A program made the position numbers and the translations under genes. The notes beneath the pieces are model-generated. The model was not told the DNA's origin and made no database searches. It saw only the letters and a program-made list of their open reading frames with translations. Shown here in pieces: positions 1-64,000 of a DNA stretch of 64,000 nucleotides. Position 1 is the first letter of the stretch; each line of letters begins with the position of its first letter. The stretch is from Novosphingobium arvoryzae (GTDB taxonomy: Bacteria; Pseudomonadota; Alphaproteobacteria; Sphingomonadales; Sphingomonadaceae): assembly GCF_014652615.1 (NCBI RefSeq), contig NZ_BMZD01000002.1, positions 558,001-622,000 on the forward strand, in the 5' to 3' direction.

Positions 1-187
1 ACAAGGTCGTGTGCACCGGGTTCTCGCTCAGCGCCGCCAACGTCATCGCGGTGACGAACTGTGCGCCCCCTTCCGTCAGCACGCAGGTTACCTCCGCGCC
101 ATTCTTGCGGATCAGGCGGACCAGTTCGCACGACTTGTAGGCCGCAATGCCGCCGCCGACGATCAGGAGTATCCGGGGTTTCCTCAT
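1..187 (-). CDS. coaBC: CoaBC, N-terminal fragment (phosphopantothenoylcysteine decarboxylase / phosphopantothenate-cysteine ligase)
   Basis: The reverse strand reads MRKPRILLIVGGGIAAYKSC from an ATG at 185-187 and stays open to the window edge, so about 62 residues are visible. The GGGIAAYKS stretch followed by VRLIRKNGAEVTCVLTEGGAQFV is the start of the flavin-binding CoaC (HFCD) domain. In full CoaBC this domain decarboxylates phosphopantothenoylcysteine in coenzyme A synthesis, and the CoaB ligase domain follows; that part lies outside the window. The gene is divergent from the small membrane protein gene at 297. Confidence 0.88.
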   Translation of the reverse strand, partial: MRKPRILLIVGGGIAAYKSCELVRLIRKNGAEVTCVLTEGGAQFVTAMTLAALSENPVHTTL

Positions 188-296
188 GGTGGACCGCTTG
201 TGCAATGCCGCACCCTTTCGCGCAACAGGCTTTGCTTTCCGCATTTCCCTGCGCCACAGTGGTCAAGGTCGCGTTAACAGGGGGAGTTACCGGAAA

Positions 297-695
297 ATGC
301 GCATCATCCTGACCGCCGTGCTGTTTCTGGCGGGGCTGTTCAACCTGTTCCTGGGGGTCAGCTTTCTGCTCGATCCGGCGCGGCTGGGCGCGGCATTCAA
401 CCTGTCACCGGTCGGCCCCGGCGGCCTGGCGGTGCTGCGCGCCGACATGACCGCGTTCTTCCTGGTGGCGGGCGGATGCCAGCTGTGGGGCGGCTGGCGG
501 CGCAATGGCGACCTGTTGCTGGTGCCGGCACTGCTGTTCGGCATCGCCTTCACCGGCCGCGCGATCAGCGCCGCACTGGATGGCACGGCCCCCGGTTTTG
601 CCATGCCGATGGCGGTCGAGGCGCTGCAAGTGGTGCTGGCCATCGCAGCCTGGCGCGTGCTGCCGCACCACAAGATCAGCGAAATCGCGAACTGA
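297..695 (+). CDS. small four-helix membrane protein, DUF4345-like
   Basis: A 132-residue protein made almost wholly of four hydrophobic segments (about residues 3-23, 45-65, 73-92 and 105-124). The pattern LRADMTAFFLVAGGCQLWGG followed by a GRAISAALDG motif between helices 3 and 4 resembles DUF4345/DoxX-like small membrane proteins of unknown function. The ATG at 297 is chosen because the hydrophobic protein begins there; the upstream in-frame sequence is low-quality and overlaps the coaBC promoter area. It ends back to back with the next gene: the two stop codons form TGATCA at 693-698. Function unknown. Confidence 0.65.
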   Translation: MRIILTAVLFLAGLFNLFLGVSFLLDPARLGAAFNLSPVGPGGLAVLRADMTAFFLVAGGCQLWGGWRRNGDLLLVPALLFGIAFTGRAISAALDGTAPGFAMPMAVEALQVVLAIAAWRVLPHHKISEIAN

Positions 696-1811
696 TCAGG
701 CTGATTTTGCCCCGCGCCAGAGCGATGCCAGCGCGCGCGGGGCAAAGGCCAGCCCCAGGAACATGACCGGGGCCACGACCGCCCCCCAGTAGAAATTATC
801 CGGTCGTCCGGCGAGCATGAACGCCAGCCCGTATCCCAGATAGAGCAGCGTCCCGAACGCACCCGCTGCCGTGCGCCACCCGGCCCAGCCCAGCAGGGCC
901 AGCACGATCAGCGGCCCCGCGATCCAGTGCGGGAAGAATCGCAGGTTGCTGGACAGCGCGACGTTGGACAGCCACCCGGACAGGCCGCGCATCTGCAGCC
1001 ATTCGGGCGACGGCCGGTCGCTCGGCAGCACTTGCAGCGCGGTGTAGTGGTGATGGACCATGATCAGCGCCACGAACGCCGCCGCCAGCAGCCCCCACGC
1101 CGCGGTTTCCTTCCAGTCGCGCCGCCATGCCGCCATGGCGGCCAGCAGCAGCACGAACGGGAACACGTGTTCGCGGATCGCCAGCGCCAGCGCGGTCACC
1201 GCCAGCGCCGCGCCCCATTTCCGTCCCGGCCGGTGGAGGCCGAACGCCAGCGCGATCAGCATCCCGGCCCACAATTCGTGCAGCACGAAGTAATAGCGAT
1301 TGAGCCCCAGCGACGCGCCAAAGAACAACAGCGCCAGCCCGATCCGGCGGGTGCGCGGATCGCCCGCCTCCTCGGCCAGCCGGTCCCACCAGGCCTTCAG
1401 CACGGCCAGCATCAGCACAATCGCCGCCACCATCTGCCCGACCGGCCCCAGCCACATCGCCAGATAGGCCAGCGTGGGCGGCCGCACCGCCCAACCGGGG
1501 GTAACCGGATAGTCCGAGCGGCGATGCTCCTCGGCCGCAACGGTATAGTAATTCTCGCCCTTGCCGATGCGTTCGATCACGGTGTCATACAGCGCCAGAT
1601 CGTCATCGCGCGGACGTTCTGCCCCCGGCACTTCGGTGCCGGCCAGGTTCTCGACGAAATCCTTGGTGACGATATCCTGCTTGCCCACCGTGATCGGCAC
1701 CAGGGCGGAAGCGATCAGCAGCAGCGCAAACGCCAGCAATGCCAGCCGCGCGGGCAGGCGCGGCCAGCTGGCAAAACGGTCTTCGGCCAGCGCGGCACGG
1801 GTCTGGTTCAT
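696..1811 (-). CDS. polytopic membrane protein, possibly GT-C-like
   Basis: A 371-residue integral membrane protein with about nine hydrophobic segments and no recognisable soluble domain. The first periplasmic-looking loop (after helix 1, about residues 45-100) is long and charged, with acidic residues (RPRDDDLALYD). That layout, one large first loop carrying acidic residues followed by many helices, resembles GT-C glycosyltransferases that use lipid-linked sugars (GT87/DUF2029 type), but no defining motif was recognised. The start at 1811 is preferred over the upstream ATG (1877) because a GGGGGAA ribosome binding site lies just before it. Function not assigned. Confidence 0.6.
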   Translation of the reverse strand: MNQTRAALAEDRFASWPRLPARLALLAFALLLIASALVPITVGKQDIVTKDFVENLAGTEVPGAERPRDDDLALYDTVIERIGKGENYYTVAAEEHRRSDYPVTPGWAVRPPTLAYLAMWLGPVGQMVAAIVLMLAVLKAWWDRLAEEAGDPRTRRIGLALLFFGASLGLNRYYFVLHELWAGMLIALAFGLHRPGRKWGAALAVTALALAIREHVFPFVLLLAAMAAWRRDWKETAAWGLLAAAFVALIMVHHHYTALQVLPSDRPSPEWLQMRGLSGWLSNVALSSNLRFFPHWIAGPLIVLALLGWAGWRTAAGAFGTLLYLGYGLAFMLAGRPDNFYWGAVVAPVMFLGLAFAPRALASLWRGAKSA

Positions 1812-1893
1812 CAAGTTCCCCCAAGGTCTTGAGGCCAGCTTGTGCATTGGCCCGCGCCGTGGTGCAAGCCATCGCAACTATTGCGGCGTTAGC

Positions 1894-1921
1894 TTGCGAT
1901 TCAGCCATGCCGTCCTACATT
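1894..1921 (+). promoter_or_regulatory. candidate ftsH promoter containing a GANTC site
   Basis: TTGCGA (1894-1899) and TACATT (1916-1921) are spaced by 16 nt, 23 bp before the ftsH start. A GATTC (GANTC class) at 1898-1902 overlaps the -35-like box. A small inverted repeat, CGCAA-CTA-TTGCG, lies just upstream at 1873-1885. Predicted by eye only. Confidence 0.3.
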
Positions 1922-1943
1922 GGCGGCGAAAGGACTTTTTGCG

Positions 1944-3872
<1,929 letters not shown>

Positions 3873-3902
3873 ACTTACGCCTTCTGACTGGCCCGGTCTG
3901 GC

Positions 3903-4940
3903 TTAGCCGCCGGATTGGGCCAGGATCAGCATCGCGAACAGCATCAGCACCGTGGTGGCGATGAACAGCATTGCCCAGGTGCGCCAGATTGCCCCGAACC
4001 GGCTCAGCCCATAAGTGCCGCGCAGTTGCCGGTACATGTGCCAGGGCGGCAACAGCAGCGCTGCCATCACCACCAGCGGCGCCCCCGCCGCATTGGCCAG
4101 TGTCAGCACCACGGCCAGCAGCGACATGAAGCTGAGCGAATAGGTCACGAACACCGTGTGATCGTAGAGGTAGAACCGGCGGCTGAACGGGAACAGCAGC
4201 CACACGAACGGCACGGAAATCGGGATCAGTGCCCAGCTGTATTTGTAGGCGTTGGTTTGCAGCTGGAAGGTCACCAGCCCCGGATTGTCACGCATCGCCT
4301 TGATCGCCTGATCCAGCGCGGGAATGTCGCTGGCGTTTTCGAATTCGGGCGGAGTGCCATCCTTGATCCCGCGCAGCAGTTCCAGCGCCTGCCGGTTCTT
4401 CGCCAGTTCCTCGTCCAGCCCAGCGGTCGAGCGGCCCTGGCGCACCAGTTCGGCGCGCCGGGTTTCCTGCTGGCGCAGCGTCCCTTCCAGCTGGCTGATT
4501 GCGACAGGGACGTCGCCGTCCACCTGCAGGGCTTCGTTCGGGTCCAGTCCGCCCGCAACCTGTTTGACCACGGCGAACATCAGGAACACGCTGAACAGGA
4601 ACAGCGCGATCGGGCTGACATAGCTGGCACGGCGGCCATCGATGTATTCGCGGGTCAGCCGTCCGGGGTTCCAAGCCAGCAGCGGCAGGGTCCGCCAGAT
4701 TTTGCCTTCGAAGTGGAACACGCCGTGCATCAGATCGTGAAAGAACGCCCCCAGTGTGCGGTGAACGTGCGCGGCCTGACCGCAGGCGTGGCAATGGCTG
4801 CCAAGCAGCGCGGTGCCGCAATTCAGGCAGGCGGATCCATGGGCGGGGCCATCCGCCCGGCCGTGATCCGGTTCCACCGCCCGCGCAATCAAGGCGCCTT
4901 GCGCGATATCCCCAACGATTTCGCCGCCGTCCGAGTCCAT
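3903..4940 (-). CDS. DUF3667 family zinc-ribbon membrane protein
   Basis: A 345-residue protein. The N-terminal zinc ribbon has two CxxC-type knuckles (CLNCG and CHACG, about residues 38-55). It is followed by the DUF3667 signature region, with FFHDLMHGVFHFEGKIWRTL and then LTREYIDGRRASYVSPIALF. A first TM helix follows, then a charged coiled-coil-like insert (about 130-215), and three or four further TM helices. The family is widespread in Sphingomonadales but has no known biochemical role. GGGGGA lies just before the ATG at 4940. It is convergent with ftsH. Confidence 0.85.
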   Translation of the reverse strand: MDSDGGEIVGDIAQGALIARAVEPDHGRADGPAHGSACLNCGTALLGSHCHACGQAAHVHRTLGAFFHDLMHGVFHFEGKIWRTLPLLAWNPGRLTREYIDGRRASYVSPIALFLFSVFLMFAVVKQVAGGLDPNEALQVDGDVPVAISQLEGTLRQQETRRAELVRQGRSTAGLDEELAKNRQALELLRGIKDGTPPEFENASDIPALDQAIKAMRDNPGLVTFQLQTNAYKYSWALIPISVPFVWLLFPFSRRFYLYDHTVFVTYSLSFMSLLAVVLTLANAAGAPLVVMAALLLPPWHMYRQLRGTYGLSRFGAIWRTWAMLFIATTVLMLFAMLILAQSGG

Positions 4941-5024
4941 GCTATTCCCCCAGCCAGAAACCGGTTCATGCTGTTGTCAGCCGGGCCGGGTCAAGCCATC
5001 GGCCTGATAAAACGGGAGAAGTGC

Positions 5025-5408
5025 ATGAAGTCGATTACCGCCATCATCGGGGGCAGCCTGTTGCTGGCCGCCGCCCCGGCCCTGGCCAACCCCGGCGAAA
5101 TGAGCGTTGCGACGTTCCTGGCCAAGGCAGACGCGCTGCGCGCCAAAGGCCCTGCCGCGCTGTTTTCAGGCGATATGAAAGTGCTGAAGTCCGAAGGCGA
5201 AGCCGCCGGCGCGGCCTATCGCGCGCGGCTTGCCGCAGAACGCGCGGCGGGCCGGCCCAGCAGTTGCCCGCCTCCCGGCGGCAAGGCGCGAATGTCGTCC
5301 GACCAGTTGCTGGCGCACTTGCGCGCCTATCCCGCCCCGGCGCGCGGCGGCACGACGATGAAAACCGCCATGGCGGACTATTTCATCAAGACGTATCCCT
5401 GCCGCTGA
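5025..5408 (+). CDS. small secreted protein of unknown function
   Basis: A 127-residue protein with a clear signal peptide (MKSITAIIGGSLLLAAAPALA, cleavage after about residue 21). The mature part is Ala-rich and carries two Cys, one in SSCPPPGG and one in the C-terminal KTYPC, which could pair. The motif LLAHLRAYP before the end is shared with small periplasmic proteins common in sphingomonads; a distant likeness to Rap1a/Tai-type immunity proteins is possible but unproven. GGGAGAA precedes the ATG. A longer in-frame reading upstream is antisense to the DUF3667 gene and not real. Confidence 0.7.
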   Translation: MKSITAIIGGSLLLAAAPALANPGEMSVATFLAKADALRAKGPAALFSGDMKVLKSEGEAAGAAYRARLAAERAAGRPSSCPPPGGKARMSSDQLLAHLRAYPAPARGGTTMKTAMADYFIKTYPCR

Positions 5409-5420
5409 GCCCCAACTGAA

Positions 5421-5452
5421 ACGGCCCGCCTCCCCAATGGGAAGCGGGCCGT
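5421..5452. terminator. hairpin between convergent secreted-protein gene and rpoZ
   Basis: ACGGCCCGC and GCGGGCCGT form a 9-bp GC-rich stem around a short loop, lying between two convergent genes. There is only a weak T-run on either side (TTT on the minus strand), so it may act in both directions. The same stem sequence recurs in the hairpin at 13160-13200 after rpmJ. Confidence 0.6.
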
Positions 5453-5477
5453 GTCGTCAGGTAACGACCGGGACGGA

Positions 5478-5822
5478 TCAGCCGTCGTAATCGCCGCCGA
5501 TCGAGGTGTTGCGCACCGGCGCGGCCGCGGTGATCCGCAGCGCTTCCGCCGACTGGCTGAGCGAGCCGATGTCATCGACTTCATCATCATCATCGGGCAG
5601 CACGCGCTGAAGCGAGGTGATCACCGATTCCTTGAGGTTGGCCGGACGCACGGTCTGTTCCGCGATTTCGCGCAGGGCCACAACCGGGTTCTTGTCGCGG
5701 TCACGGTCAATCGTCAGTTCCGCGCCGCCCGAAATCTCGCGCGCGCGCTGCGCGGCAAGCAGCACCAGGTCGAAACGGTTCGGGATCTTGTCGACGCAAT
5801 CTTCAACGGTAACGCGCGCCAT
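5478..5822 (-). CDS. rpoZ: RNA polymerase omega subunit
   Basis: A 114-residue protein beginning [20 protein letters not shown] and continuing [13 protein letters not shown], the highly conserved N-terminal omega fold that holds the beta-prime subunit. [10 protein letters not shown] is also conserved. The C-terminal third is an acidic, probably disordered extension (DDDDEVDD) typical of alphaproteobacterial omega. It follows dnaB on the same strand after a 108-bp gap that is noticeably AT-rich near 5890-5930 and is likely to hold its own promoter. Confidence 0.96.
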
Positions 5823-5930
5823 CGGGCACTCCAGTCCATGAAATCCGGGAAAGTCCGGCTGCTACACGCCCGCCGATTCGCAAGTCAAGAAAAATTCGCA
5901 TAAACAACTGCTATAAAACAGTTTTTAAGA

Positions 5931-7439
5931 TCAGTCATCGGCATAGGCAGCCATCGAATCATCGGCCAGATCGCTGAACCGGGTGATGCGCGATTCGAAG
6001 CGCAGGCGAACCTTGCCGGTCGCACCGTGACGTTGCTTGGCCACGATCAGCTCGGCCGTCCCGAACACGCGCTCCATTTCCGCCTGCCAGGCGGCGTGAG
6101 CCTCGTGGATCTTGGCGTCGTCCGACCCTTCGGGCACTTTCGGTTCGCGCGCGGCGACGTAGTAATCCTCGCGGAACACGAACCAGACCATGTCCGCGTC
6201 CTGTTCGATCGAGCCGGATTCGCGCAAGTCGGACAGCATCGGGCGCTTGTCCTCGCGCTGTTCGACCGCACGGCTGAGCTGCGACAGCGCGATCACCGGG
6301 ACGGACAGTTCCTTTGCCAGCGTTTTCAGGCCGCGGCTGATCTCCGAAATTTCGTTCACGCGGTTGTCGGTGGCGCGGCCCGACCCCTGCAGCAGCTGGA
6401 GATAGTCGATCACCACCAACCCGATGTCGTGCCGCCGCTTCAGGCGCCGCGCGCGGGTGCGCAGCGCGGCGATGGTCAGGCCCGGCGTATCGTCGATATA
6501 CAGCGGCAGCTCGGCCAGACGCTGGCTGGCATAGGACAGCTGCTGGAAATCCTCGCGGCTGATCTTGCCCATGCGCAGGGCTTCACTGCTGATGCCGGAC
6601 TGTTCGGCCAGGATACGCGTGGCCAGCTGGTCCGCGCTCATTTCCAAGCTGAAGAACGCGGTGGCGGCGCCGACTGACTTGGCCGGGTCGATCCCGTCGG
6701 CAATGTCACGCCGCAGCCGGTCGGCCGCGTTGAAGGCGATGTTGGTGGCGAGCGAAGTCTTGCCCATGCCCGGTCGCCCGGCCAGGATGATAAGGTCGGA
6801 ATCGTGCAGTCCGCCGACCTTCTCGTTGACCGATGTCAGGCCCGTGGTCGTGCCGGACACGTGGCCGCCAGACAGCAGCGCCTTTTCGATCATCCCCAGC
6901 GCGGTGCGGGTCGCGGTGGCAAACCCTTGCGCCTCACTGCCGGTCGATGCGCCTTCGGCCACCTTGTAGAGCGCGGCTTCGGCAATGGAGATCTGCTCCA
7001 TCGGCTCCACGCTTTCGGACGTATCCAGCGCGGAGTTGACCAGGTTGCGGCCCACCGCGACCAGTTCGCGCAGCAGCGCCAGATCGTAAATTTGCTCGGC
7101 CAGTTCGCGCGGGGCGAGCAGCCCCTGCCCATCCGCCGTCAGCCGCGCCAGATAGGATGCGCCGCCCAGTTCCTTGAGCGCCTCATCCGCTTCGAAATAG
7201 GGTTTCAGCGTGACCGGCGTGACCACGGCCTTGCGGTCCAGCAGTTGCAGGATGCGCTCGTAGATGCGGCCATGCACCGGCTCGAAGAAATGGTCCGGCC
7301 GCAGCGGCGTGACCAGCTCCTCGATCACGCGGTTGTCGATCAGCGCCGCGCCAAGGAACGCGGCCTCGGCCTCCACGTTGCTCGGCAGCGCGCGGGCGGC
7401 GGTTTCGGTCGGTCGGGTGATGAGATCGAGTTCAGACAT
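5931..7439 (-). CDS. dnaB: replicative DNA helicase DnaB
   Basis: A 502-residue hexameric 5'-3' helicase of the replication fork. The N-terminal domain begins about residue 17 (ALPSNVEAEAAFLGAALID) and the RecA-like domain carries Walker A GRPGMGKTS at about 217-225. VVIDYLQLLQG is the Walker B region, and LSQLSRAVEQREDKRPMLSD is the conserved H3 region. Length is typical; there is no intein. The start at 7439 matches the family N-terminus and follows AAGAAGG. The divergent intergenic region upstream contains a 19-bp palindrome (7497-7515). Confidence 0.97.
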   Translation of the reverse strand: MSELDLITRPTETAARALPSNVEAEAAFLGAALIDNRVIEELVTPLRPDHFFEPVHGRIYERILQLLDRKAVVTPVTLKPYFEADEALKELGGASYLARLTADGQGLLAPRELAEQIYDLALLRELVAVGRNLVNSALDTSESVEPMEQISIAEAALYKVAEGASTGSEAQGFATATRTALGMIEKALLSGGHVSGTTTGLTSVNEKVGGLHDSDLIILAGRPGMGKTSLATNIAFNAADRLRRDIADGIDPAKSVGAATAFFSLEMSADQLATRILAEQSGISSEALRMGKISREDFQQLSYASQRLAELPLYIDDTPGLTIAALRTRARRLKRRHDIGLVVIDYLQLLQGSGRATDNRVNEISEISRGLKTLAKELSVPVIALSQLSRAVEQREDKRPMLSDLRESGSIEQDADMVWFVFREDYYVAAREPKVPEGSDDAKIHEAHAAWQAEMERVFGTAELIVAKQRHGATGKVRLRFESRITRFSDLADDSMAAYADD

Positions 7440-7496
7440 GCCGGCCTTCTTTGCGCGCGGTCCCGGTGCGGTTCAAGGTTCCGCGCGGGGATGAGT

Positions 7497-7515
7497 TTTG
7501 CACAGGGTGTGCAAA
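7497..7515. promoter_or_regulatory. palindrome TTTGCACA-GGG-TGTGCAAA between dnaB and UPF0262 gene
   Basis: Perfect 8-bp arms with a 3-nt spacer sit in the 153-bp divergent intergenic region, 58 bp upstream of dnaB and 78 bp upstream of the UPF0262 gene. It looks like a dimeric regulator's operator. The binding protein is unknown. Confidence 0.5.
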
Positions 7516-7592
7516 TTGTCCGCCGCCCTGCCGCCGGCCCGCCATTCCCCCCCTTGCCGCAGCATTTTGCATCTGCGAAAAGCGCGCGCAGG

Positions 7593-8075
7593 ATGGCAGA
7601 CGCACGGATCATCGACATCGCGCTGGATGAGGCGACGATTCTGTGGCGCAACGCCGATATCGAACAGGAACGCCGGATCGCGATCTTCGACCTGATCGAG
7701 GAGAACACGTTCAAGCCCCTGCGCGCCTGGAACGCCGGGCACGAAGGGCCATACCGGCTGCGTCTGTCGGTGAACGAGGGGCGACTGGTGCTGGACATCA
7801 GCGCCGAGGATGGCTCGCTGCTGGAATCGCTGATCCTGGCGCTGGGCCGATTCCGCCGCCACATCCGCGAATACTTTGCCATCTGCGACAGCTATTACCA
7901 GGCGATCCGCAAGGCGAGCGCCGCCGAGATCGAGACAATCGACATGGCCCGGCGCGGCGTTCATAACGAAGCGGCGGAAATGCTGCTGGAACGCCTTGAA
8001 GGAAAAGTGGAAACTGACTTTCCGACCGCCCGGCGGCTCTTTACCCTGATCTGCGTGCTGCATATCAGGGGTTAG
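7593..8075 (+). CDS. UPF0262 family protein
   Basis: A 160-residue soluble protein with the family's conserved regions: EQERRIAIFDLIEENTF near the N-terminus, YRLRLSVNEGRLVLDI in the middle and FRRHIREYFAICDSYYQAIR after it. The C-terminus RRLFTLICVLHIRG matches the family ending. UPF0262 is found almost only in alphaproteobacteria and has no known function. Start at 7593 gives the family length. It is divergent from dnaB and lies 25 bp before the GH25-like gene on the same strand. Confidence 0.85.
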   Translation: MADARIIDIALDEATILWRNADIEQERRIAIFDLIEENTFKPLRAWNAGHEGPYRLRLSVNEGRLVLDISAEDGSLLESLILALGRFRRHIREYFAICDSYYQAIRKASAAEIETIDMARRGVHNEAAEMLLERLEGKVETDFPTARRLFTLICVLHIRG

Positions 8076-8100
8076 AAGTTACAGGGTCGACACACGCATC

Positions 8101-8799
8101 ATGGCACGCAAATCTTCCAGTCGCTGGCGGCTGCGCCTGCTCGGCGCGGGGCTGCTGATCGCCCTGATCGGCGGCGGCTGGGCCTGGTGGGACCTGCACC
8201 ACTGGGTGCCCCCGCGCGCCGCCTTCCCGATGCAGGGCGTGGAAATCGGCGCGGAAGACGGCGCGGTGGATTGGGCCGCACTGAAAGCCATCGGTGCCGA
8301 CTTTGCCTATCTCGATGCCTCGGCCAGCGCCTTTGCCCGCGACGGGGCGTTCGTAAAGAATCTGGAAGACGCACGCGCGGCCAGGCTGCAGGTTGGTGCG
8401 GTGCACCGCTATGATCCGTGCCAGCCCGCCGAAAAGCAGGCCGGCAATTTCGTCACCGTGGTGCCGCGCGATGGCAAGATGCTGCCCCCGGCAATCGACC
8501 TCGACATGCTGGCCGACGATTGCCCGGTCAAGGTCAGCGATGCCGCCGTGCAGAGCGAGCTCACCACGTTCATCAACCAGATCGAGACGCACACCGGCAA
8601 GCCATCGATCCTGAAAGTGTCGCGTGCATTCCAGCAGCGCTATGGCGTGGCAGCCGCGATCGACCGCAACCTGTGGCTGGTGCGCGACCGCTTCCAGCCG
8701 GACTATGCGGGCCGTCCGTGGATGCTGTGGACCGCCAACAGCGCGCTGGCAAACGAGGCCGGGGCATCTCCGGTGCGCTGGGTGGTCGTCCAGCCCTGA
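8101..8799 (+). CDS. GH25 lysozyme-fold protein with degenerate active site
   Basis: A 232-residue protein with an N-terminal membrane anchor or signal (about residues 11-31), then a GH25-like (Chalaropsis-type lysozyme) domain recognisable from GVEIGAEDGAVDW, IGADFAYLDAS, LPPAIDLD and WLVRDRF. The catalytic positions differ from active GH25. The usual first Asp is Glu48, the usual DxE is Asp133-x-Asp135, and the usual KATEG strand is DASAS. The protein may therefore bind rather than cut peptidoglycan, or act weakly. It lies between the UPF0262 gene and cdd, all on the plus strand with short gaps (25 and 18 bp). Confidence 0.7.
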   Translation: MARKSSSRWRLRLLGAGLLIALIGGGWAWWDLHHWVPPRAAFPMQGVEIGAEDGAVDWAALKAIGADFAYLDASASAFARDGAFVKNLEDARAARLQVGAVHRYDPCQPAEKQAGNFVTVVPRDGKMLPPAIDLDMLADDCPVKVSDAAVQSELTTFINQIETHTGKPSILKVSRAFQQRYGVAAAIDRNLWLVRDRFQPDYAGRPWMLWTANSALANEAGASPVRWVVVQP

Positions 8800-8817
8800 A
8801 GCGGTTAGGATGCGTGC

Positions 8818-9246
8818 ATGACGATTGACCGCGACACCCTGATCGCCGCCGCCCGTGCGGCTGCCACTTCCGCCTACGCGCCCTATTCCAACTTCCACGT
8901 CGGCGCGGCGCTGAGCTTTGCCGATGGCTCGGTGGTGACCGGCGCGAACGTCGAAAACGCCAGCTATGGCCTGACGCTGTGTGCGGAAACGGTCGCGGTG
9001 GGCAAGGCGCTGTCTGAGGACTGGCGCGGCGCGCTGGAAGCTGTCGCGGTGATCGGCGGCAAGGCAGGTGGAGTGGGCGCAGGCGCCCCCGTCACCCCCT
9101 GCGGGCGCTGCCGCCAGATGCTCAACGAAGTGGCCGCGCTGGGCGCGAGTGATCCCACGGTATGGTGCGTGGGCCAGGACGAGGTCTTGGAACTGCGCTT
9201 GTCAGAATTGCTGCCCCACGCCTTCGGGCCGGATAGCCTGGCCTAG
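8818..9246 (+). CDS. cdd: cytidine deaminase
   Basis: A 142-residue zinc hydrolase that deaminates cytidine and deoxycytidine to uridine in pyrimidine salvage. Visible motifs: [12 protein letters not shown] near the N-terminus, the catalytic CAE (in [10 protein letters not shown]) and PCGRCRQ, giving the three-Cys zinc site of the small tetrameric Cdd class. Its TAG stop overlaps the TAG stop of the convergent M14 peptidase gene in a 4-bp CTAG (9243-9246). Confidence 0.95.
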
Positions 9247-10385
9247 GCTGCGCCCTCCAGCCACTCCAGCAGCGCGCCCAGGCAATCGCGGCCCAGCAGT
9301 TTGCTGCGTTCCGGCGACCAGCCCTGCGCGGGGCACGGCAGGTCGTCGTTGTCCTTGAACGGCATTTCCAGCGTCATCGCGGTGCAGCCGAACCGCTCGG
9401 CCACCTGGTTGGTCGACATGGCCAGATTGGCACGGCCCTTGCCCGCGACCGGGTAGCCGTGACGGGTCTGGAAATCGGGGGTGCGCCGCTTGAGGATCGC
9501 CTTGTAGCGGTCAAATCCGCCCTGCTGGACTTCCGTCCACGACGGGATGCCTTCGAACCCCGCCAGGAAGACGTGGGGGATCGCCTCGTCGCCGTGGACG
9601 TCCATTGCAAAATCGACGCCGCTGGCGTCCATCGCATTCCGGATCGCCAGCACTTCGGGCGACTTGTCCGCGCTCGGCTCGGCCCATTCGCGGTTCAGGT
9701 TCATGCCCGCCGCGTTGGTGCGCAGATGCCCACGGCACGACCCGTCGGGATTGGCGTTGGGCACGATGTGGAACCGGCAGAGTTGCCGCAGCCGCCGCGC
9801 AATCGGGTCGGCCGGATCGGTCAGGCATTCCAGCGCGCCCTCCATCCACCATTCGGCCATCGATTCGCCGGGGTGCTGGCGGGCATAGAGCCAGACCTGC
9901 TTCGGACCCTCGCCCAGTTCCAGGCAATCGATCGCCTGCCCTTCCAGGCTATAGCCCAGCACGCGGTAATCGACCCCGTCCGCCTCGGCCATCGCGGCGA
10001 CCAGATCGTGGTGGCGCTCCATCGAATAGGGCGCGAAATAGGCGAACCAGGCCAGGTTGCCGTCGGGGCGGTAACGGATGGTCAGCGTGCCGCCATCCTC
10101 GCCCGCGTCATAGCTGCTGTCGGCGCGGCCCCAGAAATCGCGGTCCTCGCTCACCGCCGCGCGATAGCCGGGCCAGCCATCGGGATAGGCCGATCCGGCA
10201 AGACCGGTGATCTTCAGCGTCAGTTCCCGGCCCTGCGCACGGGCGACGCGGAAGTGGAACCACTGGTAGAAGTCGGAATGCGCATCCTTGCGGATCGCCA
10301 GCCGGGCGGTGGCGCCAGCGATGGACAGGACTTCGATATTGCCGCTGTCAAACGCGGCGTCGATCTGGATGGGGGTGGTGCTCAT
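9243..10385 (-). CDS. M14-type cytosolic carboxypeptidase (CCP-like)
   Basis: A 380-residue protein with the two-part build of the cytosolic carboxypeptidase branch of family M14. The N-terminal beta domain starts [14 protein letters not shown] and contains [11 protein letters not shown]. The zinc carboxypeptidase domain has the zinc motif HPGES (from [11 protein letters not shown]), the substrate-binding stretch [21 protein letters not shown] and a second zinc-ligand region, DVHGDE. No signal peptide is seen, so it is probably cytoplasmic; bacterial substrates of this branch are unknown. It overlaps the upstream lipoprotein gene by an ATGA, so the two are translated together. Confidence 0.88.
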
Positions 10386-10975
10386 GGCACCTCGATAGTC
10401 TCACCCGATTGTCCCGGAAAGCCCTTGAACAGCGCTTCGGCCATCTTGCCCGCCCCCAGCGTGGTATCGGCCAGCGGAGAGGAGGCGCGGACCGCGAAGC
10501 TGGCCCGCCCTTCCCACAGCGCCTGCCCGCTGGCCCGGTCCTTGATGATCACGCCCAGCGTCGTCTCGACTTGCGCGGCGGGTTTGGGTGACAGGTTGAT
10601 GCCGATCCCGACGCCTAGGCCGGAACCATAGCTGCCGGTCGATCCGCCCACCCCCACGCTGACCGGGCTGCCCGCGCGTTCCGGCTGATAGGTGCCGCGC
10701 GCAAAGCGCAGTTCGGCCACTTGCCCGCCCGCCCCGGCGGCGGCCTCGGTGTAGCCGATCAACGTCAACTGGCGTTGCACCGCCATCTGATAGGTGCGCC
10801 ATTCGATCGACGCGCCATCCATTCCGGGTGCCGGTTCGACCGAAATCGTCCCCTTGCCCAGCGCCGACACGTCCGGCACGTGAAAGCGCGTCACTTCCAC
10901 CGGGCCGGTCGGCGCAACGCAACCTGCCAGCGGAACCAGTGCGAGGCACAATGCGGCGAATTTCAGCGACTTCAT
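10382..10975 (-). CDS. DUF4136-like lipoprotein
   Basis: A 197-residue protein with a lipoprotein signal and lipobox LAGC (Cys at residue 19). The mature part resembles DUF4136: [20 protein letters not shown] at the start and [21 protein letters not shown] near the end, with a Gly-rich loop ([20 protein letters not shown]) in the middle. GAGAGG precedes the ATG at 10975; the upstream in-frame extension lacks a start region. It overlaps the carboxypeptidase gene by 4 bp and follows the paralogous gene at 11046-11714. Confidence 0.78.
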
Positions 10976-11045
10976 CGCGGGCGACCTCTCAAGCAGGGAC
11001 TTATGCAACGATTGTGCGACCGCACCGCGCCCGATGCAAGCACCG

Positions 11046-11714
11046 TCAGGTGCCGGCGGCGGGGAAGCCTTCGAACAGTGCAGCAGCGAGGCGATCGGCA
11101 ATCTTCTGATCGTTCCAGCGGGCATCGCCCTGCCGGGTCAGGATGTCGGCCCGGCCTTCCCACAGCACCGCCCCGCTGGCGCGGTCCTTGATCCGGGCTT
11201 CCAGCCGGGTGGAAACCAATGCGCCCTTGGGCTTGGTCAGGTCGATATTGATCCCCAGCCCCATCATCGATCCGCGATTCGACACGCCCACGGCCATTTC
11301 GCCGCTGACTGGCTTGCGGGGCGCTTCCTGCGGTTCAGCAATGGAATGAAGCACCCGCACTTCGGCCACATGGGCGCCGTCCGGCGTGGCCGTCTGATAA
11401 CCCGCCCCGGCCAGCGCATCGATCACCGCCGCCTGAAAGGTCGCCATTTCGCGGGCATCGACCGGACTGGTCGCCGCTGCCTCGACCACGCTGACCGTGC
11501 CTTTGCCCAGTGCCGCCGCGAGCGCCGGATCTTCCGTCACGAAGCGGGCAACCTGCACTTTGCCTTCGCGGCTGGAGGATGCGGCGCGTGCGCTGCGGGC
11601 ATAACCGCCCGGCGCGGTGGTCCACCCGCGCCCCCCCCATACCCCCGGCTGGGCCTGCGCCGGAGCGGCCAGCGCGAGGACGGACAGGACGGCCAGGGTG
11701 CGCGGCAGGGGCAT
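11046..11714 (-). CDS. secreted DUF4136-like protein, paralogue of the neighbour
   Basis: A 222-residue protein with a cleavable signal peptide (MPLPRTLAVLSVLALAAPAQ, cut near AQA-QP) rather than a lipobox. It shares with its downstream neighbour the KGTVSV start of the domain and the ARIKDRASGAVLWEGRAD ending, pointing to tandem duplication of a DUF4136-type domain. GGAG lies before the ATG at 11714. It is the first gene of a three-gene minus-strand operon that ends in the M14 carboxypeptidase; a 70-bp gap separates it from the lipoprotein gene. Function unknown. Confidence 0.72.
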   Translation of the reverse strand: MPLPRTLAVLSVLALAAPAQAQPGVWGGRGWTTAPGGYARSARAASSSREGKVQVARFVTEDPALAAALGKGTVSVVEAAATSPVDAREMATFQAAVIDALAGAGYQTATPDGAHVAEVRVLHSIAEPQEAPRKPVSGEMAVGVSNRGSMMGLGINIDLTKPKGALVSTRLEARIKDRASGAVLWEGRADILTRQGDARWNDQKIADRLAAALFEGFPAAGT

Positions 11715-11844
11715 GAAGGTCTCCGGGGAAAAGGATGGTGGCCGTCCCGCTAGGCGTTCCCGCTTTGCACGGACCTGAACGGGCAGGAAATTCGATTTCA
11801 CGTTATCCACTTTATCATCCAGCGATGCTAACACCCTGATCGAC

Positions 11845-12849
11845 ATGACAACCAAACTCCCCGTGCTCGTCACCGGAGGCGCCGGCTATATCGGCAGCCA
11901 CGCGGTCCTCGCCCTTCAGGATGCCGGCTGGCCGGTGGCCGTGATCGACAATCTCGTCACCGGTTTTCGCTGGGCCGTGCCCGAAGGCGTGCCGTTCTAT
12001 CAGGGCGATATCGAGGACGGCGATCTGCTCGCCCGGATCTTTGCCGAACAGGGCATCCGCGCGGTGATGCATTTTGCCGGATCGGTGGTGGTGCCGGAAT
12101 CGGTGTCCGATCCGCTGAAGTATTACCACAACAACACCGCCAAGACCCGCGCCCTGATCGCCGCCGCCGTGGCCGCGGGCGTGCCGCACTTCATCTTCAG
12201 TTCCACCGCCGCGACTTATGGCATACCCGAAGTCTCCCCCGTGACCGAGGACACCCCCCAGCGCCCGATCAATCCCTATGGGATGTCCAAGCTGATGACC
12301 GAATTCATGCTGCGCGACACGGCGGCCGCGCATCCCATGAATTTCTGCGCGCTGCGCTATTTCAACGTGGCCGGGGCCGATCCGCAGGGCCGCACCGGGC
12401 AATCGACCGCCGGAGCCACGCACCTGATCAAGGTTGCGGGCGAAGCCGCGCTGGGCAAGCGCGCGGGCGTGGAAGTGTTCGGAACTGATTTCGACACGCC
12501 TGACGGCACGGGCGTGCGCGATTACATCCACGTCAGCGACCTCGCCAATGCCCACGTACTTGCGCTGGAGCACCTGATCGCCCACCCGGCCGATTCGTTG
12601 ACCATGAACTGCGGCTATGGTCAGGGCTATTCGGTGCTGGAAGTGCTCGATGCGGTGGACCGCGTGACCAACAACAAGATCGTGCGCACCCTGTCCCCCC
12701 GCCGCGCGGGCGATCCCGATTCGCTGATTTCGGACAATCGCCGGATCAAGGCGACCCTGCCCTGGGTACCGAAGTTCGCGGACCTCGACCTGATCGTGCG
12801 CCACGCCCTGTCATGGGAACGCAAACTGGGCGAGATCCGGGGAGAGTAA
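11845..12849 (+). CDS. galE: UDP-glucose 4-epimerase
   Basis: A 334-residue extended SDR that interconverts UDP-glucose and UDP-galactose. It has the NAD-binding [10 protein letters not shown] (about 9-18), the early catalytic strand [11 protein letters not shown], and the catalytic YxxxK as YGMSK. The GalE-specific [10 protein letters not shown] follows the catalytic helix. [14 protein letters not shown] near the C-terminus is the usual family motif. It is divergent from the DUF4136 operon; the 130-bp region between them contains a single DnaA-box-like TTATCCACT (11803-11811) that I do not consider significant. Confidence 0.95.
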
Positions 12850-12865
12850 GCAGAACTGGCTTGCT

Positions 12866-12896
12866 GTGCCATCCCGCTCCCCCGCCCGACCTCACC
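12866..12896 (+). repeat. orphan half of the palindromic repeat
   Basis: A single decayed arm resembling the left arm of the repeats at 18817-18898 and 34881-34961: the central 15 nt (CCGCTCCCCCGCCCG) are identical and the flanks are partly conserved. No matching right arm follows. It lies just upstream of the rpmJ promoter, as the full copy at 18817 lies just upstream of the rpmH promoter. Confidence 0.5.
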
Positions 12897-12914
12897 AAAC
12901 AAGCGACTACTGCC

Positions 12915-12947
12915 TTGACTTGGCCGGGACTCACCCTTAACGGCCCG
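12915..12947 (+). promoter_or_regulatory. rpmJ promoter, TTGAC-N17-TTAA with GC-rich discriminator
   Basis: TTGAC at 12915-12919, TTAA at 12937-12940, then CGGCCCG. Spacing and box sequences match the rpmH promoter exactly and the rpsT promoter closely. A GACTC (GANTC) site at 12928-12932 lies in the spacer. The start codon is 40 bp downstream of the discriminator. Confidence 0.65.
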
Positions 12948-12986
12948 GTCTCCAATTTCAGCGGCCTGCCGCCGCACGAGGATATC

Positions 12987-13112
12987 ATGAAGATTCGCAA
13001 CAGCCTGAAGTCGCTCAAGGACCGCCACCGGGACAACCGCGTGATCCGCCGCCGTGGCCGGACCTATGTGATCAACAAGACCAACCGTCGCTTCAAGGCG
13101 CGCCAGGGCTAA
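12987..13112 (+). CDS. rpmJ: 50S ribosomal protein L36
   Basis: A 41-residue basic protein, [20 protein letters not shown], continuing [21 protein letters not shown]. This is the L36 form lacking the zinc-binding Cys residues (the longer KSLK...RDNR type usual in alphaproteobacteria). It is a stand-alone gene with its own promoter and downstream hairpins, not part of a ribosomal operon. Confidence 0.95.
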
Positions 13113-13129
13113 TCACCCGGCGTTTGGCT

Positions 13130-13148
13130 GGCCCGGCACTGCCGGGCC
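13130..13148 (+). terminator. hairpin just after rpmJ
   Basis: GGCCCGGC-ACT-GCCGGGCC, an 8-bp perfect stem with a 3-nt loop, 17 bp after the rpmJ stop. No T-run follows directly. It may work together with the larger hairpin at 13160-13200. Confidence 0.45.
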
Positions 13149-13159
13149 GTCACCCTTAA

Positions 13160-13206
13160 CGGCCCGCCTCCACCACCGGGGAGCGGGCCGAAGCTGTTTT
13201 ATCCCT
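13160..13206 (+). terminator. rpmJ terminator hairpin
   Basis: The stem CGGCCCGC / GCGGGCCG is extended by CTCC/GGAG with one bulge and is followed by AAGCTGTTTT. The stem sequence is nearly the same as the rpoZ-side hairpin at 5421-5452. Confidence 0.55.
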
Positions 13207-13220
13207 GCGGAGCCGCTGCC

Positions 13221-13844
13221 ATGACTACGCGATTCGATGCACCGATCGATGCTGTGGTGTTCGATGTCGGCAAAGTGCTGGTGCGCTGGGAACGGCACCT
13301 GCCCTATGTGAACCACTTTGCCGATCCGGCGCAGCTGGACTGGTTCATGGACACGGTGATCCCGCTGGAATGGCACGCGGAACATGACGCGGGCCGCCCC
13401 GCGGCAGAGCTGATCGCGGAACGCAGCGCACTGTTCCCCGAGTATGCCCCGCTGATCGCCGACTGGTTCGGCCGGTTCAACGAGACGATCCCCGGCCTGG
13501 TCCCCGGCAGCCCCGAACTGGTCGAGGCGCTGCACGCACGCGGCGTGCCGCTTTACGCCATCACCAATTTCGGTGCCGACACCTGGGCCGGCTTCCGCCC
13601 GCACTTCCCGCTGGCCGACTGGTTTCTGGATGTGGTGGTGTCTGGCGTGGAACGCCTCGCCAAGCCGGATCCGGCGATCTATGCGCTGGCGGCAAGCCGG
13701 TTCGGCCATGCGCCACAGCGGATGCTGTTCATCGACGACAGCGAAGCCAATGTCCGTGCGGCGCGCGAATCGGGCTGGCACGCCCACCATTTCATCGACG
13801 CGGCCGGGCTTGAGGCGGAACTCAAGGCGCGCGCCCTGATCTGA
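13221..13844 (+). CDS. HAD-superfamily hydrolase (subfamily IA type)
   Basis: A 207-residue phosphatase-like protein. Motif I is VVFDVGKVLVRWE (nucleophile Asp near residue 15, DxG form as in YihX-type phosphatases), motif II is the ITNFG strand (Thr-Asn), motif III is the Lys in LAKPDPAIY, and motif IV is MLFIDDSEANV. These support a phosphomonoesterase acting on a small sugar or nucleotide phosphate, but the substrate cannot be told. CGGAG precedes the ATG. Confidence 0.85.
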   Translation: MTTRFDAPIDAVVFDVGKVLVRWERHLPYVNHFADPAQLDWFMDTVIPLEWHAEHDAGRPAAELIAERSALFPEYAPLIADWFGRFNETIPGLVPGSPELVEALHARGVPLYAITNFGADTWAGFRPHFPLADWFLDVVVSGVERLAKPDPAIYALAASRFGHAPQRMLFIDDSEANVRAARESGWHAHHFIDAAGLEAELKARALI

Positions 13845-13902
13845 CCGGACCTGCATCTGCCCCCCCCATTTGGCAGGGCAGCGGGACGGCACAGCGCACA
13901 AA

Positions 13903-13934
13903 AAAAGGCCCTCGTCCGAAGACGAGGGCCTTTT
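13903..13934. terminator. bidirectional terminator
   Basis: A perfect 14-bp stem, AAAAGGCCCTCGTC / GACGAGGGCCTTTT, with a CGAA loop, between the convergent HAD and CC_3452-like genes. The A-run and T-run ends make it a textbook terminator in both directions. Confidence 0.92.
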
Positions 13935-13972
13935 CAGGGGGCTGTTATAAGGAGTGCCTGAGAGACTTGGCG

Positions 13973-14317
13973 TCAGGCAGCGCCGTTGCAGCGCGCGAGC
14001 TGGTCGGCGCTCAATTCGCCCTTCGGGGTGGCGAAGCTGGTGACGGGGCCAAAGGCCTTGACCACGCGCGCGCAGGTGCGCGCAGGCGCGGAACCGTCGC
14101 TCGAACCGGTGCAGCTGGTGCCGGTGCAGGTCCACGCGGCGCCATTCACCACCTTCTTCGCCGGAGCTTCCAGCGCGGTGGCGAGCACGGCGGTGTAGCG
14201 GGCCGACTGGGCCAGCGCGGGAGTGGTGGTGGCGGTGAACGAACCGATGGTGCCGACGATGGCCAGCGCACCGACAAACAGGGTGCGCGCAAGCGGACGC
14301 TGGAAAACAGTGGTCAT
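13973..14317 (-). CDS. small secreted protein, CC_3452-like
   Basis: A 114-residue protein with a signal peptide (hydrophobic about 15-36, cut near ALA-QS). The mature part has conserved-looking Cys in WTCTGTSC, RTCARVVKAFGPV and the C-terminal ADQLARCNGAA, probably two disulfides. This matches what I recall of the CC_3452 family of small periplasmic alphaproteobacterial proteins of unknown role. GGGAAG lies before the ATG at 14317; an upstream in-frame ATG at 14437 would put the signal peptide in the middle. Confidence 0.7.
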   Translation of the reverse strand: MTTVFQRPLARTLFVGALAIVGTIGSFTATTTPALAQSARYTAVLATALEAPAKKVVNGAAWTCTGTSCTGSSDGSAPARTCARVVKAFGPVTSFATPKGELSADQLARCNGAA

Positions 14318-14463
14318 GATACTTCCCTTTCGTTGCCGAACGCAGGGACCGAAGCGCCTGGGAGGGAGGGTGCCGATTTGCGTTGCTGAGGGCCAGATAG
14401 TGCGATAGGTATTAAGTTGCAACCTGAAACGGTGCATTGCAGCAAAGATTTTTTTGTCACATC

Positions 14464-14488
14464 CGAAGCCCGATTGCGATAGGCTTCG
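14464..14488. promoter_or_regulatory. inverted repeat upstream of the HxlR gene
   Basis: CGAAGCC and GGCTTCG, perfect 7-bp arms 11 nt apart, ending 26 bp before the HxlR start. It could be an autoregulatory operator or a leader hairpin. A GTTGCAAC octamer lies about 45 bp further upstream. Confidence 0.4.
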
Positions 14489-14514
14489 ATTCAGGGATTG
14501 GGGACATTCGACTG

Positions 14515-15027
14515 ATGGGTATGCTTCGCGAACCGCTTGACGAAATCCAGAGCTGCGGATTGCCCTCCGCGCTGGAAGTCATGGGAGAACGCTGGTCGTT
14601 CATGATCCTGCGCGCGGCGTTCAATGGCCTCCATCATTTCGAGGAGTTCCTGGGGGAGCTGGGCATTGCCCGCAACATCCTGTCCAACCGGCTGGCACGG
14701 CTGGTCGAACATGGGATCATGAAGCGTGAGCACATGCCCGATGATCGCCGCAAGATCGAATACCGCCTGACCGCCAAGGGGCTGGACCTGCTGCCCGCGA
14801 TGCTGGCACTGCGCCAGTGGGGCGAGAAGTATGGCGTCGGCGTTCCGGCCAACCCCGTGCTGTGCGACACCCGCGATGGCCAGCCGATTGCCCCGATCGC
14901 CATTCACGCCCACGATGGCCGCCCGCTGGCCCCCGTCGAGCTGGAATGGCGCAACCGCGCCGACATCGGCAAAGCGCTGCACGCACCGGAAGATGACGCG
15001 GTTCGTCCCCGGCTGAACGTGCTGTAA
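14515..15027 (+). CDS. HxlR-family transcriptional regulator
   Basis: A 170-residue winged-helix protein. It begins with the HxlR layout: Cys then SALEVMGERWSFMILRAAF, the recognition region FEEFLGELGIARNILSNRL, and the wing REHMPDDRRKIEYRLTAKGLDLLPAM. The C-terminal 60 residues extend beyond the minimal HxlR domain and carry another Cys (VLCDTRDGQP), so redox or ligand sensing is possible. GGGGA lies 10 nt before the ATG at 14515. It is transcribed toward the aldehyde dehydrogenase 41 bp downstream, a likely target. Confidence 0.88.
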   Translation: MGMLREPLDEIQSCGLPSALEVMGERWSFMILRAAFNGLHHFEEFLGELGIARNILSNRLARLVEHGIMKREHMPDDRRKIEYRLTAKGLDLLPAMLALRQWGEKYGVGVPANPVLCDTRDGQPIAPIAIHAHDGRPLAPVELEWRNRADIGKALHAPEDDAVRPRLNVL

Positions 15028-15068
15028 CCGCCCCCGTTTCCAAGCAACGACCACAGGCAGTCCTCCCC

Positions 15069-16409
15069 ATGACCAGCGCCCCGTCCCCCTCGCCCGCCGA
15101 GCTCGCCCGCGTTTTCGCGCTGCAACAGGATCACCAGTGGACGGTGAAGGCCTCCACTGCCGAGCAGCGCAAGGCCAAGCTGGCCCGGCTGAAAGCCGCG
15201 GTCGAGGCCCATGCCGACGAGATCGTTGCCGCCGTGCTGGAAGACACGCGCAAGCCCGAAGCCGAAATCCGCGTAACCGAAGTGCTGAACATCATCGGCA
15301 ATATCCAGCGCAACATCGACAATCTCGATGCCTGGATGGCCCCGACCGAAGTCACGCCTTCGATGAATCCCAATGACCGCGCGCAGATCCTGTATGAAGC
15401 GCGCGGGGTGTGCCTGATCCTGGGGCCGTGGAACTTTCCGCTTGGCCTCACGCTCGGCCCGGTCGCAGCGGCCGTCGCGGCGGGCAACTGCTGCATGGTC
15501 AAGCTGACCGACCTGTGCCCCGCCACCGCGCGGATCGCGGGCGTCATCATCCGCGAGGCGTTCGAGGAGAACGAAGTCGCCCTGTTCGAAGGCGATGTCG
15601 GCGTGGCCACCGCGCTGCTTGAACTGCCGTTCCACCACATCTTCTTCACCGGCAGCACCCGCGTCGGCAAGATCGTGATGGCGGCCGCGGCAAAGCACCT
15701 GGCCAGCGTGACGCTGGAACTGGGCGGCAAGTCGCCGGTAATCATCGACGACGGCGCCGATATCGACAAGATCGCCGCCGATCTCGCCGGGGCCAAGCAG
15801 TTCAACGGCGGGCAGGCCTGCATCTGCCCGGACTATGTCTTCGTGAAGGAAGATCAGCAGGACCGGCTGGTCGAGGGCTTCCGCGCGAACGTGGCGAAGA
15901 ACCTGTATGACGACGCCGGGCAGATCCGCAAGGAGAGCATCGCCCAGATCGTCAACGCGGCCAACTTCAACCGGGTGAAGACCATGTTCGACGATGCCGT
16001 GGAACAAGGCGCGACCGTGGCGGTCGGCGGCACGCTGGATGCCAGCGACCTGACCATTCACCCCACCATGCTGACGAACGTCACCCCGCAGATGAAGATC
16101 CTGCAGGACGAGATCTTCGCCCCCGTCCTGCCGGTAATGACCTATGACAAGCTGGACCAGGTGATCGATTACATCGCCGCACGCGACAAGCCGCTGGCGC
16201 TCTACATCTACAGCCCGGACGAAGCGAACATCCAGAAAGTGCTCAGCCGCACGTCATCGGGCGGGGTCACGGTCAACGGCGTGTTCAGCCATTACCTTGA
16301 AAACAACCTGCCCTTCGGCGGCGTGAACCAGAGCGGCATGGGCAGCTATCACGGCTATTTCGGATTCAAGGCCTTCAGCCACGAACGCGCGATCTATCGC
16401 CACCAGTAA
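15069..16409 (+). CDS. class 3 aldehyde dehydrogenase (coniferyl-aldehyde-dehydrogenase type)
   Basis: A 446-residue NAD(P)-dependent aldehyde dehydrogenase of the short class 3 branch. Motifs: GPWNFPLGL (oxyanion Asn), FFTGSTRVGK, LELGGKSP (general base Glu) and NGGQACICPDYV (catalytic Cys). The C-terminus SHERAIYRHQ is usual for class 3. The cofactor-binding Lys sits in KLTDLCP rather than the usual KPSE, an unusual variant. Likely substrates are aromatic or long-chain aldehydes; its place just downstream of an HxlR regulator fits induced detoxification or aromatic catabolism. Confidence 0.9.
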   Translation: MTSAPSPSPAELARVFALQQDHQWTVKASTAEQRKAKLARLKAAVEAHADEIVAAVLEDTRKPEAEIRVTEVLNIIGNIQRNIDNLDAWMAPTEVTPSMNPNDRAQILYEARGVCLILGPWNFPLGLTLGPVAAAVAAGNCCMVKLTDLCPATARIAGVIIREAFEENEVALFEGDVGVATALLELPFHHIFFTGSTRVGKIVMAAAAKHLASVTLELGGKSPVIIDDGADIDKIAADLAGAKQFNGGQACICPDYVFVKEDQQDRLVEGFRANVAKNLYDDAGQIRKESIAQIVNAANFNRVKTMFDDAVEQGATVAVGGTLDASDLTIHPTMLTNVTPQMKILQDEIFAPVLPVMTYDKLDQVIDYIAARDKPLALYIYSPDEANIQKVLSRTSSGGVTVNGVFSHYLENNLPFGGVNQSGMGSYHGYFGFKAFSHERAIYRHQ

Positions 16410-16443
16410 GGGCGCAAACCCTAAACTTTCAGGCCCGAAACTG

Positions 16444-17952
16444 TCAGGCCCGGACCCCGATCCGGCGATAGCTGAGTGCTTCGGCAACATGGATCCGGCC
16501 GATCCCGTCGCTGCCGGCCAGATCCGCGATCGTGCGCGCCACGCGCAGGATGCGGGTATAGCCGCGCGCGGACAGGCGCATCGCCTCGGCCGCCTGCATC
16601 AGCAGCTTGCGCCCGGCCTCATCCGGGGTGGCATGGGCTTCCAGCAGATCGCCGTCGAGTTCGGCGTTGGTCCGCCGGCTCGTCCCAGCCAGCCGCGCGG
16701 TCTGCACTGCGCGCGCGGCGGCGACGCGGACGGCGACTTCGGCGCTGCCCTCGGACGGGGGCGGCAGGGCCAGATCGGCGGCGCTGACGGGATCGACCTC
16801 GACGTGCAAGTCGATCCGGTCCAGCAGCGGCCCGGATACCTTGGACTGGTAATCGGCAGCGCAGCGCGGGGCGCGGCTGCACGCCAGCGCCGGATCGCCG
16901 AGATAGCCGCAACGGCACGGGTTCATCGCCGCAATCAGCTGCACCCGCGCCGGGAATGTCACGTGGGCGTTGGCCCGCGCCACGGTCACTTCACCCGTTT
17001 CCAGCGGCTGACGCAGCGAATCGAGCACCGCACGCTGGAATTCGGGCAGTTCATCCAGGAACAGCACGCCCAGGTGCGCCAGGCTGACTTCGCCGGGTTT
17101 GACCTTCAGGCCGCCCCCGGTCAGCGCCGCCATCGACGCCGAATGGTGGGGCGCGCGAAACGGGCGGGCGCGGCTGATCCGGCCATCTTCCAGCAGTCCC
17201 GCAACCGAAGCGACCATCGACGTTTCCAGCGCCTCTGCCGCTGTCAGTTCCGGCAGGATTCCGGGCAGGCAGCTGGCCAGCAGCGACTTGCCCGCGCCCG
17301 GCGGTCCGCTCATCAACAGGTTATGCCCGCCTGCGGCCGCGATTTCGAGGGCACGCTTGGCGGTTTCCTGGCCCTTCACCTGCTTCAGGTCCGGCCCCCT
17401 GGCGGGCGGCTCGGCCTCTCCCGGCTGGGGCGCGGGCAAGGTCTGCACCCCTTTCAGGTGGTTGAGCAGGCTGACCAGATCCGGCGCGGCCAGCACCGGA
17501 ATGCCGCTGGCCCAGCGCGCCTCTGACCCCTGCGCCGCCGGGCAGATCAGGCCGAGGTCCGCCCCGCTGGCATGAAGCGCGGCCAGCAGCACGCCGGGAG
17601 ACGGCACCACCCGGCCATCCAGCGCCAGTTCGCCCACCGCGATGAAATCGGCCAGTTGCTCCGCATCGGTCACGCCCATCGCCGCCAGCAGCGCCAGCGC
17701 GATCGGCAGGTCATAGTGCGAGCCTTCCTTGGGCAGGTCGGCGGGGGACAGGTTGATGGTGATTCGCTTGGGCGGCAGCGATAGGCCCATCGCCGCCAGC
17801 GCGGCGTTAACCCGCTCGCGGCTTTCGTTCACCGCCTTGTCCGGCAGGCCGACCAGGTTGAAGCGCGGCAAACCCGGCGCGATCTGGCACTGCACCTCAA
17901 CCCCGCGCGCTTCCAGCCCCAGGTAAGCCACTGTCCGAACCAGTGCGACCAA
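16444..17952 (-). CDS. comM: YifB/ComM family Mg-chelatase-like AAA+ ATPase
   Basis: About 502 residues. N-terminal Lon-protease-like fold (VRTVAYLGLEARGVEVQCQI, then LPRFNLVGLPDKAVNESRER), followed by the AAA+ domain with Walker A SGPPGAGKSLLA and Walker B VLFLDELPEF. Near the end of the ATPase are CRCGYLGDP and CRRAP-like Cys, then LDRIDLHVEV. In competent bacteria ComM drives branch migration during natural transformation. I chose a TTG start at 17952: it yields MVALVRTVAYLG, the usual family N-terminus, and GGGGGTG lies 5 nt before it. The ATG at 18024 lacks a ribosome binding site. Confidence 0.9.
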   Translation of the reverse strand: MVALVRTVAYLGLEARGVEVQCQIAPGLPRFNLVGLPDKAVNESRERVNAALAAMGLSLPPKRITINLSPADLPKEGSHYDLPIALALLAAMGVTDAEQLADFIAVGELALDGRVVPSPGVLLAALHASGADLGLICPAAQGSEARWASGIPVLAAPDLVSLLNHLKGVQTLPAPQPGEAEPPARGPDLKQVKGQETAKRALEIAAAGGHNLLMSGPPGAGKSLLASCLPGILPELTAAEALETSMVASVAGLLEDGRISRARPFRAPHHSASMAALTGGGLKVKPGEVSLAHLGVLFLDELPEFQRAVLDSLRQPLETGEVTVARANAHVTFPARVQLIAAMNPCRCGYLGDPALACSRAPRCAADYQSKVSGPLLDRIDLHVEVDPVSAADLALPPPSEGSAEVAVRVAAARAVQTARLAGTSRRTNAELDGDLLEAHATPDEAGRKLLMQAAEAMRLSARGYTRILRVARTIADLAGSDGIGRIHVAEALSYRRIGVRA

Positions 17953-18094
17953 ATTCACCCCCGTACATACACCTAAGCCGTTGATGGAGCAGCCGTGCCG
18001 CGCTGTCGAGGGGGACTGCACCATGGCGGCGGTAACGCGTCCTTAACCGCTGGCATTGGGTTTGGTGTAAGCTCGCGCGGGTAAACTGGGCGTC

Positions 18095-18781
18095 ATGAAC
18101 CGGTTTGCCGCCCTGCTGCTTCCCCTGCTCGCGCTTGGCGCCAGCCCCGCGCTGGCCGATGCGGTCGTGGAAACGGTGGAAGTGACCGAAGTGGTCAGCA
18201 CCGATGCAATCAGCACCGGCGGCTCGGAACGCTATGTCGTCAGCACGCCCGCACTGGTGCCGCAGGGGATTGCCCGGTTCGGCCCGTTCCGCGTGCTGGA
18301 TGGCAGCCGCGCAGCGCTGGTCGACGTCACCGATACACACAGCCCCGCCCAGTTCGAAGCGATGCTGCGGGCCTTTCCCGGCATTTCGCTGATCGAGATG
18401 ATCGACTGCCCCGGCACCGAGGATGACCGCGCCAACCTGAAACTGGGGCGGATGATCCACGCCCGCCAGATCACGACGTATGTGCCGCAGGGCGGCTCGG
18501 TCCGCTCGGGCGGGGTGGAGTTGTTCCTGGCGGGCAAGCAGCGGATCGCCGATCCGGGCGCGGAGTTCGCGGTGCACAGCTGGGCGGACGAGGACGGGCG
18601 CGAGGCGAAAGACTATCCCGCCAACGCCCCGGAAAACCGGGCCTACCTTGATTACTACGCCGAAATGGGCATGAGCGCAGGGCAGGCCAAGGCGTTCTAT
18701 GCCATGACCAACTCCGTCCCGTTCGACGATGCCCGCTGGCTGACCGCGCAGGACATGGGCAAGTGGGTGGCCCTGAATTAG
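18095..18781 (+). CDS. secreted ClpP/crotonase-fold-like protein
   Basis: A 228-residue protein with a signal peptide (MNRFAALLLPLLALGASPAL, cut near ALA-DA). The middle reads FPGISLIEMIDCPGTEDD, then ITTYVPQGGSVRSGGVEL, then FLAGKQRIADPGAEFAVHSW. This resembles periplasmic ClpP-like serine-hydrolase folds, where a strand, a Ser-containing turn, LAGxxR and a later VH occur in this order. Ser in RSGG and His in VHSW could be catalytic. The last quarter (YLDYYAEMGMSAGQAKAFYA) fits the helical end of that fold. The assignment is by pattern only; I do not recognise a named family. Confidence 0.5.
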   Translation: MNRFAALLLPLLALGASPALADAVVETVEVTEVVSTDAISTGGSERYVVSTPALVPQGIARFGPFRVLDGSRAALVDVTDTHSPAQFEAMLRAFPGISLIEMIDCPGTEDDRANLKLGRMIHARQITTYVPQGGSVRSGGVELFLAGKQRIADPGAEFAVHSWADEDGREAKDYPANAPENRAYLDYYAEMGMSAGQAKAFYAMTNSVPFDDARWLTAQDMGKWVALN

Positions 18782-18816
18782 TTGATGGTGCGGTCAGCCC
18801 ATCCGGCCTGACCTTG

Positions 18817-18898
18817 CCGCACCGGCCCGCTCCCCCGCCCGGCCACCCAACGGAATTGTACGTTGTGGGTGGCCGGGCGGGGGAGCGGGCCGGTGCGG
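18817..18898. repeat. palindromic repeat, copy 1
   Basis: Two perfect 33-bp inverted arms (18817-18849 and 18866-18898) around a 16-nt loop containing TTGTAC. The arms are almost identical to those at 34881-34961; the loops differ. Very GC-rich, REP-like. It lies between the ClpP-like gene and the rpmH promoter. Confidence 0.85.
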
Positions 18899-18937
18899 CG
18901 AACTGCCGGAAGGCAGAAGGGGTCTCTCCCGAATCCC

Positions 18938-18970
18938 TTGACTCATATCCGGGCCTCCGTTAACGGCCCG
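18938..18970 (+). promoter_or_regulatory. rpmH promoter, TTGAC-N17-TTAA with GC-rich discriminator
   Basis: TTGAC at 18938-18942, TTAA at 18960-18963, then CGGCCCG (18964-18970), identical in boxes and spacing to the rpmJ promoter. Two GANTC sites are present: GAATC at 18931-18935 and GACTC at 18940-18944, the second overlapping the -35 box. Confidence 0.65.
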
Positions 18971-19029
18971 ATCCCTGTATTCCAGCCGTCTTGTCGGGCG
19001 GTGTTGTTGTTATTGTATCCGAGGTTATC

Positions 19030-19164
19030 ATGAAGCGCACCTTCCAGCCCAGCAATCTCGTGCGTGCCCGTCGTCACGGTTTCCGCGCCCGCACCGCCAC
19101 TGTCGGCGGTCGCAAGGTGCTGGCCGCGCGTCGCGCTCGCGGCCGCAAGAAGCTCTCGGCCTGA
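19030..19164 (+). CDS. rpmH: 50S ribosomal protein L34
   Basis: A 44-residue basic protein, [20 protein letters not shown], continuing [24 protein letters not shown], an unmistakable L34. It is the first gene of the conserved rpmH-rnpA-yidD-yidC-engB cluster and has its own promoter at 18938. rnpA starts 8 bp after its stop. Confidence 0.98.
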
Positions 19165-19172
19165 TCCTACCC

Positions 19173-19553
19173 GTGAAACTTCCCGTCCTTTCGCGGCGGG
19201 CAGATTTCCTAGCCGCAAACCGGGGCCTGCGTGTATCGCGCCCCGGTTTTGTGTTGCTTGCCCGGCCCAATGATGCCGGCACGATGCGGTTCGGCATCAC
19301 TGTCACCAAGAAGATCGGCAATGCGGTGGTCCGCAACCGGATGAAGCGGCGGTTTCGCGCGCTGATCCGCGATATGCTGCCAACCCAGGGCCTGCCCGGC
19401 CACGATCATGTGCTGATCGGCCGCGAAGGCGGGGTGGAACGCGACTTTGCCCTGCTGCGCACCGAACTGCAGGCCGCCCTGGCCCGCGCCGCCGCCGGCA
19501 AGGGCGATCCGCCACGCAAGCCCCGCACCACCGGACAACGCGGCAAGCGATGA
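19173..19553 (+). CDS. rnpA: ribonuclease P protein component
   Basis: A 126-residue protein subunit of RNase P, which helps the catalytic RNA cleave 5' leaders from tRNA precursors. The RNR signature is present in [20 protein letters not shown] (about residues 46-65), and [11 protein letters not shown] is the second conserved strand. The C-terminal 25 residues are a basic tail. It begins with GTG at 19173 and overlaps yidD by an ATGA. Confidence 0.96.
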
Positions 19554-19759
19554 AGCGCGCCCTGATCCTGCTGTCGCGCGCCTGGCAACTCGGCCCGTCG
19601 CGCATCCTGCCGCCCAGTTGCCGCTATGCCCCGTCGTGCTCGCAATACATGATCGAGGCCGTTGAAAAGCATGGTGCGATTAAGGGTGGCTGGCTGGGCC
19701 TCAAACGTATATTGCGCTGCCATCCTTGGGGAGGGCACGGGTATGACCCGGTGCCTTGA
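19550..19759 (+). CDS. yidD: membrane protein insertion efficiency factor YidD
   Basis: A 69-residue protein with the family core [20 protein letters not shown], then [24 protein letters not shown]. An N-terminal amphipathic helix attaches it to the inner membrane, where the family assists YidC-dependent insertion. It overlaps rnpA by 4 bp and lies 55 bp before yidC, in the usual gene order. Confidence 0.96.
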
Positions 19760-19814
19760 CCAGGCCAGCCGCCTTCCCATCTGACCAAGACTTCAAGAAA
19801 ACAGGGACGCCTTC

Positions 19815-21584
19815 GTGGAGAACCATAATCAGCGCAACCTGATCCTGGCGGTCGTGCTTACGGCACTGATCCTGTTCGGATGGGACGCGGCACTTCGCTA
19901 TATGTACCCCAACGCGGACAAGGCCCAGCCGGTGGCCGAAGCCGCTGCCGGGGCAGCTCCGGCCGATGCGGCCAAGCCGACGCGCGAAGGCGGGCTGACC
20001 GCGCCCGCCGATATCGCGGCCGAAGCGCGCGACCTCAAGACGGCGTTGAACCCGGCAGCCCGCGTGGCCATCGCCGCACCGGGGCTGACCGGCTCGATCA
20101 ACCTGGCGGGCGGGGTGCTGGATGACCTGACCACCAACCGCCACACCGCCGCGCTGGACCCCAAGGAGGGGCCGCAGCGGATCTTCTCTCCCGCCGGCAC
20201 CCCGGCCCAGCACTACGCCCAGTTCGGCTGGGTGGGCGACAATCTGGCCGTGCCGAACGCCGCGACCGTGTGGACCGCCCCCGCAGGCGCGAAGCTGACC
20301 CCGCAGACCCCGGTCACGCTGACCTGGAACAACGGCGCCGGCCTGACCTTCGCGCTGACTTACGCGATCGACGCGGACTACATGGTCACCGTCAAGCAGA
20401 CGGTCGCCAACACCGGCGGCGCGCCGGTGGCGGTGAAGCCCTTCGCGCTGATCAACCGCACCAGCAAGACCGCCAGCCTGGACAGCTTCAACGTCCATTC
20501 CGGCCCGTTCGGCGCGTTCGACGGCACCGTCTCGTTCGGTCCCGACTATGACGACGTGACCGAAGCCGGCCAGGTCAGCAACGCCGGCAAGACCGACTGG
20601 ATCGGCTTTACCGACGTGTACTGGATGACCTCGCTGATCCCGGACAAGGCCGGGGCGACCAGCGATTTCCGCGCCATGGGCAACGACATCTACCGCGCGG
20701 ACCTGGTCTATGGCGCGGTCAACGTCGGCGCGGGCCAGCAGGTTGCGCGCACGACGCGGCTGTTTGCCGGGGCCAAGGAAAGCCAGGTGCTGGACCGCTA
20801 TGAGGAAACCGGCATCGTCAACTTTGGCCTGGCGATCGACTGGGGCTGGTTCCGCTGGTTTGAAAAGCCGATCTTCCTGCTGCTGACCAAGCTGTTCGAA
20901 CTGGCCGGCAACTTTGGCGTGGCGATCATCCTGCTGACGCTGATCGTGCGCGGGATCATGTTCCCGATCGCGCAGAAGCAGTTCGCCAGCATGGCTGCGA
21001 TGCGCGCGATCCAGCCCAAGATGAAGGCGATCCAGGAACGCTACAAGGACGACAAGCCCAAGCAGCAGGAAGAGATCATGGCCCTCTACAAGAAGGAAGG
21101 CGTCAACCCGCTCGCGGGCTGTCTGCCGATCTTCCTGCAGATCCCGATCTTCTTCGCGCTCTACAAGACGCTGATCGTCGCGGTCGAAATGCGCCACCAG
21201 CCCTTCGCGCTGTGGATCAAGGACCTGTCCGCCCCCGATCCACTGCACATCCTGAACCTGTTCGGCCTGCTGCCGTTCGAAGTGCCCGCTTTCCTGGGCA
21301 TCGGCGTGCTGGCGATCCTGCTGGGCATCACGATGTGGCTGCAGTTCAAGCTGCAGCCCGCGCAGATGGACCCGGTGCAGCAGCAGGTCTTCGCGATCAT
21401 GCCGTGGATGATGATGTTCATCATGGCGCCGTTCGCGGCCGGCCTGCTGATCTACTGGATCACCTCCAACGTGCTGACCATCGCCCAGCAGAAGTACCTC
21501 TACAGCAAGCACCCGCAGCTGAAGGCGCAGGCTGAAAAGGACGCGGCGGATGCGGCGCGGGCCAAGGAACGGGCGAAGTCGTGA
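19815..21584 (+). CDS. yidC: membrane protein insertase YidC
   Basis: A 589-residue insertase. N-terminal TM helix (about 8-25), a long Ala/Pro-containing linker, a large periplasmic beta-sandwich domain (about 85-340), then the 60KD_IMP core from about 355: FELAGNFGVAIILLTLIVRG, KYKDD-type coiled cytoplasmic hairpin (YKDDKPKQQEEIMALYKKEG), NPLAGCLPIFLQIPIFFALY and C-terminal helices. It starts with GTG at 19815 (MENHNQRNLIL matches the family). Its stop overlaps the GTG start of engB. Confidence 0.97.
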   Translation: MENHNQRNLILAVVLTALILFGWDAALRYMYPNADKAQPVAEAAAGAAPADAAKPTREGGLTAPADIAAEARDLKTALNPAARVAIAAPGLTGSINLAGGVLDDLTTNRHTAALDPKEGPQRIFSPAGTPAQHYAQFGWVGDNLAVPNAATVWTAPAGAKLTPQTPVTLTWNNGAGLTFALTYAIDADYMVTVKQTVANTGGAPVAVKPFALINRTSKTASLDSFNVHSGPFGAFDGTVSFGPDYDDVTEAGQVSNAGKTDWIGFTDVYWMTSLIPDKAGATSDFRAMGNDIYRADLVYGAVNVGAGQQVARTTRLFAGAKESQVLDRYEETGIVNFGLAIDWGWFRWFEKPIFLLLTKLFELAGNFGVAIILLTLIVRGIMFPIAQKQFASMAAMRAIQPKMKAIQERYKDDKPKQQEEIMALYKKEGVNPLAGCLPIFLQIPIFFALYKTLIVAVEMRHQPFALWIKDLSAPDPLHILNLFGLLPFEVPAFLGIGVLAILLGITMWLQFKLQPAQMDPVQQQVFAIMPWMMMFIMAPFAAGLLIYWITSNVLTIAQQKYLYSKHPQLKAQAEKDAADAARAKERAKS

Positions 21585-22252
21585 CCGATGAAGTGGTGAC
21601 AGGCGACGCCCCGCTTCCCGGCGATGAGGACCTGGCCGAACGGGCGCGCCGCCTGTTCGCCGGGCCGATCGCATTCCTGAAAAGCGCGCCCGCCCTGCAC
21701 TTCCTGCCCGATCCGGAATTTCCGGAAGTGGCGCTGGCCGGACGCTCGAACGTGGGCAAGAGCTCGCTGCTCAACGCGCTGACCAACCGCAAGTCGCTGG
21801 CCCGCACGTCGGTGACGCCGGGCCGCACGCAGGAACTGAACTTCTTCGACGTCGGCGATCCGGTCACCCTGCGGCTGGTCGACATGCCCGGTTACGGCTT
21901 TGCCAAGGCTCCGCTGAAAGTGGTGGAGCAGTGGAAGCGGCTGGTGCGCGATTTTCTGCGCGGGCGCGTTTCGCTGAAGCGGGCGCTGGTGCTGATCGAT
22001 TCGCGCCACGGCGTGAAGCCGGTCGACATCGACATGATGAAGATGCTGGACGAAGCGGCCGTGGGCTATCGCCTGGTCCTGACCAAGGCCGACAAGGTCA
22101 AGGCCAGCGAACTGGCTGCCGTCCTCGCCGCGACCGAGGTGGAAGCGCGCAAGCATTCCGCCGCCTTCCCGCAAGTGCTGGTGACATCGTCCGAAAAGGG
22201 CATGGGCATCGCCGAACTGCGTGCCGCCGTACTGGCCGACGCGGAGACTTGA
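21581..22252 (+). CDS. engB: ribosome biogenesis GTPase EngB (YsxC/YihA)
   Basis: A 223-residue GTPase for late assembly of the large ribosomal subunit. G1 is GRSNVGKSSLLNAL, G2 the Thr in RTSVTPGRTQ, G3 DMPGYGFAKA and G4 TKADKVK. It begins with GTG at 21581, overlapping the yidC stop (GTGA), so it is translationally coupled to yidC. Length and N-terminal extension (about 45 residues before the fold) are ordinary for alphaproteobacteria. Confidence 0.96.
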   Translation: MTDEVVTGDAPLPGDEDLAERARRLFAGPIAFLKSAPALHFLPDPEFPEVALAGRSNVGKSSLLNALTNRKSLARTSVTPGRTQELNFFDVGDPVTLRLVDMPGYGFAKAPLKVVEQWKRLVRDFLRGRVSLKRALVLIDSRHGVKPVDIDMMKMLDEAAVGYRLVLTKADKVKASELAAVLAATEVEARKHSAAFPQVLVTSSEKGMGIAELRAAVLADAET

Positions 22253-22303
22253 AGCTATCCTGCTTGCCCGGCCGCTTGGCCGGCAAGCGAGGAGTCGCAG
22301 GGC

Positions 22304-22948
22304 ATGAACCCGGACATTTCCGAAGCCGATCTGGCGGCGCTGGTCCCCGCCTTTTACGCCCGTGTCCGGCAGGATGACCTGATCGGGCCGGTGTTCAATG
22401 GCGCGATCCATGATTGGGACCACCACCTGGTCCAGCTGATCGCATTCTGGTCTTCGGTGATGCGCTCCACCGGGCGCTACAAGGGCAGCCCGATGGCCGC
22501 GCACCTGCGGCACAAGGACACGATCACGCCCGCGATGTTCGACCGCTGGCTGGCCCTGTGGGGCGAAGTGACCGCGGCGTTACTCCCCGCCGCCAAGGCC
22601 GCGGCCATGCAGGCCAAGGCCGCCACCATCGGCGAAAGCCTGAAGCTGGCGCTGTTCTTCCGCATGCCCAGGGGCGCCCCGCCGCAGCCCTACAAAGTCA
22701 CGGCGGAATGGGATGAAACGACCCTGCCTGCCGCGATCCGGGGGCGGCACAACACCAAGGCCGGGGTCTGGGGCCTGCTGCGCGTGCTGGAAGGCCGCGT
22801 GTCGCTGGTGTTCGAAGACCCGGCCCGCCGGGTCGAGGTTACGCCGGATCAGCCCGCCGAGATTCCGCCCGAACAGTGGCACCATGTGGAGCTGGGCGGA
22901 CCGGCGCGGATGCGGGTGGAATTCTACCGCGAGAAGCCGCTGGGCTGA
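22304..22948 (+). CDS. fusion of group III truncated hemoglobin and DUF1971 (TehB-type) domain
   Basis: A 214-residue two-domain protein. Residues about 1-120 look like a group III truncated globin: ALVPAFYARVRQDDLIGPVF at the start, then FWSSVMRSTGRYKGSPMAAH, a candidate proximal His in HLRHKDTI, and FDRWLALWGEV. Residues about 127-212 match DUF1971, the small cupin-like domain of TehB-type tellurite-resistance proteins (YKVTAEWDETTLPAAIRGRH, then VTPDQPAEIPPEQWHHVE). The join is direct with no frameshift. It lies 51 bp after engB; a role in oxygen, NO or redox-toxicant handling is inference only. Confidence 0.82.
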   Translation: MNPDISEADLAALVPAFYARVRQDDLIGPVFNGAIHDWDHHLVQLIAFWSSVMRSTGRYKGSPMAAHLRHKDTITPAMFDRWLALWGEVTAALLPAAKAAAMQAKAATIGESLKLALFFRMPRGAPPQPYKVTAEWDETTLPAAIRGRHNTKAGVWGLLRVLEGRVSLVFEDPARRVEVTPDQPAEIPPEQWHHVELGGPARMRVEFYREKPLG

Positions 22949-22955
22949 ATGCCCC

Positions 22956-23378
22956 CTACTTCGCGAACAATTGCTCCAGGCTGGCAAAGGCCTTCATCTC
23001 GATCGCGTTGCCGGATGGATCGCGGAAGAACATCGTCGCCTGTTCCCCCGGCTGGCCCTTGAAGCGCACATAGGGCTCAATCTCGAACTGCACCCCGGCC
23101 GCTCTCAAGCGCTCGGCCAGCGCCTCCCAGTCTTGCAGCGTCAGCACGATGCCGAAATGCGGCACCGGCACGCCATGGCCGTCCACCGGGTTCGCCCCGG
23201 CATCGCTCACCGCCCGCTCGCCCACGCAATGCGCGACGATCTGGTGGCCGTAGAAATCGAAGTCGATCCAGTCATCGCTGCTGCGCCCTTCCGCGCAGCC
23301 CATTATCCCACCCCAGAACGCCCGCGCCTCCGCCAGGTCGCGGACGGGGAATGCCAGGTGGAACGGGCGCAGGGACAT
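22956..23378 (-). CDS. VOC-family (glyoxalase/dioxygenase-fold) protein
   Basis: A 140-residue protein made of two beta-alpha-beta-beta-beta modules: [20 protein letters not shown] and, in the second half, [20 protein letters not shown] followed by [15 protein letters not shown]. His in FHLAF, His in PHFGIV and Glu in AIEMKAF are candidate metal ligands. The family includes glyoxalases, extradiol dioxygenases and antibiotic-binding proteins; the substrate is not evident. AAAGGAG precedes the ATG at 23378. It is convergent with the globin fusion and divergent from the GST gene. Confidence 0.86.
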
Positions 23379-23451
23379 GGCGTGAACTCCTTTGCGGCGG
23401 CGATATCCGTTCAGGCTCGACAGCGTCAAGCTGAACAGATAGTCCGGCCCC

Positions 23452-24120
23452 ATGAAGCTCATCATCGGCAACAAGAACTATTCCAGCTGGTCGCTGCGCG
23501 GCTGGCTGGCGGCCAAGCAATCGGGCCTGGCGTTCGAGGAGATTACCGTTCCGCTGTTCGGCGACGACTGGGACCAGCGCAAGAAGAACGATGGCGATAT
23601 CGCCCCCTCATCCGGCAAGGTGCCCGTGCTGTGGGATGGTGACGCGGTGGTGTGGGACAGTCTGGCGATCATCGAATACTTGGCCGACAAGGTCGGGCGC
23701 GAGCGGTTCTGGCCCAAGGCCGATGATGCTCGCGCGATGGCACGATCGATGGTGGCGGAAATGCATTCGTCCTATCAGGCCCTGCGCGCCGAATGCCCGA
23801 TGAACATGCGCCGGCAGTTCGAGGAAATCGAACTGAGCGACGCCGCCCGCGCCGACATCGTGCGCATCCTGACCCTCTGGGCCGAGGCACGGGCGCGGTT
23901 CGGCATGGGCGGGCCGTTCCTGTTTGGCACCTACAGCGCCGCCGACATCTTCTATGCCCCGGTGGTCAGCCGCTTCATGACCTATGGGATAGGTGTGCCG
24001 GGCTTCGCCCTCGCCTATATGGATGCCGTATGGGATCACGAATGGATGCAGTCCTGGCTCGCCGCCGCCGAGGCTGAGGACTGGGTGATCGAACAATACG
24101 AGATGCCGGAAGCAAAATGA
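23452..24120 (+). CDS. glutathione S-transferase family protein
   Basis: A 222-residue GST. N-terminal thioredoxin-like domain with [19 protein letters not shown] (Ser residues at the glutathione-activating site), cis-Pro in [10 protein letters not shown] and the [10 protein letters not shown] helix that binds the gamma-glutamyl group. The C-terminal domain is all-helical, with the [19 protein letters not shown]-capping box region. It overlaps the S1/P1 nuclease gene by an ATGA, so the two are co-translated. The biological substrate is unknown. Confidence 0.92.
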
Positions 24121-24977
24121 TCCGCAAACTTGCCACTGCCTGCGCCGCGCTGCTGGCGCTGCTGAGTACGCCCGCGCTGGCCTGGGGCGGGTTCGGCCAT
24201 GAAACGACCGCGCAGATCGCGCTGGCCAACGTCTCACCTAGAACCCGCGCCGAAATCGCGCGGCTGCTGCGCGCCGAAGCGGCGCTGGGCACGCCCTATT
24301 GCCGGATGCGCAGCCTGGAAGAAGCCTCGACCTGGGCCGATTGCCTGCGCCGCGAAAGCTGGCGCTGGGCCTATACTTTCGCATGGCATTACCAGACCGA
24401 GAACATCTGCAAGCCCTATGACGTGAAGGCCAACTGTTCCGGCGGCAACTGCGTGACGGCGCAGATCGTGCGCAATCGCCGCATCCTGGCCGACAAGACA
24501 CTGCCCGCCGCCCAGCGGCTGGAAGCGCTGGCGTGGCTGGCGCATGCCATCGGCGATCTGCACATGCCGCTCCATTCGGGCGACAATGCGGACCTGGGCG
24601 GCAACGCCGTCGCGGCAAAGTATGGCATCGCGCCGGGGCGCAACCTGCACTCGGTGTGGGACGGGCCATTGGCGGAACGCGGGATCACTTCGGCCGAGCC
24701 GCCGCTGGTGCGGCGTTATTCGGCTGAGGAACGCGCCGAACTGGCCAGTGGCGATGTGGCCGACTGGGGCCGCGAAAGCTGGCAGATCGCCCGCGACCTG
24801 GTCTACGCCCGCGCGTTCGACCGCGATCCCTGCGCGGGCGGTGAAGCCCCCAAGGACGTTGTGTGGAGCAACGAGGACATCGAGGCCAGCCTGCCCACCC
24901 TGCGCCAGCGGGTCACGCAGGCCGGCTTGCGGCTGGCCCGCGATCTGGATGCCGCACTGGGCGGCGCGGCGCGCTAA
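24117..24977 (+). CDS. secreted S1/P1-type nuclease
   Basis: A 286-residue zinc-dependent, single-strand-preferring nuclease. The signal peptide ends at PALA, leaving WGGFGHE as the mature N-terminus; the N-terminal Trp and the next His are trinuclear zinc ligands in this family. Other ligand-bearing motifs: AWHYQTENI, AHAIGDLHMPLHSGDNADLG and GRNLHSVWDG. It probably acts in the periplasm or outside the cell in nucleic acid scavenging. It overlaps the GST gene by 4 bp; dapE follows 39 bp later. Confidence 0.93.
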   Translation: MIRKLATACAALLALLSTPALAWGGFGHETTAQIALANVSPRTRAEIARLLRAEAALGTPYCRMRSLEEASTWADCLRRESWRWAYTFAWHYQTENICKPYDVKANCSGGNCVTAQIVRNRRILADKTLPAAQRLEALAWLAHAIGDLHMPLHSGDNADLGGNAVAAKYGIAPGRNLHSVWDGPLAERGITSAEPPLVRRYSAEERAELASGDVADWGRESWQIARDLVYARAFDRDPCAGGEAPKDVVWSNEDIEASLPTLRQRVTQAGLRLARDLDAALGGAAR

Positions 24978-25016
24978 CTTGCCCCGGCGCGCGCTTGCCC
25001 ATATGCAGCGCCTGAT

Positions 25017-26147
25017 ATGACCGCTTCCCCCGTTCTCCCGCTCGCTGAGGCGCTGATCGCCTGCCCCAGCGTCACGCCAGCCACCGGTTCGGTGTTCGAT
25101 TGCCTTGAAGGGATGCTGACCCCGCTGGGCTTTGCCGTGCACCGCTTCACGGCGGGCGAAGCGCCGGACGGCCCGGTGGAGAACCTGTTCGCAATCCGGC
25201 AGAGCCCGGTGGGCAGCCGCCACTTCGCCTTTGCTGGCCACGTCGATGTCGTGCCCCCCGGCGAGGGCTGGGCCAGCGCGCCGTTCGCGCCGGAAGTGCG
25301 CGGGGACCTGCTCTATGGGCGCGGCGCGGTCGACATGAAGGGCTCCATCGCGGCGATGGTCCATGCGGCGGCCAGCATCCCGCAAGATGCCGGAACGCTC
25401 AGCTTCATCATCACCGGGGACGAGGAAGGCCCGGCCCGCTTCGGCACCGTCGCGCTGATCGAACACATGCGCGAGGTAGGCGCGATCCCGGATCTTTGCC
25501 TGGTGGGGGAACCGACTTCGGTCCACCGGCTGGGCGACATGATGAAGATCGGGCGGCGCGGCTCGGTCAACATCTGGCTGGAAGTGGCAGGGACGCAGGG
25601 CCACGTTGCCTATCCGCACCTTGCCGACAACCCGATCCCCCGGCTGGTCGCCATGCTGGCCGAACTGGACGCGCTGGTGCTGGACGAAGGGACCGACTGG
25701 TTTCAGCCGTCCAATCTGGAATTGACCGACATCACCGTCGGCAACCCGGCAACCAACGTGATCCCGGCCAAGGCATCGGCGCGCATCTCGATCCGCTTCA
25801 ACGACCTGCACACGGGGCAGGAACTTGCCGACCGTGTGGCCGCCATTGCCGAGCGCCACGGCGGCAGTGCCCGCGCGGTGATCTCGGGCGAGGCGTTCCT
25901 CACCCCGCCCGGCGCGTTCTCCGCGATGATCGCCCGCGCGGTGGAAGGCGAAACCGGCCTGATCCCCGAAGCTTCCACCACCGGCGGCACCAGCGACGCG
26001 CGTTTCCTGAAAGACCTGTGCCCGGTGATCGAATTTGGTCTGTGCAACGCGACGATGCACAAGCGCGACGAAGCCGTGGCGATCCCCGATCTCGACGCGC
26101 TCGCCCGGATCTATACCCGCGTGGCTGTGGACGCGCTGTCCGCCTGA
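25017..26147 (+). CDS. dapE: succinyl-diaminopimelate desuccinylase
   Basis: A 376-residue M20-fold dinuclear zinc enzyme that releases L,L-diaminopimelate for lysine and peptidoglycan synthesis. Metal ligands are visible in FAGHVDVVPPG, GRGAVDMKGS and ITGDEEGPA; the dimerisation-domain motif NVIPAKASARISIRFND is typical of DapE, as is TTGGTSDARF near the C-terminus. Another DAP-pathway gene, dapB, lies 2.1 kb downstream on the other strand. Confidence 0.96.
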   Translation: MTASPVLPLAEALIACPSVTPATGSVFDCLEGMLTPLGFAVHRFTAGEAPDGPVENLFAIRQSPVGSRHFAFAGHVDVVPPGEGWASAPFAPEVRGDLLYGRGAVDMKGSIAAMVHAAASIPQDAGTLSFIITGDEEGPARFGTVALIEHMREVGAIPDLCLVGEPTSVHRLGDMMKIGRRGSVNIWLEVAGTQGHVAYPHLADNPIPRLVAMLAELDALVLDEGTDWFQPSNLELTDITVGNPATNVIPAKASARISIRFNDLHTGQELADRVAAIAERHGGSARAVISGEAFLTPPGAFSAMIARAVEGETGLIPEASTTGGTSDARFLKDLCPVIEFGLCNATMHKRDEAVAIPDLDALARIYTRVAVDALSA

Positions 26148-26212
26148 TTGCCGTCACTGCCTCAGCCTGTTAGGTTGCCCCGCAAGATTGTTACAAGCAG
26201 GGGATACCTTTG

Positions 26213-27580
26213 ATGACCGAGCGCCGTTCGCTGTTCAGCGGCCTGACCGAACGGCTCAGCCGGAACCTGACCGCGTGGATCCTGATCGGGATGGTGCTGG
26301 GCGTGATCGTGGGGCAGGTGCTGCACACCCAGCTGGCCGCCGACGTCATCAAGGAATCGGTCGCTCCCTGGCTGAAGCTGCTGTCGGACATCTTCCTGCA
26401 CCTGATCAAGCTGCTGGTCGCGCCGCTGGTGCTCTCCACCATCGTCGTCGGGATTGCCCACATGGGCGATGGCGCGGCGCTGGGCCGGATCGGCACGCGC
26501 GCGATTGCCTGGTTCATCACCGCCAGCCTGATCTCGATTGGTCTGGGGCTGGTCATGGTCAACCTGTTCCAGCCCGGTGTCGGTGCCCCGATCCCCGATG
26601 TGGAGGCCGCGAAGGCCGCCGTCGGCACCGTTCCGGAAACCAGCGCGACCGGCTTCATCCTGTCGATCTTCCCCAAGAACGCGTTTGAAGCGCTGGCCAC
26701 CAACAACATCCTGCAGATCCTGGTTTTCTCGATCTTCGCGGGCGTTGCCCTAGCCGCCATCGGTGAAAAGGGCGCGCCGCTGGTGCGCGGGGCCGATGCG
26801 CTGGCGGAAATGATGCTGCAGATCACCGGCTACGTCATGCGCTATGCCCCGATCGCGGTGTTCGGGGCGATCGCCAACGTGGTGGCGGCCAGCGGGCTCG
26901 ACATCCTGAAAACCTATCTGGAACTTCTGGTCGAATTCTACCTCAGCCTGGTCCTGCTGTGGGTGATCCTGCTGGCCATCGGCGCGATTTTCCTGGGACG
27001 GCGGATCGTGACGCTGGTAAAGTACATTCGCCAGCCGTTGATGATCGCCTTCTCCACCGCCAGCAGCGAAGCCGCCCTGCCCAAGATGTTCGAACAGCTG
27101 GACCGGTTCGGCGTTCCCCGCCGGATTTCGGGCTTCATGCTGCCGCTGGGCTACAGCTTCAACCTCGACGGGTCGATGATGTACATGAGCTTTGCGACGA
27201 TCTTCATCGCGCAGGCCTATGGCATCGACTTGACGATCAGCACGCAGATCATGATCCTGCTGACCCTGATGATCAGCTCCAAGGGCATCGCCGCCGTTCC
27301 GCGCGCCAGCCTTGTGGTCATCACCGGCACGCTGGCGATGTTCGGCCTGCCGGTGGAAGGCGTGGCGATCATCCTGGCGATCGACCAGTTCCTCGACATG
27401 GGCCGCACCGCCACCAACGTGGTCGGCAACGCGGTGGCGACCTCGGTCATCACCAAGTGGGAAGGCATGCTGGAAGTGGAAGAGCCCGAATATGTCGAGC
27501 ATCCCCACATTCCGGCGCACACCGCCGCCGATGGCCGGGCCGGGCTGGACCTCGACGAATCGAACTTCAAGCAGGGCTGA
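26213..27580 (+). CDS. dicarboxylate/amino acid:cation symporter (DAACS family)
   Basis: A 455-residue inner-membrane Na+ or H+ coupled importer of C4-dicarboxylates or glutamate/aspartate. Typical segments: LIKLLVAPLVLSTIVVGIAH, the Ser-rich re-entrant loop IAFSTASSEAALPKMFEQL, LPLGYSFNLDGSMMYMSFA, and FLDMGRTATNVVGNAVATSV in HP2/TM8. The C-terminal tail is short and acidic. The ATG at 26213 is chosen because GGGGA lies 8 nt before it. The exact substrate cannot be read from sequence. It ends 3 bp from the convergent nth stop. Confidence 0.92.
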   Translation: MTERRSLFSGLTERLSRNLTAWILIGMVLGVIVGQVLHTQLAADVIKESVAPWLKLLSDIFLHLIKLLVAPLVLSTIVVGIAHMGDGAALGRIGTRAIAWFITASLISIGLGLVMVNLFQPGVGAPIPDVEAAKAAVGTVPETSATGFILSIFPKNAFEALATNNILQILVFSIFAGVALAAIGEKGAPLVRGADALAEMMLQITGYVMRYAPIAVFGAIANVVAASGLDILKTYLELLVEFYLSLVLLWVILLAIGAIFLGRRIVTLVKYIRQPLMIAFSTASSEAALPKMFEQLDRFGVPRRISGFMLPLGYSFNLDGSMMYMSFATIFIAQAYGIDLTISTQIMILLTLMISSKGIAAVPRASLVVITGTLAMFGLPVEGVAIILAIDQFLDMGRTATNVVGNAVATSVITKWEGMLEVEEPEYVEHPHIPAHTAADGRAGLDLDESNFKQG

Positions 27581-27583
27581 CGG

Positions 27584-28237
27584 TTACGCCTGCGCCCCCT
27601 TGGGCGCGGGCGTCTTCGGCTTGAAGGCGCACAAGTCTGCCACCGGGCAGCGCCAGCATTCGGGCGTGCGGGCCTTGCAGATGTAGCGGCCGTGCAGGAT
27701 CATCCAGTGGTGCGATCCCACCCGGAACGGCTGCGGCACGCGCTTATCGAGCAGCTTTTCCACCGCCAGCGGGGTCTTCCCCTTGGCCATGCCGGTGCGG
27801 TTCGCGACGCGGAAGATGTGCGTATCCACCGCGAAAGTCTCGGCCCCGAAAGCGCAGTTCATCACCACGTTGGCGGTCTTGCGCCCGACGCCGGGCAACG
27901 TGGTCAGCACGTCGCGGTCGGCCGGAACCTCGCCCCCAAAATCACGCACCAAAATCTCGGACAGCGCGATCACGTTCTTCGCCTTGGAATTGAACAGGCC
28001 GATGGTCTTGATGTGCTCCTTCAGGCCTTCTTCGCCCAATTCAATCATTTCAGCGGGAGTCTTCACCTGCTGGAACAGCTCGCGCGTTGCCTTGTTGACG
28101 CCGACGTCGGTCGACTGCGCGGATAGCACCACCGCAACCAGCAACTGATAGGTATTGCCGAATTCCAGCTCGGTTTCAGGCGAGGGATTGTCCTCGGCCA
28201 GCCGGCGGAAGAATTCGAAGATCGCGTCCTTCTTCAA
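27584..28237 (-). CDS. nth: endonuclease III
   Basis: A 217-residue DNA glycosylase/AP lyase that removes oxidised pyrimidines. It has the helix-hairpin-helix LPGVGRKTANVV containing the catalytic Lys, the catalytic Asp in AVDTHIFRV, and the C-terminal 4Fe-4S loop CKARTPECWRCPVADLC. I place the start at a TTG (28235-28237) that overlaps the dapB stop (TTGA), because the family N-terminus begins there and no ATG is near. dapB and nth thus form a translationally coupled pair. Confidence 0.94.
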   Translation of the reverse strand: MKKDAIFEFFRRLAEDNPSPETELEFGNTYQLLVAVVLSAQSTDVGVNKATRELFQQVKTPAEMIELGEEGLKEHIKTIGLFNSKAKNVIALSEILVRDFGGEVPADRDVLTTLPGVGRKTANVVMNCAFGAETFAVDTHIFRVANRTGMAKGKTPLAVEKLLDKRVPQPFRVGSHHWMILHGRYICKARTPECWRCPVADLCAFKPKTPAPKGAQA

Positions 28238-28962
28238 AGGTCCAGCACCTGCGGCATGGTATAGCGCCCCGCGTCCTTGCCGATCAGCCACTGCGCCGCG
28301 CGCACGGCTCCACGCGCAAAGATCGCGCGGTTTTCGGCCAGGTGCGACAGGCTGAGCCGTTCGTTGTCGGCCAGGAAGTGCACCGTGTGATCCCCCGCCA
28401 CCGTGCCGCCGCGCAAGGATGCAAAGCCGATTTCCCCCGCAGTCCGCGCGCCGGTGATCCCGTCGCGCCCGCGCGCGCTGTTGGCCGCCAGATCGATCCC
28501 GCGCCCCTCTGCGGCCGCATGGCCCAGCAGCAGCGCCGTGCCGGACGGCGCATCGACCTTCATGCGGTGGTGGGTTTCGACGATCTCGATATCCCAGTCC
28601 GCGCCCAGCCGCTGCGCTGCCTCGCGCACCAGGTGCGCCAGCAGCGTCACCCCCAGCGAGGTGTTCCCGGTTTGCAGCACGGCGGTGCGCAGGGCGGCAT
28701 CGTCGCACAGGAAATGGTGGCGCTCTTCCAGCCCGGTGGTGCCGACCACGATCGGCACGCCGGCGGCCACCGCCGCATCCAGATTGGCCTCAAGCGCGTG
28801 GGGGCTGGAAAAATCGACCAGCACATCGCTGGCCTGCGCCAGAGCGAGCGGATCGCCGCCCTTGTCGATCCCGCCGGACAGCGTCTCGCCAGCCGCCGCA
28901 ATCGCGTCCGCCAGCGCCTGCCCCATGCGCCCCGCGCTGCCGATGATGCCGATTCTTGCCAT
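28234..28962 (-). CDS. dapB: 4-hydroxy-tetrahydrodipicolinate reductase
   Basis: A 242-residue NAD(P)H-dependent enzyme of the diaminopimelate pathway. GIIGSAGRMGQALADAI (about 4-20) is the dinucleotide-binding motif, VETHHRMKVDAPSGTALLLG the catalytic signature, and PVLVDFSSP-like VLVDFSSPHA is present. The ATG at 28962 is preferred to the one at 28974 because GGGGACAGCA directly precedes it. The gene start overlaps or abuts the divergent sirtuin gene region. Confidence 0.95.
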   Translation of the reverse strand: MARIGIIGSAGRMGQALADAIAAAGETLSGGIDKGGDPLALAQASDVLVDFSSPHALEANLDAAVAAGVPIVVGTTGLEERHHFLCDDAALRTAVLQTGNTSLGVTLLAHLVREAAQRLGADWDIEIVETHHRMKVDAPSGTALLLGHAAAEGRGIDLAANSARGRDGITGARTAGEIGFASLRGGTVAGDHTVHFLADNERLSLSHLAENRAIFARGAVRAAQWLIGKDAGRYTMPQVLDL

Positions 28963-28988
28963 TGCTGTCCCCATTGAAGGCGTGCTTC

Positions 28989-29702
28989 ATGGGCGACATG
29001 ACCGAAATCCGCAACATCGTGATCCTGACCGGCGCGGGCATTTCCGCCGAAAGCGGGATCGACACCTTCCGCAGCGCGGGCGGGCTGTGGGAACAGCACC
29101 GGGTAGAGGATGTCGCCACACCCGAAGCCTTCGCGCGCGATCCCGATCTGGTTTACCGCTTTTACGACATGCGCCGCGCCTCGATTCAGGAAAAGCTGCC
29201 CAACCCGGCGCACTTCGCACTGGCCGAGCTGGACGCGGCATGGCGCGGGAACCTGCTGATCGTCACGCAGAACGTCGATGACTTGCACACCCGCGCGGGC
29301 GCGCGGCGGGTGCTGCACATGCATGGCGAACACCTGAAGGCATGGTGCACCAGCTGCGACGTCCGCTCCCACTGGCGCGGGCCATTGATCGACCGCCCGC
29401 CATGCCCGATCTGCCAGTCTCGAAGCCTGCGGCCCGACGTGGTGTGGTTCGGCGAGATGCCGTATCGCATGGGCGAGATTTACGGCGCGCTGCGCGAGGC
29501 AGACCTGTTCGTCTCCATCGGCACATCGGGCGCGGTCTATCCCGCCGCCGGGTTCGTCCAGAACGCCCGCGAACTGGGCATCCGCACGCTGGAACTGAAC
29601 CTGGAGGAAAGCCAGGGCTCTCGCTGGTTCCACGAATCGCGGCTGGGACCGGCGAGCGAGGTCGTGCCCGCGTGGGTGGCGGAAGTGCTAGGCGGCGGCT
29701 GA
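28989..29702 (+). CDS. cobB: NAD-dependent protein deacylase, sirtuin class III
   Basis: A 237-residue sirtuin (or 234 from the ATG at 28998). GAGISAESGIDTFRS binds NAD, TQNVDDLHTRAG follows, and the catalytic His is in LHMHGEH. Zinc Cys pairs are CTSC and CPIC. FYDMRR supplies the Tyr-x-x-Arg pair that marks class III sirtuins, which remove succinyl and malonyl groups as well as acetyl. The choice between the two start codons is open, as neither has a strong ribosome binding site. It overlaps the convergent moeB-like gene by 15 bp. Confidence 0.94.
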   Translation: MGDMTEIRNIVILTGAGISAESGIDTFRSAGGLWEQHRVEDVATPEAFARDPDLVYRFYDMRRASIQEKLPNPAHFALAELDAAWRGNLLIVTQNVDDLHTRAGARRVLHMHGEHLKAWCTSCDVRSHWRGPLIDRPPCPICQSRSLRPDVVWFGEMPYRMGEIYGALREADLFVSIGTSGAVYPAAGFVQNARELGIRTLELNLEESQGSRWFHESRLGPASEVVPAWVAEVLGGG

Positions 29703-30461
29703 ACAGCCCCGGCAAGCCTCGTCCCTGACGATCCGCATCGTTCGCAGCGACGGCGTCAGCCCGTCCAGCAAGTACAGCTTGCCCCACTGCGGATCGCCCA
29801 GCGCGGCGTGGCCTTCCAGAATGACCCGCATCGCCGCCATCGCCGCGAACGTGCCAACCATGCCGACCATCGCCCCCAAGACGCCATCGGCGGCGCAAGT
29901 GTCGCAATCCTCGGCATCGAAGGCGTCACCCACGAAGCAGCGATAGCAGCTCTGCCCGGGCAAGTGCCCGGCGAAGTTGGCGACCTGCCCCTGAAACCGC
30001 CCGATTGCCGCTGTGGTTAACGGGATGCCCTGCCGCACACAGGTATCCGACACGAGCAGGCGAGTCGCGAAGTTGTCACACCCGTCGATTACTACGGTGG
30101 CACTCTCGATGACCTGCGCGGCGTTATGCCCCCCAACCCTTCCGGCGACCGCGCGGGCATCGAGAACCGGATCGAACCGACGCACCCAATCGGCAGCGGC
30201 TTCGGCCTTGGACCGGCCGATGTCGGCAGGCGTGAAGATCGTCTGGCGTTGCAGGTTGCTGGCATCGACCACATCGTCATCGACCAGCGTCAACCGCCCG
30301 ATTCCCGCTCCGGCGAGGTATTGCAGCGCGGGCGAACCAATCCCCCCGCAGCCGATCAGCACGACATGCGCCTGCGCCAGCGCCACCTGCCCTGCCCCGC
30401 CCACTTCGGGCAGCACGATGTGGCGGGCAAAACGGTCGAGGCGGTCAGCGGACAGGGTCAT
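29688..30461 (-). CDS. moeB: HesA/MoeB/ThiF family E1-like adenylyltransferase
   Basis: A 257-residue enzyme that adenylates the C-terminus of a small sulfur-carrier protein (MoaD or ThiS). The ATP-binding GCGGIGSPALQYLAGAGIG and LVDDDVVDASNLQRQTIF are present, with the metal/ATP DGCDNFATR. Zinc Cys pairs are CYRC and CRGC, as in MoeB. MoaD and ThiS partners are not in the window, so molybdopterin rather than thiazole synthesis is the likelier but unproven role. Confidence 0.88.
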   Translation of the reverse strand: MTLSADRLDRFARHIVLPEVGGAGQVALAQAHVVLIGCGGIGSPALQYLAGAGIGRLTLVDDDVVDASNLQRQTIFTPADIGRSKAEAAADWVRRFDPVLDARAVAGRVGGHNAAQVIESATVVIDGCDNFATRLLVSDTCVRQGIPLTTAAIGRFQGQVANFAGHLPGQSCYRCFVGDAFDAEDCDTCAADGVLGAMVGMVGTFAAMAAMRVILEGHAALGDPQWGKLYLLDGLTPSLRTMRIVRDEACRGCSAAA

Positions 30462-30564
30462 GCGGGCGCTTTAGGCGCAATCGCCGCGCGATGCCACGTT
30501 TCCGCGCGTGACAAGTGCCCGCCCTTTGCGCAGACTTGCGCCAAAGCACATGAAGGAGAGGGAT

Positions 30565-31338
30565 ATGTCTGATCTTGCCGGGCGCGTTGCGCTGGTTACC
30601 GGGGCGTCGCGCGGGCTGGGGCTGGCAACGGCGCGGGCACTGGCCGCGGCGGGCGCAAAAGTGGCCGTTACCGACCTGACCGCACCGGAAGATCTCGCCC
30701 ACGAAATCGGCGGGATCGCCCGCGCGCAGGACGTGACGAGCGAGGCGGACTGGGCCGCGACGATGGACTGGGTCAAGGCCGCAGCGGGCGGGCTGGACAT
30801 TCTGGTCAACAACGCCGGGCTGTGGCTGTTCAAGCCGATCACCGAAACCACACTGGACGACTGGCGGCGGCTGCATTCCGTGAACGTCGAGGGCGTGTTC
30901 CTGGGCACCCGCGCCGCGATCCCGCTGCTGGCGGAACGCGCGCACTTGTGGCGCGGCGGCACCGCGATCGTGAACCTGTCCTCGGTCGCCGGGCTGCAAG
31001 GCGCAGCGGGGGCGAGCTGCTACAATTCCACCAAGGGCGCGGTACGGCTGTTCACCAAGGGCTGCGCGGTGGAACTGGCCGGCGCACGCATCCGCGTCAA
31101 TTCCGTCCACCCCGGCGTGATCGATACCGACATGGGCCGCAAGCTGGTCGACGATTTCGCCGCCGCGCAAGGGGCCGGGAACAACGAGATGCTGGCGCAG
31201 GTCTCCGCCATGCACCCGCTCGGCCACCTGGGCGAGCCGCGCAACGTGGCCGATGCGGTGGTGTTCCTGGCGTCAGACCGCGCGGCCTTTACCACCGGCA
31301 GCGAACTGGTGGTCGATGGCGGGCTCCACGCGGGGTAA
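30565..31338 (+). CDS. short-chain dehydrogenase/reductase
   Basis: A 257-residue classical SDR. TGASRGLGLATA (Rossmann), NNAG, the catalytic Ser in NLSSVAG, and YNSTK (Tyr-x3-Lys) are complete. VHPGVIDTDMGRK and the C-terminal TTGSELVVDGG are typical of the cyclic-alcohol / 3-alpha(20-beta)-hydroxysteroid dehydrogenase branch, so an alicyclic or steroid-like alcohol is a reasonable guess. GGAGAGG lies before the ATG at 30565. It stands alone between minus-strand genes. Confidence 0.9.
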   Translation: MSDLAGRVALVTGASRGLGLATARALAAAGAKVAVTDLTAPEDLAHEIGGIARAQDVTSEADWAATMDWVKAAAGGLDILVNNAGLWLFKPITETTLDDWRRLHSVNVEGVFLGTRAAIPLLAERAHLWRGGTAIVNLSSVAGLQGAAGASCYNSTKGAVRLFTKGCAVELAGARIRVNSVHPGVIDTDMGRKLVDDFAAAQGAGNNEMLAQVSAMHPLGHLGEPRNVADAVVFLASDRAAFTTGSELVVDGGLHAG

Positions 31339-31361
31339 GTGCCCTCACGCGCTGGCCGGGA

Positions 31362-32102
31362 TCAGATCGCGATCCGCGCCAGCGCCGCCTGCAAGGCGCT
31401 ATAGTGCGATGCGCCCGGTAACATGATCGTGGTGACTTCGCCCGGCAACGCCGCGGCGAGCGCTGCAGCCATGGCGGGCGGTGTCCAGTTGTCAGAATCG
31501 CCCTGCCAGATCGTGACCGGCGCATGGACCTGCGCCAGCGTGTCCCGCCAATCCTCCACATAGCGGCGGATCTGGCCGATGTAGCCGGTGGCGCTGAACC
31601 CGAACCCGGTGCGCAGCGTTTCCGCCATCGCCGCGCGCCAGGCAGGATCGCGCATCAAGGCACGGTCATCGCCGGCCGCGCCGCTCATCAGGCGGCTCAG
31701 CAGGAAACTGGGGGTCTTCCAGGCCATCCAGCTTTGCGCGCGCGACAGGATACCAAACCAGTTGGGATGGTTCGCCGCGAACCAGAACAGCTTGCCGCCC
31801 TGCATCTGCGGCAGGAAATCACCCAGCTGAAGCGGTGCCGCCGGGGACACCAGATGCACCGCGCCAACCCGGCTGCCCGCCGCTGCCGCGACTTGCAGCG
31901 CGGCCTGCGCGCCCAGCGAAAAGCCGATCAGCACAGCCCCTTGCGGCAGACCAGCCGCGAACCCCGCTGCATCGAACGATGGCTGGTTGCGATCCGGCAT
32001 GGCCGCGGCATCAACCAGATGCGCGGGGGCATTGGCCGCCCATTCACCGGGGCCGCCGGGGATCCCGTGAAAATAGGCGACAGTCTTTTCGGAGTGTTTC
32101 AT
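31362..32102 (-). CDS. alpha/beta hydrolase
   Basis: A 246-residue alpha/beta hydrolase fold protein without a signal peptide. The oxyanion HGIPGGPGEW is near the start, the nucleophile elbow is GFSLG, the acid is likely Asp in QGDSDNWTPP and the catalytic His is in PGASHYSAL. The helical cap is about residues 100-180. Substrate unknown. It is the last gene of the minus-strand operon that begins with ubiB, overlapping the YbaK gene start by an ATGA. Confidence 0.86.
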   Translation of the reverse strand: MKHSEKTVAYFHGIPGGPGEWAANAPAHLVDAAAMPDRNQPSFDAAGFAAGLPQGAVLIGFSLGAQAALQVAAAAGSRVGAVHLVSPAAPLQLGDFLPQMQGGKLFWFAANHPNWFGILSRAQSWMAWKTPSFLLSRLMSGAAGDDRALMRDPAWRAAMAETLRTGFGFSATGYIGQIRRYVEDWRDTLAQVHAPVTIWQGDSDNWTPPAMAAALAAALPGEVTTIMLPGASHYSALQAALARIAI

Positions 32103-32566
32103 TCAGGCAACTTGCAAATGTCGGTCCACTGCGCAGAAACCAGCGCGGCCAGCCGGTCAGGCGCGATTTCGACCGAACTGGTGCGCGAGCCTGCGGCAGG
32201 AAACACGGTGGGAAAGGATAACAGCGAACGATCTGTCAGGATCGGTAACGGGGTGGCCAGACCGAACGGGCAGACGCCGCCCACGGCATGGCCGGTCAGC
32301 GCCAGCGTCTCGTCCGGATCCAGCATCCGGGGGCGTCCGCCCAGCGCGGACTTGCACTTGGCATTGTCGAGCCGCGCATCACCGCGCGTCACCAGCAGCA
32401 TCGCGCGCTCGCCCACGCGGAACGCCAGGGTCTTGGCGATTCGGCCCGGCTCCACCCCCAGCGTGGCCGCGGCTTCGGCCACCGTAGCGGTGCTTTGCGC
32501 CTGATCGATCAGGGTGATGTCTGGAGCATGGCGGGCCAGCCAGGCCACTGCCGATTCATGGCTCAT
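32099..32566 (-). CDS. YbaK/EbsC-family aminoacyl-tRNA deacylase
   Basis: A 155-residue protein of the INS/YbaK editing-domain family. The conserved strands are IAKTLAFRVGERAMLLVTRG, the Lys-containing KTL site, and the HAVGGVCPFGL loop with the GGVxPFG motif. FPAAGSRTSSVEIAPDRLAAL is the usual ending. Members hydrolyse mischarged tRNA (Cys-tRNAPro and related). The absence of a synthetase domain shows it is a free-standing editing factor. It overlaps genes on both sides by 4 bp. Confidence 0.9.
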   Translation of the reverse strand: MSHESAVAWLARHAPDITLIDQAQSTATVAEAAATLGVEPGRIAKTLAFRVGERAMLLVTRGDARLDNAKCKSALGGRPRMLDPDETLALTGHAVGGVCPFGLATPLPILTDRSLLSFPTVFPAAGSRTSSVEIAPDRLAALVSAQWTDICKLPE

Positions 32567-33027
32567 CGGCGCAAGGCCTGGACCAGCGCTGCAGCGGCCC
32601 GGCTGACATCGGCCCAGGTGTCCTCGAAATGCTCTTCACCGCCGTAATAGGGGTCGGCTACCGCGGCACCTTCGCGGCCGGGCACCAGATCCAGCAGCAG
32701 CTGCGGCTGGCAAACCGCATCCTCTGGCACGATTGCGCGGGCATCGGCCAGATTCGCGTGATCCATCACCAGCACATGGGTAAAGCGGCGGAAATCAGCT
32801 GCCACCAGTTGCCGACCGCGCAATCCGCCAATGTCTGCTCCATGCCTGCGGGCCATTTCCTGCGCGCGCGGATCAGGCGGTTCGCCGACGTGATAGGCGG
32901 CGGTTCCGGCGCTATCGATGGTCACGGCCAGCCCGGCCGCCTCCGCCGCCGCGCGAAAGGCTCCCTCGGCCATCGGTGAGCGGCAGATGTTGCCAAGGCA
33001 GACGAACAGCACGGCGGGTTCAGTCAT
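32563..33027 (-). CDS. low molecular weight protein tyrosine phosphatase
   Basis: A 154-residue phosphatase with the active-site P-loop VCLGNICRSPMAEG (Cys near residue 10, Arg at +6) at the N-terminus, and the general-acid DPYYG near residue 125. LRGRQLVAADF and FTHVLVMDHANL are the expected helices and strands. Possible targets are bacterial tyrosine kinases or arginine phosphate. It overlaps the YbaK gene by 4 bp and the 92-residue gene upstream by 8 bp. Confidence 0.93.
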   Translation of the reverse strand: MTEPAVLFVCLGNICRSPMAEGAFRAAAEAAGLAVTIDSAGTAAYHVGEPPDPRAQEMARRHGADIGGLRGRQLVAADFRRFTHVLVMDHANLADARAIVPEDAVCQPQLLLDLVPGREGAAVADPYYGGEEHFEDTWADVSRAAAALVQALRR

Positions 33028-33298
33028 CCTGCCCCCCGAACCGTTCCAGCCGGAACGCGGCAGACAGGTAATCCTCCGCCGCAGCCTTCAGCGCCGGTTC
33101 CTTGGCAAAGGCTTCAGCGGGCAGCGGAGCCTCGCCCAGTGCCTCCAGCAGCGTCCACAGCGCGAACTTGCGGCCGGGTTCGCGCTCCACCCCGAACCCG
33201 ATCTTCAGCCGTTCAAGGCCAAGGTCAAAGTCCGCTTCGGTCAGAGTCGTCGGATCGTCGGTCTCGAAGAAATGCAGGATCAGCGCGTCGAGGTCCAT
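33020..33298 (-). CDS. conserved-looking small protein of unknown function
   Basis: A 92-residue acidic soluble protein, MDLDALILHFFETDDPTTLT at the start, ending in AEDYLSAAFRLERFGGQDD. It has predicted helices throughout, no Cys, no TM and no signal. It starts 4 bp after the ubiB stop and overlaps the phosphatase start by 8 bp, so it belongs to a tightly packed operon, which supports it being real. I do not recognise the family. Confidence 0.75.
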   Translation of the reverse strand: MDLDALILHFFETDDPTTLTEADFDLGLERLKIGFGVEREPGRKFALWTLLEALGEAPLPAEAFAKEPALKAAAEDYLSAAFRLERFGGQDD

Positions 33299-33302
33299 CG
33301 CG

Positions 33303-34856
33303 TCAGAACCAGCCGAGCGCCTGCGCGCCCCACACGGCCGCGCCGCCTGCCAGCAGCGCCAGCACGTATCCGCCCCAGCCGCGACCTGAGCGCGCGCGTC
33401 GGTCCCATACCAGTTCCACCTCCGGCAGCGGCGGCGGTTCGGGCGCGCCGCCCTTGGCGGGGAAGCGTTCCTCAATGCGGCGAACCAGATCGGGCAGGCG
33501 CAGCAAGGTCTGCGCATCCTCGCGCAGCCGCTCCGCAATCGCGGCTTCGGGGCCAAGTTCGTCGCGGATCCAGTTCTTCACGAACGGACCGGAGACGTCC
33601 CACATGTTGATCGAGGGGTCGAGCTGGGTCGCCAGCCCTTCGACCATCACCATCGTCTTTTGCAGCAGCAGAAGATGCGGCTGGGTCTGCATGTCGAAAT
33701 CGCGGGTGATTGCGAACAGCCCGTCGAGCATCTGCCCGACCGACAGCTCGCTCACCGGCTTGCCGCGCATCGGTTCGCCCACAGCGCGCAGCGCGGTCGC
33801 GAATTCGTCGACCGAGTGATAGCTGGGGACGTATTGCGCCTCGAAATGGATTTCCGCGACGCGGCGATAATTGCCGGTGGTCAGCCCGAACAGGATTTCC
33901 GCCAGCCAGAACCGGGCGCGCCGGTCGATCCGGCCCATGATCCCGAAATCGATCGCCACCACCGTGCCATCATCCTGCACGAACAGGTTGCCCTGGTGCA
34001 TGTCGGCATGGAAATAGCCGTGGCTGATCGCCTGGGTCAGGAACGACAGCACCAGCCGCCGCGCCAGTTCGGGCATATCGTGCCCGGCGGATTGCAACGC
34101 GGCCGTGTCGCTGATCTTGGTGCCCGCGATCCATTCCTGGGTCATCACGCGGCCATTGGTGCGATCCCAGTCGACCGCCGGCACGCGAAAGCCCTCATAC
34201 CCCTTCATCGCATCGGCGAGTTCGGAGGCCGAGGCGGCTTCGCGCCGCAGGTCCAGTTCGCGGGCGGTCCAGCGTTTGAAATTGGCGATGGTCAGGCGCG
34301 GGCGCAGCCGGGCGGCCTCTCCACCCAAGGCTTCCAGATGAGCGGCCGCCCATTCATACGTCTCGATATCGCGCGCCAGCTTGTCGCGGATGCCGGGGCG
34401 GATCACCTTGACCGCCACCGTGCGGCCATCGGTCGTCACCGCGCGGTGGACCTGCGCGATCGAGGCCGCGCCGACCGGCGTCTCCTCGATACTGGCGAAC
34501 AGCACCTCCAGCGGTTTGCCGAACGAGCTTTCGATTTCGCGGCGGATCAGGCTGAAACTGACCGGAGGCAGGCTGTCCTGCAAGGTCAGCAGGTTGCGCG
34601 CGGCTTCCTCGCCCACCAGATCGGGCCGGGTGGCGAGCGCCTGCCCCAGCTTGATCGCGGCCGGGCCAATCGCCTCGAACGCGCCGGCATAGTCCGGCAC
34701 ATCCGGCTGGAACGTGCCGAGCCGCGCAATCCGGCACAGCCTCCGCACCGGCGCGGGGGTGTTGGGATCGCGCTCGATCCCGCGCAGCGCACCGTGCTTC
34801 GCCAGAATGCGGCCCCAGCGCAGAAGGCGCAGCAGATGCGTAGTCGGGCGGGTCAT
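33303..34856 (-). CDS. ubiB: ubiquinone biosynthesis atypical kinase UbiB
   Basis: A 517-residue ABC1/ADCK-UbiB protein. The family KxGQ motif is AIKLGQALATRPDLV, the Ala-rich loop is GAASIAQVHRA, the active-site stretch is HADMHQGNLFVQDDG, and the metal-binding DFG is in AIDFGIMGRID. The C-terminus has a single TM segment (GGYVLALLAGGAAVWGAQAL). It supports coenzyme Q synthesis at the inner membrane by an ATPase activity. The start at 34856 is chosen because the longer reading runs into the palindromic repeat. ubiE lies just upstream on the same strand. Confidence 0.95.
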   Translation of the reverse strand: MTRPTTHLLRLLRWGRILAKHGALRGIERDPNTPAPVRRLCRIARLGTFQPDVPDYAGAFEAIGPAAIKLGQALATRPDLVGEEAARNLLTLQDSLPPVSFSLIRREIESSFGKPLEVLFASIEETPVGAASIAQVHRAVTTDGRTVAVKVIRPGIRDKLARDIETYEWAAAHLEALGGEAARLRPRLTIANFKRWTARELDLRREAASASELADAMKGYEGFRVPAVDWDRTNGRVMTQEWIAGTKISDTAALQSAGHDMPELARRLVLSFLTQAISHGYFHADMHQGNLFVQDDGTVVAIDFGIMGRIDRRARFWLAEILFGLTTGNYRRVAEIHFEAQYVPSYHSVDEFATALRAVGEPMRGKPVSELSVGQMLDGLFAITRDFDMQTQPHLLLLQKTMVMVEGLATQLDPSINMWDVSGPFVKNWIRDELGPEAAIAERLREDAQTLLRLPDLVRRIEERFPAKGGAPEPPPLPEVELVWDRRARSGRGWGGYVLALLAGGAAVWGAQALGWF

Positions 34857-34880
34857 TGCTGCCAGCCTGACGGCTGGAAA

Positions 34881-34961
34881 CGGCACCGGCCCGCTCCCCC
34901 GCCCGGCCACCCACAAATGTACCCTGAATGGGTGGCCGGGCGGGGGAGCGGGCCGGTGCCG
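34881..34961. repeat. palindromic repeat, copy 2
   Basis: Two perfect 33-bp inverted arms (34881-34913 and 34929-34961) around a 15-nt loop containing ATGTAC. Compared with copy 1 (18817-18898) the arms differ by one compensated base pair, while the loop is unrelated except for TGTAC. It lies between ubiE and ubiB on the path of their transcription and could also end or stabilise the ubiE transcript. Confidence 0.85.
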
Positions 34962-35008
34962 CGCGAGGCGCCAGCTTGCTGGCGCCGGTCAACGCACTGA
35001 AACACTAT

Positions 35009-35740
35009 CTAGACCTTCCAGCCCGAATGGATCGCCACCAGCCCGCCCAGGATCGGCTCAACGCGGGTCCGGGTGAAACCGGCGTCGCGGATCATCTGCT
35101 CGAATTCCGGCATTGGCGGGAAGCGGCGGATCGATTCGATGAGATAGCGATAGCTGTCGGCATCCCCCGCAATCGCCTGCCCGATCCTGGGCACCAGCTG
35201 GTGCGAGTAGAAGTCATAGACTTCCTTGAAGCCCGGCCATTCGGTGGTCGAGAATTCCAGGCAGAAGAACCGCCCGCCGTGCTTCAACACGCGGTAAGCC
35301 TCTGCCAGCGCCTTGTCGATGTGGGTCACGTTGCGAATGCCGAACGCGATCGTGTAGGCATCGAAGAACCGGCTGGGAAAGCTCAGCTCCTCGGCGTTCT
35401 GGCGTGACCAGACCAGCGAATCCAGGCCCTTGTCCATCGCCCGCTCGATCCCGACGTCGAGCATGTCCTGGTTGATGTCGGACACCGTCACGGTTGCCCC
35501 GCGCGCGGCGAGGCGGAACGCGATGTCGCCGGTGCCGCCCGCCATATCCAGAATCTGCTCGCCCGGCTGGGGCTTCACCCGCCGCACGAACTTGTCCTTC
35601 CACAGGCGGTGCATGCCCGCGGACATAGCGTCGTTCATCACGTCATAATTCTTGGCAACGCTGGAAAAGACCGCGCCGACGCGCTGGACCTTTTCCTCAG
35701 GAGTGACGTTTTCGTAGCCGAAGGAAACCTGTTCGCTCAT
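35009..35740 (-). CDS. ubiE: ubiquinone/menaquinone biosynthesis C-methyltransferase UbiE
   Basis: A 243-residue SAM methyltransferase. [21 protein letters not shown] and [14 protein letters not shown] are the family N-terminal signatures, [16 protein letters not shown] the SAM site, and [20 protein letters not shown] the later conserved block. It performs the C-methylation step in ubiquinone synthesis. It precedes ubiB on the same strand with a palindromic repeat in between, and is divergent from mutM across 55 bp. Confidence 0.96.
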
Positions 35741-35795
35741 GCCATGGCCCTTAGGGGAGTTTCAGTCTGCCGCAAAGCTTGTTAGCAGCTTCGCC

Positions 35796-36611
35796 ATGCC
35801 GGAATTACCCGAAGTTGAAACCACTGTGCGTGGCCTTGCCCGCTACCTCGATGGCGCACGGCTGGCGCGGGTGGAACTGCGCCGCGCAGACTTGCGCCGC
35901 CCCTTCCCCGTCGATCTGGTACAAGTGCTGACCGGGGCAACTGTCACCGGCATGGGGCGGCGGGCCAAGTACGGCCTGATCCATACCGACCGGGGGCAGA
36001 CCATGGTGTTTCACCTTGGCATGTCGGGCCGCTGGCGGATCGAGCCGGAGGAACTAGGGCCGCATGACCACATGGTGCTGGAAACGGCGAGCGGCCACGT
36101 GCTGGCGCTGTGCGATCCGCGCCGGTTTGGCTCGGTCGATCTGGTGCAGACCGATTCGCTGGAACAGTGGCCGCAATTCGCCGCGATGGGACCGGAACCG
36201 CTTGGCGAAGCGCTGACCGCGCGGCACCTGAAGGCGGCGCTGGCCGGGCGCAGCGCTGCAATCAAGCTGATGCTGCTGGACCAGCGGATCGTCGCAGGCC
36301 TGGGCAACATCTATGTTTGCGAGGCGCTGTTCCGGGCCGGCATCGCCCCGGACAAGGCGGCAGGCCGGGTGTCGGGCCCGGCGCTGGAACGGCTGGTCCC
36401 CGCGATCAAGGCCGTGATTGCCGAAGCGATCGAAGCCGGCGGGTCGACCCTGCGCGACTATGCCCAGCCCGATGGCCAGCTGGGCTATTTCTCCAAGCAG
36501 TTCGACGTCTATGATCGCACCGGGCAGCCCTGCACCCGCTGCGGCCATGAAGTGGCCCGCTTCGCGCAGGGCGGGCGCAGCACCTGGCACTGTCCGAAAT
36601 GCCAGAAGTAA
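35796..36611 (+). CDS. mutM: formamidopyrimidine-DNA glycosylase
   Basis: A 271-residue base-excision repair enzyme for 8-oxoguanine. The N-terminus after Met is PELPEVETTVRGL (catalytic Pro and Glu), GRRAKYG carries the conserved Lys, and the C-terminal zinc finger is CTRCG followed by HCPKCQK. The start at 35796 is fixed by the need for MPELPEVE; the longer in-frame reading would block the catalytic Pro. No strong ribosome binding site is visible. Confidence 0.97.
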   Translation: MPELPEVETTVRGLARYLDGARLARVELRRADLRRPFPVDLVQVLTGATVTGMGRRAKYGLIHTDRGQTMVFHLGMSGRWRIEPEELGPHDHMVLETASGHVLALCDPRRFGSVDLVQTDSLEQWPQFAAMGPEPLGEALTARHLKAALAGRSAAIKLMLLDQRIVAGLGNIYVCEALFRAGIAPDKAAGRVSGPALERLVPAIKAVIAEAIEAGGSTLRDYAQPDGQLGYFSKQFDVYDRTGQPCTRCGHEVARFAQGGRSTWHCPKCQK

Positions 36612-36638
36612 AACCGGCGCCGGCATCGCACTCCCTTG

Positions 36639-36672
36639 TTGACGATTCGGCCCCGCACGGTTAAGGGCCGCG
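36639..36672 (+). promoter_or_regulatory. rpsT promoter, TTGAC-N17-TTAA with GC-rich discriminator
   Basis: TTGAC at 36639-36643, TTAA at 36661-36664, then GGGCCGCG. Spacing is the same as for rpmJ and rpmH. A GATTC (GANTC) site at 36644-36648 directly follows the -35 box. The start codon lies about 95 bp downstream. Confidence 0.6.
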
Positions 36673-36767
36673 CTTCTTGCGGGATCGACTTCGGTCGGGC
36701 GCTCCGCATTTGCAACAGATTAAACCGCTAGGGTGGCTGCACGAAGGCAGCCGAATGAAGGACGAAC

Positions 36768-37028
36768 ATGGCCAATACGCCGCAAGCCAAGAAGCGCATC
36801 CGCCGCAACGAACGTCGCGCCGAAATCAACGGCAACCGCCTGTCGCGCATTCGCACTTTCGTGAAGAAGGTCGAATCGGCGCTGGCCGGTGGCGACAAGG
36901 CCGCTGCTGCCGATGCCCTGAAGGCTGCCCAGCCGGAACTGGCGCGCGGCGTGGCGCGTGGCGTGCTGCACAAGAACACCGCCGCCCGCAAGCTGTCGCG
37001 TCTGACGAAGCGGGTTGCTTCGCTCTGA
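36768..37028 (+). CDS. rpsT: 30S ribosomal protein S20
   Basis: An 86-residue basic helical protein: [20 protein letters not shown] at the start, [19 protein letters not shown] at the end. Both are diagnostic of S20, which binds 16S rRNA early in assembly. GAAGGAC precedes the ATG. It has its own promoter and a strong terminator, and lies upstream of dnaA as in many alphaproteobacteria. Confidence 0.98.
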
Positions 37029-37077
37029 TTCGCGAATCGGATGCGCCAATCGCGGCGCTCCGGCGGAACGAAATGGG

Positions 37078-37110
37078 AAAAAAGCCGGCGCTAAACCCGC
37101 CGGCTTTTTT
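37078..37110 (+). terminator. rpsT terminator
   Basis: AAAAAAGCCGGCG / CGCCGGCTTTTTT, a perfect 13-bp stem with a 7-nt loop and a run of six T, 50 bp after the rpsT stop. Confidence 0.95.
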
Positions 37111-37527
37111 CGTGTCCAAAACGGGTGTTTTTGCTGCTGTGCGGCAACCCTTTGAATTCCGCCGATTCGGTGGCTCTCAACTTTGAAAATCTAGCGTTAA
37201 CAGCGCTTTAGGCATTACCTTCGGGATTCTCCCGCGGCTGCCTGAGTCAAGAGCCATTATTTCAATATTTTTACATCGGCCGCCTTGCCCTTGGCGCTGA
37301 AGCGTCCATAAAACCGGAACTGCCTGAGGCGGTTCTCGCCGGGGCATCACATCAAAGTCTGAATAATGGCGTTGGCCTTGTGGGAAGGCTGGCGGGGGCA
37401 TGGTCTGTGCCATTGGCACCGGCTTGTGGGTTGTTTGTTTGCAGTGGGGGCGCACCGGGTGACTGGTACGGGTTCGAGCAGCCAGCGCAGTGGCGCAGGC
37501 GCCAATAACAGGAATGACGCAGAGCGC
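37111..37527 (+). promoter_or_regulatory. dnaA upstream region with three GANTC sites and a CtrA-like box
   Basis: 417 bp without a gene, less GC-rich than its surroundings around 37150-37270. It contains GATTC at 37164-37168, GATTC at 37225-37229 and GAGTC at 37244-37248, and TTAA-N7-TTAG at 37197-37211, one base from the CtrA consensus TTAA-N7-TTAA. No set of TTATCCACA DnaA boxes was seen, so I do not call it an origin. It most likely holds the dnaA promoter and leader. Confidence 0.55.
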
Positions 37528-38955
37528 ATGATCGACGAACAAGAAGCGCTCGACCTTGCAGCGGACTGGGCTGACATCAGCCAGGGGCTGCGCAAGGATT
37601 TGGGGCAGCAGCTGCACGCGCAATGGATCAAGCCGATCCAGCTGGGCAGCTTCTGCAAGGAAACCGGCACGCTGGACCTTTATCTGCCCACCGAATTTTC
37701 GGCCAACTGGGTGGCGGATCGCTTTGCCGACCGCCTGTCGCTGGCGTGGAAGATCGCCCGCCCCGATGTGCGCCACGTGCGCGTTTCGGTGCTGCCGGGC
37801 CGCCGCGCAATGCAGGGCCTGCGGCTTGGCCGCGATGAGGGCACGCGCCGCGCCGCCAACGATTCGGTCCCGGCCCAGCCGGGCGATGCGCTGGGCCTGG
37901 GCGCGGCGGAACTGGGCGGCATCGGCCAGGCCCCGATCGGGCTAGACCCGTCGCTGACCTTTGCCAGCTTCGTGACCGGGGCGGCCAACGTGCTGGCCTC
38001 GAACGCGGCGCAGCGCATGGCGGCGGTGGAAACCCCGCAGTTCGCTCCGCTCTACCTCAAGGCGGCAACCGGCCAGGGCAAGACGCACCTGCTTCACGCC
38101 ATCGGTCACGCCTATCTGGCGGCGCATCCGCGCGCCCGGATCTTCTACTGCTCGGCCGAGCGCTTCATGGTCGAATTCGTTCAGGCGCTGCGCCAGAACC
38201 AGACCATCGAATTCAAGGCCCGGCTGCGCGGATTCGACCTGCTGCTGGTGGACGATATCCAGTTCATCATCGGCAAGGCCTCTGCACAAGAAGAGCTACT
38301 TTACACGATCGATGCGCTGCTGGCCGAAGGCAAGCGACTGGTCTTTGCCGCCGACCGCGCCCCGCAGGCGCTGGACGGGGTGGAACAGCGCCTGCTGTCG
38401 CGCCTGTCGATGGGTCTGGTGGCCGATATCCAGCCCGCCGACATCGAACTGCGCCGCGCGATCCTCGAACACCGTCTGGCCCGGTTCTCGCCCACGCATG
38501 TTCCGGCGGACGTGGTCGAGTTTCTCGCCCGCACGATCAACCGCAACGTGCGCGAACTGGTTGGCGGCCTGAACAAGCTGATCGCCTATGCCCAGCTGAC
38601 CGGCCAGGCCGTGTCGCTGCAACTGGCCGAAGAACAGCTGACCGACATCCTTTCGGCCAACCGCCGCCGGATCACCATTGACGAGATCCAGCGCACGGTC
38701 TGCCAGTTCTACCGGGTCGACCGCACCGAAATGGCCAGCAAGCGTCGCGCCCGCGCGGTCGTGCGCCCCCGGCAGGTGGCGATGTATCTGGCAAAGGTGC
38801 TGACCCCGCGCAGCTACCCGGAAATCGGCCGCAAGTTCGGCGGGCGCGATCACTCCACCGTAATCCACGCCGTGCGCCTGATCGAAGACCTGCGCACCCG
38901 CGACGCCGACATGGACGGCGACGTCCGCTCGCTGCTGCGCCAGCTGGAAAGCTGA
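37528..38955 (+). CDS. dnaA: chromosomal replication initiator protein DnaA
   Basis: A 475-residue initiator. Domain I (about 12-85) is followed by a short linker, then the AAA+ domain with Walker A ATGQGKTHLLHAIG (about 178-190) and Walker B LLLVDDIQFI (about 236-245). The C-terminal DNA-binding domain IV has the family signature GRKFGGRDHSTVIHAVRLIE (about 433-452). Walker A has Gln where Leu is common (GLGKTHL). The start at 37528 gives the usual alphaproteobacterial N-terminus. rpsT lies upstream. Confidence 0.97.
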   Translation: MIDEQEALDLAADWADISQGLRKDLGQQLHAQWIKPIQLGSFCKETGTLDLYLPTEFSANWVADRFADRLSLAWKIARPDVRHVRVSVLPGRRAMQGLRLGRDEGTRRAANDSVPAQPGDALGLGAAELGGIGQAPIGLDPSLTFASFVTGAANVLASNAAQRMAAVETPQFAPLYLKAATGQGKTHLLHAIGHAYLAAHPRARIFYCSAERFMVEFVQALRQNQTIEFKARLRGFDLLLVDDIQFIIGKASAQEELLYTIDALLAEGKRLVFAADRAPQALDGVEQRLLSRLSMGLVADIQPADIELRRAILEHRLARFSPTHVPADVVEFLARTINRNVRELVGGLNKLIAYAQLTGQAVSLQLAEEQLTDILSANRRRITIDEIQRTVCQFYRVDRTEMASKRRARAVVRPRQVAMYLAKVLTPRSYPEIGRKFGGRDHSTVIHAVRLIEDLRTRDADMDGDVRSLLRQLES

Positions 38956-38980
38956 TCGCCAACACCTTTCGCTGAAACGG

Positions 38981-39006
38981 AAACGGGAGCTTCGGCTCCC
39001 GTTTTT
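38981..39006 (+). terminator. dnaA terminator
   Basis: AAACGGGAGC-TTCG-GCTCCCGTTT, a perfect 10-bp stem with a stable TTCG tetraloop followed by further T. It lies between dnaA and the convergent TonB-dependent receptor gene and could serve both. Confidence 0.9.
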
Positions 39007-39089
39007 GCGTCTGGTTTCGGTCCAAAAGGAAAGGGCGGAGGCAGCCTGTGCTGCCCCCGCCCCGGTCCTTTACCAATCGACCTGCGCGA

Positions 39090-41642
39090 TCAGAAGTCAA
39101 TCCCGGCGCGCAGCCCGAACGTGCGCGGCGTGACCGGCACGACATAGCCGCGCTGGGCGCAGCTGCCGCACTGCTGGAAGCGGGACAGCTGGCCGCGTTC
39201 GTCGAACAGGTTGGCCACGAAGAACTCCAGGTTCAGCTTGCCGATGTCCGCACCGACCGCGAGGTTCACCGTAGCGAACTGTTCGAGGTCGCCCAGGTTG
39301 GCTGCCGGGCTGATCACGTTGCCGGAGAACGTTTCATAGACCGCCGTGCGGATGTCCGACGCGGCCTTGCTCTGATAGGCGACGTTGATCTGGCCATAGG
39401 GCTTCACGCTGCCCATGTCGGCGGTGTAGCGCAGCGTGCTCGACACCTTCCACTTGGGCGTGATCGGCAGGCGGATGCCCTTGGGCGCCGAGATCATGTT
39501 GCCCGGCCCGGTGCAGGCATAGGTCGGGTCATCGATGATGCACAGGTTCTGCAGCGTCTTGGCGTCCGTGTAGGACCCCGCCACGTTGAAGAACAGCCCA
39601 CCGCCATTGTAGGTCAGGTCCATTTCGACGCCCTTGATGCGCGCATCGGGGCCGTTGTGGATTTCGGTGAAGCTGTTCGCCCCCAGGAACGAGAACTGGA
39701 AGTCCTTCCATTCCTGCTGATAGACTGCGCCGTTAAAGCGCAGGCCCGGAGCCAGCGTGGTCTTCCACCCCAGTTCGAAGTTGATCAGGTAATCCGGCGC
39801 ATAGGGCGCCACGTCCGCACGGCGGTTGATCCCGCCGGGGCGGAAGCCCTTGGACACCGTGCCATAGAGCATCACGCTGTTGGTCGGCTTCCAGTTCAGG
39901 TTGAAGCGATAGGTCGCCCCATCGCCCTTGGCCTGGACCGGATTGACCTTGCCATTGGCCCAGGTGCCCAGGTTGGTGCACGGCGTGCCCGGAATGGCAC
40001 CCGGCGCGAAGGTCAGCGCCCCGCCCGTGGCGATCGCGTTGCGCAGGCGGTCACCCGTGGTGGTGAAGCAGCCCGCCACCCCGGTGCGCGAGCTCCACGC
40101 GCCGTTATAGGGCGTGTCGGTATAACCATTGCCCGGATTGCGGCCGAACCCGAAGAACCCGATCAGCGTATTGTCATACTTGAACCCGCGCACCCCGGCG
40201 GTGAGCGTCAGGTTTTCCATGATGTCATAGCTGACTTCGCCGAACAGGGCGTAGTCCTTGTCCACGCGGTGCTGCTTGGTCAGCCACAGCGTGCCGGGGT
40301 TGCCGTTGACCGACATCAGCGGGCCCAGGTTGGGGATCTGATAGTCTTGGAAAATGTCGTTCGACTGGCGCTGGAAGAACGCCCCCGCCACCATCCGCAG
40401 CGGCTTGTCCGCCGGCGAGGAGAAGCGCAGTTCCTGGCTGAGCTTCTTGAAGTGGTCGCTGCCGATGACCAGCTGCGCCGGGTTGGTCGTGTTCCCCAGC
40501 GCATCGGTATAGGCGAAGTAATAGGCCAGCCCGCCGACCGATTCATACAGCGAGTCATAGGCTTCGGCGTAGTCGGTGTAGTCGCTGGAACTGAACGTCT
40601 TGCGGTCCAGATAGGCGCCCGCATAGGTCACGTCCCAGTTGCCGATCTTCCCTTCGATGGTCAGCGCGGCCTGGATGAACTTGTCCGAGCGGTATTCCGG
40701 GAAGAAGTGCTGGACCTGCAGGTCGCCCAGGCTGTCGTCATAGCCGTAGGAGCCGTTGCTCTTGGTGTTCTGGTACATGACGGTCGGCGTCACGGTCCAG
40801 TTGTCGTCCAGGTCAACCTTCAGCGCGGCGCGCGCGCCATAGCTTTCGGTGTCGTTGTAGTTCTTTTCGACGAAGCGGGCGTTGTTCATCGAGATGCCGT
40901 CGCGCAAGCAGCCATTCGCCGCCCCGCCTGCGTCATACAGCGTCGTGCCGCAGAACGTGCGGGTGCCCGCGATGTTGTCGATGTAACCGCCATCGCGGCG
41001 ATAGAAGCCGACCACGCGCAGCGCCGCACGGTCGGACAGCGGCGCGTTGACCATGCCTTCGATCTTGCCGCCGATATCGCCGCTCTTCACGGTGTTGATT
41101 TCACCATCGACGCTGCCGGCGAAACCGCTAGTGTCGGGCTTGTTGGTGATGATGCGGATCGTACCCGCTTCCGACGAGGCGCCATAGAGCGTGCCCTGCG
41201 GGCCGGACAGGCTTTCGATGCGGGCGATGTCATAGATATGGACATCGAGGTTGCCGCCGATGGTGGTGACCGGCTGTTCATCGAAATAGACGCCGACCGA
41301 CGGCAGCGAGCCGGAGTGGTTGCCGTCTCCGCCCGATGCGACGCCCCGCATATAGATCACGCTGTTGCCGGGCGTGCCGCTCGACTGGAACGAGACCGAG
41401 GGCAGCTGCTGCGCATAGCCCTTGAAGTCCGAGATGTTCAGTTCTTCCAGCTTGGCCGTGCCAAGCGCCTGGATCGAGATCGGCACCTTTTGCAGGCTTT
41501 CACTGCGCTTTTGCGCGGTGACGACGATTTCGTTGGCATCGACCGCTTCGTCAGCGGCCTCCTGCGCGAAGACCGGAGCCGCGCTGAGCGCGGTGGAAGC
41601 GAAAAGCGCTGCGGTGACAGCGCGCCGAGTGGCAATGTGCAT
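39090..41642 (-). CDS. TonB-dependent outer membrane receptor
   Basis: An 850-residue receptor. Signal peptide (cut near VFA-QE), then a TonB-box-like region EIVVTAQKR. The plug domain (about 45-165) includes VYFDEQPV and IESLSGPQGTLYGASSEAGT. The long beta-barrel ends in the outer-membrane signal FGLRAGIDF. No FecA-type signalling extension is present. Sphingomonad receptors of this CirA/iron-complex type often import plant or xenobiotic organics rather than iron. Extracellular loops contain paired Cys (about 235-250 and 520-550). ATG at 41642 is preferred because GGGG lies just before it. Its substrate may be that of the downstream oxidation cluster. Confidence 0.93.
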   Translation of the reverse strand: MHIATRRAVTAALFASTALSAAPVFAQEAADEAVDANEIVVTAQKRSESLQKVPISIQALGTAKLEELNISDFKGYAQQLPSVSFQSSGTPGNSVIYMRGVASGGDGNHSGSLPSVGVYFDEQPVTTIGGNLDVHIYDIARIESLSGPQGTLYGASSEAGTIRIITNKPDTSGFAGSVDGEINTVKSGDIGGKIEGMVNAPLSDRAALRVVGFYRRDGGYIDNIAGTRTFCGTTLYDAGGAANGCLRDGISMNNARFVEKNYNDTESYGARAALKVDLDDNWTVTPTVMYQNTKSNGSYGYDDSLGDLQVQHFFPEYRSDKFIQAALTIEGKIGNWDVTYAGAYLDRKTFSSSDYTDYAEAYDSLYESVGGLAYYFAYTDALGNTTNPAQLVIGSDHFKKLSQELRFSSPADKPLRMVAGAFFQRQSNDIFQDYQIPNLGPLMSVNGNPGTLWLTKQHRVDKDYALFGEVSYDIMENLTLTAGVRGFKYDNTLIGFFGFGRNPGNGYTDTPYNGAWSSRTGVAGCFTTTGDRLRNAIATGGALTFAPGAIPGTPCTNLGTWANGKVNPVQAKGDGATYRFNLNWKPTNSVMLYGTVSKGFRPGGINRRADVAPYAPDYLINFELGWKTTLAPGLRFNGAVYQQEWKDFQFSFLGANSFTEIHNGPDARIKGVEMDLTYNGGGLFFNVAGSYTDAKTLQNLCIIDDPTYACTGPGNMISAPKGIRLPITPKWKVSSTLRYTADMGSVKPYGQINVAYQSKAASDIRTAVYETFSGNVISPAANLGDLEQFATVNLAVGADIGKLNLEFFVANLFDERGQLSRFQQCGSCAQRGYVVPVTPRTFGLRAGIDF

Positions 41643-41738
41643 TGATACCCCATCCATGGACTAGTCCGTGAATGAGACTGAATCTCGCCGCCCGATCAGT
41701 CAAGCGGTGGACAGTTTTCGCAATCGCAACATTGCCGC

Positions 41739-41760
41739 TGCGTGACAGATTTGTCACGCA
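41739..41760. promoter_or_regulatory. palindrome upstream of the TonB-dependent receptor
   Basis: TGCGTGACA and TGTCACGCA, perfect 9-bp arms 4 nt apart, 97 bp before the receptor start and just beyond the sulfotransferase stop. No T-run follows on either strand, so an operator is likelier than a terminator. The GTGACA/TGTCAC core recalls CRP/FNR-family sites. Confidence 0.45.
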
Positions 41761-41778
41761 AGCGCCGATTTGGCGGTG

Positions 41779-43389
41779 TTACCAGCCCTCAGGCACCCCC
41801 GGATAGGCGTCCAGCACCGGCCCCAGCGCCTTTCGCAGGTTCCCAAGGAACGGTTCGAACGGCACGTGCGCCTCGGTCCCTTCGCGGAAGATCGGGCGGC
41901 GGACCTGTTCGCTGCTGGCGGTGCGCACCGCGCGCTCGGTCTGGTGGAAAGCCAGGCAGGCGTCCTCGAACGGCACGCCGACGTAATCGAGCAAGCGGCG
42001 CACTTCGGCCTCGGTGTGGTCCACCATGTCCTCGTAGATCACCCGGTGGACCAGCCCCGGCTGGACCCGGTCGAGGTGCGCCATCAGCCGCACATAGTCG
42101 GCATAGTAATGTCCCATGTCGGCAAGGCTGTAGCTGAACGCCTGCCCCTTGGCGAAGTGCTGCTTGTAGTTGGAAAAGCAGCAGCCCAGCGGATGACGGC
42201 GGGCATCGATGATCCTGGCGTTGGGCAGGATCAGGCGGATGAACACCGTATGGACCCAGTTGTTGGGCAGCTTGTCGATGAACAGGGGCCGCTCGGTCTT
42301 GCGCTGGATGCGGGTGCGCTGGAGGAATTCCTCGCCCAGCGCGCGCAGCTGCTCCCCCGTCAGGTCGGGCAGCCCGCGCGGATATTCGCCATCACGGCGA
42401 GCGAGCGCGGGAATGTCGGGCAGCTCGCTCGTCCCCTCGATCAGGCTGTGGCTGGACAGGATCTGCTCGACCAGCGTGGACCCGGCGCGCGGCATCCCCA
42501 GGATGAACACCGGATCGGGCGCATCGCAGCCCTGCCCCGCGCGCGCTGCGAAAAACTCTGGCGTGGCAATCGCGATCAGCTGGTCGACGAAGCGACTGGT
42601 GTCGCTGGCCTGATAGTCCAGCCGGGTGCGGCGCAGGGCATTGGCCGCGTCATAATGCGCGAAGGATGCCGCCACCTCGCCCCGGTCCTCCAGCGCCTTG
42701 GCAATCGCAAAATCGAGGTGGAAGCGATCCTCTACCGCAATGTCGCCGCGTTCCAGCGCGGCCTCCATCGCGGCAATGTCTGCATCAGTGAACTTGACCG
42801 TTTTCAGATTTGCCAGGCTCCACCACGCCTCGCCCAGCTCGGGCATCAGCTCCAGCGCCTTGCGGTAGGCGGCCACCCCATCGGCCGTGCGCCCAACGGT
42901 CTTGAGCATATGACCAAAGCTCATCCAGACGCGCGGCTGGCGCGGGGCCTGCGCCAGCACTTTCTCATAGAGCGCAATCGCGTCCTCGAACTCACCCAGA
43001 CGGCCCAGCGCGGCAGCCTGGAGGTTGGTGTGGCCGGCATTGTCCGGCTCTTCCGCCAGCACGCGGTTTAGTTCCGCAATCGCTTCTTCCGGGCGGTTCT
43101 GGCGGTAAAGCACCAGCGCCAGGTTGGCCCTTGCGGCGGTGAACGCGGGCGACAGTTCCAGCGCGCGGCGCAGCAGGTTCTCGCTGTCGCGATAACGCCC
43201 GATCCGCCCGGCCAGCTCGGCAAACATCCGGATCGCGGCAACGTCCAGCGGATCGGCCTTGAGGTGTTCGCGCAGCAAGGGTTCGGCGCGCGGCAGGTCG
43301 TTCTCGTTCAGCGCGACAGCAGCGGCGATCAGGCGCGGGTGATAGCGGCCAAGGCGGCTCAGCCAGGATTGTTGCGGTAAGGATGCCAT
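41779..43389 (-). CDS. TPR-repeat sulfotransferase
   Basis: A 536-residue cytoplasmic protein. The first 230 residues are tetratricopeptide repeats (for example RDSENLLRRALELSPAFTAA and RPEEAIAELNRVLAEEPDNA). The rest is a sulfotransferase domain with the 5'-phosphosulfate loop FILGMPRAGSTLVEQIL (about 292-308) and the 3'-phosphate-binding region with RHPLGCCFSNYKQHF. Such TPR-sulfotransferases are numerous in sphingomonads; acceptors are unknown. GGGGG precedes the ATG at 43389, and the longer in-frame reading upstream is antisense to the permease. It is divergent from that permease gene. Confidence 0.9.
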   Translation of the reverse strand: MASLPQQSWLSRLGRYHPRLIAAAVALNENDLPRAEPLLREHLKADPLDVAAIRMFAELAGRIGRYRDSENLLRRALELSPAFTAARANLALVLYRQNRPEEAIAELNRVLAEEPDNAGHTNLQAAALGRLGEFEDAIALYEKVLAQAPRQPRVWMSFGHMLKTVGRTADGVAAYRKALELMPELGEAWWSLANLKTVKFTDADIAAMEAALERGDIAVEDRFHLDFAIAKALEDRGEVAASFAHYDAANALRRTRLDYQASDTSRFVDQLIAIATPEFFAARAGQGCDAPDPVFILGMPRAGSTLVEQILSSHSLIEGTSELPDIPALARRDGEYPRGLPDLTGEQLRALGEEFLQRTRIQRKTERPLFIDKLPNNWVHTVFIRLILPNARIIDARRHPLGCCFSNYKQHFAKGQAFSYSLADMGHYYADYVRLMAHLDRVQPGLVHRVIYEDMVDHTEAEVRRLLDYVGVPFEDACLAFHQTERAVRTASSEQVRRPIFREGTEAHVPFEPFLGNLRKALGPVLDAYPGVPEGW

Positions 43390-43455
43390 GTGCCCCCAAG
43401 AAACATGATGACGCGCCGCAATCAAGCGATAGGTTGCACGGTGAAGGGGATCACC

Positions 43456-44748
43456 ATGACCGCAGCGGCTTCGGCATCCACGTCCGGCAAACTCGGCTTT
43501 GCCGCGCTGCTGGCGCTGGTCATCGGCAACATGATCGGATCGGGCATCTATCTGCTGCCCGCCACGCTTGCCCCGCTGGGATGGAACCAGCTGGCCGGCT
43601 GGGGCACCACCATCATCGGCGCGCTGGCGCTGGCCTTCGTGTTCGCGCGGCTGGGGGCCAAATTGCCGATCTCCGGCGGGCCCTATGCCTACGCCAATGC
43701 CGCCTTCGGGCCGTTCGCCGGGTTTGCGACCGCGTGGTCGTACTGGGTGATGAGCTGGGTTGGCAACGGCGCGGTGGCCGTGGCGGTGGTATCCGCGCTC
43801 AGCCTGATCTTCCCCGCCATCGGCCAGACCCAAGGATTGCCGGCATTGCTGGCGGTCACCTGCGTCTGGCTGGTCACGTGGATCAACATTCGCGGCGTGC
43901 GCGAGGCGGGCTATGTGCAAAGCGTGACGGTGGTGCTGAAGCTGCTGCCGCTGCTGGCGCTGATCGGGGTGGCGCTGTGGCTGTGGCTGAGCGGGGGGGA
44001 GCGTGTGCCCGATCCAGGCGTGCCGTTCAGCACGGCCTCGCTGGCCACGGCGGCGGGCCTGACGTTCTGGGGCTTTCTGGGGCTGGAAGCGGGAACCGTC
44101 CCGGCGGACAAGGTCGATGATCCCGCACGCAATGTTCCCCGCGCAACCATGATCGGGGTCATGGTGACGGGGCTGGTCTATGTGGGCATTTCCGTTGCCT
44201 TTGCGCTGTTCATGCCGGTGGGCGAAGCCGCCTCATCAGCCGCGCCGATTGCCGATTTCCTGGGCCGCTACCTGGGCGGGGAACTGGCCATCGTGGTCGC
44301 CGCCTGCGCCGCGATCAGCGCGTTCGGCACGCTAAACGGCTGGGTGCTGGTGCAGGCGGAAATGCCCTGGGCGATGGCGCGCGGCGGGGTGTTCCCGCGC
44401 TGGTTCGCGGCCGAGGGCAAGCACGGCACGCCGGTGCGCTCGCACCTGGTCTCCAGCGCGCTCCTGACGCTGGTGACGCTGATGAACTATCAAAAGGGCA
44501 TGGCCGAATTGTTCGGCTTCATTGCCTCGATCAGTCTGGCGGCCGGTCTGCTGACCTATCTGATGAGTGCGCTGGCCGCGCTGCGGCTGATGCCCGGCGA
44601 CCGCCCGCTGGGCATCGCCGCGCTGATCGCGGCGGCGTTCACCCTGTGGGCCGAATGGGGCCTGGGGGTGGAGGCCATGCTGTATGGTGCACTGCTGATC
44701 CTGTGCGGCGCACCGGTCTATTGGGCGGTGCGCCGACAGGATACCTAG
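43456..44748 (+). CDS. APC-family amino acid/polyamine permease
   Basis: A 430-residue inner-membrane transporter with 12 hydrophobic segments. The first helix carries VIGNMIGSGIYLLPATLAPL, the substrate/Na-site unwound GSGIY motif of the amino acid-polyamine-organocation family. PISGGPYAYANAAFGPFAGF is the next conserved block, and FWGFLGLEAGTVPADKVDDP the usual TM6 region. It looks closest to arginine/agmatine or basic amino acid antiporters, so the cargo is likely an amine or amino acid. GAAGGGGA lies 5 nt before the ATG. It is convergent with the oxidoreductase gene. Confidence 0.9.
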   Translation: MTAAASASTSGKLGFAALLALVIGNMIGSGIYLLPATLAPLGWNQLAGWGTTIIGALALAFVFARLGAKLPISGGPYAYANAAFGPFAGFATAWSYWVMSWVGNGAVAVAVVSALSLIFPAIGQTQGLPALLAVTCVWLVTWINIRGVREAGYVQSVTVVLKLLPLLALIGVALWLWLSGGERVPDPGVPFSTASLATAAGLTFWGFLGLEAGTVPADKVDDPARNVPRATMIGVMVTGLVYVGISVAFALFMPVGEAASSAAPIADFLGRYLGGELAIVVAACAAISAFGTLNGWVLVQAEMPWAMARGGVFPRWFAAEGKHGTPVRSHLVSSALLTLVTLMNYQKGMAELFGFIASISLAAGLLTYLMSALAALRLMPGDRPLGIAALIAAAFTLWAEWGLGVEAMLYGALLILCGAPVYWAVRRQDT

Positions 44749-44750
44749 GT

Positions 44751-46349
44751 TCAGCTCCGCAGCAGCTTCCTGAGCAGGGGCCGGTCCGCCAGAATCGCGT
44801 GGGCTGCGTTGTGGCCCGGCGCGCCGGTCACGCCGCCACCGGGGTGCGTGCCCGCGCCGCACATGTAGAGGCCCTTGATCGGCCCGCGATAGTCGCCATG
44901 CCCCAGCACGGGCCGCGCGGCCCACAGTTGATCGATGCCCATCGTGCCATGCATGATGTCGCCGCCGATCAGGCCGAACTTGCGTTCCAGATCGAGCGGC
45001 GAATGGATCTGACGCGCGATCACGCTGGCCTTGAAATTGGGAGCGTGGTCGTTGACCGTGTCGATGATAAGGTCCGCCACGGCTTCGCGGTGGGTGTCCC
45101 AATCGACCTTCGGATCGAACTGCTGGCAAAACAGGCTGGCGACGTGCTGGCCCGGAGGGGCCAGACTGTCATCGACCGTGCTGGGCAGCATGATCTCCAC
45201 AATCGGCTTCTTTGACCAGCCGTGCTGCTGCGCGTCGGTAAAGGCGCGGTCCATGTAGTCCAGCCCCGGCGCGATGATGATCCCGGCGGTGTGGTGTTCG
45301 GCCTGCGCCTTGCCCGGCAGGACCGAGAAGTCGGGCAGCTCCGACAGTGCGACGTTCATGCGGAACGTGCCGGAGCAGGTCTTGTAGCCCTTGATCCGGC
45401 GCTTGAAATCGTCGTCCAGATCACTGGGATCGACCAGTTGGCGATAGAGCAGCGCGGGGCCAGCGTTCGACGCGACGATGGTGGCGGCGATTTCCTCGCC
45501 GCTTTCCAGCTTCACGCCGCGCACCTTGCCGCCATCGACCAGGACCTTGGCGACGGGCGATTCCAGGCTGATTTCGACCCCGGCGGCTTCGCACGCGCGG
45601 GCCATCGCCTGCGTGATCGCGCCCATGCCGCCCACTGCGTGCCCCCACGCGCCGGGCTTGCCGTTCACTTCGCCGAACACGTGGTGCAGCAGGACATAGG
45701 CCGAACCCGGCGTGGACACGCCCGCGAAGTTGCCGACCACCGCGTCGAACGCGAAAGCGGTTTTCACGCGGTCATCCTCGAACCAGCCGTCGAGGAAATC
45801 GCGCGCGGACTTGGTGAAGATGTCCAGCAGGTCGCGCTGCACCGACAGGTCCATCTGCGCCATCGGCCAGCCCTGCTTCGCCGCCGCGACCAGCGCCGAC
45901 AGCCCGCCGCCGACGTTGGGCGGGATCTGCATAGACAGGTCGCGCAGCACATTGGCCACCTTTTCCAGCGCGGCGTCATACTGGGGATAGGCGGCGGCAT
46001 CGGCAGCGGAAAAGCGGGCGAATTCCGCCTCGGTCCGGCCCTGCCCGCCGCCCAGCTTCAGGTAGTCATTCTCGAACGGGAAGAAGTTGCTGATCGTGCG
46101 TTCGATCACGCGATAGCCGTGCTCGTGCAACTTCATGTCCGCGATCACCTTGGGCCGCAGCAGGCTGACGGTGTAGCTGGCGGTGGAATTGCGGAAACCG
46201 GGGTGGAACTCCTCGGTCACGGCGGCCCCGCCCACCACGGCGCGCCGCTCCAGCACGCGCACCCGCATCCCCGCCTTGGCAAGGTAGAAGGCGCAGGTCA
46301 GGCCGTTGTGGCCGCCGCCGATGATCAGCGCGTCATAGGTCTTGGTCAT
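44751..46349 (-). CDS. FAD-dependent oxidoreductase, PYROXD2 / phytoene-desaturase-like
   Basis: A 532-residue flavoprotein. The N-terminal FAD motif is IIGGGHNGLTCAFYLAKAG (about 9-27), followed by the GGAAVTEEFHPGFRN stretch. The C-terminal FAD motif is GLYMCGAGTHPGGGVTGAPG, as in carotenoid desaturases and ketolases (CrtI/CrtO) and mammalian PYROXD2. No other carotenoid gene is nearby. It lies 3 bp after the Rieske oxygenase gene, so the two form an operon and probably act in one pathway. Confidence 0.9.
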   Translation of the reverse strand: MTKTYDALIIGGGHNGLTCAFYLAKAGMRVRVLERRAVVGGAAVTEEFHPGFRNSTASYTVSLLRPKVIADMKLHEHGYRVIERTISNFFPFENDYLKLGGGQGRTEAEFARFSAADAAAYPQYDAALEKVANVLRDLSMQIPPNVGGGLSALVAAAKQGWPMAQMDLSVQRDLLDIFTKSARDFLDGWFEDDRVKTAFAFDAVVGNFAGVSTPGSAYVLLHHVFGEVNGKPGAWGHAVGGMGAITQAMARACEAAGVEISLESPVAKVLVDGGKVRGVKLESGEEIAATIVASNAGPALLYRQLVDPSDLDDDFKRRIKGYKTCSGTFRMNVALSELPDFSVLPGKAQAEHHTAGIIIAPGLDYMDRAFTDAQQHGWSKKPIVEIMLPSTVDDSLAPPGQHVASLFCQQFDPKVDWDTHREAVADLIIDTVNDHAPNFKASVIARQIHSPLDLERKFGLIGGDIMHGTMGIDQLWAARPVLGHGDYRGPIKGLYMCGAGTHPGGGVTGAPGHNAAHAILADRPLLRKLLRS

Positions 46350-46352
46350 GAT

Positions 46353-47534
46353 TTAAGTCCTGCTCCAGCCCGGTGCGGGCGCAAAGGGTTGGCGGGCCTG
46401 CGGGATCAGCGCGCGGATCTTTTTGGCGAAGCTGCGCAGGCAGACCTCGCTCTTGCCGATGGGGCCATTGCCATAAGTGCGGCTCTGCATCCCCTGCTGC
46501 ACGCGGTTGATCAGCCAGGTGTCCTCAGCATTGACCACCCGGTTGATCCGCCAGTTGGCATAGCGGACCAGCTTCATCTCGCGCCGGTCATCCGGCAGGC
46601 AATAGGCCACTTCGCGCAGCAGGCAGGTCGTCGGGCTGATCGGCAGCCACTGCATGAAGTCGATCTGGTCGGCATAGATGTCGAACGCCATGTTCGGCCA
46701 GAGCTTGAAATAGAGCCAGCGCCCGTGCGCTTCCTCCGGCAGGTGATCGACGCGGGGCATGTGGGCGGAATAGAACTTCTCCCAGAAGTTCTGCTTCTCG
46801 TTCTTCACCACATCGCCATAGAGCCGGTCGGCCCAGCCATGCGCCTCGATCCGATAGGTCTTGCCGACCAGTCGGGTCAACCCGTCATGCGCGACCGGGA
46901 TGTGCAGGTTGTCGGAATAGTTGTCGCCCACGTTCTTCCAGTTGACGTCGCGCGGGCGGTGGCGAACGTCGCCCATGGGGCGCATGTCCGCAAACCGGTA
47001 CTGCGCCACTTCCGCCTCGAACGGAGCCATCATTTCGCCGGGCGTGGGGAAGCCTTCAGGCTGAAGGCAGACGAACACGAAGCCGTGCCACACTTCCAGC
47101 GCGACTGGCACCAGCCCGTGCTCTTCCAGCTTCAGCGCAGGGTATTCGGACTTCATCGGCACGCCCGACAGCCGTCCGTCGGTTTCGAACGTCCACGCGT
47201 GATAGGGGCAGACCAGCTTTTTCGCGCAGCCTGCCGGCCCTTCGACCAGCCGCATCGCGCGGTGGCGGCAGACGTTGGTGAAGGCGCGGATTTCGCCGTC
47301 GTCGCCGCGAATGACAATCACGCTCTCGCCCAGGAAGTCGAGCGTGCGGTAATCGCCCGCGCCCTCGATTTCGCTCACATGGCAGACGATCTGCCAGCTG
47401 GGGCGGAAGATCCGCGCCTGCTCCAGCGCGAAGAATTCCGGGTCGTGATAGATCCACCCCGGCAGGCTGAAATCGGCGTCGGGATCGGCCGTTTCGGCGG
47501 CGATCTCGGCAAAAGCGTGGTCGGGGTGGCCCAT
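46353..47534 (-). CDS. Rieske non-heme iron oxygenase, catalytic subunit
   Basis: A 393-residue ring-hydroxylating-dioxygenase-type alpha subunit. Rieske 2Fe-2S ligands: Cys89-x-His91 and Cys109-x2-His112. Mononuclear iron ligands are likely His211 and His216 in DNYSDNLHIPVAHDG, with a later Asp. The DNYSDNLHIP spacing and solitary alpha subunit resemble oxygenases that demethylate quaternary amines (stachydrine, carnitine, glycine betaine) as well as aromatic oxygenases. No ferredoxin or reductase is adjacent; electron supply must come from elsewhere or from the FAD partner. The start at 47534 matches the family; it is divergent from a TetR gene. Confidence 0.92.
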   Translation of the reverse strand: MGHPDHAFAEIAAETADPDADFSLPGWIYHDPEFFALEQARIFRPSWQIVCHVSEIEGAGDYRTLDFLGESVIVIRGDDGEIRAFTNVCRHRAMRLVEGPAGCAKKLVCPYHAWTFETDGRLSGVPMKSEYPALKLEEHGLVPVALEVWHGFVFVCLQPEGFPTPGEMMAPFEAEVAQYRFADMRPMGDVRHRPRDVNWKNVGDNYSDNLHIPVAHDGLTRLVGKTYRIEAHGWADRLYGDVVKNEKQNFWEKFYSAHMPRVDHLPEEAHGRWLYFKLWPNMAFDIYADQIDFMQWLPISPTTCLLREVAYCLPDDRREMKLVRYANWRINRVVNAEDTWLINRVQQGMQSRTYGNGPIGKSEVCLRSFAKKIRALIPQARQPFAPAPGWSRT

Positions 47535-47557
47535 GGGTGCGACGATTCCTGCAATGC

Positions 47558-47579
47558 TTGTTGGACAGTCGTACAACAA
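47558..47579. promoter_or_regulatory. operator-like palindrome between Rieske gene and tetR
   Basis: TTGTTG-N10-CAACAA, perfect 6-bp arms, centred in the 62-bp divergent region. A nested 16-bp near-palindrome, TTGGAC-N4-GTACAA, shares its centre region. Size and place fit a TetR dimer site controlling both directions. Confidence 0.55.
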
Positions 47580-47596
47580 CTGCTAGGTTCCAGCAA

Positions 47597-48202
47597 GTGA
47601 CGAGCCCGCCCGCCTTTCGCCGGTCCGAACCCGATGCCCGCCGCGCCGACCTGATCGCCGCGACCGCGCGGGTGCTGGCGCGTGAGGGGACCGGCGGGGC
47701 CAGCGTGCGGGCCATCGCGGTGGAGGCGGGCGTCTCGCCGGGGCTGGTCGGGCATTACTTCGCCGGGATCGACGCGCTGGTCGCGGCGACGTATGCCCAC
47801 GTCGAGCACACGGTTAGCGAAGCGCTGGACGCCGCCGTCGCCGCCGCCGGGCCAGACCCGCGCGCGCGGCTGGATGCCTTCGTCACCGCCAGCTTCAGCC
47901 CGCCCATCGCCAGTGGTGAACTGCTCGCCACCTGGACCGCGTTCTGGAGCCTGGTGCGCAGCCGCGATGACATCGCCCGCCAGCATGACGAGCAATACGC
48001 CGCCTTTCGCGCGCGGCTGGAATCGCTGCTGGCGGAATGCGGCCTCCCCGCCCCGCGCCTGCGCCACGCGGCGATTGCCATTACCGCGCTGGTCGACGGC
48101 CTGTGGCTGGAGCTGTGCCTGTCACCGCAGGCGTTCAGCGCGGACGAAGCGGGCACGATCGCCCGCTCCGTCCTCGATGCGCTTACTTCGTCAGGTCGGT
48201 GA
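47597..48202 (+). CDS. TetR-family regulator, BetI-like
   Basis: A 201-residue repressor-type protein. HTH region: RRADLIAATARVLAREGTGG, then ASVRAIAVEAGVSPGLVGHY with the BetI-like GLVGHYF recognition helix end. The C-terminal ligand domain has WTAFWSLVRSRDDIARQH, also like BetI (choline-responsive) relatives. It starts with GTG at 47597. It is divergent from the Rieske/oxidoreductase operon across an operator-like palindrome and overlaps the convergent M20 peptidase gene by 20 bp. Confidence 0.88.
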   Translation: MTSPPAFRRSEPDARRADLIAATARVLAREGTGGASVRAIAVEAGVSPGLVGHYFAGIDALVAATYAHVEHTVSEALDAAVAAAGPDPRARLDAFVTASFSPPIASGELLATWTAFWSLVRSRDDIARQHDEQYAAFRARLESLLAECGLPAPRLRHAAIAITALVDGLWLELCLSPQAFSADEAGTIARSVLDALTSSGR

Positions 48203-49586
48203 CCAGGCTGAGGTAGTAAACCAGCCCCGGCTTGATGTTGGACAGCGCCACCCGCTCGTTCAGCCCGTGGGCGTAATCGTCCGAATCCTTGCTGAAGGTC
48301 GCGCTGGCGCCATAGCTGTCGACGCCCTGCGCGCGGAACCACATCGAATCGGTCGCGCCCGACGACTGCATTGGGAACACCGGAGTGCCGGGCCGCGCCT
48401 TGGCAATTGCGCGTTCGGCCGCACGGAGGAAATCGGGCCGCATCGGTGAAGCCGGGGCGGCAACCGATTCATCGCCGGTCGCGTCCGTCACCTTCAGCCC
48501 CGGCACCGCGGCAATCCGCTCCAACTCCACGCGGATTTCCTCGCGGCTGTGGCCGGGGAAAATGCGGCAGTTGACGTTGGCGGTGGCGCGCTGCGGCAGG
48601 GCGTTCTGCGCGTGACCGCCGCTGACCATCGTCGGCACGCAGGTCGTCCCGACCTTGCCGACATAGGCCTGGTTGGCGCGCAGGATCGCCAGCGCAGCTT
48701 CGTCCTGCGGGTTGGCGGCAAAGGCGCGCATTGCGCCGGCCAGCTTCGCGTCGGTCTCGAACCGGGCGGCCTGCTCGAAATAGGCCTTGGTCACCGGGTT
48801 GATCTCGGCCGGGAAACGATAGCTGCCGATCCGTTCCAGCGCGGTCGCCAGCTGGACAATCGCGTTGTCGGGACGCGGGGCAGAACTGTGCCCGCCCGGA
48901 TTGGTCACTTCCAGCAGGTAATCGTTGTAGGTCTTTTCCGCGCCCTGCCAGGTCCAGTAGAGCGGCTTGGCCGTAGCTTCGTCCAGCGTGCCGCCGCCAC
49001 CATCGATGTTGATCACCATCTCTGCGTGCTTCAGCCGCTCGGCCACGATCCGGCTGGTCTTCATCGTGGTTTCTTCATCGCCGGAAAACTGCAGGATGAT
49101 GGTGCGCTTGGGCTTGTAGCCCTGGCGGCGCAGCTCGATCAGGCTGGACGTGGCCATCGCCGCGTCGAACTTCATGTCGCTCGCCCCGCGCCCGAACAGA
49201 TAGCCGTTTTCCACCACCGGGGTGAAGGGATCCCGCTCCCAGTCGGACGGCTTGGCTTCCACCACGTCCATGTGGCCGGAAATCACCAGCGGCTTGAGCT
49301 TCGGGTCGCTGCCCGGCCAGGTGGCGATGAAATAGGCGGTATCGTCGACCGGCGTGATTTCCACCTGATCGGTGCGCCAGCCGCCCGCCACGAGCGCGGC
49401 CTTGACCAGTTCCAGCGCCTCGGCGGTCTTGTTGCCTTCGCCGCGCACGGTGCGCAGCGCGATCAGCTGCTTCGACAGGTCCAGCACTTGCGCTTCGGCC
49501 TGGGGGTAGCTTGCCGGGGCCGCCGCCAGCGGGGCCGCGCCAGCGCCCAGCAGGGCCAGCGTCAACGGGACAGTCATGAAACGCAT
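48183..49586 (-). CDS. secreted M20-family metallopeptidase
   Basis: A 467-residue M20 peptidase with a signal peptide (cut near LAA-AP). Metal ligands: His in ISGHMDVV, Asp in GRGASDMKFD, the Glu pair in SGDEETT, a later Asp in INIDGGGG and a C-terminal His in YAHGLNERV. The dimerisation domain includes NPGGHSSAPRPDNAIVQL. Periplasmic members are usually dipeptidases or carboxypeptidases; an aminoacylase role is also possible. AAAGGAG lies before the ATG. It could release the amino compound taken up by the nearby permease, but this is speculation. Confidence 0.9.
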   Translation of the reverse strand: MRFMTVPLTLALLGAGAAPLAAAPASYPQAEAQVLDLSKQLIALRTVRGEGNKTAEALELVKAALVAGGWRTDQVEITPVDDTAYFIATWPGSDPKLKPLVISGHMDVVEAKPSDWERDPFTPVVENGYLFGRGASDMKFDAAMATSSLIELRRQGYKPKRTIILQFSGDEETTMKTSRIVAERLKHAEMVINIDGGGGTLDEATAKPLYWTWQGAEKTYNDYLLEVTNPGGHSSAPRPDNAIVQLATALERIGSYRFPAEINPVTKAYFEQAARFETDAKLAGAMRAFAANPQDEAALAILRANQAYVGKVGTTCVPTMVSGGHAQNALPQRATANVNCRIFPGHSREEIRVELERIAAVPGLKVTDATGDESVAAPASPMRPDFLRAAERAIAKARPGTPVFPMQSSGATDSMWFRAQGVDSYGASATFSKDSDDYAHGLNERVALSNIKPGLVYYLSLVTDLTK

Positions 49587-49701
49587 CGTCGAATCTCCTT
49601 TGCCGCGAAAATAGCCCCCCCCCTAAGTGCGGCGCTAGGGATATGTTTACTCTGGCCAGATATGCTGCGCTGTCTGGAATTTTCAGGATGCGCGCAAGGA
49701 C

Positions 49702-52080
49702 ATGGTAAGCCCCAGGGCCGTGCTGCGCACGGTGATCCCGCCAGAACTGCGCGAATGGGTCGATAACCGGCTGATCAGCGCGCACATCCGCATCGTCCGG
49801 CCGCTCGTGCTGGGTTCGCTGCTGAATGCCAGCGTTATCCTGATGGTGCTGTACGGTCACGTTTCGACCCTGCAACTGGGCCTGTTCGCCGGGTCGACCG
49901 CATTGGCCGGCTTCCACCGGCTGTGGTTGTCCGAAGGGATCGAGCGCGGCCGCCGCCGCAAGCGCACCGCCAAGATGAAGCGGGCATTCCACCTCAGCAG
50001 CATCTGGCAGGGGTTGAACATCGCGATCCCGCTGGCCCTGTGGTTTCCGCAAGTTGCGCCCGGCGGGCAATTGCTGCTGGCGATCTGCGGCGTGACCCAG
50101 ATCGCGGCGGCGGCCTATACCGTCCGCACGATGCCCTGGGCAGCGGCGGTGTACATTTCCCTGCAGGCACTGGGGCTGGCGATTGGCCTGCTGCGCCATG
50201 AATCCCCCGCTGCGACCGCAGCGGCGGTGGTCCTGCTGACCACCAGCGGGTTGCTGATCCGCATGGCCTTTGCCGCGCACGACCTGTTCGTCACCCGCAT
50301 CCTGTCCGATCGGGAACTGGCCGCCAGCGCCCGCACCGTGAAGCTGCTGCTCAACGAATACGAAGCCTCCAGCTCGGACTGGTTGTTCGAACTGGATAGC
50401 CAGCACCAGCTGATCAACGTCTCGGATCGCTTTGCGGCCGCCACCGGCCGGCCCGCGCCAGAGCTGGAAGGCCTGCCGTTTGCCGCGCTGTTCGCCGCTG
50501 ACGCGATCCGCGACACGGTGGTCACCACGCTGAACCGCCGCCAGCCGCTGCGCCATGTCATCCTGCAACTGGCTGCCAGGCCCGACGAGGCCCCGAGCTG
50601 GTGGTCGATCAGCGGGCGCCCCACTTATGTTTCCGCCGGTGAGCGCGTGGCCTTTCGCGGCGTGATCAGCGATGTCACCAGCCGCCATCAGGCCGAAACC
50701 CGCGCCCGCCAGATGGCGCATTACGACGCGTTGACGGGCCTGCCCAACCGGGCGCTGTGCGATCAGACGCTGCACGAAATGCTGGACGGGCGCGATTCCA
50801 CCGAAGGGGTGGCGCTGCTGCACATCGATGTCGATCACTTCAAGGCGATCAACGACGAGTTCGGCCATCCCGGCGGCGACGCGTTCCTGCGGCAGGTGGC
50901 CTTGCGCCTCACCGGCGTGGTCGAGCAGAGCGGGCTGGGCGGCAGCCAGCGCATGGTCGCGCGGCTGGGCGGCGATGAATTCGCGATCCTGACTTGCGGG
51001 GCCGATGCCTGCGACCATGCCGTGCGGATGGCCGAACAGCTGCTGGCCGAAATGGCGCGCCCCGTTACCATCGACGGACATGATGTGCCCGTCTCGATCT
51101 CGATCGGGATCGCGCTGGCCCCGTTCCACACCGAATCGAAGCAGCAACTGCTGTCCTATGCCGATATCGCGATGTCGGCGGCCAAGCGCAGCGAGCGCGG
51201 CATCTGGGAAATGTTCGAACCCGGCATGGACGCCGCGCTGCATGAACGCCACGCGCTGGCGCGCGACTTGCGCCATGCCGTGGCGCGCGGCGAACTGCGC
51301 CTGTTCCTGCAGCCGCTGGTCGATGTCGCCAGCGAAGGGACCACCGGGTACGAGGCGCTGCTGCGCTGGCAGCATCCCGAACGCGGGCTGGTGCCGCCCG
51401 ACAGGTTCATCCCGATTGCCGAGGAAACCGGCCTGATCGTGGGGATCGGTGAATGGGTGATCCGCACCGCCTTTGCCGAAGCCGCGCAGTGGCCGGGGGG
51501 AGAGACGATTTCGATCAATCTCTCGCCGGTCCAGTTTGGCAGCGCAAACCTGCTGCCCACCATCGTTCACGCCCTGGCTGACAGCGGGATCGAACCGGGC
51601 CGGGTGGAATTCGAGATCACGGAAGGCGTGCTGCTGCACAATTCCGAAGCGAACATCGCGCTGCTCAACCGGCTGCACGATCTGGGCGTTAAGATCGCGC
51701 TCGACGATTTCGGCACCGGCTATGCCTCGCTCAATTATCTGCTGACCTTCCCGTTCGACAAGATCAAGATCGACCGCCGGTTCGTGAGCGACCTGATCAC
51801 GCGCGAGGAATCGCGGGCCATCGTCGGCGCGGTGATCGCGCTGGCCAACCAGCTGGGCATGTGCACTCTGGCCGAAGGCGTGGAAGAGCGCGAGCAACTG
51901 GTGCAGCTGCGCCGCGACGGGTGCCGGATGGTGCAGGGCTGGCTGTTCGGCAAGGCCCAGCCGTTCGAACACTATCACCCGCGCATTCAGGGCATCGTTG
52001 CCCCGACTGCCACGACGCGCATTTCGCGCCGCCGCTATGATCCGCGCCCACTGGGTCTGTCCGGACGGCAGCGCGGCTGA
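49702..52080 (+). CDS. membrane GGDEF-EAL cyclic-di-GMP protein with PAS domain
   Basis: A 792-residue protein. The N-terminal membrane sensor (about 30-200) has five or six hydrophobic segments. A PAS-like domain (about 225-330) includes LFELDSQHQLINVSDRFAA. The diguanylate cyclase domain has an intact RLGGDEF at about 418-424, and the phosphodiesterase domain starts at YEALLRW (Glu at 551) with later DDFGTGYASLNYL and AEGVEERE. Both active sites look complete, so it could make or break c-di-GMP. ATG at 49702; it is divergent from the M20 peptidase. Confidence 0.95.
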   Translation: MVSPRAVLRTVIPPELREWVDNRLISAHIRIVRPLVLGSLLNASVILMVLYGHVSTLQLGLFAGSTALAGFHRLWLSEGIERGRRRKRTAKMKRAFHLSSIWQGLNIAIPLALWFPQVAPGGQLLLAICGVTQIAAAAYTVRTMPWAAAVYISLQALGLAIGLLRHESPAATAAAVVLLTTSGLLIRMAFAAHDLFVTRILSDRELAASARTVKLLLNEYEASSSDWLFELDSQHQLINVSDRFAAATGRPAPELEGLPFAALFAADAIRDTVVTTLNRRQPLRHVILQLAARPDEAPSWWSISGRPTYVSAGERVAFRGVISDVTSRHQAETRARQMAHYDALTGLPNRALCDQTLHEMLDGRDSTEGVALLHIDVDHFKAINDEFGHPGGDAFLRQVALRLTGVVEQSGLGGSQRMVARLGGDEFAILTCGADACDHAVRMAEQLLAEMARPVTIDGHDVPVSISIGIALAPFHTESKQQLLSYADIAMSAAKRSERGIWEMFEPGMDAALHERHALARDLRHAVARGELRLFLQPLVDVASEGTTGYEALLRWQHPERGLVPPDRFIPIAEETGLIVGIGEWVIRTAFAEAAQWPGGETISINLSPVQFGSANLLPTIVHALADSGIEPGRVEFEITEGVLLHNSEANIALLNRLHDLGVKIALDDFGTGYASLNYLLTFPFDKIKIDRRFVSDLITREESRAIVGAVIALANQLGMCTLAEGVEEREQLVQLRRDGCRMVQGWLFGKAQPFEHYHPRIQGIVAPTATTRISRRRYDPRPLGLSGRQRG

Positions 52081-52211
52081 TCCGGCCCGAACCGCTCCGT
52101 TAACCTTTCCGCGCTAGCAAGTCCCGGCACGGAACGGCTGGAAATCAGGGCTGGCGCCAACCGCCGCGCTCTTCCAGTGTCAACGCTGAACCAATCCCTG
52201 CGAGGAACCCG

Positions 52212-52880
52212 ATGGGCCTGAAGCTCAACCCTGCAACTGTGATGATCGGTGGCTTTGTCGGCCTCTCGGTCGCTGCTGGTGCCTTGCTGGTCCGCGAACC
52301 CGGCGCGACCGCGCAGACGCTGCCGACTGAAATCGACCAGGCCAACTTTGCCAAGGCTGCCCCGGCCAGGCCCGCCGCCCCTACCCCCGCCCCGCCGGCC
52401 AAGCCGCGCGACGAACGCTTCGTGATCAAGCGGGTGCTGCCGATCACCGGGCCGATCAGGTATGGCGAATTTCACTGGGACGAAACCGGCGTGCCGGACG
52501 GGCCGCTGGTGATGACGGTCGATCTGGAAGCACGGGTGCTCTCGGTGTTCCGCGGCGGTTATGAAATCGGCGCGACAGCGGTGCTGCTGGGCACGCAGGA
52601 AAAGCCGACCCCGCTGGGGGTGTTCCCGGTGATCTGGAAGAAGGCCGACCACTATTCCAGCATCTACGACGGTGCCCCGATGCCCTATACCCTGCGCCTC
52701 ACCAATGACGGGATCTCGATCCACGGCACCAAGGTCGAAAAGGGCTATGCCAGCCACGGTTGCGTCGGCGTGCCGACCCCGTTCGCGAAGAAGCTGTTCG
52801 CCGTCGCGAAGCTGGGTGACCAGGTCTACATCACGCGCGGCAAGCGCATCGGCAAGGGCGATTCCCTGACCGGCGCATAG
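52212..52880 (+). CDS. L,D-transpeptidase (YkuD) family protein
   Basis: A 222-residue protein with one N-terminal membrane segment (about 8-27), an Ala/Pro-rich linker (about 48-66) and a YkuD domain. The catalytic motif is SIHGTKVEKGYASHGCVGVP, with the nucleophilic Cys and its partner His; SHGCVGVP replaces the usual SHGCIRL. It probably cross-links peptidoglycan or attaches proteins to it. It stands 131 bp after the GGDEF-EAL gene. Confidence 0.9.
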   Translation: MGLKLNPATVMIGGFVGLSVAAGALLVREPGATAQTLPTEIDQANFAKAAPARPAAPTPAPPAKPRDERFVIKRVLPITGPIRYGEFHWDETGVPDGPLVMTVDLEARVLSVFRGGYEIGATAVLLGTQEKPTPLGVFPVIWKKADHYSSIYDGAPMPYTLRLTNDGISIHGTKVEKGYASHGCVGVPTPFAKKLFAVAKLGDQVYITRGKRIGKGDSLTGA

Positions 52881-52964
52881 GGGCTACTCGCGCGGCCAGC
52901 AGTGTGTTAGCCGCGCCGCAGTTGGTCGCCCCACCGGGGCGGCTGCTTGTGGCAAGGACCCCCG

Positions 52965-53699
52965 ATGTACCGACCGAGCTGGCCTGAACGCGCGCGTTTC
53001 CTGATCGGACTGCCGCTCAGCCTCATCTACTTCCCGCTGATGCTGCTGACGGTGGTGTTCTATGCCCTGATCCCGCGCGGCCTGTTCGCGCGGCTGCAGG
53101 ATGCCAACCGGGCCAAGGAAGTCGCCGCGCGCCTCGCCGCGCTGCGCAGCCACGTCGCGCCGGGGGAAAGCGTGCTCGATTTCGGCGCGGGGCGCGGCGA
53201 TTTCATGAAGCTGGTGGGCGATGAATTCGGCGCGGACATGATCGGGATCGACATCATCGACTACCGCGACGAAGGCATCAACGTGCTGCTGTTCGATGGC
53301 CGGACCATCCCCCTGCCCGACAAGAGCGTGGACGTCAGCATGGCCGCATTCGTGCTGCATCACACGATCGATCAGGATGCCGTCCTGCGGGAGTTGATCC
53401 GCGTGTCGCGCCAGCGGGTGGTGATCTTCGAGGACACCTATTTCAGCCCGTGGCAATATGCCTTCGTCGTCTGGAACGACTACTATTCGAACATCCTGAT
53501 GGGCAGCCTGAAAGCGATGAAGCAGCTGGGCAAGTTCGCCATCACGTCCATGCCGATGCCGCTGACCTTCCGCCGGGTAAACGCGTGGGAGGCGTTCTTC
53601 CGGGGGCACGGGCTGACAGTCGCCAGCACGATGGTCCGCCACAACGCCGTCAAGCCGATGAGCAAGGTTACCTTCGTGCTGGACGTGCCGGCAGCCTGA
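52965..53699 (+). CDS. class I SAM-dependent methyltransferase with membrane anchor
   Basis: A 244-residue protein with one strong hydrophobic segment near the N-terminus (about residues 12-37, FLIGLPLSLIYFPLMLLTVV). A class I methyltransferase fold follows: ESVLDFGAGRGDFMKLVGDE is the SAM-binding motif I and FVLHHTIDQDAVLRELIRVS resembles UbiE/COQ5-type enzymes. The acceptor is probably lipophilic, given the anchor. AAGGA precedes the ATG at 52965. Substrate unknown. Confidence 0.82.
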   Translation: MYRPSWPERARFLIGLPLSLIYFPLMLLTVVFYALIPRGLFARLQDANRAKEVAARLAALRSHVAPGESVLDFGAGRGDFMKLVGDEFGADMIGIDIIDYRDEGINVLLFDGRTIPLPDKSVDVSMAAFVLHHTIDQDAVLRELIRVSRQRVVIFEDTYFSPWQYAFVVWNDYYSNILMGSLKAMKQLGKFAITSMPMPLTFRRVNAWEAFFRGHGLTVASTMVRHNAVKPMSKVTFVLDVPAA

Positions 53700-53730
53700 C
53701 CGTGCAGGCCACCGGCTATCCGAAGGCGGC

Positions 53731-54522
53731 TCAGGCCAGCCCCTTCTCCAGGCTGCGCTGCGTGGCATCCCCGACCTGGCTGCCGCCATCGCAATCGAGG
53801 ATCGTGCCCGTCACATACTTCGCGGCATCGCTGCTGAGGAACACCGCGCATTCGGCCACTTCCTCGATATAGCCCCAGCGCTTCATGGCGATCCGGTCGA
53901 AGTGCTTGGTCTTGGTCGAGCTGTCCGGCGCGAGGCGGGCCATGCCCTCGGTCCCCTCGATCGGGCCGGGGGAGATGCCGTTGACCCGCACGTCCGGTCC
54001 CCATTCCAGCGCCAGCACGCGGACCAGTTGGTTGATCCCGGCCTTCGCCGCGCAGGCGTGGGCCTGAAGCTGCACCGCATTGACCGCCTGGCCCGCGGTG
54101 ATCGCGATCAGCGACGCGCCGGGCAGGTTCAGCAGGTCATGACATCCCCGGAACACGTTGAACGTGCCGTTGAGGTCAATGTCGACCACCGTCTTGAAGG
54201 CATTTGCGCTCATCCCCAGCACCGGCGCCAGGAAGTTCCCCGCCGCGCCCGATACCACGATGTCCATCGGCCCCAGCCGGCCCCGCACTTCCTCCATCGC
54301 CGCGCGGATCGCCCCGTAATCGCGCACGTCGGCGGACAGGCCGAGCGCCCCCTCCCCGATTTCCGTCGCCGCGTTGGCAGCCTTTTCCGGGTTGCGTCCA
54401 CACACCGCCACTTTCGCGCCAAGCTGCGCATATCGCTTGGCGATGCCCAGATTGATGCCGCTGGTTCCGCCAGCCACGAAGGCCACCTTGCCTTCCAGAA
54501 TTCCATCGCGAAATGGTGACAT
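53731..54522 (-). CDS. SDR-family oxidoreductase, 2,4-dienoyl-CoA reductase-like
   Basis: A 263-residue SDR. AFVAGGTSGINLGIAKRYAQ is the NADP site; SGAAGNFLAPVLGMSANAFK, TVVDIDLNGTFNVFRG and SPGPIEGTEGMARLAP match peroxisomal-type 2,4-dienoyl-CoA reductase (DECR2). The usual SDR Tyr is replaced by His (LQAHACAAKAG), as in that branch. It would act in beta-oxidation of unsaturated acyl-CoA, though related CoA or ring-cleavage substrates are possible. GAGAGCAGG precedes the ATG at 54522, with a palindrome at 54543-54558 close upstream. Confidence 0.88.
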   Translation of the reverse strand: MSPFRDGILEGKVAFVAGGTSGINLGIAKRYAQLGAKVAVCGRNPEKAANAATEIGEGALGLSADVRDYGAIRAAMEEVRGRLGPMDIVVSGAAGNFLAPVLGMSANAFKTVVDIDLNGTFNVFRGCHDLLNLPGASLIAITAGQAVNAVQLQAHACAAKAGINQLVRVLALEWGPDVRVNGISPGPIEGTEGMARLAPDSSTKTKHFDRIAMKRWGYIEEVAECAVFLSSDAAKYVTGTILDCDGGSQVGDATQRSLEKGLA

Positions 54523-54542
54523 TGCCTGCTCTCCCGCACAAT

Positions 54543-54558
54543 TTAATCGTCCGATTAA
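54543..54558. promoter_or_regulatory. palindrome TTAATCG-TC-CGATTAA in the SDR / DsbA-family divergent region
   Basis: Perfect 7-bp arms with a 2-nt centre, 20 bp upstream of the dienoyl-CoA-reductase-like gene and 66 bp upstream of the divergent isomerase-like gene. Its AT-rich arms stand out from the GC-rich surroundings. No regulator gene is adjacent. Confidence 0.6.
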
Positions 54559-54624
54559 TACCTGCCCATTGACCTGCGGCAAGCACAATTCCAGCATGGA
54601 CAAAACGAATGGGAGAAACAGCCT

Positions 54625-55326
54625 GTGACTACCCCTGCAACTTCGGGCGCAAACACGCCGGATTCGGGCGACCAGCCGCTATCGGTCGACCTCTACTGGT
54701 CCTTCCGCTCACCCTACAGCTATCTGGTCACGCCCCGGCTGATCGCGCTGGAGCAGGACTGGAACGCACGCGTCAACGTCAAGGTGGTTACCCCGATCGC
54801 CGTGCGGCAGCCGGACTTCTTTGCCAATGCCGATCCGCTATGGACCAGCTACCTGATGCGCGATTGCCACCGCAGCGCCGAGTTTCTGGGGATGCCGTTC
54901 CGCTGGCCGCGTCCCGACCCGGTGGTGATGGACTTTGCCACGCGGACATATCCCAGGGAGCAGCCCCACATCCACCGGCTGTGCCGTCTTGGTCAGCTTG
55001 CGGCCGAACGTGGGCACGGTCTGGCACTGCTGTCCGCCGTCAGCACCCTGCTGTGGAACGGCCAGACCGACAATTGGCATGAGGGCGATCACCTTGCCAA
55101 CGCCCTGGCGACCATCGGCTGCGACCTCGCCGAAATGGATGCCGCAATTACGGCCGAGGAAGCGCGCATCGACGCCGCCCTGCGCCAGAACGAGGCTGAG
55201 CAGCGCGATGGCGGGCACTACGGCGTGCCGCTGATGGTGTTCGATGGAGAACCGTTCTTCGGTCAGGACCGGTTCGACCAGCTATTGTGGCGAATGCAGC
55301 AAAAGGGCCTGCAACCGCGCGGCTAA
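54625..55326 (+). CDS. DsbA-family protein, 2-hydroxychromene-2-carboxylate isomerase-like
   Basis: A 233-residue kappa-class GST/DsbA-fold protein. SVDLYWSFRSPYSYLVTPRL at about 20-39 supplies the glutathione-activating Ser, an all-helical insert follows, and GVPLMVFDGEPFFGQDRF is the cis-Pro and closing region. The family includes the glutathione-dependent HCCA isomerase of naphthalene catabolism and DsbA-like oxidoreductases. It starts with GTG at 54625, with GGGAGAA upstream. Its tail overlaps the tilS tail by 4 bp. Confidence 0.85.
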   Translation: MTTPATSGANTPDSGDQPLSVDLYWSFRSPYSYLVTPRLIALEQDWNARVNVKVVTPIAVRQPDFFANADPLWTSYLMRDCHRSAEFLGMPFRWPRPDPVVMDFATRTYPREQPHIHRLCRLGQLAAERGHGLALLSAVSTLLWNGQTDNWHEGDHLANALATIGCDLAEMDAAITAEEARIDAALRQNEAEQRDGGHYGVPLMVFDGEPFFGQDRFDQLLWRMQQKGLQPRG

Positions 55327-56258
55327 GCGCGGCGTTTGGGCGCGCGGGCAAAGCTCCACCCGCCCGGCAGGGCCCGCGCCACCAGCCCGCCGATAGAGGC
55401 GGGTTGCCGGGCCAGCAACGTATCGAACAGCCGGGCGACAGCACTGCCGCGCGGGGCTTCGCCATCGAGTTCGGTCACAATCCGCGCCAGCACCCGAAGC
55501 GCCACCGCGCGTGGGGCTTGCGGGCGATAGGTGATGCCCATCGCGCCGCGCTCCACCTGCTCGGCCCACTCCCGCGCTGCCGCCCACTCGAGCGCGGCGT
55601 CGGCATCGGCCAGATGCGCCGCGCTTTGCGCCAGCGCGGGAACGTCCAGCCAGTCCGCCTGCGCCAGCGCCTTGCGGAGCCGCGCGCGGTCGAAGCGGTC
55701 ATCGCGATTGGACGGGTCGTCGACCGGATCAAGGCCGGCAGCAGCAACAATGTCGGCCAGTTCCGCCCGGCGCCAGCCCAGCAGGGGCCGCAGCAGCGGC
55801 AGCCGCGTTCCTGGCACTGTCCCGCGCGCGCGCACCCCGGCCAAACCGGCCACCCCGCTCGCCCGGTTCAGGCGCAGCAGCAGCGTTTCGGCCTGATCGT
55901 CAGCATGGTGAGCCGTGGCCAGCGCGGCAAGCTCATGCCGGACGGCCCACTGCTCCAGCGCGGCATAGCGCGCCGCACGGGCAGCCGACTGGACGTTGCC
56001 GGGTTCAACCGCGACGGCCAGCGTTTCATGCGGAACGTCCAGATCCCCGCAAATCGCAGCGACGTGCGCCGCTTCGGCAGCGCTTTCCGCGCGCAGGCCA
56101 TGATCCACGGTCGCCGCCGAAACCCTGCCTGGCAAGGCTGCGGCTGCCAGCACCAGCAGCGCCAGGCTGTCTGGCCCGCCAGACACCGCCAGCCCCAGCC
56201 GCCCGCCGTCAGGCCACAGCGCCCGCAGATCGGCGGCGAAGCGTTCGCTTAGCTGCAC
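55323..56258 (-). CDS. tilS: tRNA(Ile)-lysidine synthase
   Basis: A 311-residue N-type ATP pyrophosphatase that converts C34 of tRNA-Ile(CAU) to lysidine. The P-loop is SGGPDS (26-31), followed by ATVDHGLRAESAAEA, and AHHADDQAETLLLRL is the conserved ATP/tRNA block. It ends soon after the catalytic domain and lacks the long C-terminal domain of the E. coli enzyme. It overlaps the cpoB stop by 10 bp and is thus coupled to it. Confidence 0.95.
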   Translation of the reverse strand: MQLSERFAADLRALWPDGGRLGLAVSGGPDSLALLVLAAAALPGRVSAATVDHGLRAESAAEAAHVAAICGDLDVPHETLAVAVEPGNVQSAARAARYAALEQWAVRHELAALATAHHADDQAETLLLRLNRASGVAGLAGVRARGTVPGTRLPLLRPLLGWRRAELADIVAAAGLDPVDDPSNRDDRFDRARLRKALAQADWLDVPALAQSAAHLADADAALEWAAAREWAEQVERGAMGITYRPQAPRAVALRVLARIVTELDGEAPRGSAVARLFDTLLARQPASIGGLVARALPGGWSFARAPKRRA

Positions 56259-57259
56259 TTCACCTTGGCGCGGGTGGCGTCATACTGCCCCTTCAGACGC
56301 CCCGCAGCTTCGCGCGGATAGTCATCCACGAACTGCGCCAGCGCCACGCATGCGCGGTTCGTATCCTTGAGGCGGTGCATGGCCTCAGCCAGGAACAGCA
56401 GGCTGTCGGGCGCGCGTTCACCAGTCTTGCCAGCCTGGTAGTTCTGCAGGAACCAGCTGGCGGCCTCGCGCGGGTTGCCTTCGTCCAGATAGGCGCGGCC
56501 CAGCAGGTTGCGGGCAAAGCTGACCCGGCCGTGACGCGGATGCTTCTGCAGGTACAGCTTCAGCTGCTGCTGCGCCTCGGGATAGAACTTGGCCTCCCAC
56601 AGGCGGAAGCCATAGCTGTAGTCGTCATCCCCCGCGTCAGCCGTAACGGGCTTTTCAACGGCCTTGACCGCTGCGACACGGTCCGCAGAGGCAGCCGCCG
56701 GCTTGGCGGGAGCGGTCGCGGCCGGCTTGGTCGTTGCAGGCTGCGCAGTCGCGGGCTTGGGCGCAGAGGCACCGCCGGTCATGGCTGACAGATTGGTCGA
56801 GGTCGTTGCCCCCACAGTCGTCGCAGCGGGCGCGGCCGTAGCTGCCGCTGGCGCACCGGCCCCCGGCGTGGTTGCCGGAACTGTTGCCGGGGCCGCAGCC
56901 GACAGCGCCGCCAGCTTGGCCTCAAGCTGGGACAGCTTGTTCTGCGTTTCCTCGTTCTGGGCGGTAATCCGGGCCAGCTGCGCCTCCACCGCGTCCATCC
57001 GCGCCAGCAGATCGGTGACCGGCGTGGTTGCCGGAGTGCCTGGCGTGGCCGCTGCGGACTGCCCCGGTTGCACCAGCGGCGCGAAATACTTGCCATCACC
57101 GCCGGGGAATACCTGCCGCTGCAGCGCAGCCACTTCCGCTTCCAGCTTGCGCAAGCGAACGTCGCCCGATGTGTCGGTGTTCTGCGCCGAAACCGGCACG
57201 GCCAGCGCCAGTGCCAGCCCGGTCAGCAGTGGCCGTTTCGCCCAGTTGAATTTCGTCAT
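56249..57259 (-). CDS. cpoB: cell division coordinator CpoB (YbgF)
   Basis: A 336-residue periplasmic protein. Signal peptide (cut near VSA-QN), an N-terminal coiled-coil trimerisation region (about 33-55, then 90-125), a long Ala/Pro/Thr-rich linker (about 125-205) and a C-terminal TPR domain (YSYGFRLWEAKFYPEAQQQL, then RVSFARNLLGRAYLDEGNPR). In E. coli CpoB links the Tol-Pal system to peptidoglycan synthesis. No tolQRAB or pal gene is upstream here. The start at 57259 is where the signal peptide begins. Confidence 0.9.
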   Translation of the reverse strand: MTKFNWAKRPLLTGLALALAVPVSAQNTDTSGDVRLRKLEAEVAALQRQVFPGGDGKYFAPLVQPGQSAAATPGTPATTPVTDLLARMDAVEAQLARITAQNEETQNKLSQLEAKLAALSAAAPATVPATTPGAGAPAAATAAPAATTVGATTSTNLSAMTGGASAPKPATAQPATTKPAATAPAKPAAASADRVAAVKAVEKPVTADAGDDDYSYGFRLWEAKFYPEAQQQLKLYLQKHPRHGRVSFARNLLGRAYLDEGNPREAASWFLQNYQAGKTGERAPDSLLFLAEAMHRLKDTNRACVALAQFVDDYPREAAGRLKGQYDATRAKVKCS

Positions 57260-57393
57260 GCCATCCCGTCCGTCAATGCCAATACGCCTGCCCGCCATGC
57301 CGCAGCCAAGACGAACCGGCGATTAACCGTAATTCACTGTTTCTGCCGCAGACATCGGACGGTGTCGAGCCACCAGCCCAAGCTATCCGCAGG

Positions 57394-58359
57394 CTAGTTG
57401 AGCGGCGATAGCGGAGCCGCTTCCGGCGCAGGCGTGGGAGATGCCGCCGGAAACGGCGTCGCGGCAGTTCCAGCCGCCTCTGCCGCAGGCGTCGCAGAAC
57501 TGCGCGGGGCCGGGCTGCGACGCGGCGCTGGCACCATGCTCGGAACCGGCGCGGCCTCTTGCGCGGGAACGGGCGCAGCCGCGGTGCCTCGCGCCAACAG
57601 GGCAGCGACCGTGACCGGCACATCCTTCATCGTGCGCTGCGTGTCGGCCAGCTTGGCCACGGGTTGCCCGCCAATCGTGATCCCCAGCGCATCGGGCCGC
57701 GCGGTCCACAGCTTTACATCCGCCATCCCGGCGGGAACGGTATAGCTCTCGCCTTGAGCCAGTTCCTTTTGCAGCAACTGGTTGCCCGCGCCGTCATAGA
57801 ACTTGACCCATACCCCGTTGGCCAGCGCGGTGAACACCACCGGACCATCCTTTGGCTGCGGCGCGGGGGCGGCTGGAACCGGTGCAGCCGGCTGGACCGG
57901 CTGGTCGGCCGGAAGCAGCGAGGGCAGGCTTCCCGCCGGGGCAATATAGCTGCGCCAGAATGCGAACAGGCCCAGCAGCACGACCACCACCGTCAGCGCC
58001 GCCAGCCAGGCCAGCCGGGAGCTGGGCACGCGCGCCGGATCGCCTGGCTCGAACGTAGCCGGGGCCCGCAGATCGTCATGCGCCGACTGCGCGCCCAGTT
58101 CGGCGCGAACCGCGGCAATCACGTCCTTTTCGTCCAGACCGACCGCCCGCGCATAAGTGCGGGAAAAACCCACGGCATAGGTACGGGCTGGCAACGCGGC
58201 AAAATCGCCGGCTTCGATGGCGACAAGCCAACGCTCAGGAATGCGGGTGATGGCGGCGAGCTGCGCCCGGGTCAGCCCGGCAGCCTCACGCCCGCGCAGC
58301 AATTTCACGCCAGCGCTATCCAGAGGCAATTCCGCCCCGGCGACTTCGTTTTCCGCCAT
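57394..58359 (-). CDS. RodZ-like helix-turn-helix membrane protein
   Basis: A 321-residue protein: cytoplasmic RodZ-type HTH (LLRGREAAGLTRAQLAAITR, then WLVAIEAGDFAALPARTYAV), one TM helix (about residues 118-138), then a periplasmic domain with a DUF4115-like part (GVWVKFYDGAGNQLLQKELA, then GESYTVPAG) and an Ala/Pro-rich tail. RodZ relatives tie the MreB cytoskeleton to cell shape. ATG at 58359 follows GGGGTCGGA. It precedes cpoB and tilS on the same strand, 134 bp before cpoB. Confidence 0.87.
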   Translation of the reverse strand: MAENEVAGAELPLDSAGVKLLRGREAAGLTRAQLAAITRIPERWLVAIEAGDFAALPARTYAVGFSRTYARAVGLDEKDVIAAVRAELGAQSAHDDLRAPATFEPGDPARVPSSRLAWLAALTVVVVLLGLFAFWRSYIAPAGSLPSLLPADQPVQPAAPVPAAPAPQPKDGPVVFTALANGVWVKFYDGAGNQLLQKELAQGESYTVPAGMADVKLWTARPDALGITIGGQPVAKLADTQRTMKDVPVTVAALLARGTAAAPVPAQEAAPVPSMVPAPRRSPAPRSSATPAAEAAGTAATPFPAASPTPAPEAAPLSPLN

Positions 58360-58505
58360 TCCGACCCCGATGTATGCGACCGCCTTGATAATGCGCGAGA
58401 GGGAAGAAAACCGTTTATAAACCAAAGTCAACGGGATTTCCGGCGCTCGCGGCGGAATGCCTCGAAAACATGGTGGGCGGGGTTACCTTGCGGTTGGAGA
58501 CCCGA

Positions 58506-60782
58506 TCAGTCCGTATCGATACCCCGCTCATGCGCCCAGCCGGTCAGCGCCTCGCGCAAGTTGGCCGGAGGTGCGGAAAGCCAGCGGTTCATCGCCTCGG
58601 TAATATCCGCCAGATCGACCTTGCGCACCAGTTCCTTGACCGGTCCGACCGATGCCGGCGTGATTGACAGACGCCGGATGCCGATCCCCAACAGGGCGAG
58701 TGCCTCCAGCCGCCGTCCGCCCATTTCGCCGCAGACCGTCACGTCAACATCGTAACCGGCAACCGACTGCTGGACTCGGCGCAGGAACCGCAGGATCGCT
58801 GGGCTCAGCCAGTCATACCGCTCCGCCAGCTTGGGATTGGACCGGTCTGCCGCGAACAGGAACTGGGTGAGGTCGTTGGTACCGATCGACAGGAACGACA
58901 GATGCGGCGCCAGCACGTCCAGTTGTTCCGCCAGCGCCGGCACCTCCAGCATCGCGCCATAGCGGATCGCTTCGGGCAGCAGCTTCTTCTGCGACTTGAG
59001 GAACTGCCGTTGTCCTTCGAACACGGCACGGGCGGCCTCGAATTCCCAGGGCTCCGCAACCATCGGGAACATCACGTTGAGCGTGCGCCCGGCAGCCGCT
59101 TCCAGCATGGCGCGGGCCTGGACCTTCAACAGGCCATCGCGCTCCAGCGCCACGCGCAGCGCGCGCCAGCCCATTGCGGGGTTTTCTTCCTGCTCGCCAT
59201 CGTTGTGGCGCAGATAGGGCAACACCTTGTCGCCGCCGATATCGATCGTGCGGAACACCACCGGCTTGTCGCCCGCTGCATCCAGCACATCGCGGTAAAG
59301 CCGGGTCTGCCGCTCCCGCGCGGGCAGCGTGGCCGATACCAGGAACTGGAATTCGGTGCGGAACAACCCCACCCCGTCGGCTCCGGTCAGCGACAGGTTC
59401 GGCATGTCATCACGCAGGCCCGCGTTCATCATCACCTTGATGCGCGTGCCATCGCGGGTGAACGGCTCGACATCGCGCAGCGCGGCATAGGCGGCCTGCC
59501 GCTCCTTGGTCTTGGCGAAGCGGGCCTCGAACGCCTCCACCATGGCGGGCAGCGGGCGCACAGTCGCGTTCCCCTGATCGCCATCCAGCAGCAGTTGGTC
59601 ACCTTCGCGCACCACGCCGCGCAGAGAGCGGACACGCCCCAGCACCGGAATGCCCATCGCCCGCGCCACGATCACCACGTGCGCGGTCAACGAGCCTTCC
59701 TCAAGGATCACGCCTTTCAGGCGGCGCTTGTCGTATTCCAGCAGCTCTGCCGGGCCCAGGTTGCGCGCGATCAGGATCGAGTCCCCGCGCAGCCCCATGC
59801 TGGCCGCCGTGCCCATCTGCCCCGATACGATCCGCAGCAAGCGGTTGGAGAGATCCTCCAGGTCGTGCATCCGGTCGGCCAGCAGCGGATCGTCGATCTG
59901 GCGCATGCGCATGCGGGTGCGCTGCTGCACGCGCTCGATCGCGGCCTCAGCGGTCAGCCCGCTGTCGATCGCCTCGATGATCCGCCGGCTCCACCCCTCG
60001 TCGTAGGCGAACATCTTGTAGGTTTCGAGCACCTCTTCGTGCTCTCCACCCACCCCGAATTCGGCCTGGCTGGCCATCCGGTCGATCTGTTCACGCATCT
60101 TGTCGAACGCCAGGTAAACGCGCTGCAGTTCCGCATCGCGATCCTCGGCCATCACATGTTCGATGGTGATGCGCGGCTGGTGGAACACCGCCGCGCCCGC
60201 TGCCAGCCCCTTGACCAGCACCAGCCCCTGCAAGCGCTGCGGGCCGGACAGCTGGGGCGAAAGACTGGCAACGTCCTCCTCGTCCACCAGGTCGGCGTTG
60301 GCGATCAACTCGGACAGCACCATCGCGACGGTCTGCAGCGCCTCGATCTCCACTTCTTCGTACCGGCGCGGATCGACGTGCTGGACGCAGAGCACGCCCA
60401 CCGCCCGCTCACGCCGCACGATGGGAACGCCCGCAAAGGAATGGAACTTGTCCTCACCGGTTTCAGGACGATACGAAAAGTCCGGATGGGCAGTCGCCTC
60501 GGCCAGGTTCAGCATCTCGCTGTTCTGGGCGATCGTGCCGACTAGGCCCTCGCCAATGGCCATGCGGGTAACGTGTACCGCCTCTTGCGCCAGGCCGCGC
60601 GTGGCGAACAGTTCCAGCATCCCCTCGCGCAGCAGGTAGATCGAGCAGACCTCGCTGTTCAGGCTTTCCCCGATCACTTCGACCACGGTGTTGAGCTTGG
60701 CCTGCGCATGATTGCGCGAGGCCATCACATCATGCAGGCGGGTCAGGATCGTGCGGGCGGCTGAAACGGCAGGTGTAGGCAT
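58506..60782 (-). CDS. ptsP: PEP-protein phosphotransferase PtsP (EI-Ntr)
   Basis: A 758-residue nitrogen-PTS enzyme I. N-terminal GAF domain (about 18-160, KLNTVVEVIGESLNSEVCSI). Phosphohistidine domain with the active His in GSLTAHVVIVARAMGIP (about residue 366), and a C-terminal PEP-binding barrel with GVGLFRTEFQFL, GGDKVLPYL and FLSIGTNDLTQF. It phosphorylates NPr from PEP and signals nitrogen or carbon state. Length is ordinary. No ptsH-like or ptsN gene is in the window. Confidence 0.96.
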   Translation of the reverse strand: MPTPAVSAARTILTRLHDVMASRNHAQAKLNTVVEVIGESLNSEVCSIYLLREGMLELFATRGLAQEAVHVTRMAIGEGLVGTIAQNSEMLNLAEATAHPDFSYRPETGEDKFHSFAGVPIVRRERAVGVLCVQHVDPRRYEEVEIEALQTVAMVLSELIANADLVDEEDVASLSPQLSGPQRLQGLVLVKGLAAGAAVFHQPRITIEHVMAEDRDAELQRVYLAFDKMREQIDRMASQAEFGVGGEHEEVLETYKMFAYDEGWSRRIIEAIDSGLTAEAAIERVQQRTRMRMRQIDDPLLADRMHDLEDLSNRLLRIVSGQMGTAASMGLRGDSILIARNLGPAELLEYDKRRLKGVILEEGSLTAHVVIVARAMGIPVLGRVRSLRGVVREGDQLLLDGDQGNATVRPLPAMVEAFEARFAKTKERQAAYAALRDVEPFTRDGTRIKVMMNAGLRDDMPNLSLTGADGVGLFRTEFQFLVSATLPARERQTRLYRDVLDAAGDKPVVFRTIDIGGDKVLPYLRHNDGEQEENPAMGWRALRVALERDGLLKVQARAMLEAAAGRTLNVMFPMVAEPWEFEAARAVFEGQRQFLKSQKKLLPEAIRYGAMLEVPALAEQLDVLAPHLSFLSIGTNDLTQFLFAADRSNPKLAERYDWLSPAILRFLRRVQQSVAGYDVDVTVCGEMGGRRLEALALLGIGIRRLSITPASVGPVKELVRKVDLADITEAMNRWLSAPPANLREALTGWAHERGIDTD

Positions 60783-60918
60783 ATGATCACGCTAGCCCAA
60801 AGGTCCGGCCTTGGGAACGCGACAGGCCGCGAAAATACGAATTGATGAACTCAGTCTGGAGCCAATGCTCCGGCCTCCGGGCGGCGACCCTTGCGCCTGC
60901 CCGGAAACCGGGTGGGCA

Positions 60919-61074
60919 TCAGACGTGGGTGATCGCTTCCTTCAGCTTCAGCTTCTGCTTCTTGAGCGATTGCACCATCGCCAGATCAGGCATTGGGCGG
61001 CTCAACTCCTCGTGGATCTTGCGTTCGATTCCCGCGTGCTTGAGCTGCAATGCGCTGACATGCGACTGTTCCAT
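60919..61074 (-). CDS. DUF465 / YdcH-type small coiled-coil protein
   Basis: A 51-residue helical protein, MEQSHVSALQLKHAGIERKI at the start and MVQSLKKQKLKLKEAITHV at the end. The KKQKLKLKEAI heptad region is the DUF465 hallmark. GGAGG lies 8 nt before the ATG at 61074, an ideal ribosome binding site. It is divergent from a second DUF465 gene 246 bp away. Function unknown. Confidence 0.85.
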   Translation of the reverse strand: MEQSHVSALQLKHAGIERKIHEELSRPMPDLAMVQSLKKQKLKLKEAITHV

Positions 61075-61320
61075 CGACGTACCTCCATCGGTTGCCCGGA
61101 GATGCAGCCCCGGGTCTGGCAAAACCACCAGGCGGGTCCGACTCGCAGCCCGCAAGGGGGTCAGTGCAATTGTCATGCAAGCATATTAAGCCTATCTTGC
61201 GAAGCGCATTCGTATCGGGGGTGCGGCGGGCTGATGCCGCCGTGCGACCGGCGGGCCGGATACCGGCGGGAATACCGCGATTGCGCGAATTTTGGGGTCC
61301 GGTTTTCGGGGAGTGCGTGT

Positions 61321-61518
61321 GTGAACGAAGAGGAGATGCGCAAGCGTCTGGAAGTGCTCCGGATCGAGCATCGCGACCTTGATGCGGCGATCGACGCACT
61401 GACCGCGGCTGGCAGCACCGACCAGTTGCAGATCGCGCGCCTGAAAAAGCGCAAGCTGCGCCTGAAGGACCAGATCGCGCTGATCGAGGACTATCTGATT
61501 CCCGACATCATTGCCTAA
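61321..61518 (+). CDS. DUF465 / YdcH-type small coiled-coil protein, second copy
   Basis: A 65-residue helical protein, VNEEEMRKRLEVLRIEHRDL at the start, then LQIARLKKRKLRLKDQIALI. It shares the HRDLDAAI...KKRKLRLKDQI layout with DUF465 proteins. Start at GTG 61321 with GGGGAG upstream; a longer in-frame reading upstream is not protein-like. It lies opposite the other DUF465 gene and 137 bp before a DUF1465 gene. Confidence 0.85.
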   Translation: MNEEEMRKRLEVLRIEHRDLDAAIDALTAAGSTDQLQIARLKKRKLRLKDQIALIEDYLIPDIIA

Positions 61519-61655
61519 GTCCCTGAAACCGAACGGTCGAACCGGCTGTCTGGCGCGGGCAAAATCGTCCCCCTGCGGGACAGCGTGAAAATGGTGGGCA
61601 AATCGGGCCTGCACGCGGTTGGCAACGGCCACGTTTCGGCCCAATCGCTGCCAAC

Positions 61656-62117
61656 ATGGGAACCGCCGCCAGCATCAATCCCCGGATAATCGAGGGGCTG
61701 TACTGCGAGTCACTCGTCCTCTCGGACGAGGTACGCGGCGCGTTCGCACTTTCGGGCCGGATCGACACGTTGGCGGGCGATGACGACGAAGTGCGGCTGG
61801 CCCTGTCGTGCGAAGCGCTGCGCACCACGACACGGATGATGCACGCGGTCGCCTGGCTGCTCAATCACCGCGCATACTTCAACGGTGAGCTCAGCGAGTT
61901 CCAGCTGCGCCGCTATGGCCGGTTGACCGACTTTCCGGAAAGCGATCCCGAAAAGCTGGCCCTGCTGCCCGCGCAGACCTGTGAACTGATCCGCGCGACC
62001 GAGCGGTTCCACGCCCGGCTCAAGCGGCTCGACAACGGCTGGCGCGAGCGCGAGGCAACCGCGCCCAGCGCGATCGCCCGGCTGCGCGAGCGGCTGGGAC
62101 TGGCCGCTCGCAACTAG
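61656..62117 (+). CDS. DUF1465 family protein
   Basis: A 153-residue soluble helical protein matching the alphaproteobacterial DUF1465 family: the ESLVLSDEVRGAF region, TTRMMHAVAWLLNHRAYFNG in the middle, then LRRYGRLTDFPESDPEKLAL. The family is often near DUF465 genes and has a suspected envelope or regulatory role, unproven. Its TAG stop overlaps the glpK TAG stop in a 4-bp CTAG (62114-62117). Confidence 0.85.
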   Translation: MGTAASINPRIIEGLYCESLVLSDEVRGAFALSGRIDTLAGDDDEVRLALSCEALRTTTRMMHAVAWLLNHRAYFNGELSEFQLRRYGRLTDFPESDPEKLALLPAQTCELIRATERFHARLKRLDNGWREREATAPSAIARLRERLGLAARN

Positions 62118-63586
62118 CTCGCCGCCAGCGCCCGCTCCCAGCCAGCACGGCGTTCCGGGTCAACCTGCAGCCCCGGCGCAAAGGTCCGCACCGCGCCGCG
62201 CATGGCCCCGGAGGCAGCGGACAGCGAGGGATAGAGCCCCGCCCCGACGCCCGCCAGCATGGCGGCGCCGAGCGCCGTGGTTTCCACGAAATCGGGCCGC
62301 TCCACCGGCACTTGCAGCACGTCGGCAAGGTCCTGCGCCATCCAGTCGTTCGCGCTCATCCCGCCGTCAATCCTGAGCGTAGTCCACTCCGCCCCGTCGG
62401 CAGCGAAAGCGCTGGCGAGGTCCTGGGTCTGCATCGCCATCGCTTCCAGCGCCGCGCGAACCAGATGCGCGCGGGTGGTGGAAAAGCTCATTCCGGTGAT
62501 CACACCGCGTGCTTCGGGGCGCCAATGCGGCGCACCAAGGCCCGACAGCGCCGGGACGATGACCACACCGCCACTATCCGGCACCGAACGGGCCAGCGCC
62601 TCGCTTTCGCCCGCGCTGGCGATCACGCCCAGCCCGTCACGCAGCCACTTGATCAGGCTGCCCGCAACAAACACCGATCCCTCCAGCGCATAATCGCGCT
62701 TGCCACCCAGCTGATACAGCACCGTGCCAAGCAATCGGTGGCCGGAACGCGGCAAGGCATCGCCCATGTTGGCCAGCACGAACGCACCGGTCCCGAACGT
62801 CGCCTTGGTCTGACCGGGCGCCAGGCAACCCTGCCCGATGGTCGCGCTTTGCTGATCGCCAGCCAGGCCCGTGATCGGGATCGCCCGCCCCAGCAGCGCC
62901 GGGTCGGTCAGCCCGAACTGCCCGGCATTGTCGACGACTTCACCCAGCGCGCCGCGCGGTACGCCGAACAGATCGCACAGCCCGTCATCCCAGCTGGCCC
63001 CGTCCAGCGGCAACAGCAGCGTGCGGCTGGCGTTGCTGGCATCGGTGACATGCGCGCCGCCGGTCAGCTTCCACACCAGCCAGCTTTCAACCGTGCCCAG
63101 CGCCAGCCGGCCCGCGGCCGCCGCCGCTTGCACGGCGGGCACGTTGTCCACCAGCCAGCGCATCTTGGTTGCCGAGAAATAGGGGTCGAGCAGCAGCCCG
63201 GTCGCCGCCTGTACCACCGGTTCCTGCCCGGCGTTCTTGAGTGCGGCGCAGGCATCGGCGGTCCGGCGGTCCTGCCAGACGAGTGCGTGGTGGAGCGGCT
63301 CGCCCGTCACCTTGTCCCACGCCACCACGGTTTCGCGCTGGTTGGTGATGCCGATCGCGGCGACCCGGTCCGCGCCCCCAACCTGCCCGATCACATCGCG
63401 CGCGGCGGCCAGCGTCTTGGCCCAGATCTCGCCCGCGTCGTGCTCGACCCAGCCCGCCTGCGGATAGTGCTGGGTCAGTTCCGCCTGCGCGACCGCGCGC
63501 ATCGTGCCGTCCGGCGCGAACAGGATCGCGCGGGTGGAAGTGGTGCCGGCGTCAAGCACCAGGATCAGGTCGCCCGTGGCAGTCAT
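62114..63586 (-). CDS. glpK: glycerol kinase
   Basis: A 490-residue FGGY-family kinase that phosphorylates glycerol to glycerol 3-phosphate. LVLDAGTTSTRAILF is the N-terminal ATP motif, ITNQRETVVAWDKVTGEPLH and ALVWQDRRTADAC are glycerol-binding blocks, and GAPHWRPEARGVITGMSF and DGGMSANDWMAQ lie in the C-terminal half. The start at 63586 gives the family N-terminus and follows GGGAGAGA. No glpF or glpD gene is adjacent. Confidence 0.96.
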   Translation of the reverse strand: MTATGDLILVLDAGTTSTRAILFAPDGTMRAVAQAELTQHYPQAGWVEHDAGEIWAKTLAAARDVIGQVGGADRVAAIGITNQRETVVAWDKVTGEPLHHALVWQDRRTADACAALKNAGQEPVVQAATGLLLDPYFSATKMRWLVDNVPAVQAAAAAGRLALGTVESWLVWKLTGGAHVTDASNASRTLLLPLDGASWDDGLCDLFGVPRGALGEVVDNAGQFGLTDPALLGRAIPITGLAGDQQSATIGQGCLAPGQTKATFGTGAFVLANMGDALPRSGHRLLGTVLYQLGGKRDYALEGSVFVAGSLIKWLRDGLGVIASAGESEALARSVPDSGGVVIVPALSGLGAPHWRPEARGVITGMSFSTTRAHLVRAALEAMAMQTQDLASAFAADGAEWTTLRIDGGMSANDWMAQDLADVLQVPVERPDFVETTALGAAMLAGVGAGLYPSLSAASGAMRGAVRTFAPGLQVDPERRAGWERALAAS

Positions 63587-63667
63587 GCAAGTCTCTCCCG
63601 TTTGCGCCTTTCCTAGCGAGGGCATCGGGGCTTGGCGAGGGGGCGGCGAAGCGCCATATGCGATGGG

Positions 63668-64000
63668 ATGAACGCCCCGCCCCAGCCTTGGCCAACCGGC
63701 CTGTCCGAACAGTGCGAACCGCTGGTCCGCCGCGTTCTGGCGCCCAATCCGTCGCCCTATACCTACACCGGCACGCAGACTTACATCGTCGGCGCCGGGG
63801 CGGAAGTGGCAGTGATCGATCCCGGCCCGGCCGGAACCGGGGTGGAAGGCCATGCCGATACCGAAGGCGCCGGACATGTCGAGGCGATCCTCGCCGCCGT
63901 CGGGACGGCTCGCATCACCGCGATCCTGTGCACCCACACGCACCGCGACCACAGCCCCGCCTCACGCGCGCTGAAGGCCGCCACTGGCGCACCGATCGTG
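63668..64000 (+). CDS. MBL-fold metallohydrolase, N-terminal fragment
   Basis: The first 111 residues of a metallo-beta-lactamase-fold protein that runs off the window. NPSPYTYTGTQTYIVG, VIDPGP and the zinc motif CTHTHRDHSPASRAL (THxHxDH) are visible. The arrangement resembles LACTB2-like hydrolases, which include RNA endonucleases and thioesterases. Start at 63668; divergent from glpK across 81 bp. Confidence 0.88.
   Translation, partial: MNAPPQPWPTGLSEQCEPLVRRVLAPNPSPYTYTGTQTYIVGAGAEVAVIDPGPAGTGVEGHADTEGAGHVEAILAAVGTARITAILCTHTHRDHSPASRALKAATGAPIV

Follow-up and report, generated by a model that had tools for sequence, protein, structure and literature searches.

A conserved Rieske oxygenase-flavoprotein operon of sphingomonads and its possible role in the catabolism of a peptide-borne, N-methylated basic amino acid

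The analysed window is a 64,000-nucleotide stretch of Novosphingobium arvoryzae DNA (contig NZ_BMZD01000002.1, positions 558,001 to 622,000), in which genes for a Rieske oxygenase and an FAD flavoprotein, 3 bp apart, form a two-gene operon (Table 1). A gene for a TetR-family regulator faces this operon across a 22-bp palindrome, whereas a permease gene faces it tail to tail, its end separated by 2 bp from the stop codon of the flavoprotein gene. All genes listed in a preliminary description of the sequence, from the TonB-dependent receptor to the regulator, were found where it had placed them. Its operon is conserved within the host family and the operator across which the regulator faces it is conserved as well; the tail-to-tail arrangement of the permease also holds. 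The members of that list were correct, but its extent was not, as it had missed the adjacent M20 metallopeptidase, a recurrent member. The regulator most likely starts at 47597; its longest open frame begins at 47537, a start that would place the palindrome within the gene. Genes on the compared loci were called with a codon-model caller; it still does not work on some loci, L206 among them.

Table 1. Genes and putative operator of the Rieske-flavoprotein locus (positions in the window)
Feature	Position	Strand	Remarks
TonB-dependent receptor (plug and barrel)	39090..41657	-	Outer-membrane uptake; Pfam PF00593/PF07715
TPR-sulfotransferase (Sulfotransfer_3)	41779..43389	-	
APC permease	about 43441..44748	+	Start codon uncertain; nearest solved relative arginine/agmatine antiporter AdiC
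FAD flavoprotein, CrtI/CrtO-type fold	44751..46349	-	Operon gene 2
Rieske oxygenase alpha subunit	46353..47534	-	Operon gene 1
Palindromic putative operator, 22 bp	47558..47579		TTGTTRTACGANYGTNCAACAA; 0 mismatches on - strand
TetR-family regulator	47597..48202	+	BetI-type C-terminal domain
M20 metallopeptidase, PRK09133 subfamily	48183..49586	-	N-terminus leader-like by eye

The Rieske protein has 98 orthologues in 97 of the 298 genomes of the host family, and at 81 of these 98 places a flavoprotein gene is encoded on the same strand no more than 2 kb away. The regularity of this pairing far exceeds chance, and the search for co-occurrence proposed in the preliminary description thus found the pair conserved. 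At the other 17 places the flavoprotein gene is on another contig (8), far away (5) or unsettled (4; in G077, G238 and G274 a flavoprotein matches but its place is not among the matches listed, and G007 has no match at 1e-100). Among the 10 orthologues of at least 48% identity outside the family, only four (L146, L148, L151 and L204) have the flavoprotein close to the Rieske gene, and none was found near it in L147, L149, L150, L203, L205 and L206. The flavoprotein is the commoner of the two, occurring in 156 of the 298 family genomes versus 97 for the Rieske protein, so that it also works without this partner; among the flavoprotein places listed, 54 of 147 genomes have it without a Rieske orthologue.

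Six families travel with the Rieske gene. Besides the flavoprotein, these are the TetR regulator (present in 73 of 115 Rieske loci), the APC permease (67), the M20 peptidase (56), the TPR-sulfotransferase (51) and the TonB receptor (44, with many loci cut by contig ends). Beyond these six, no family is conserved near the Rieske gene in the 115 loci, and the sphingomonad module has no conserved family that handles C1 units. The TPR-sulfotransferase gene is the sole match of its kind in the host genome at E ≤ 1e-15.

The palindrome occurs at a single place in the window, where it matches both strands, and at none in 100 shuffles; it is present in 63 of 64 gaps between regulator and Rieske genes. 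The host genome has one operator match, and at up to 3 mismatches the operator was found between the two genes in 8 of 11 genomes of the host genus, together with a stray site in one genome (G1031); a reversed control pattern gave one match in each of two genomes. When up to 2 mismatches were allowed, 39 of the 298 family genomes contained 43 sites in total, and the reversed control gave no site. Thirty-seven of these sites lie 25-71 bp upstream of a Rieske start, and one (G215) lies beside an unrelated alcohol dehydrogenase-like gene. At this stringency just 37 of the 97 genomes with a Rieske orthologue show the operator. Even at up to 6 mismatches it is missing from 47 of the 115 stretches upstream of Rieske genes, a set that includes distant homologues. 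In only a few relatives does it stand at other genes, namely at a Cc2672-like amidohydrolase gene (L262, L263), between this gene and a divergent M20 gene (L264, L092; weaker in L104 and L106), at the receptor gene (L092) and at the flavoprotein alone (L179/L267). Three of eight amidohydrolase genes carry the operator at up to 5 mismatches; three further loci with extra sites were chosen for their sites and are not usable as a rate. The M20, permease and receptor genes of the window have no operator at up to 3 mismatches. The regulator, which had been called BetI-like, scores below the cut-offs of both BetI models (118 bits against 201, and 114 against 118), and the name was not upheld.

The Rieske protein contains the CxH/CxxH cluster and the 2-His-1-Asp iron site (C89, H91, C109, H112, H211, H216 and D338 in 81 of 81 sequences). 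Its nearest solved structure is CntA 6y9c (126 bits; Z 36.7, 2.4 Å over 341 residues), structurally tied with Stc2 (Z 36.3), and terephthalate dioxygenase is close behind (Z 35.3). Tyr206, present in 81/81, corresponds to the cation-facing Tyr of CntA, an aromatic residue of the kind that, according to PMC7948474, marks clade Va at position 203. Asp285 and Glu308 (each in 80 of 81) occupy the CntA substrate-contact positions N270 and Y295; this acidic pocket differs in the distant family orthologues L183 and L184 (Asp/Asp and Glu/Thr). The bridging residue is Asp208 in all 81 sequences, in contrast to the Glu of CntA (E205), of the YeaW and Stc2 references and of 7 of 7 GbcA loci over the cut-off. 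PMC7948474 records that E205D kills the activity of CntA; the chemistry of the module Rieske protein may therefore differ from that of group V. The Cys-x-x-Cys beside the iron site, which PMC10952381 gives for "some" group V members, is absent, the two positions being held by N/G/H and I in 81/81.

In the phylogenetic tree, GbcA, CntA, YeaW and Stc2 fall into a 16-row clade (100/99; root unsure) that excludes the module Rieske clade. The latter also stays apart from the five further Rieske proteins of the host genome that formed the outgroup; two Rieske loci of the same genome (L005 and L006), not extracted by the motif used, were left out. The phylogeny that had been suggested as a check spoke against a place among the GbcA, CntA and Stc2 enzymes. 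Neither outcome that the preliminary description had named as refuting it came about: the gene pair is conserved, and the Rieske protein does not group with the five outgroup proteins. The GbcA equivalog NF058607 is missed as well (140 bits, cut-off 670). Because of its bridging Asp, the missing Cys pair and its place outside that clade, the protein is not of the GbcA/CntA/Stc2 type, and orthology to GbcA or Stc2 was rejected on its active-site residues and separate clade. The proposed kinship with amine oxygenases stands insofar as CntA and Stc2 are its nearest solved relatives. The Rieske gene is also solitary, as previously described: four reductase queries at 1e-8 matched none of the 1728 called proteins of 131 stretches, and tblastn of the same stretches found no CntB/YeaX/Stc4-type reductase gene near the Rieske operon, whereas the same search picked up the reductases of L222, L223, L237 and L238 and, at 14 of 18 GbcA or GbcA-like loci, a gene of the Stc4 type. 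In the host genome, the closest relative of Stc4 that was found is 24% identical.

The flavoprotein is nearest in fold to γ-carotene desaturase 4rep (Z 33.7, 3.0 Å over 477 residues, 16% identity), with amine oxidases ranked lower. CrtO is its best NCBIfam match, but it misses both the CrtO model NF045689 (254 bits, cut-off 1000) and the CrtI model TIGR02734 (133 bits, cut-off 238).

The APC permease is nearest to AdiC (210 bits versus 100 for the next family); its best model, the basic amino acid/polyamine antiporter TIGR00905, is missed (265 bits, cut-off 409). The M20 peptidase passes PRK09133 (569 bits, cut-off 349) and has no useful solved relative (aminoacylase-1, 58 bits). Among solved structures, the secreted amidohydrolase of some relatives is closest to Cc2672 (3mtw), an L-arginine carboxypeptidase, with 336 bits in L264 (next chain 250) and 312 bits in L262 (next 277); carboxypeptidases of this type (COG1228) also act on Lys. 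This amidohydrolase passes the NCBIfam model NF051886, "Xaa-Pro dipeptidase" (501-532 bits in L262-L264 and 527 in L204, cut-off 500), and has no member among the genes called in the window. Taken together, the AdiC-like transporter, the peptidases and the operator sites point to a peptide-derived basic amino acid as the substrate, and nothing specific was found for the choline, betaine or proline betaine suggested earlier.

We tentatively favour, at somewhat less than an even chance, a regulated uptake and catabolism module for a peptide- or conjugate-borne cationic amino acid with an N-alkyl, most simply N-methyl, group. On the best reading the pathway is undescribed and would demethylate or oxidise an N-methylated basic amino acid. 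In the scheme that we infer for the substrate, the reaction, the order of steps and the electron donor, peptides would enter through the TonB receptor of the outer membrane and be cleaved by secreted peptidases, namely the M20 enzyme here and, in some relatives, a Cc2672-like Arg/Lys carboxypeptidase; the APC permease would carry the amino acid thus freed inward. The Rieske enzyme would oxidise the alkylammonium group, with Tyr206 toward the cation and Asp285 and Glu308 holding the other positive end; the flavoprotein would then oxidise the tertiary or secondary amine product, and both enzymes together would release formaldehyde. The regulator would repress the operon at the palindrome until a pathway intermediate binds to it. 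N-ε-methylated lysine (tri-, di- or monomethyl) is the leading guess for the substrate.

The flavoprotein may be kin to human PYROXD2, a protein of unknown activity, although the earlier label PYROXD2-like is a loose one. According to PMC9730628, variants of human PYROXD2 associate with N6-methyl-lysine and, most strongly in that study, with N6,N6-dimethyl-lysine. A more specific proposal, unlikely as it stands, is a bacterial pathway that consumes N-ε-methylated lysine derived from protein debris: a new subgroup of Rieske enzymes with a Tyr cation site, an Asp bridge, an acidic pocket and no dedicated reductase would demethylate trimethyl-lysine, and a flavoprotein of the PYROXD2 kind would demethylate di- and monomethyl-lysine. 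If true, such a pathway would also give PYROXD2 an activity. We call the pathway undescribed solely because of literature searches: Rieske with methyllysine gave no match, Rieske with trimethyllysine gave unrelated titles among the matches listed, and TonB receptor, sulfotransferase and Sphingomonas gave no match.

The neighbourhoods of distant homologues bear on the favoured reading and on its alternatives. Rieske homologues of 34-37% identity lie beside two flavoprotein homologues, an ω-aminotransferase and spermidine-type ABC transporters, and L224 and L240 also have a GcvT-type aminomethyltransferase nearby; this arrangement is consistent with stepwise N-demethylation. Agmatine genes are found near a homologue of 45% identity, as is a gene for a DMSP-demethylase-like protein (357 of 410 bits). 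Genes for an N-carbamoylputrescine amidase (463 bits against a cut-off of 410) and for an agmatine-deiminase-like protein occur in L153.

It is somewhat unlikely that the substrate is a basic amino acid (arginine, lysine or a derivative) without an N-methyl group, degraded by C-H hydroxylation and flavin oxidation of its side chain. The AdiC-like permease and the Cc2672-like carboxypeptidase point to Arg or Lys itself, the bridging Asp and the missing Cys pair set the Rieske protein apart from the N-dealkylating group, and the sphingomonad module conserves no C1-handling family. However, the cation-facing Tyr is kept in every sequence, and the distant clusters include the aminomethyltransferases or the DMSP-demethylase-like protein. 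A polyamine, agmatine or an N-methylated polyamine is a quite improbable substrate: the transporters, aminotransferase and agmatine-related genes of the distant relatives would suit it, but their Rieske proteins are only 34-45% identical, the clade with polyamine ABC transporters has Asp in place of Tyr206, and the module carries peptidases.

A stachydrine-like pathway for proline betaine or another neutral amino-acid betaine, raised by the preliminary description, is very unlikely. Stc2 is structurally level with CntA and the co-regulated amidohydrolase bears the Xaa-Pro dipeptidase label, but Stc2 has Asn at the Tyr position, a Glu bridge, a Cys pair and a place in another clade, and the peptide bond that such a dipeptidase cleaves cannot be formed by a prolyl nitrogen bearing two methyl groups. 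Slightly less probable still is an aromatic-ring oxygenase system, for which the closeness of terephthalate dioxygenase in fold and the bridging Asp, shared with ring-hydroxylating enzymes, would speak; against it stand the conserved Tyr and acidic pocket, the absence of reductases of the types searched and of any conserved neighbour family beyond the six named. Carotenoid or terpenoid modification, with the flavoprotein as desaturase or ketolase and the Rieske protein as hydroxylase, would agree with the CrtO match and the nearest fold, but this highly improbable role was rejected on a separate CrtI match in the host genome (677 bits, flagged with one TGA), in addition to scores far under the cut-offs and neighbours that are peptide and amino-acid genes.

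Should the N-alkyl amino acid reading hold, an uncharacterised Rieske subgroup that is widespread (found in 97 of the 298 genomes sampled from one family) could be assigned a pathway, a regulator whose operator is sharply defined, and a few substrates open to testing. Modified amino acids from proteins would have a further recycling route, and Rieske amine chemistry would reach an active site that is bridged by Asp and lacks the Cys pair. Bacteria would also offer a direct assay for the activity of a flavoprotein presumably of the PYROXD2 kind.

Several known systems resemble parts of the module. The BetI-controlled choline-betaine operon shares with it the C-terminal domain type of the regulator, but the module TetR protein is under the BetI cut-offs, which led us to reject a plain BetI/choline role; no further family is conserved round the operon in the 115 loci compared. 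The flavoprotein shares the 4rep fold with the carotenoid oxidoreductases CrtO, CrtI and CrtN, but fails their family cut-offs, and the other CrtI match is encoded elsewhere in the host genome. GbcA and Stc2 (group Vb) are Rieske enzymes that remove N-methyl groups and have the same overall fold, but they differ in the Asn, Glu bridge and Cys pair of their active sites and in their clade, and GbcA also in the Stc4-type reductase gene beside most of its loci. CntA/YeaW with CntB (group Va) have in common with the module Rieske protein the DNYx[D/E] spacing and the cation-facing Tyr; the module protein differs in its Asp bridge, in lacking Cys-x-x-Cys and in the acidic residues that replace N270 and Y295, and its gene has other neighbours and no reductase gene alongside. 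Finally, the Cc2672-type L-Arg/Lys carboxypeptidases are matched by the amidohydrolase of relatives, which carries the module operator in L262-L264 and L092 and matches 3mtw best in L262 and L264, whereas the window has the M20 peptidase instead.

The genes named in the preliminary description, which proposed an amine-oxidation module, were all found at the positions assigned to them in the window (host genome 3.29 Mb, 34 contigs), and the module is now enlarged by an M20 peptidase gene not included there and by a 22-bp operator. The flavoprotein gene is separated from the Rieske gene by 3 bp, and its stop lies 2 bp from the end of the APC permease gene, the two genes being tail to tail. No second match to the TPR-sulfotransferase was found in the host genome. 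Relatives of dnaA, mutM, ubiE and ubiB adjoin the module, and those of dnaA, ubiE and ubiB likewise adjoin the flavoprotein gene of another locus, L167. The module is probably located near the replication origin.

Coordinates of features in the window and in related loci
Feature	Location	Positions	Strand or remark
Flavoprotein gene	window	44751-46349	minus
Rieske subunit gene	window	46353-47534	minus
22-bp palindrome (operator)	window	47558-47579	single place in window; 0 in 100 shuffles
TetR gene	window	47597-48202	facing operon across palindrome
TPR-sulfotransferase gene	window	41779-43389	
dnaA-, mutM-, ubiE-, ubiB-like genes	window	33303-38955	adjoin module
Second Rieske-flavoprotein pair	L183 (genome G234)	4155-15689	reversed order
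Rieske-less flavoprotein region	L170	9193-13586	
Pair with hut genes	L151	9395-14940	
Contiguous cluster	L240, Fuscovulum ytuae plasmid NZ_CP124537.1	2361-15181	

The closest named relatives of the Rieske protein come from Novosphingobium and other Sphingomonadales. Across 298 sampled genomes of the family, Rieske orthologues were detected in 97 (E <= 1e-60) and the flavoprotein in 156 (E <= 1e-100), and at 81 of 98 Rieske places the flavoprotein gene lies within 2 kb, with 13 places having it elsewhere and four where adjacency is unsettled. All 81 close pairs are on the same strand, 80 have the flavoprotein gene downstream of the Rieske gene, and the gap between them (3-1220 bp) is at most 324 bp in 79. 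Wider sampling revealed the Rieske gene in 22 of 385 class and 22 of 398 phylum genomes (E <= 1e-50, family members included). Among ten orthologues from outside the family with at least 48% identity, the flavoprotein was present within the fetched stretch in four (L146, L148, L151 and L204) and not found there in six, indicating a close pairing among family members that loosens outside the family. The flavoprotein also occurs without the Rieske protein in 54 of the 147 genomes for which flavoprotein places are given. A flavoprotein gene without the Rieske gene (L170) lies near tryptophan 2,3-dioxygenase-like and kynureninase-like genes as judged by eye. The pair in L151 is followed by a pyroglutamyl-peptidase-like gene, hutF and hutG. 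Genome G234 carries, besides its canonical locus L263, a second pair (L183) with peptidase-like and beta-keto acid cleavage enzyme-like neighbours, also by eye.

In the 80 best named loci, which are the closest matches and thus biased to near relatives, the recurrent order is receptor, sulfotransferase, permease, flavoprotein, Rieske, TetR and M20 peptidase; four Erythrobacteraceae-type loci (L114-L117) contain all seven genes in a different order. Novosphingobium taihuense (L061) and Sphingomonas echinoides (L095) are among the named strains with the full set of seven. Clustering of the called genes from 115 Rieske loci, many of them cut by contig ends, recovered the flavoprotein in 83, TetR in 73, the permease in 67, M20 in 56, the sulfotransferase in 51 and the receptor in 44, and no further family in more than 12. 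The frequency of the M20 peptidase makes it a module member.

In the window, the operator is present at the operon and at no other module gene. Sites with up to seven mismatches to TTGTTGTACGATCGTACAACAA were found in 63 of 64 divergent TetR/Rieske gaps (61 with up to five). Of 320 control stretches picked at random from these loci, 317 have at least eight mismatches, and the remaining three fell on the true operator itself. Within the genus, an operator with up to three mismatches lies between the two genes in eight of 11 genomes; at this setting, two genomes each give a single match to the reversed control pattern, and a stray operator site occurs in one genome. At up to two mismatches, the family search returned 43 sites in 39 of 298 genomes and no match to the reversed pattern. 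Thirty-seven of these sites are 25-71 bp upstream of a Rieske start, which at this stringency covers 37 of the 97 genomes with a Rieske orthologue. Of the remaining six, one precedes the flavoprotein alone (G075), two precede a Cc2672-like amidohydrolase gene (G069, G234) and one is located between such a gene and M20 (G011); the last two are next to a Rieske fragment where a contig ends (G141) and next to an unrelated gene (G215). In locus L092, sites precede the Rieske gene, the amidohydrolase and M20 genes, and the receptor gene, and in a Rieske-less genome (L179/L267) the operator precedes the flavoprotein alone. At up to three and five mismatches, respectively, upstream operators were found for 63 and 67 of the 115 Rieske genes, a set that takes in distant homologues, for one and three of eight amidohydrolase genes, and for zero and two of 1069 non-module genes. 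This distribution of sites indicates that the regulator is dedicated to the Rieske-flavoprotein operon, and in a few relatives it seems to control the peptidases and receptor as well.

For the predicted Rieske structure (mean pLDDT 93.3), CntA (Z 36.7, 2.4 A over 341 residues) and Stc2 (Z 36.3) tie as the closest matches, followed by terephthalate dioxygenase (Z 35.3). In 81 sequences (the window and 80 named loci), the Rieske cluster and iron ligands are always kept. CntA Y203, which is described as facing the trimethylammonium group (PMC7948474), corresponds to Tyr in all 81, and the CntA contacts N270 and Y295 are matched by Asp285 and Glu308, a correspondence also given by the phmmer alignment; 80 of the 81 sequences have the Asp and 80 have the Glu, and two distant family orthologues deviate at these positions.

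The flavoprotein, which may be of human PYROXD2's kind as the preliminary description also suggests, scores below the CrtO and CrtI cut-offs, and the host genome has a separate CrtI match (677 bits, one TGA flagged). Its predicted model (pLDDT 87.6) best matches gamma-carotene desaturase 4rep (Z 33.7), then other oxidoreductases, with the amine oxidases lower (putrescine oxidase 23, monoamine oxidase 22). The permease is closest among solved structures to the arginine/agmatine antiporter AdiC (210 bits, the next family reaching 100), and is below the TIGR00905 cut-off (265 versus 409). The operator-linked amidohydrolase scores above the threshold of the NCBIfam model NF051886 'Xaa-Pro dipeptidase' (501-532 bits, cut-off 500). 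Its closest solved structure, however, is Cc2672, an entry with the title L-arginine carboxypeptidase, both in L264 (336 bits versus 250 for the next) and in L262 (312 bits, with a chain called Xaa-Pro Dipeptidase second at 277). Enzymes of the Cc2672 type cleave Arg and Lys and were formerly mislabelled prolidases. Leader-like N-terminal stretches are visible by eye on the M20 peptidase and amidohydrolase, which would fit both working outside the cytoplasm.

An association of human PYROXD2 variants with N6-methyl-lysine and N6,N6-dimethyl-lysine has been reported, the dimethyl form giving the strongest association in that study (PMC9730628). Combined with the cation site and with a permease and a peptidase of Arg/Lys type, this makes methyl-lysine our leading guess for the substrate, at modest probability. 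There is partial support for reading the module as an undescribed pathway for an amine, and none for the betaine and BetI labels.

Rieske homologues with 34-37% identity are encoded on Rhizobium, Shinella and Fuscovulum plasmids, next to two flavoprotein-type genes, an omega-aminotransferase, spermidine-type ABC genes and TetR. An aminomethyltransferase is present in the Rhizobium and Fuscovulum clusters (the stretch from Shinella is too short to reach this position). The Rhizobium protein shows similarity, at scores under the cut-off, to the C-terminal half of TMAO demethylase and GcvT. The Fuscovulum cluster (L240) combines TetR, aminotransferase, two flavoproteins, aminomethyltransferase, a polyamine-type ABC transporter and two Rieske proteins, one window-like and an additional one group V-like, and resembles an entire, as yet unnamed, pathway of N-demethylation. 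Near a 45% identical Rieske homologue, locus L153 encodes N-carbamoylputrescine amidase (463 bits, cut-off 410), proteins resembling DMSP demethylase (357 of 410 bits) and agmatine deiminase, and proteins with a weak likeness to PotD, of which the one scored reached 79 of 582 bits. These layouts fit stepwise N-demethylation with C1 transfer, but the distant homologues belong to other subgroups than the window Rieske protein and have other residues around the Tyr position.

The known quaternary-ammonium enzymes form a 16-row clade (100/99) in the maximum-likelihood tree, with the window clade outside it and the root unsure due to a very distant outgroup. CntA, YeaW and Stc2, as well as seven GbcA loci over the cut-off, have a bridging Glu and both residues of a Cys pair, whereas all 81 window-type sequences have a bridging Asp and lack the Cys pair. 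The E205D substitution is reported to abolish CntA activity (PMC7948474), which cautions against presuming identical chemistry. A CntB-, YeaX- or Stc4-type reductase was found in none of 131 scanned stretches, in contrast to 14 of 18 GbcA or GbcA-like loci. The module may represent a variant of Rieske-based amine catabolism. Its Rieske protein resembles clade Va in its cation site but differs in the bridge and Cys pair, and on these sequence features is a separate subgroup.
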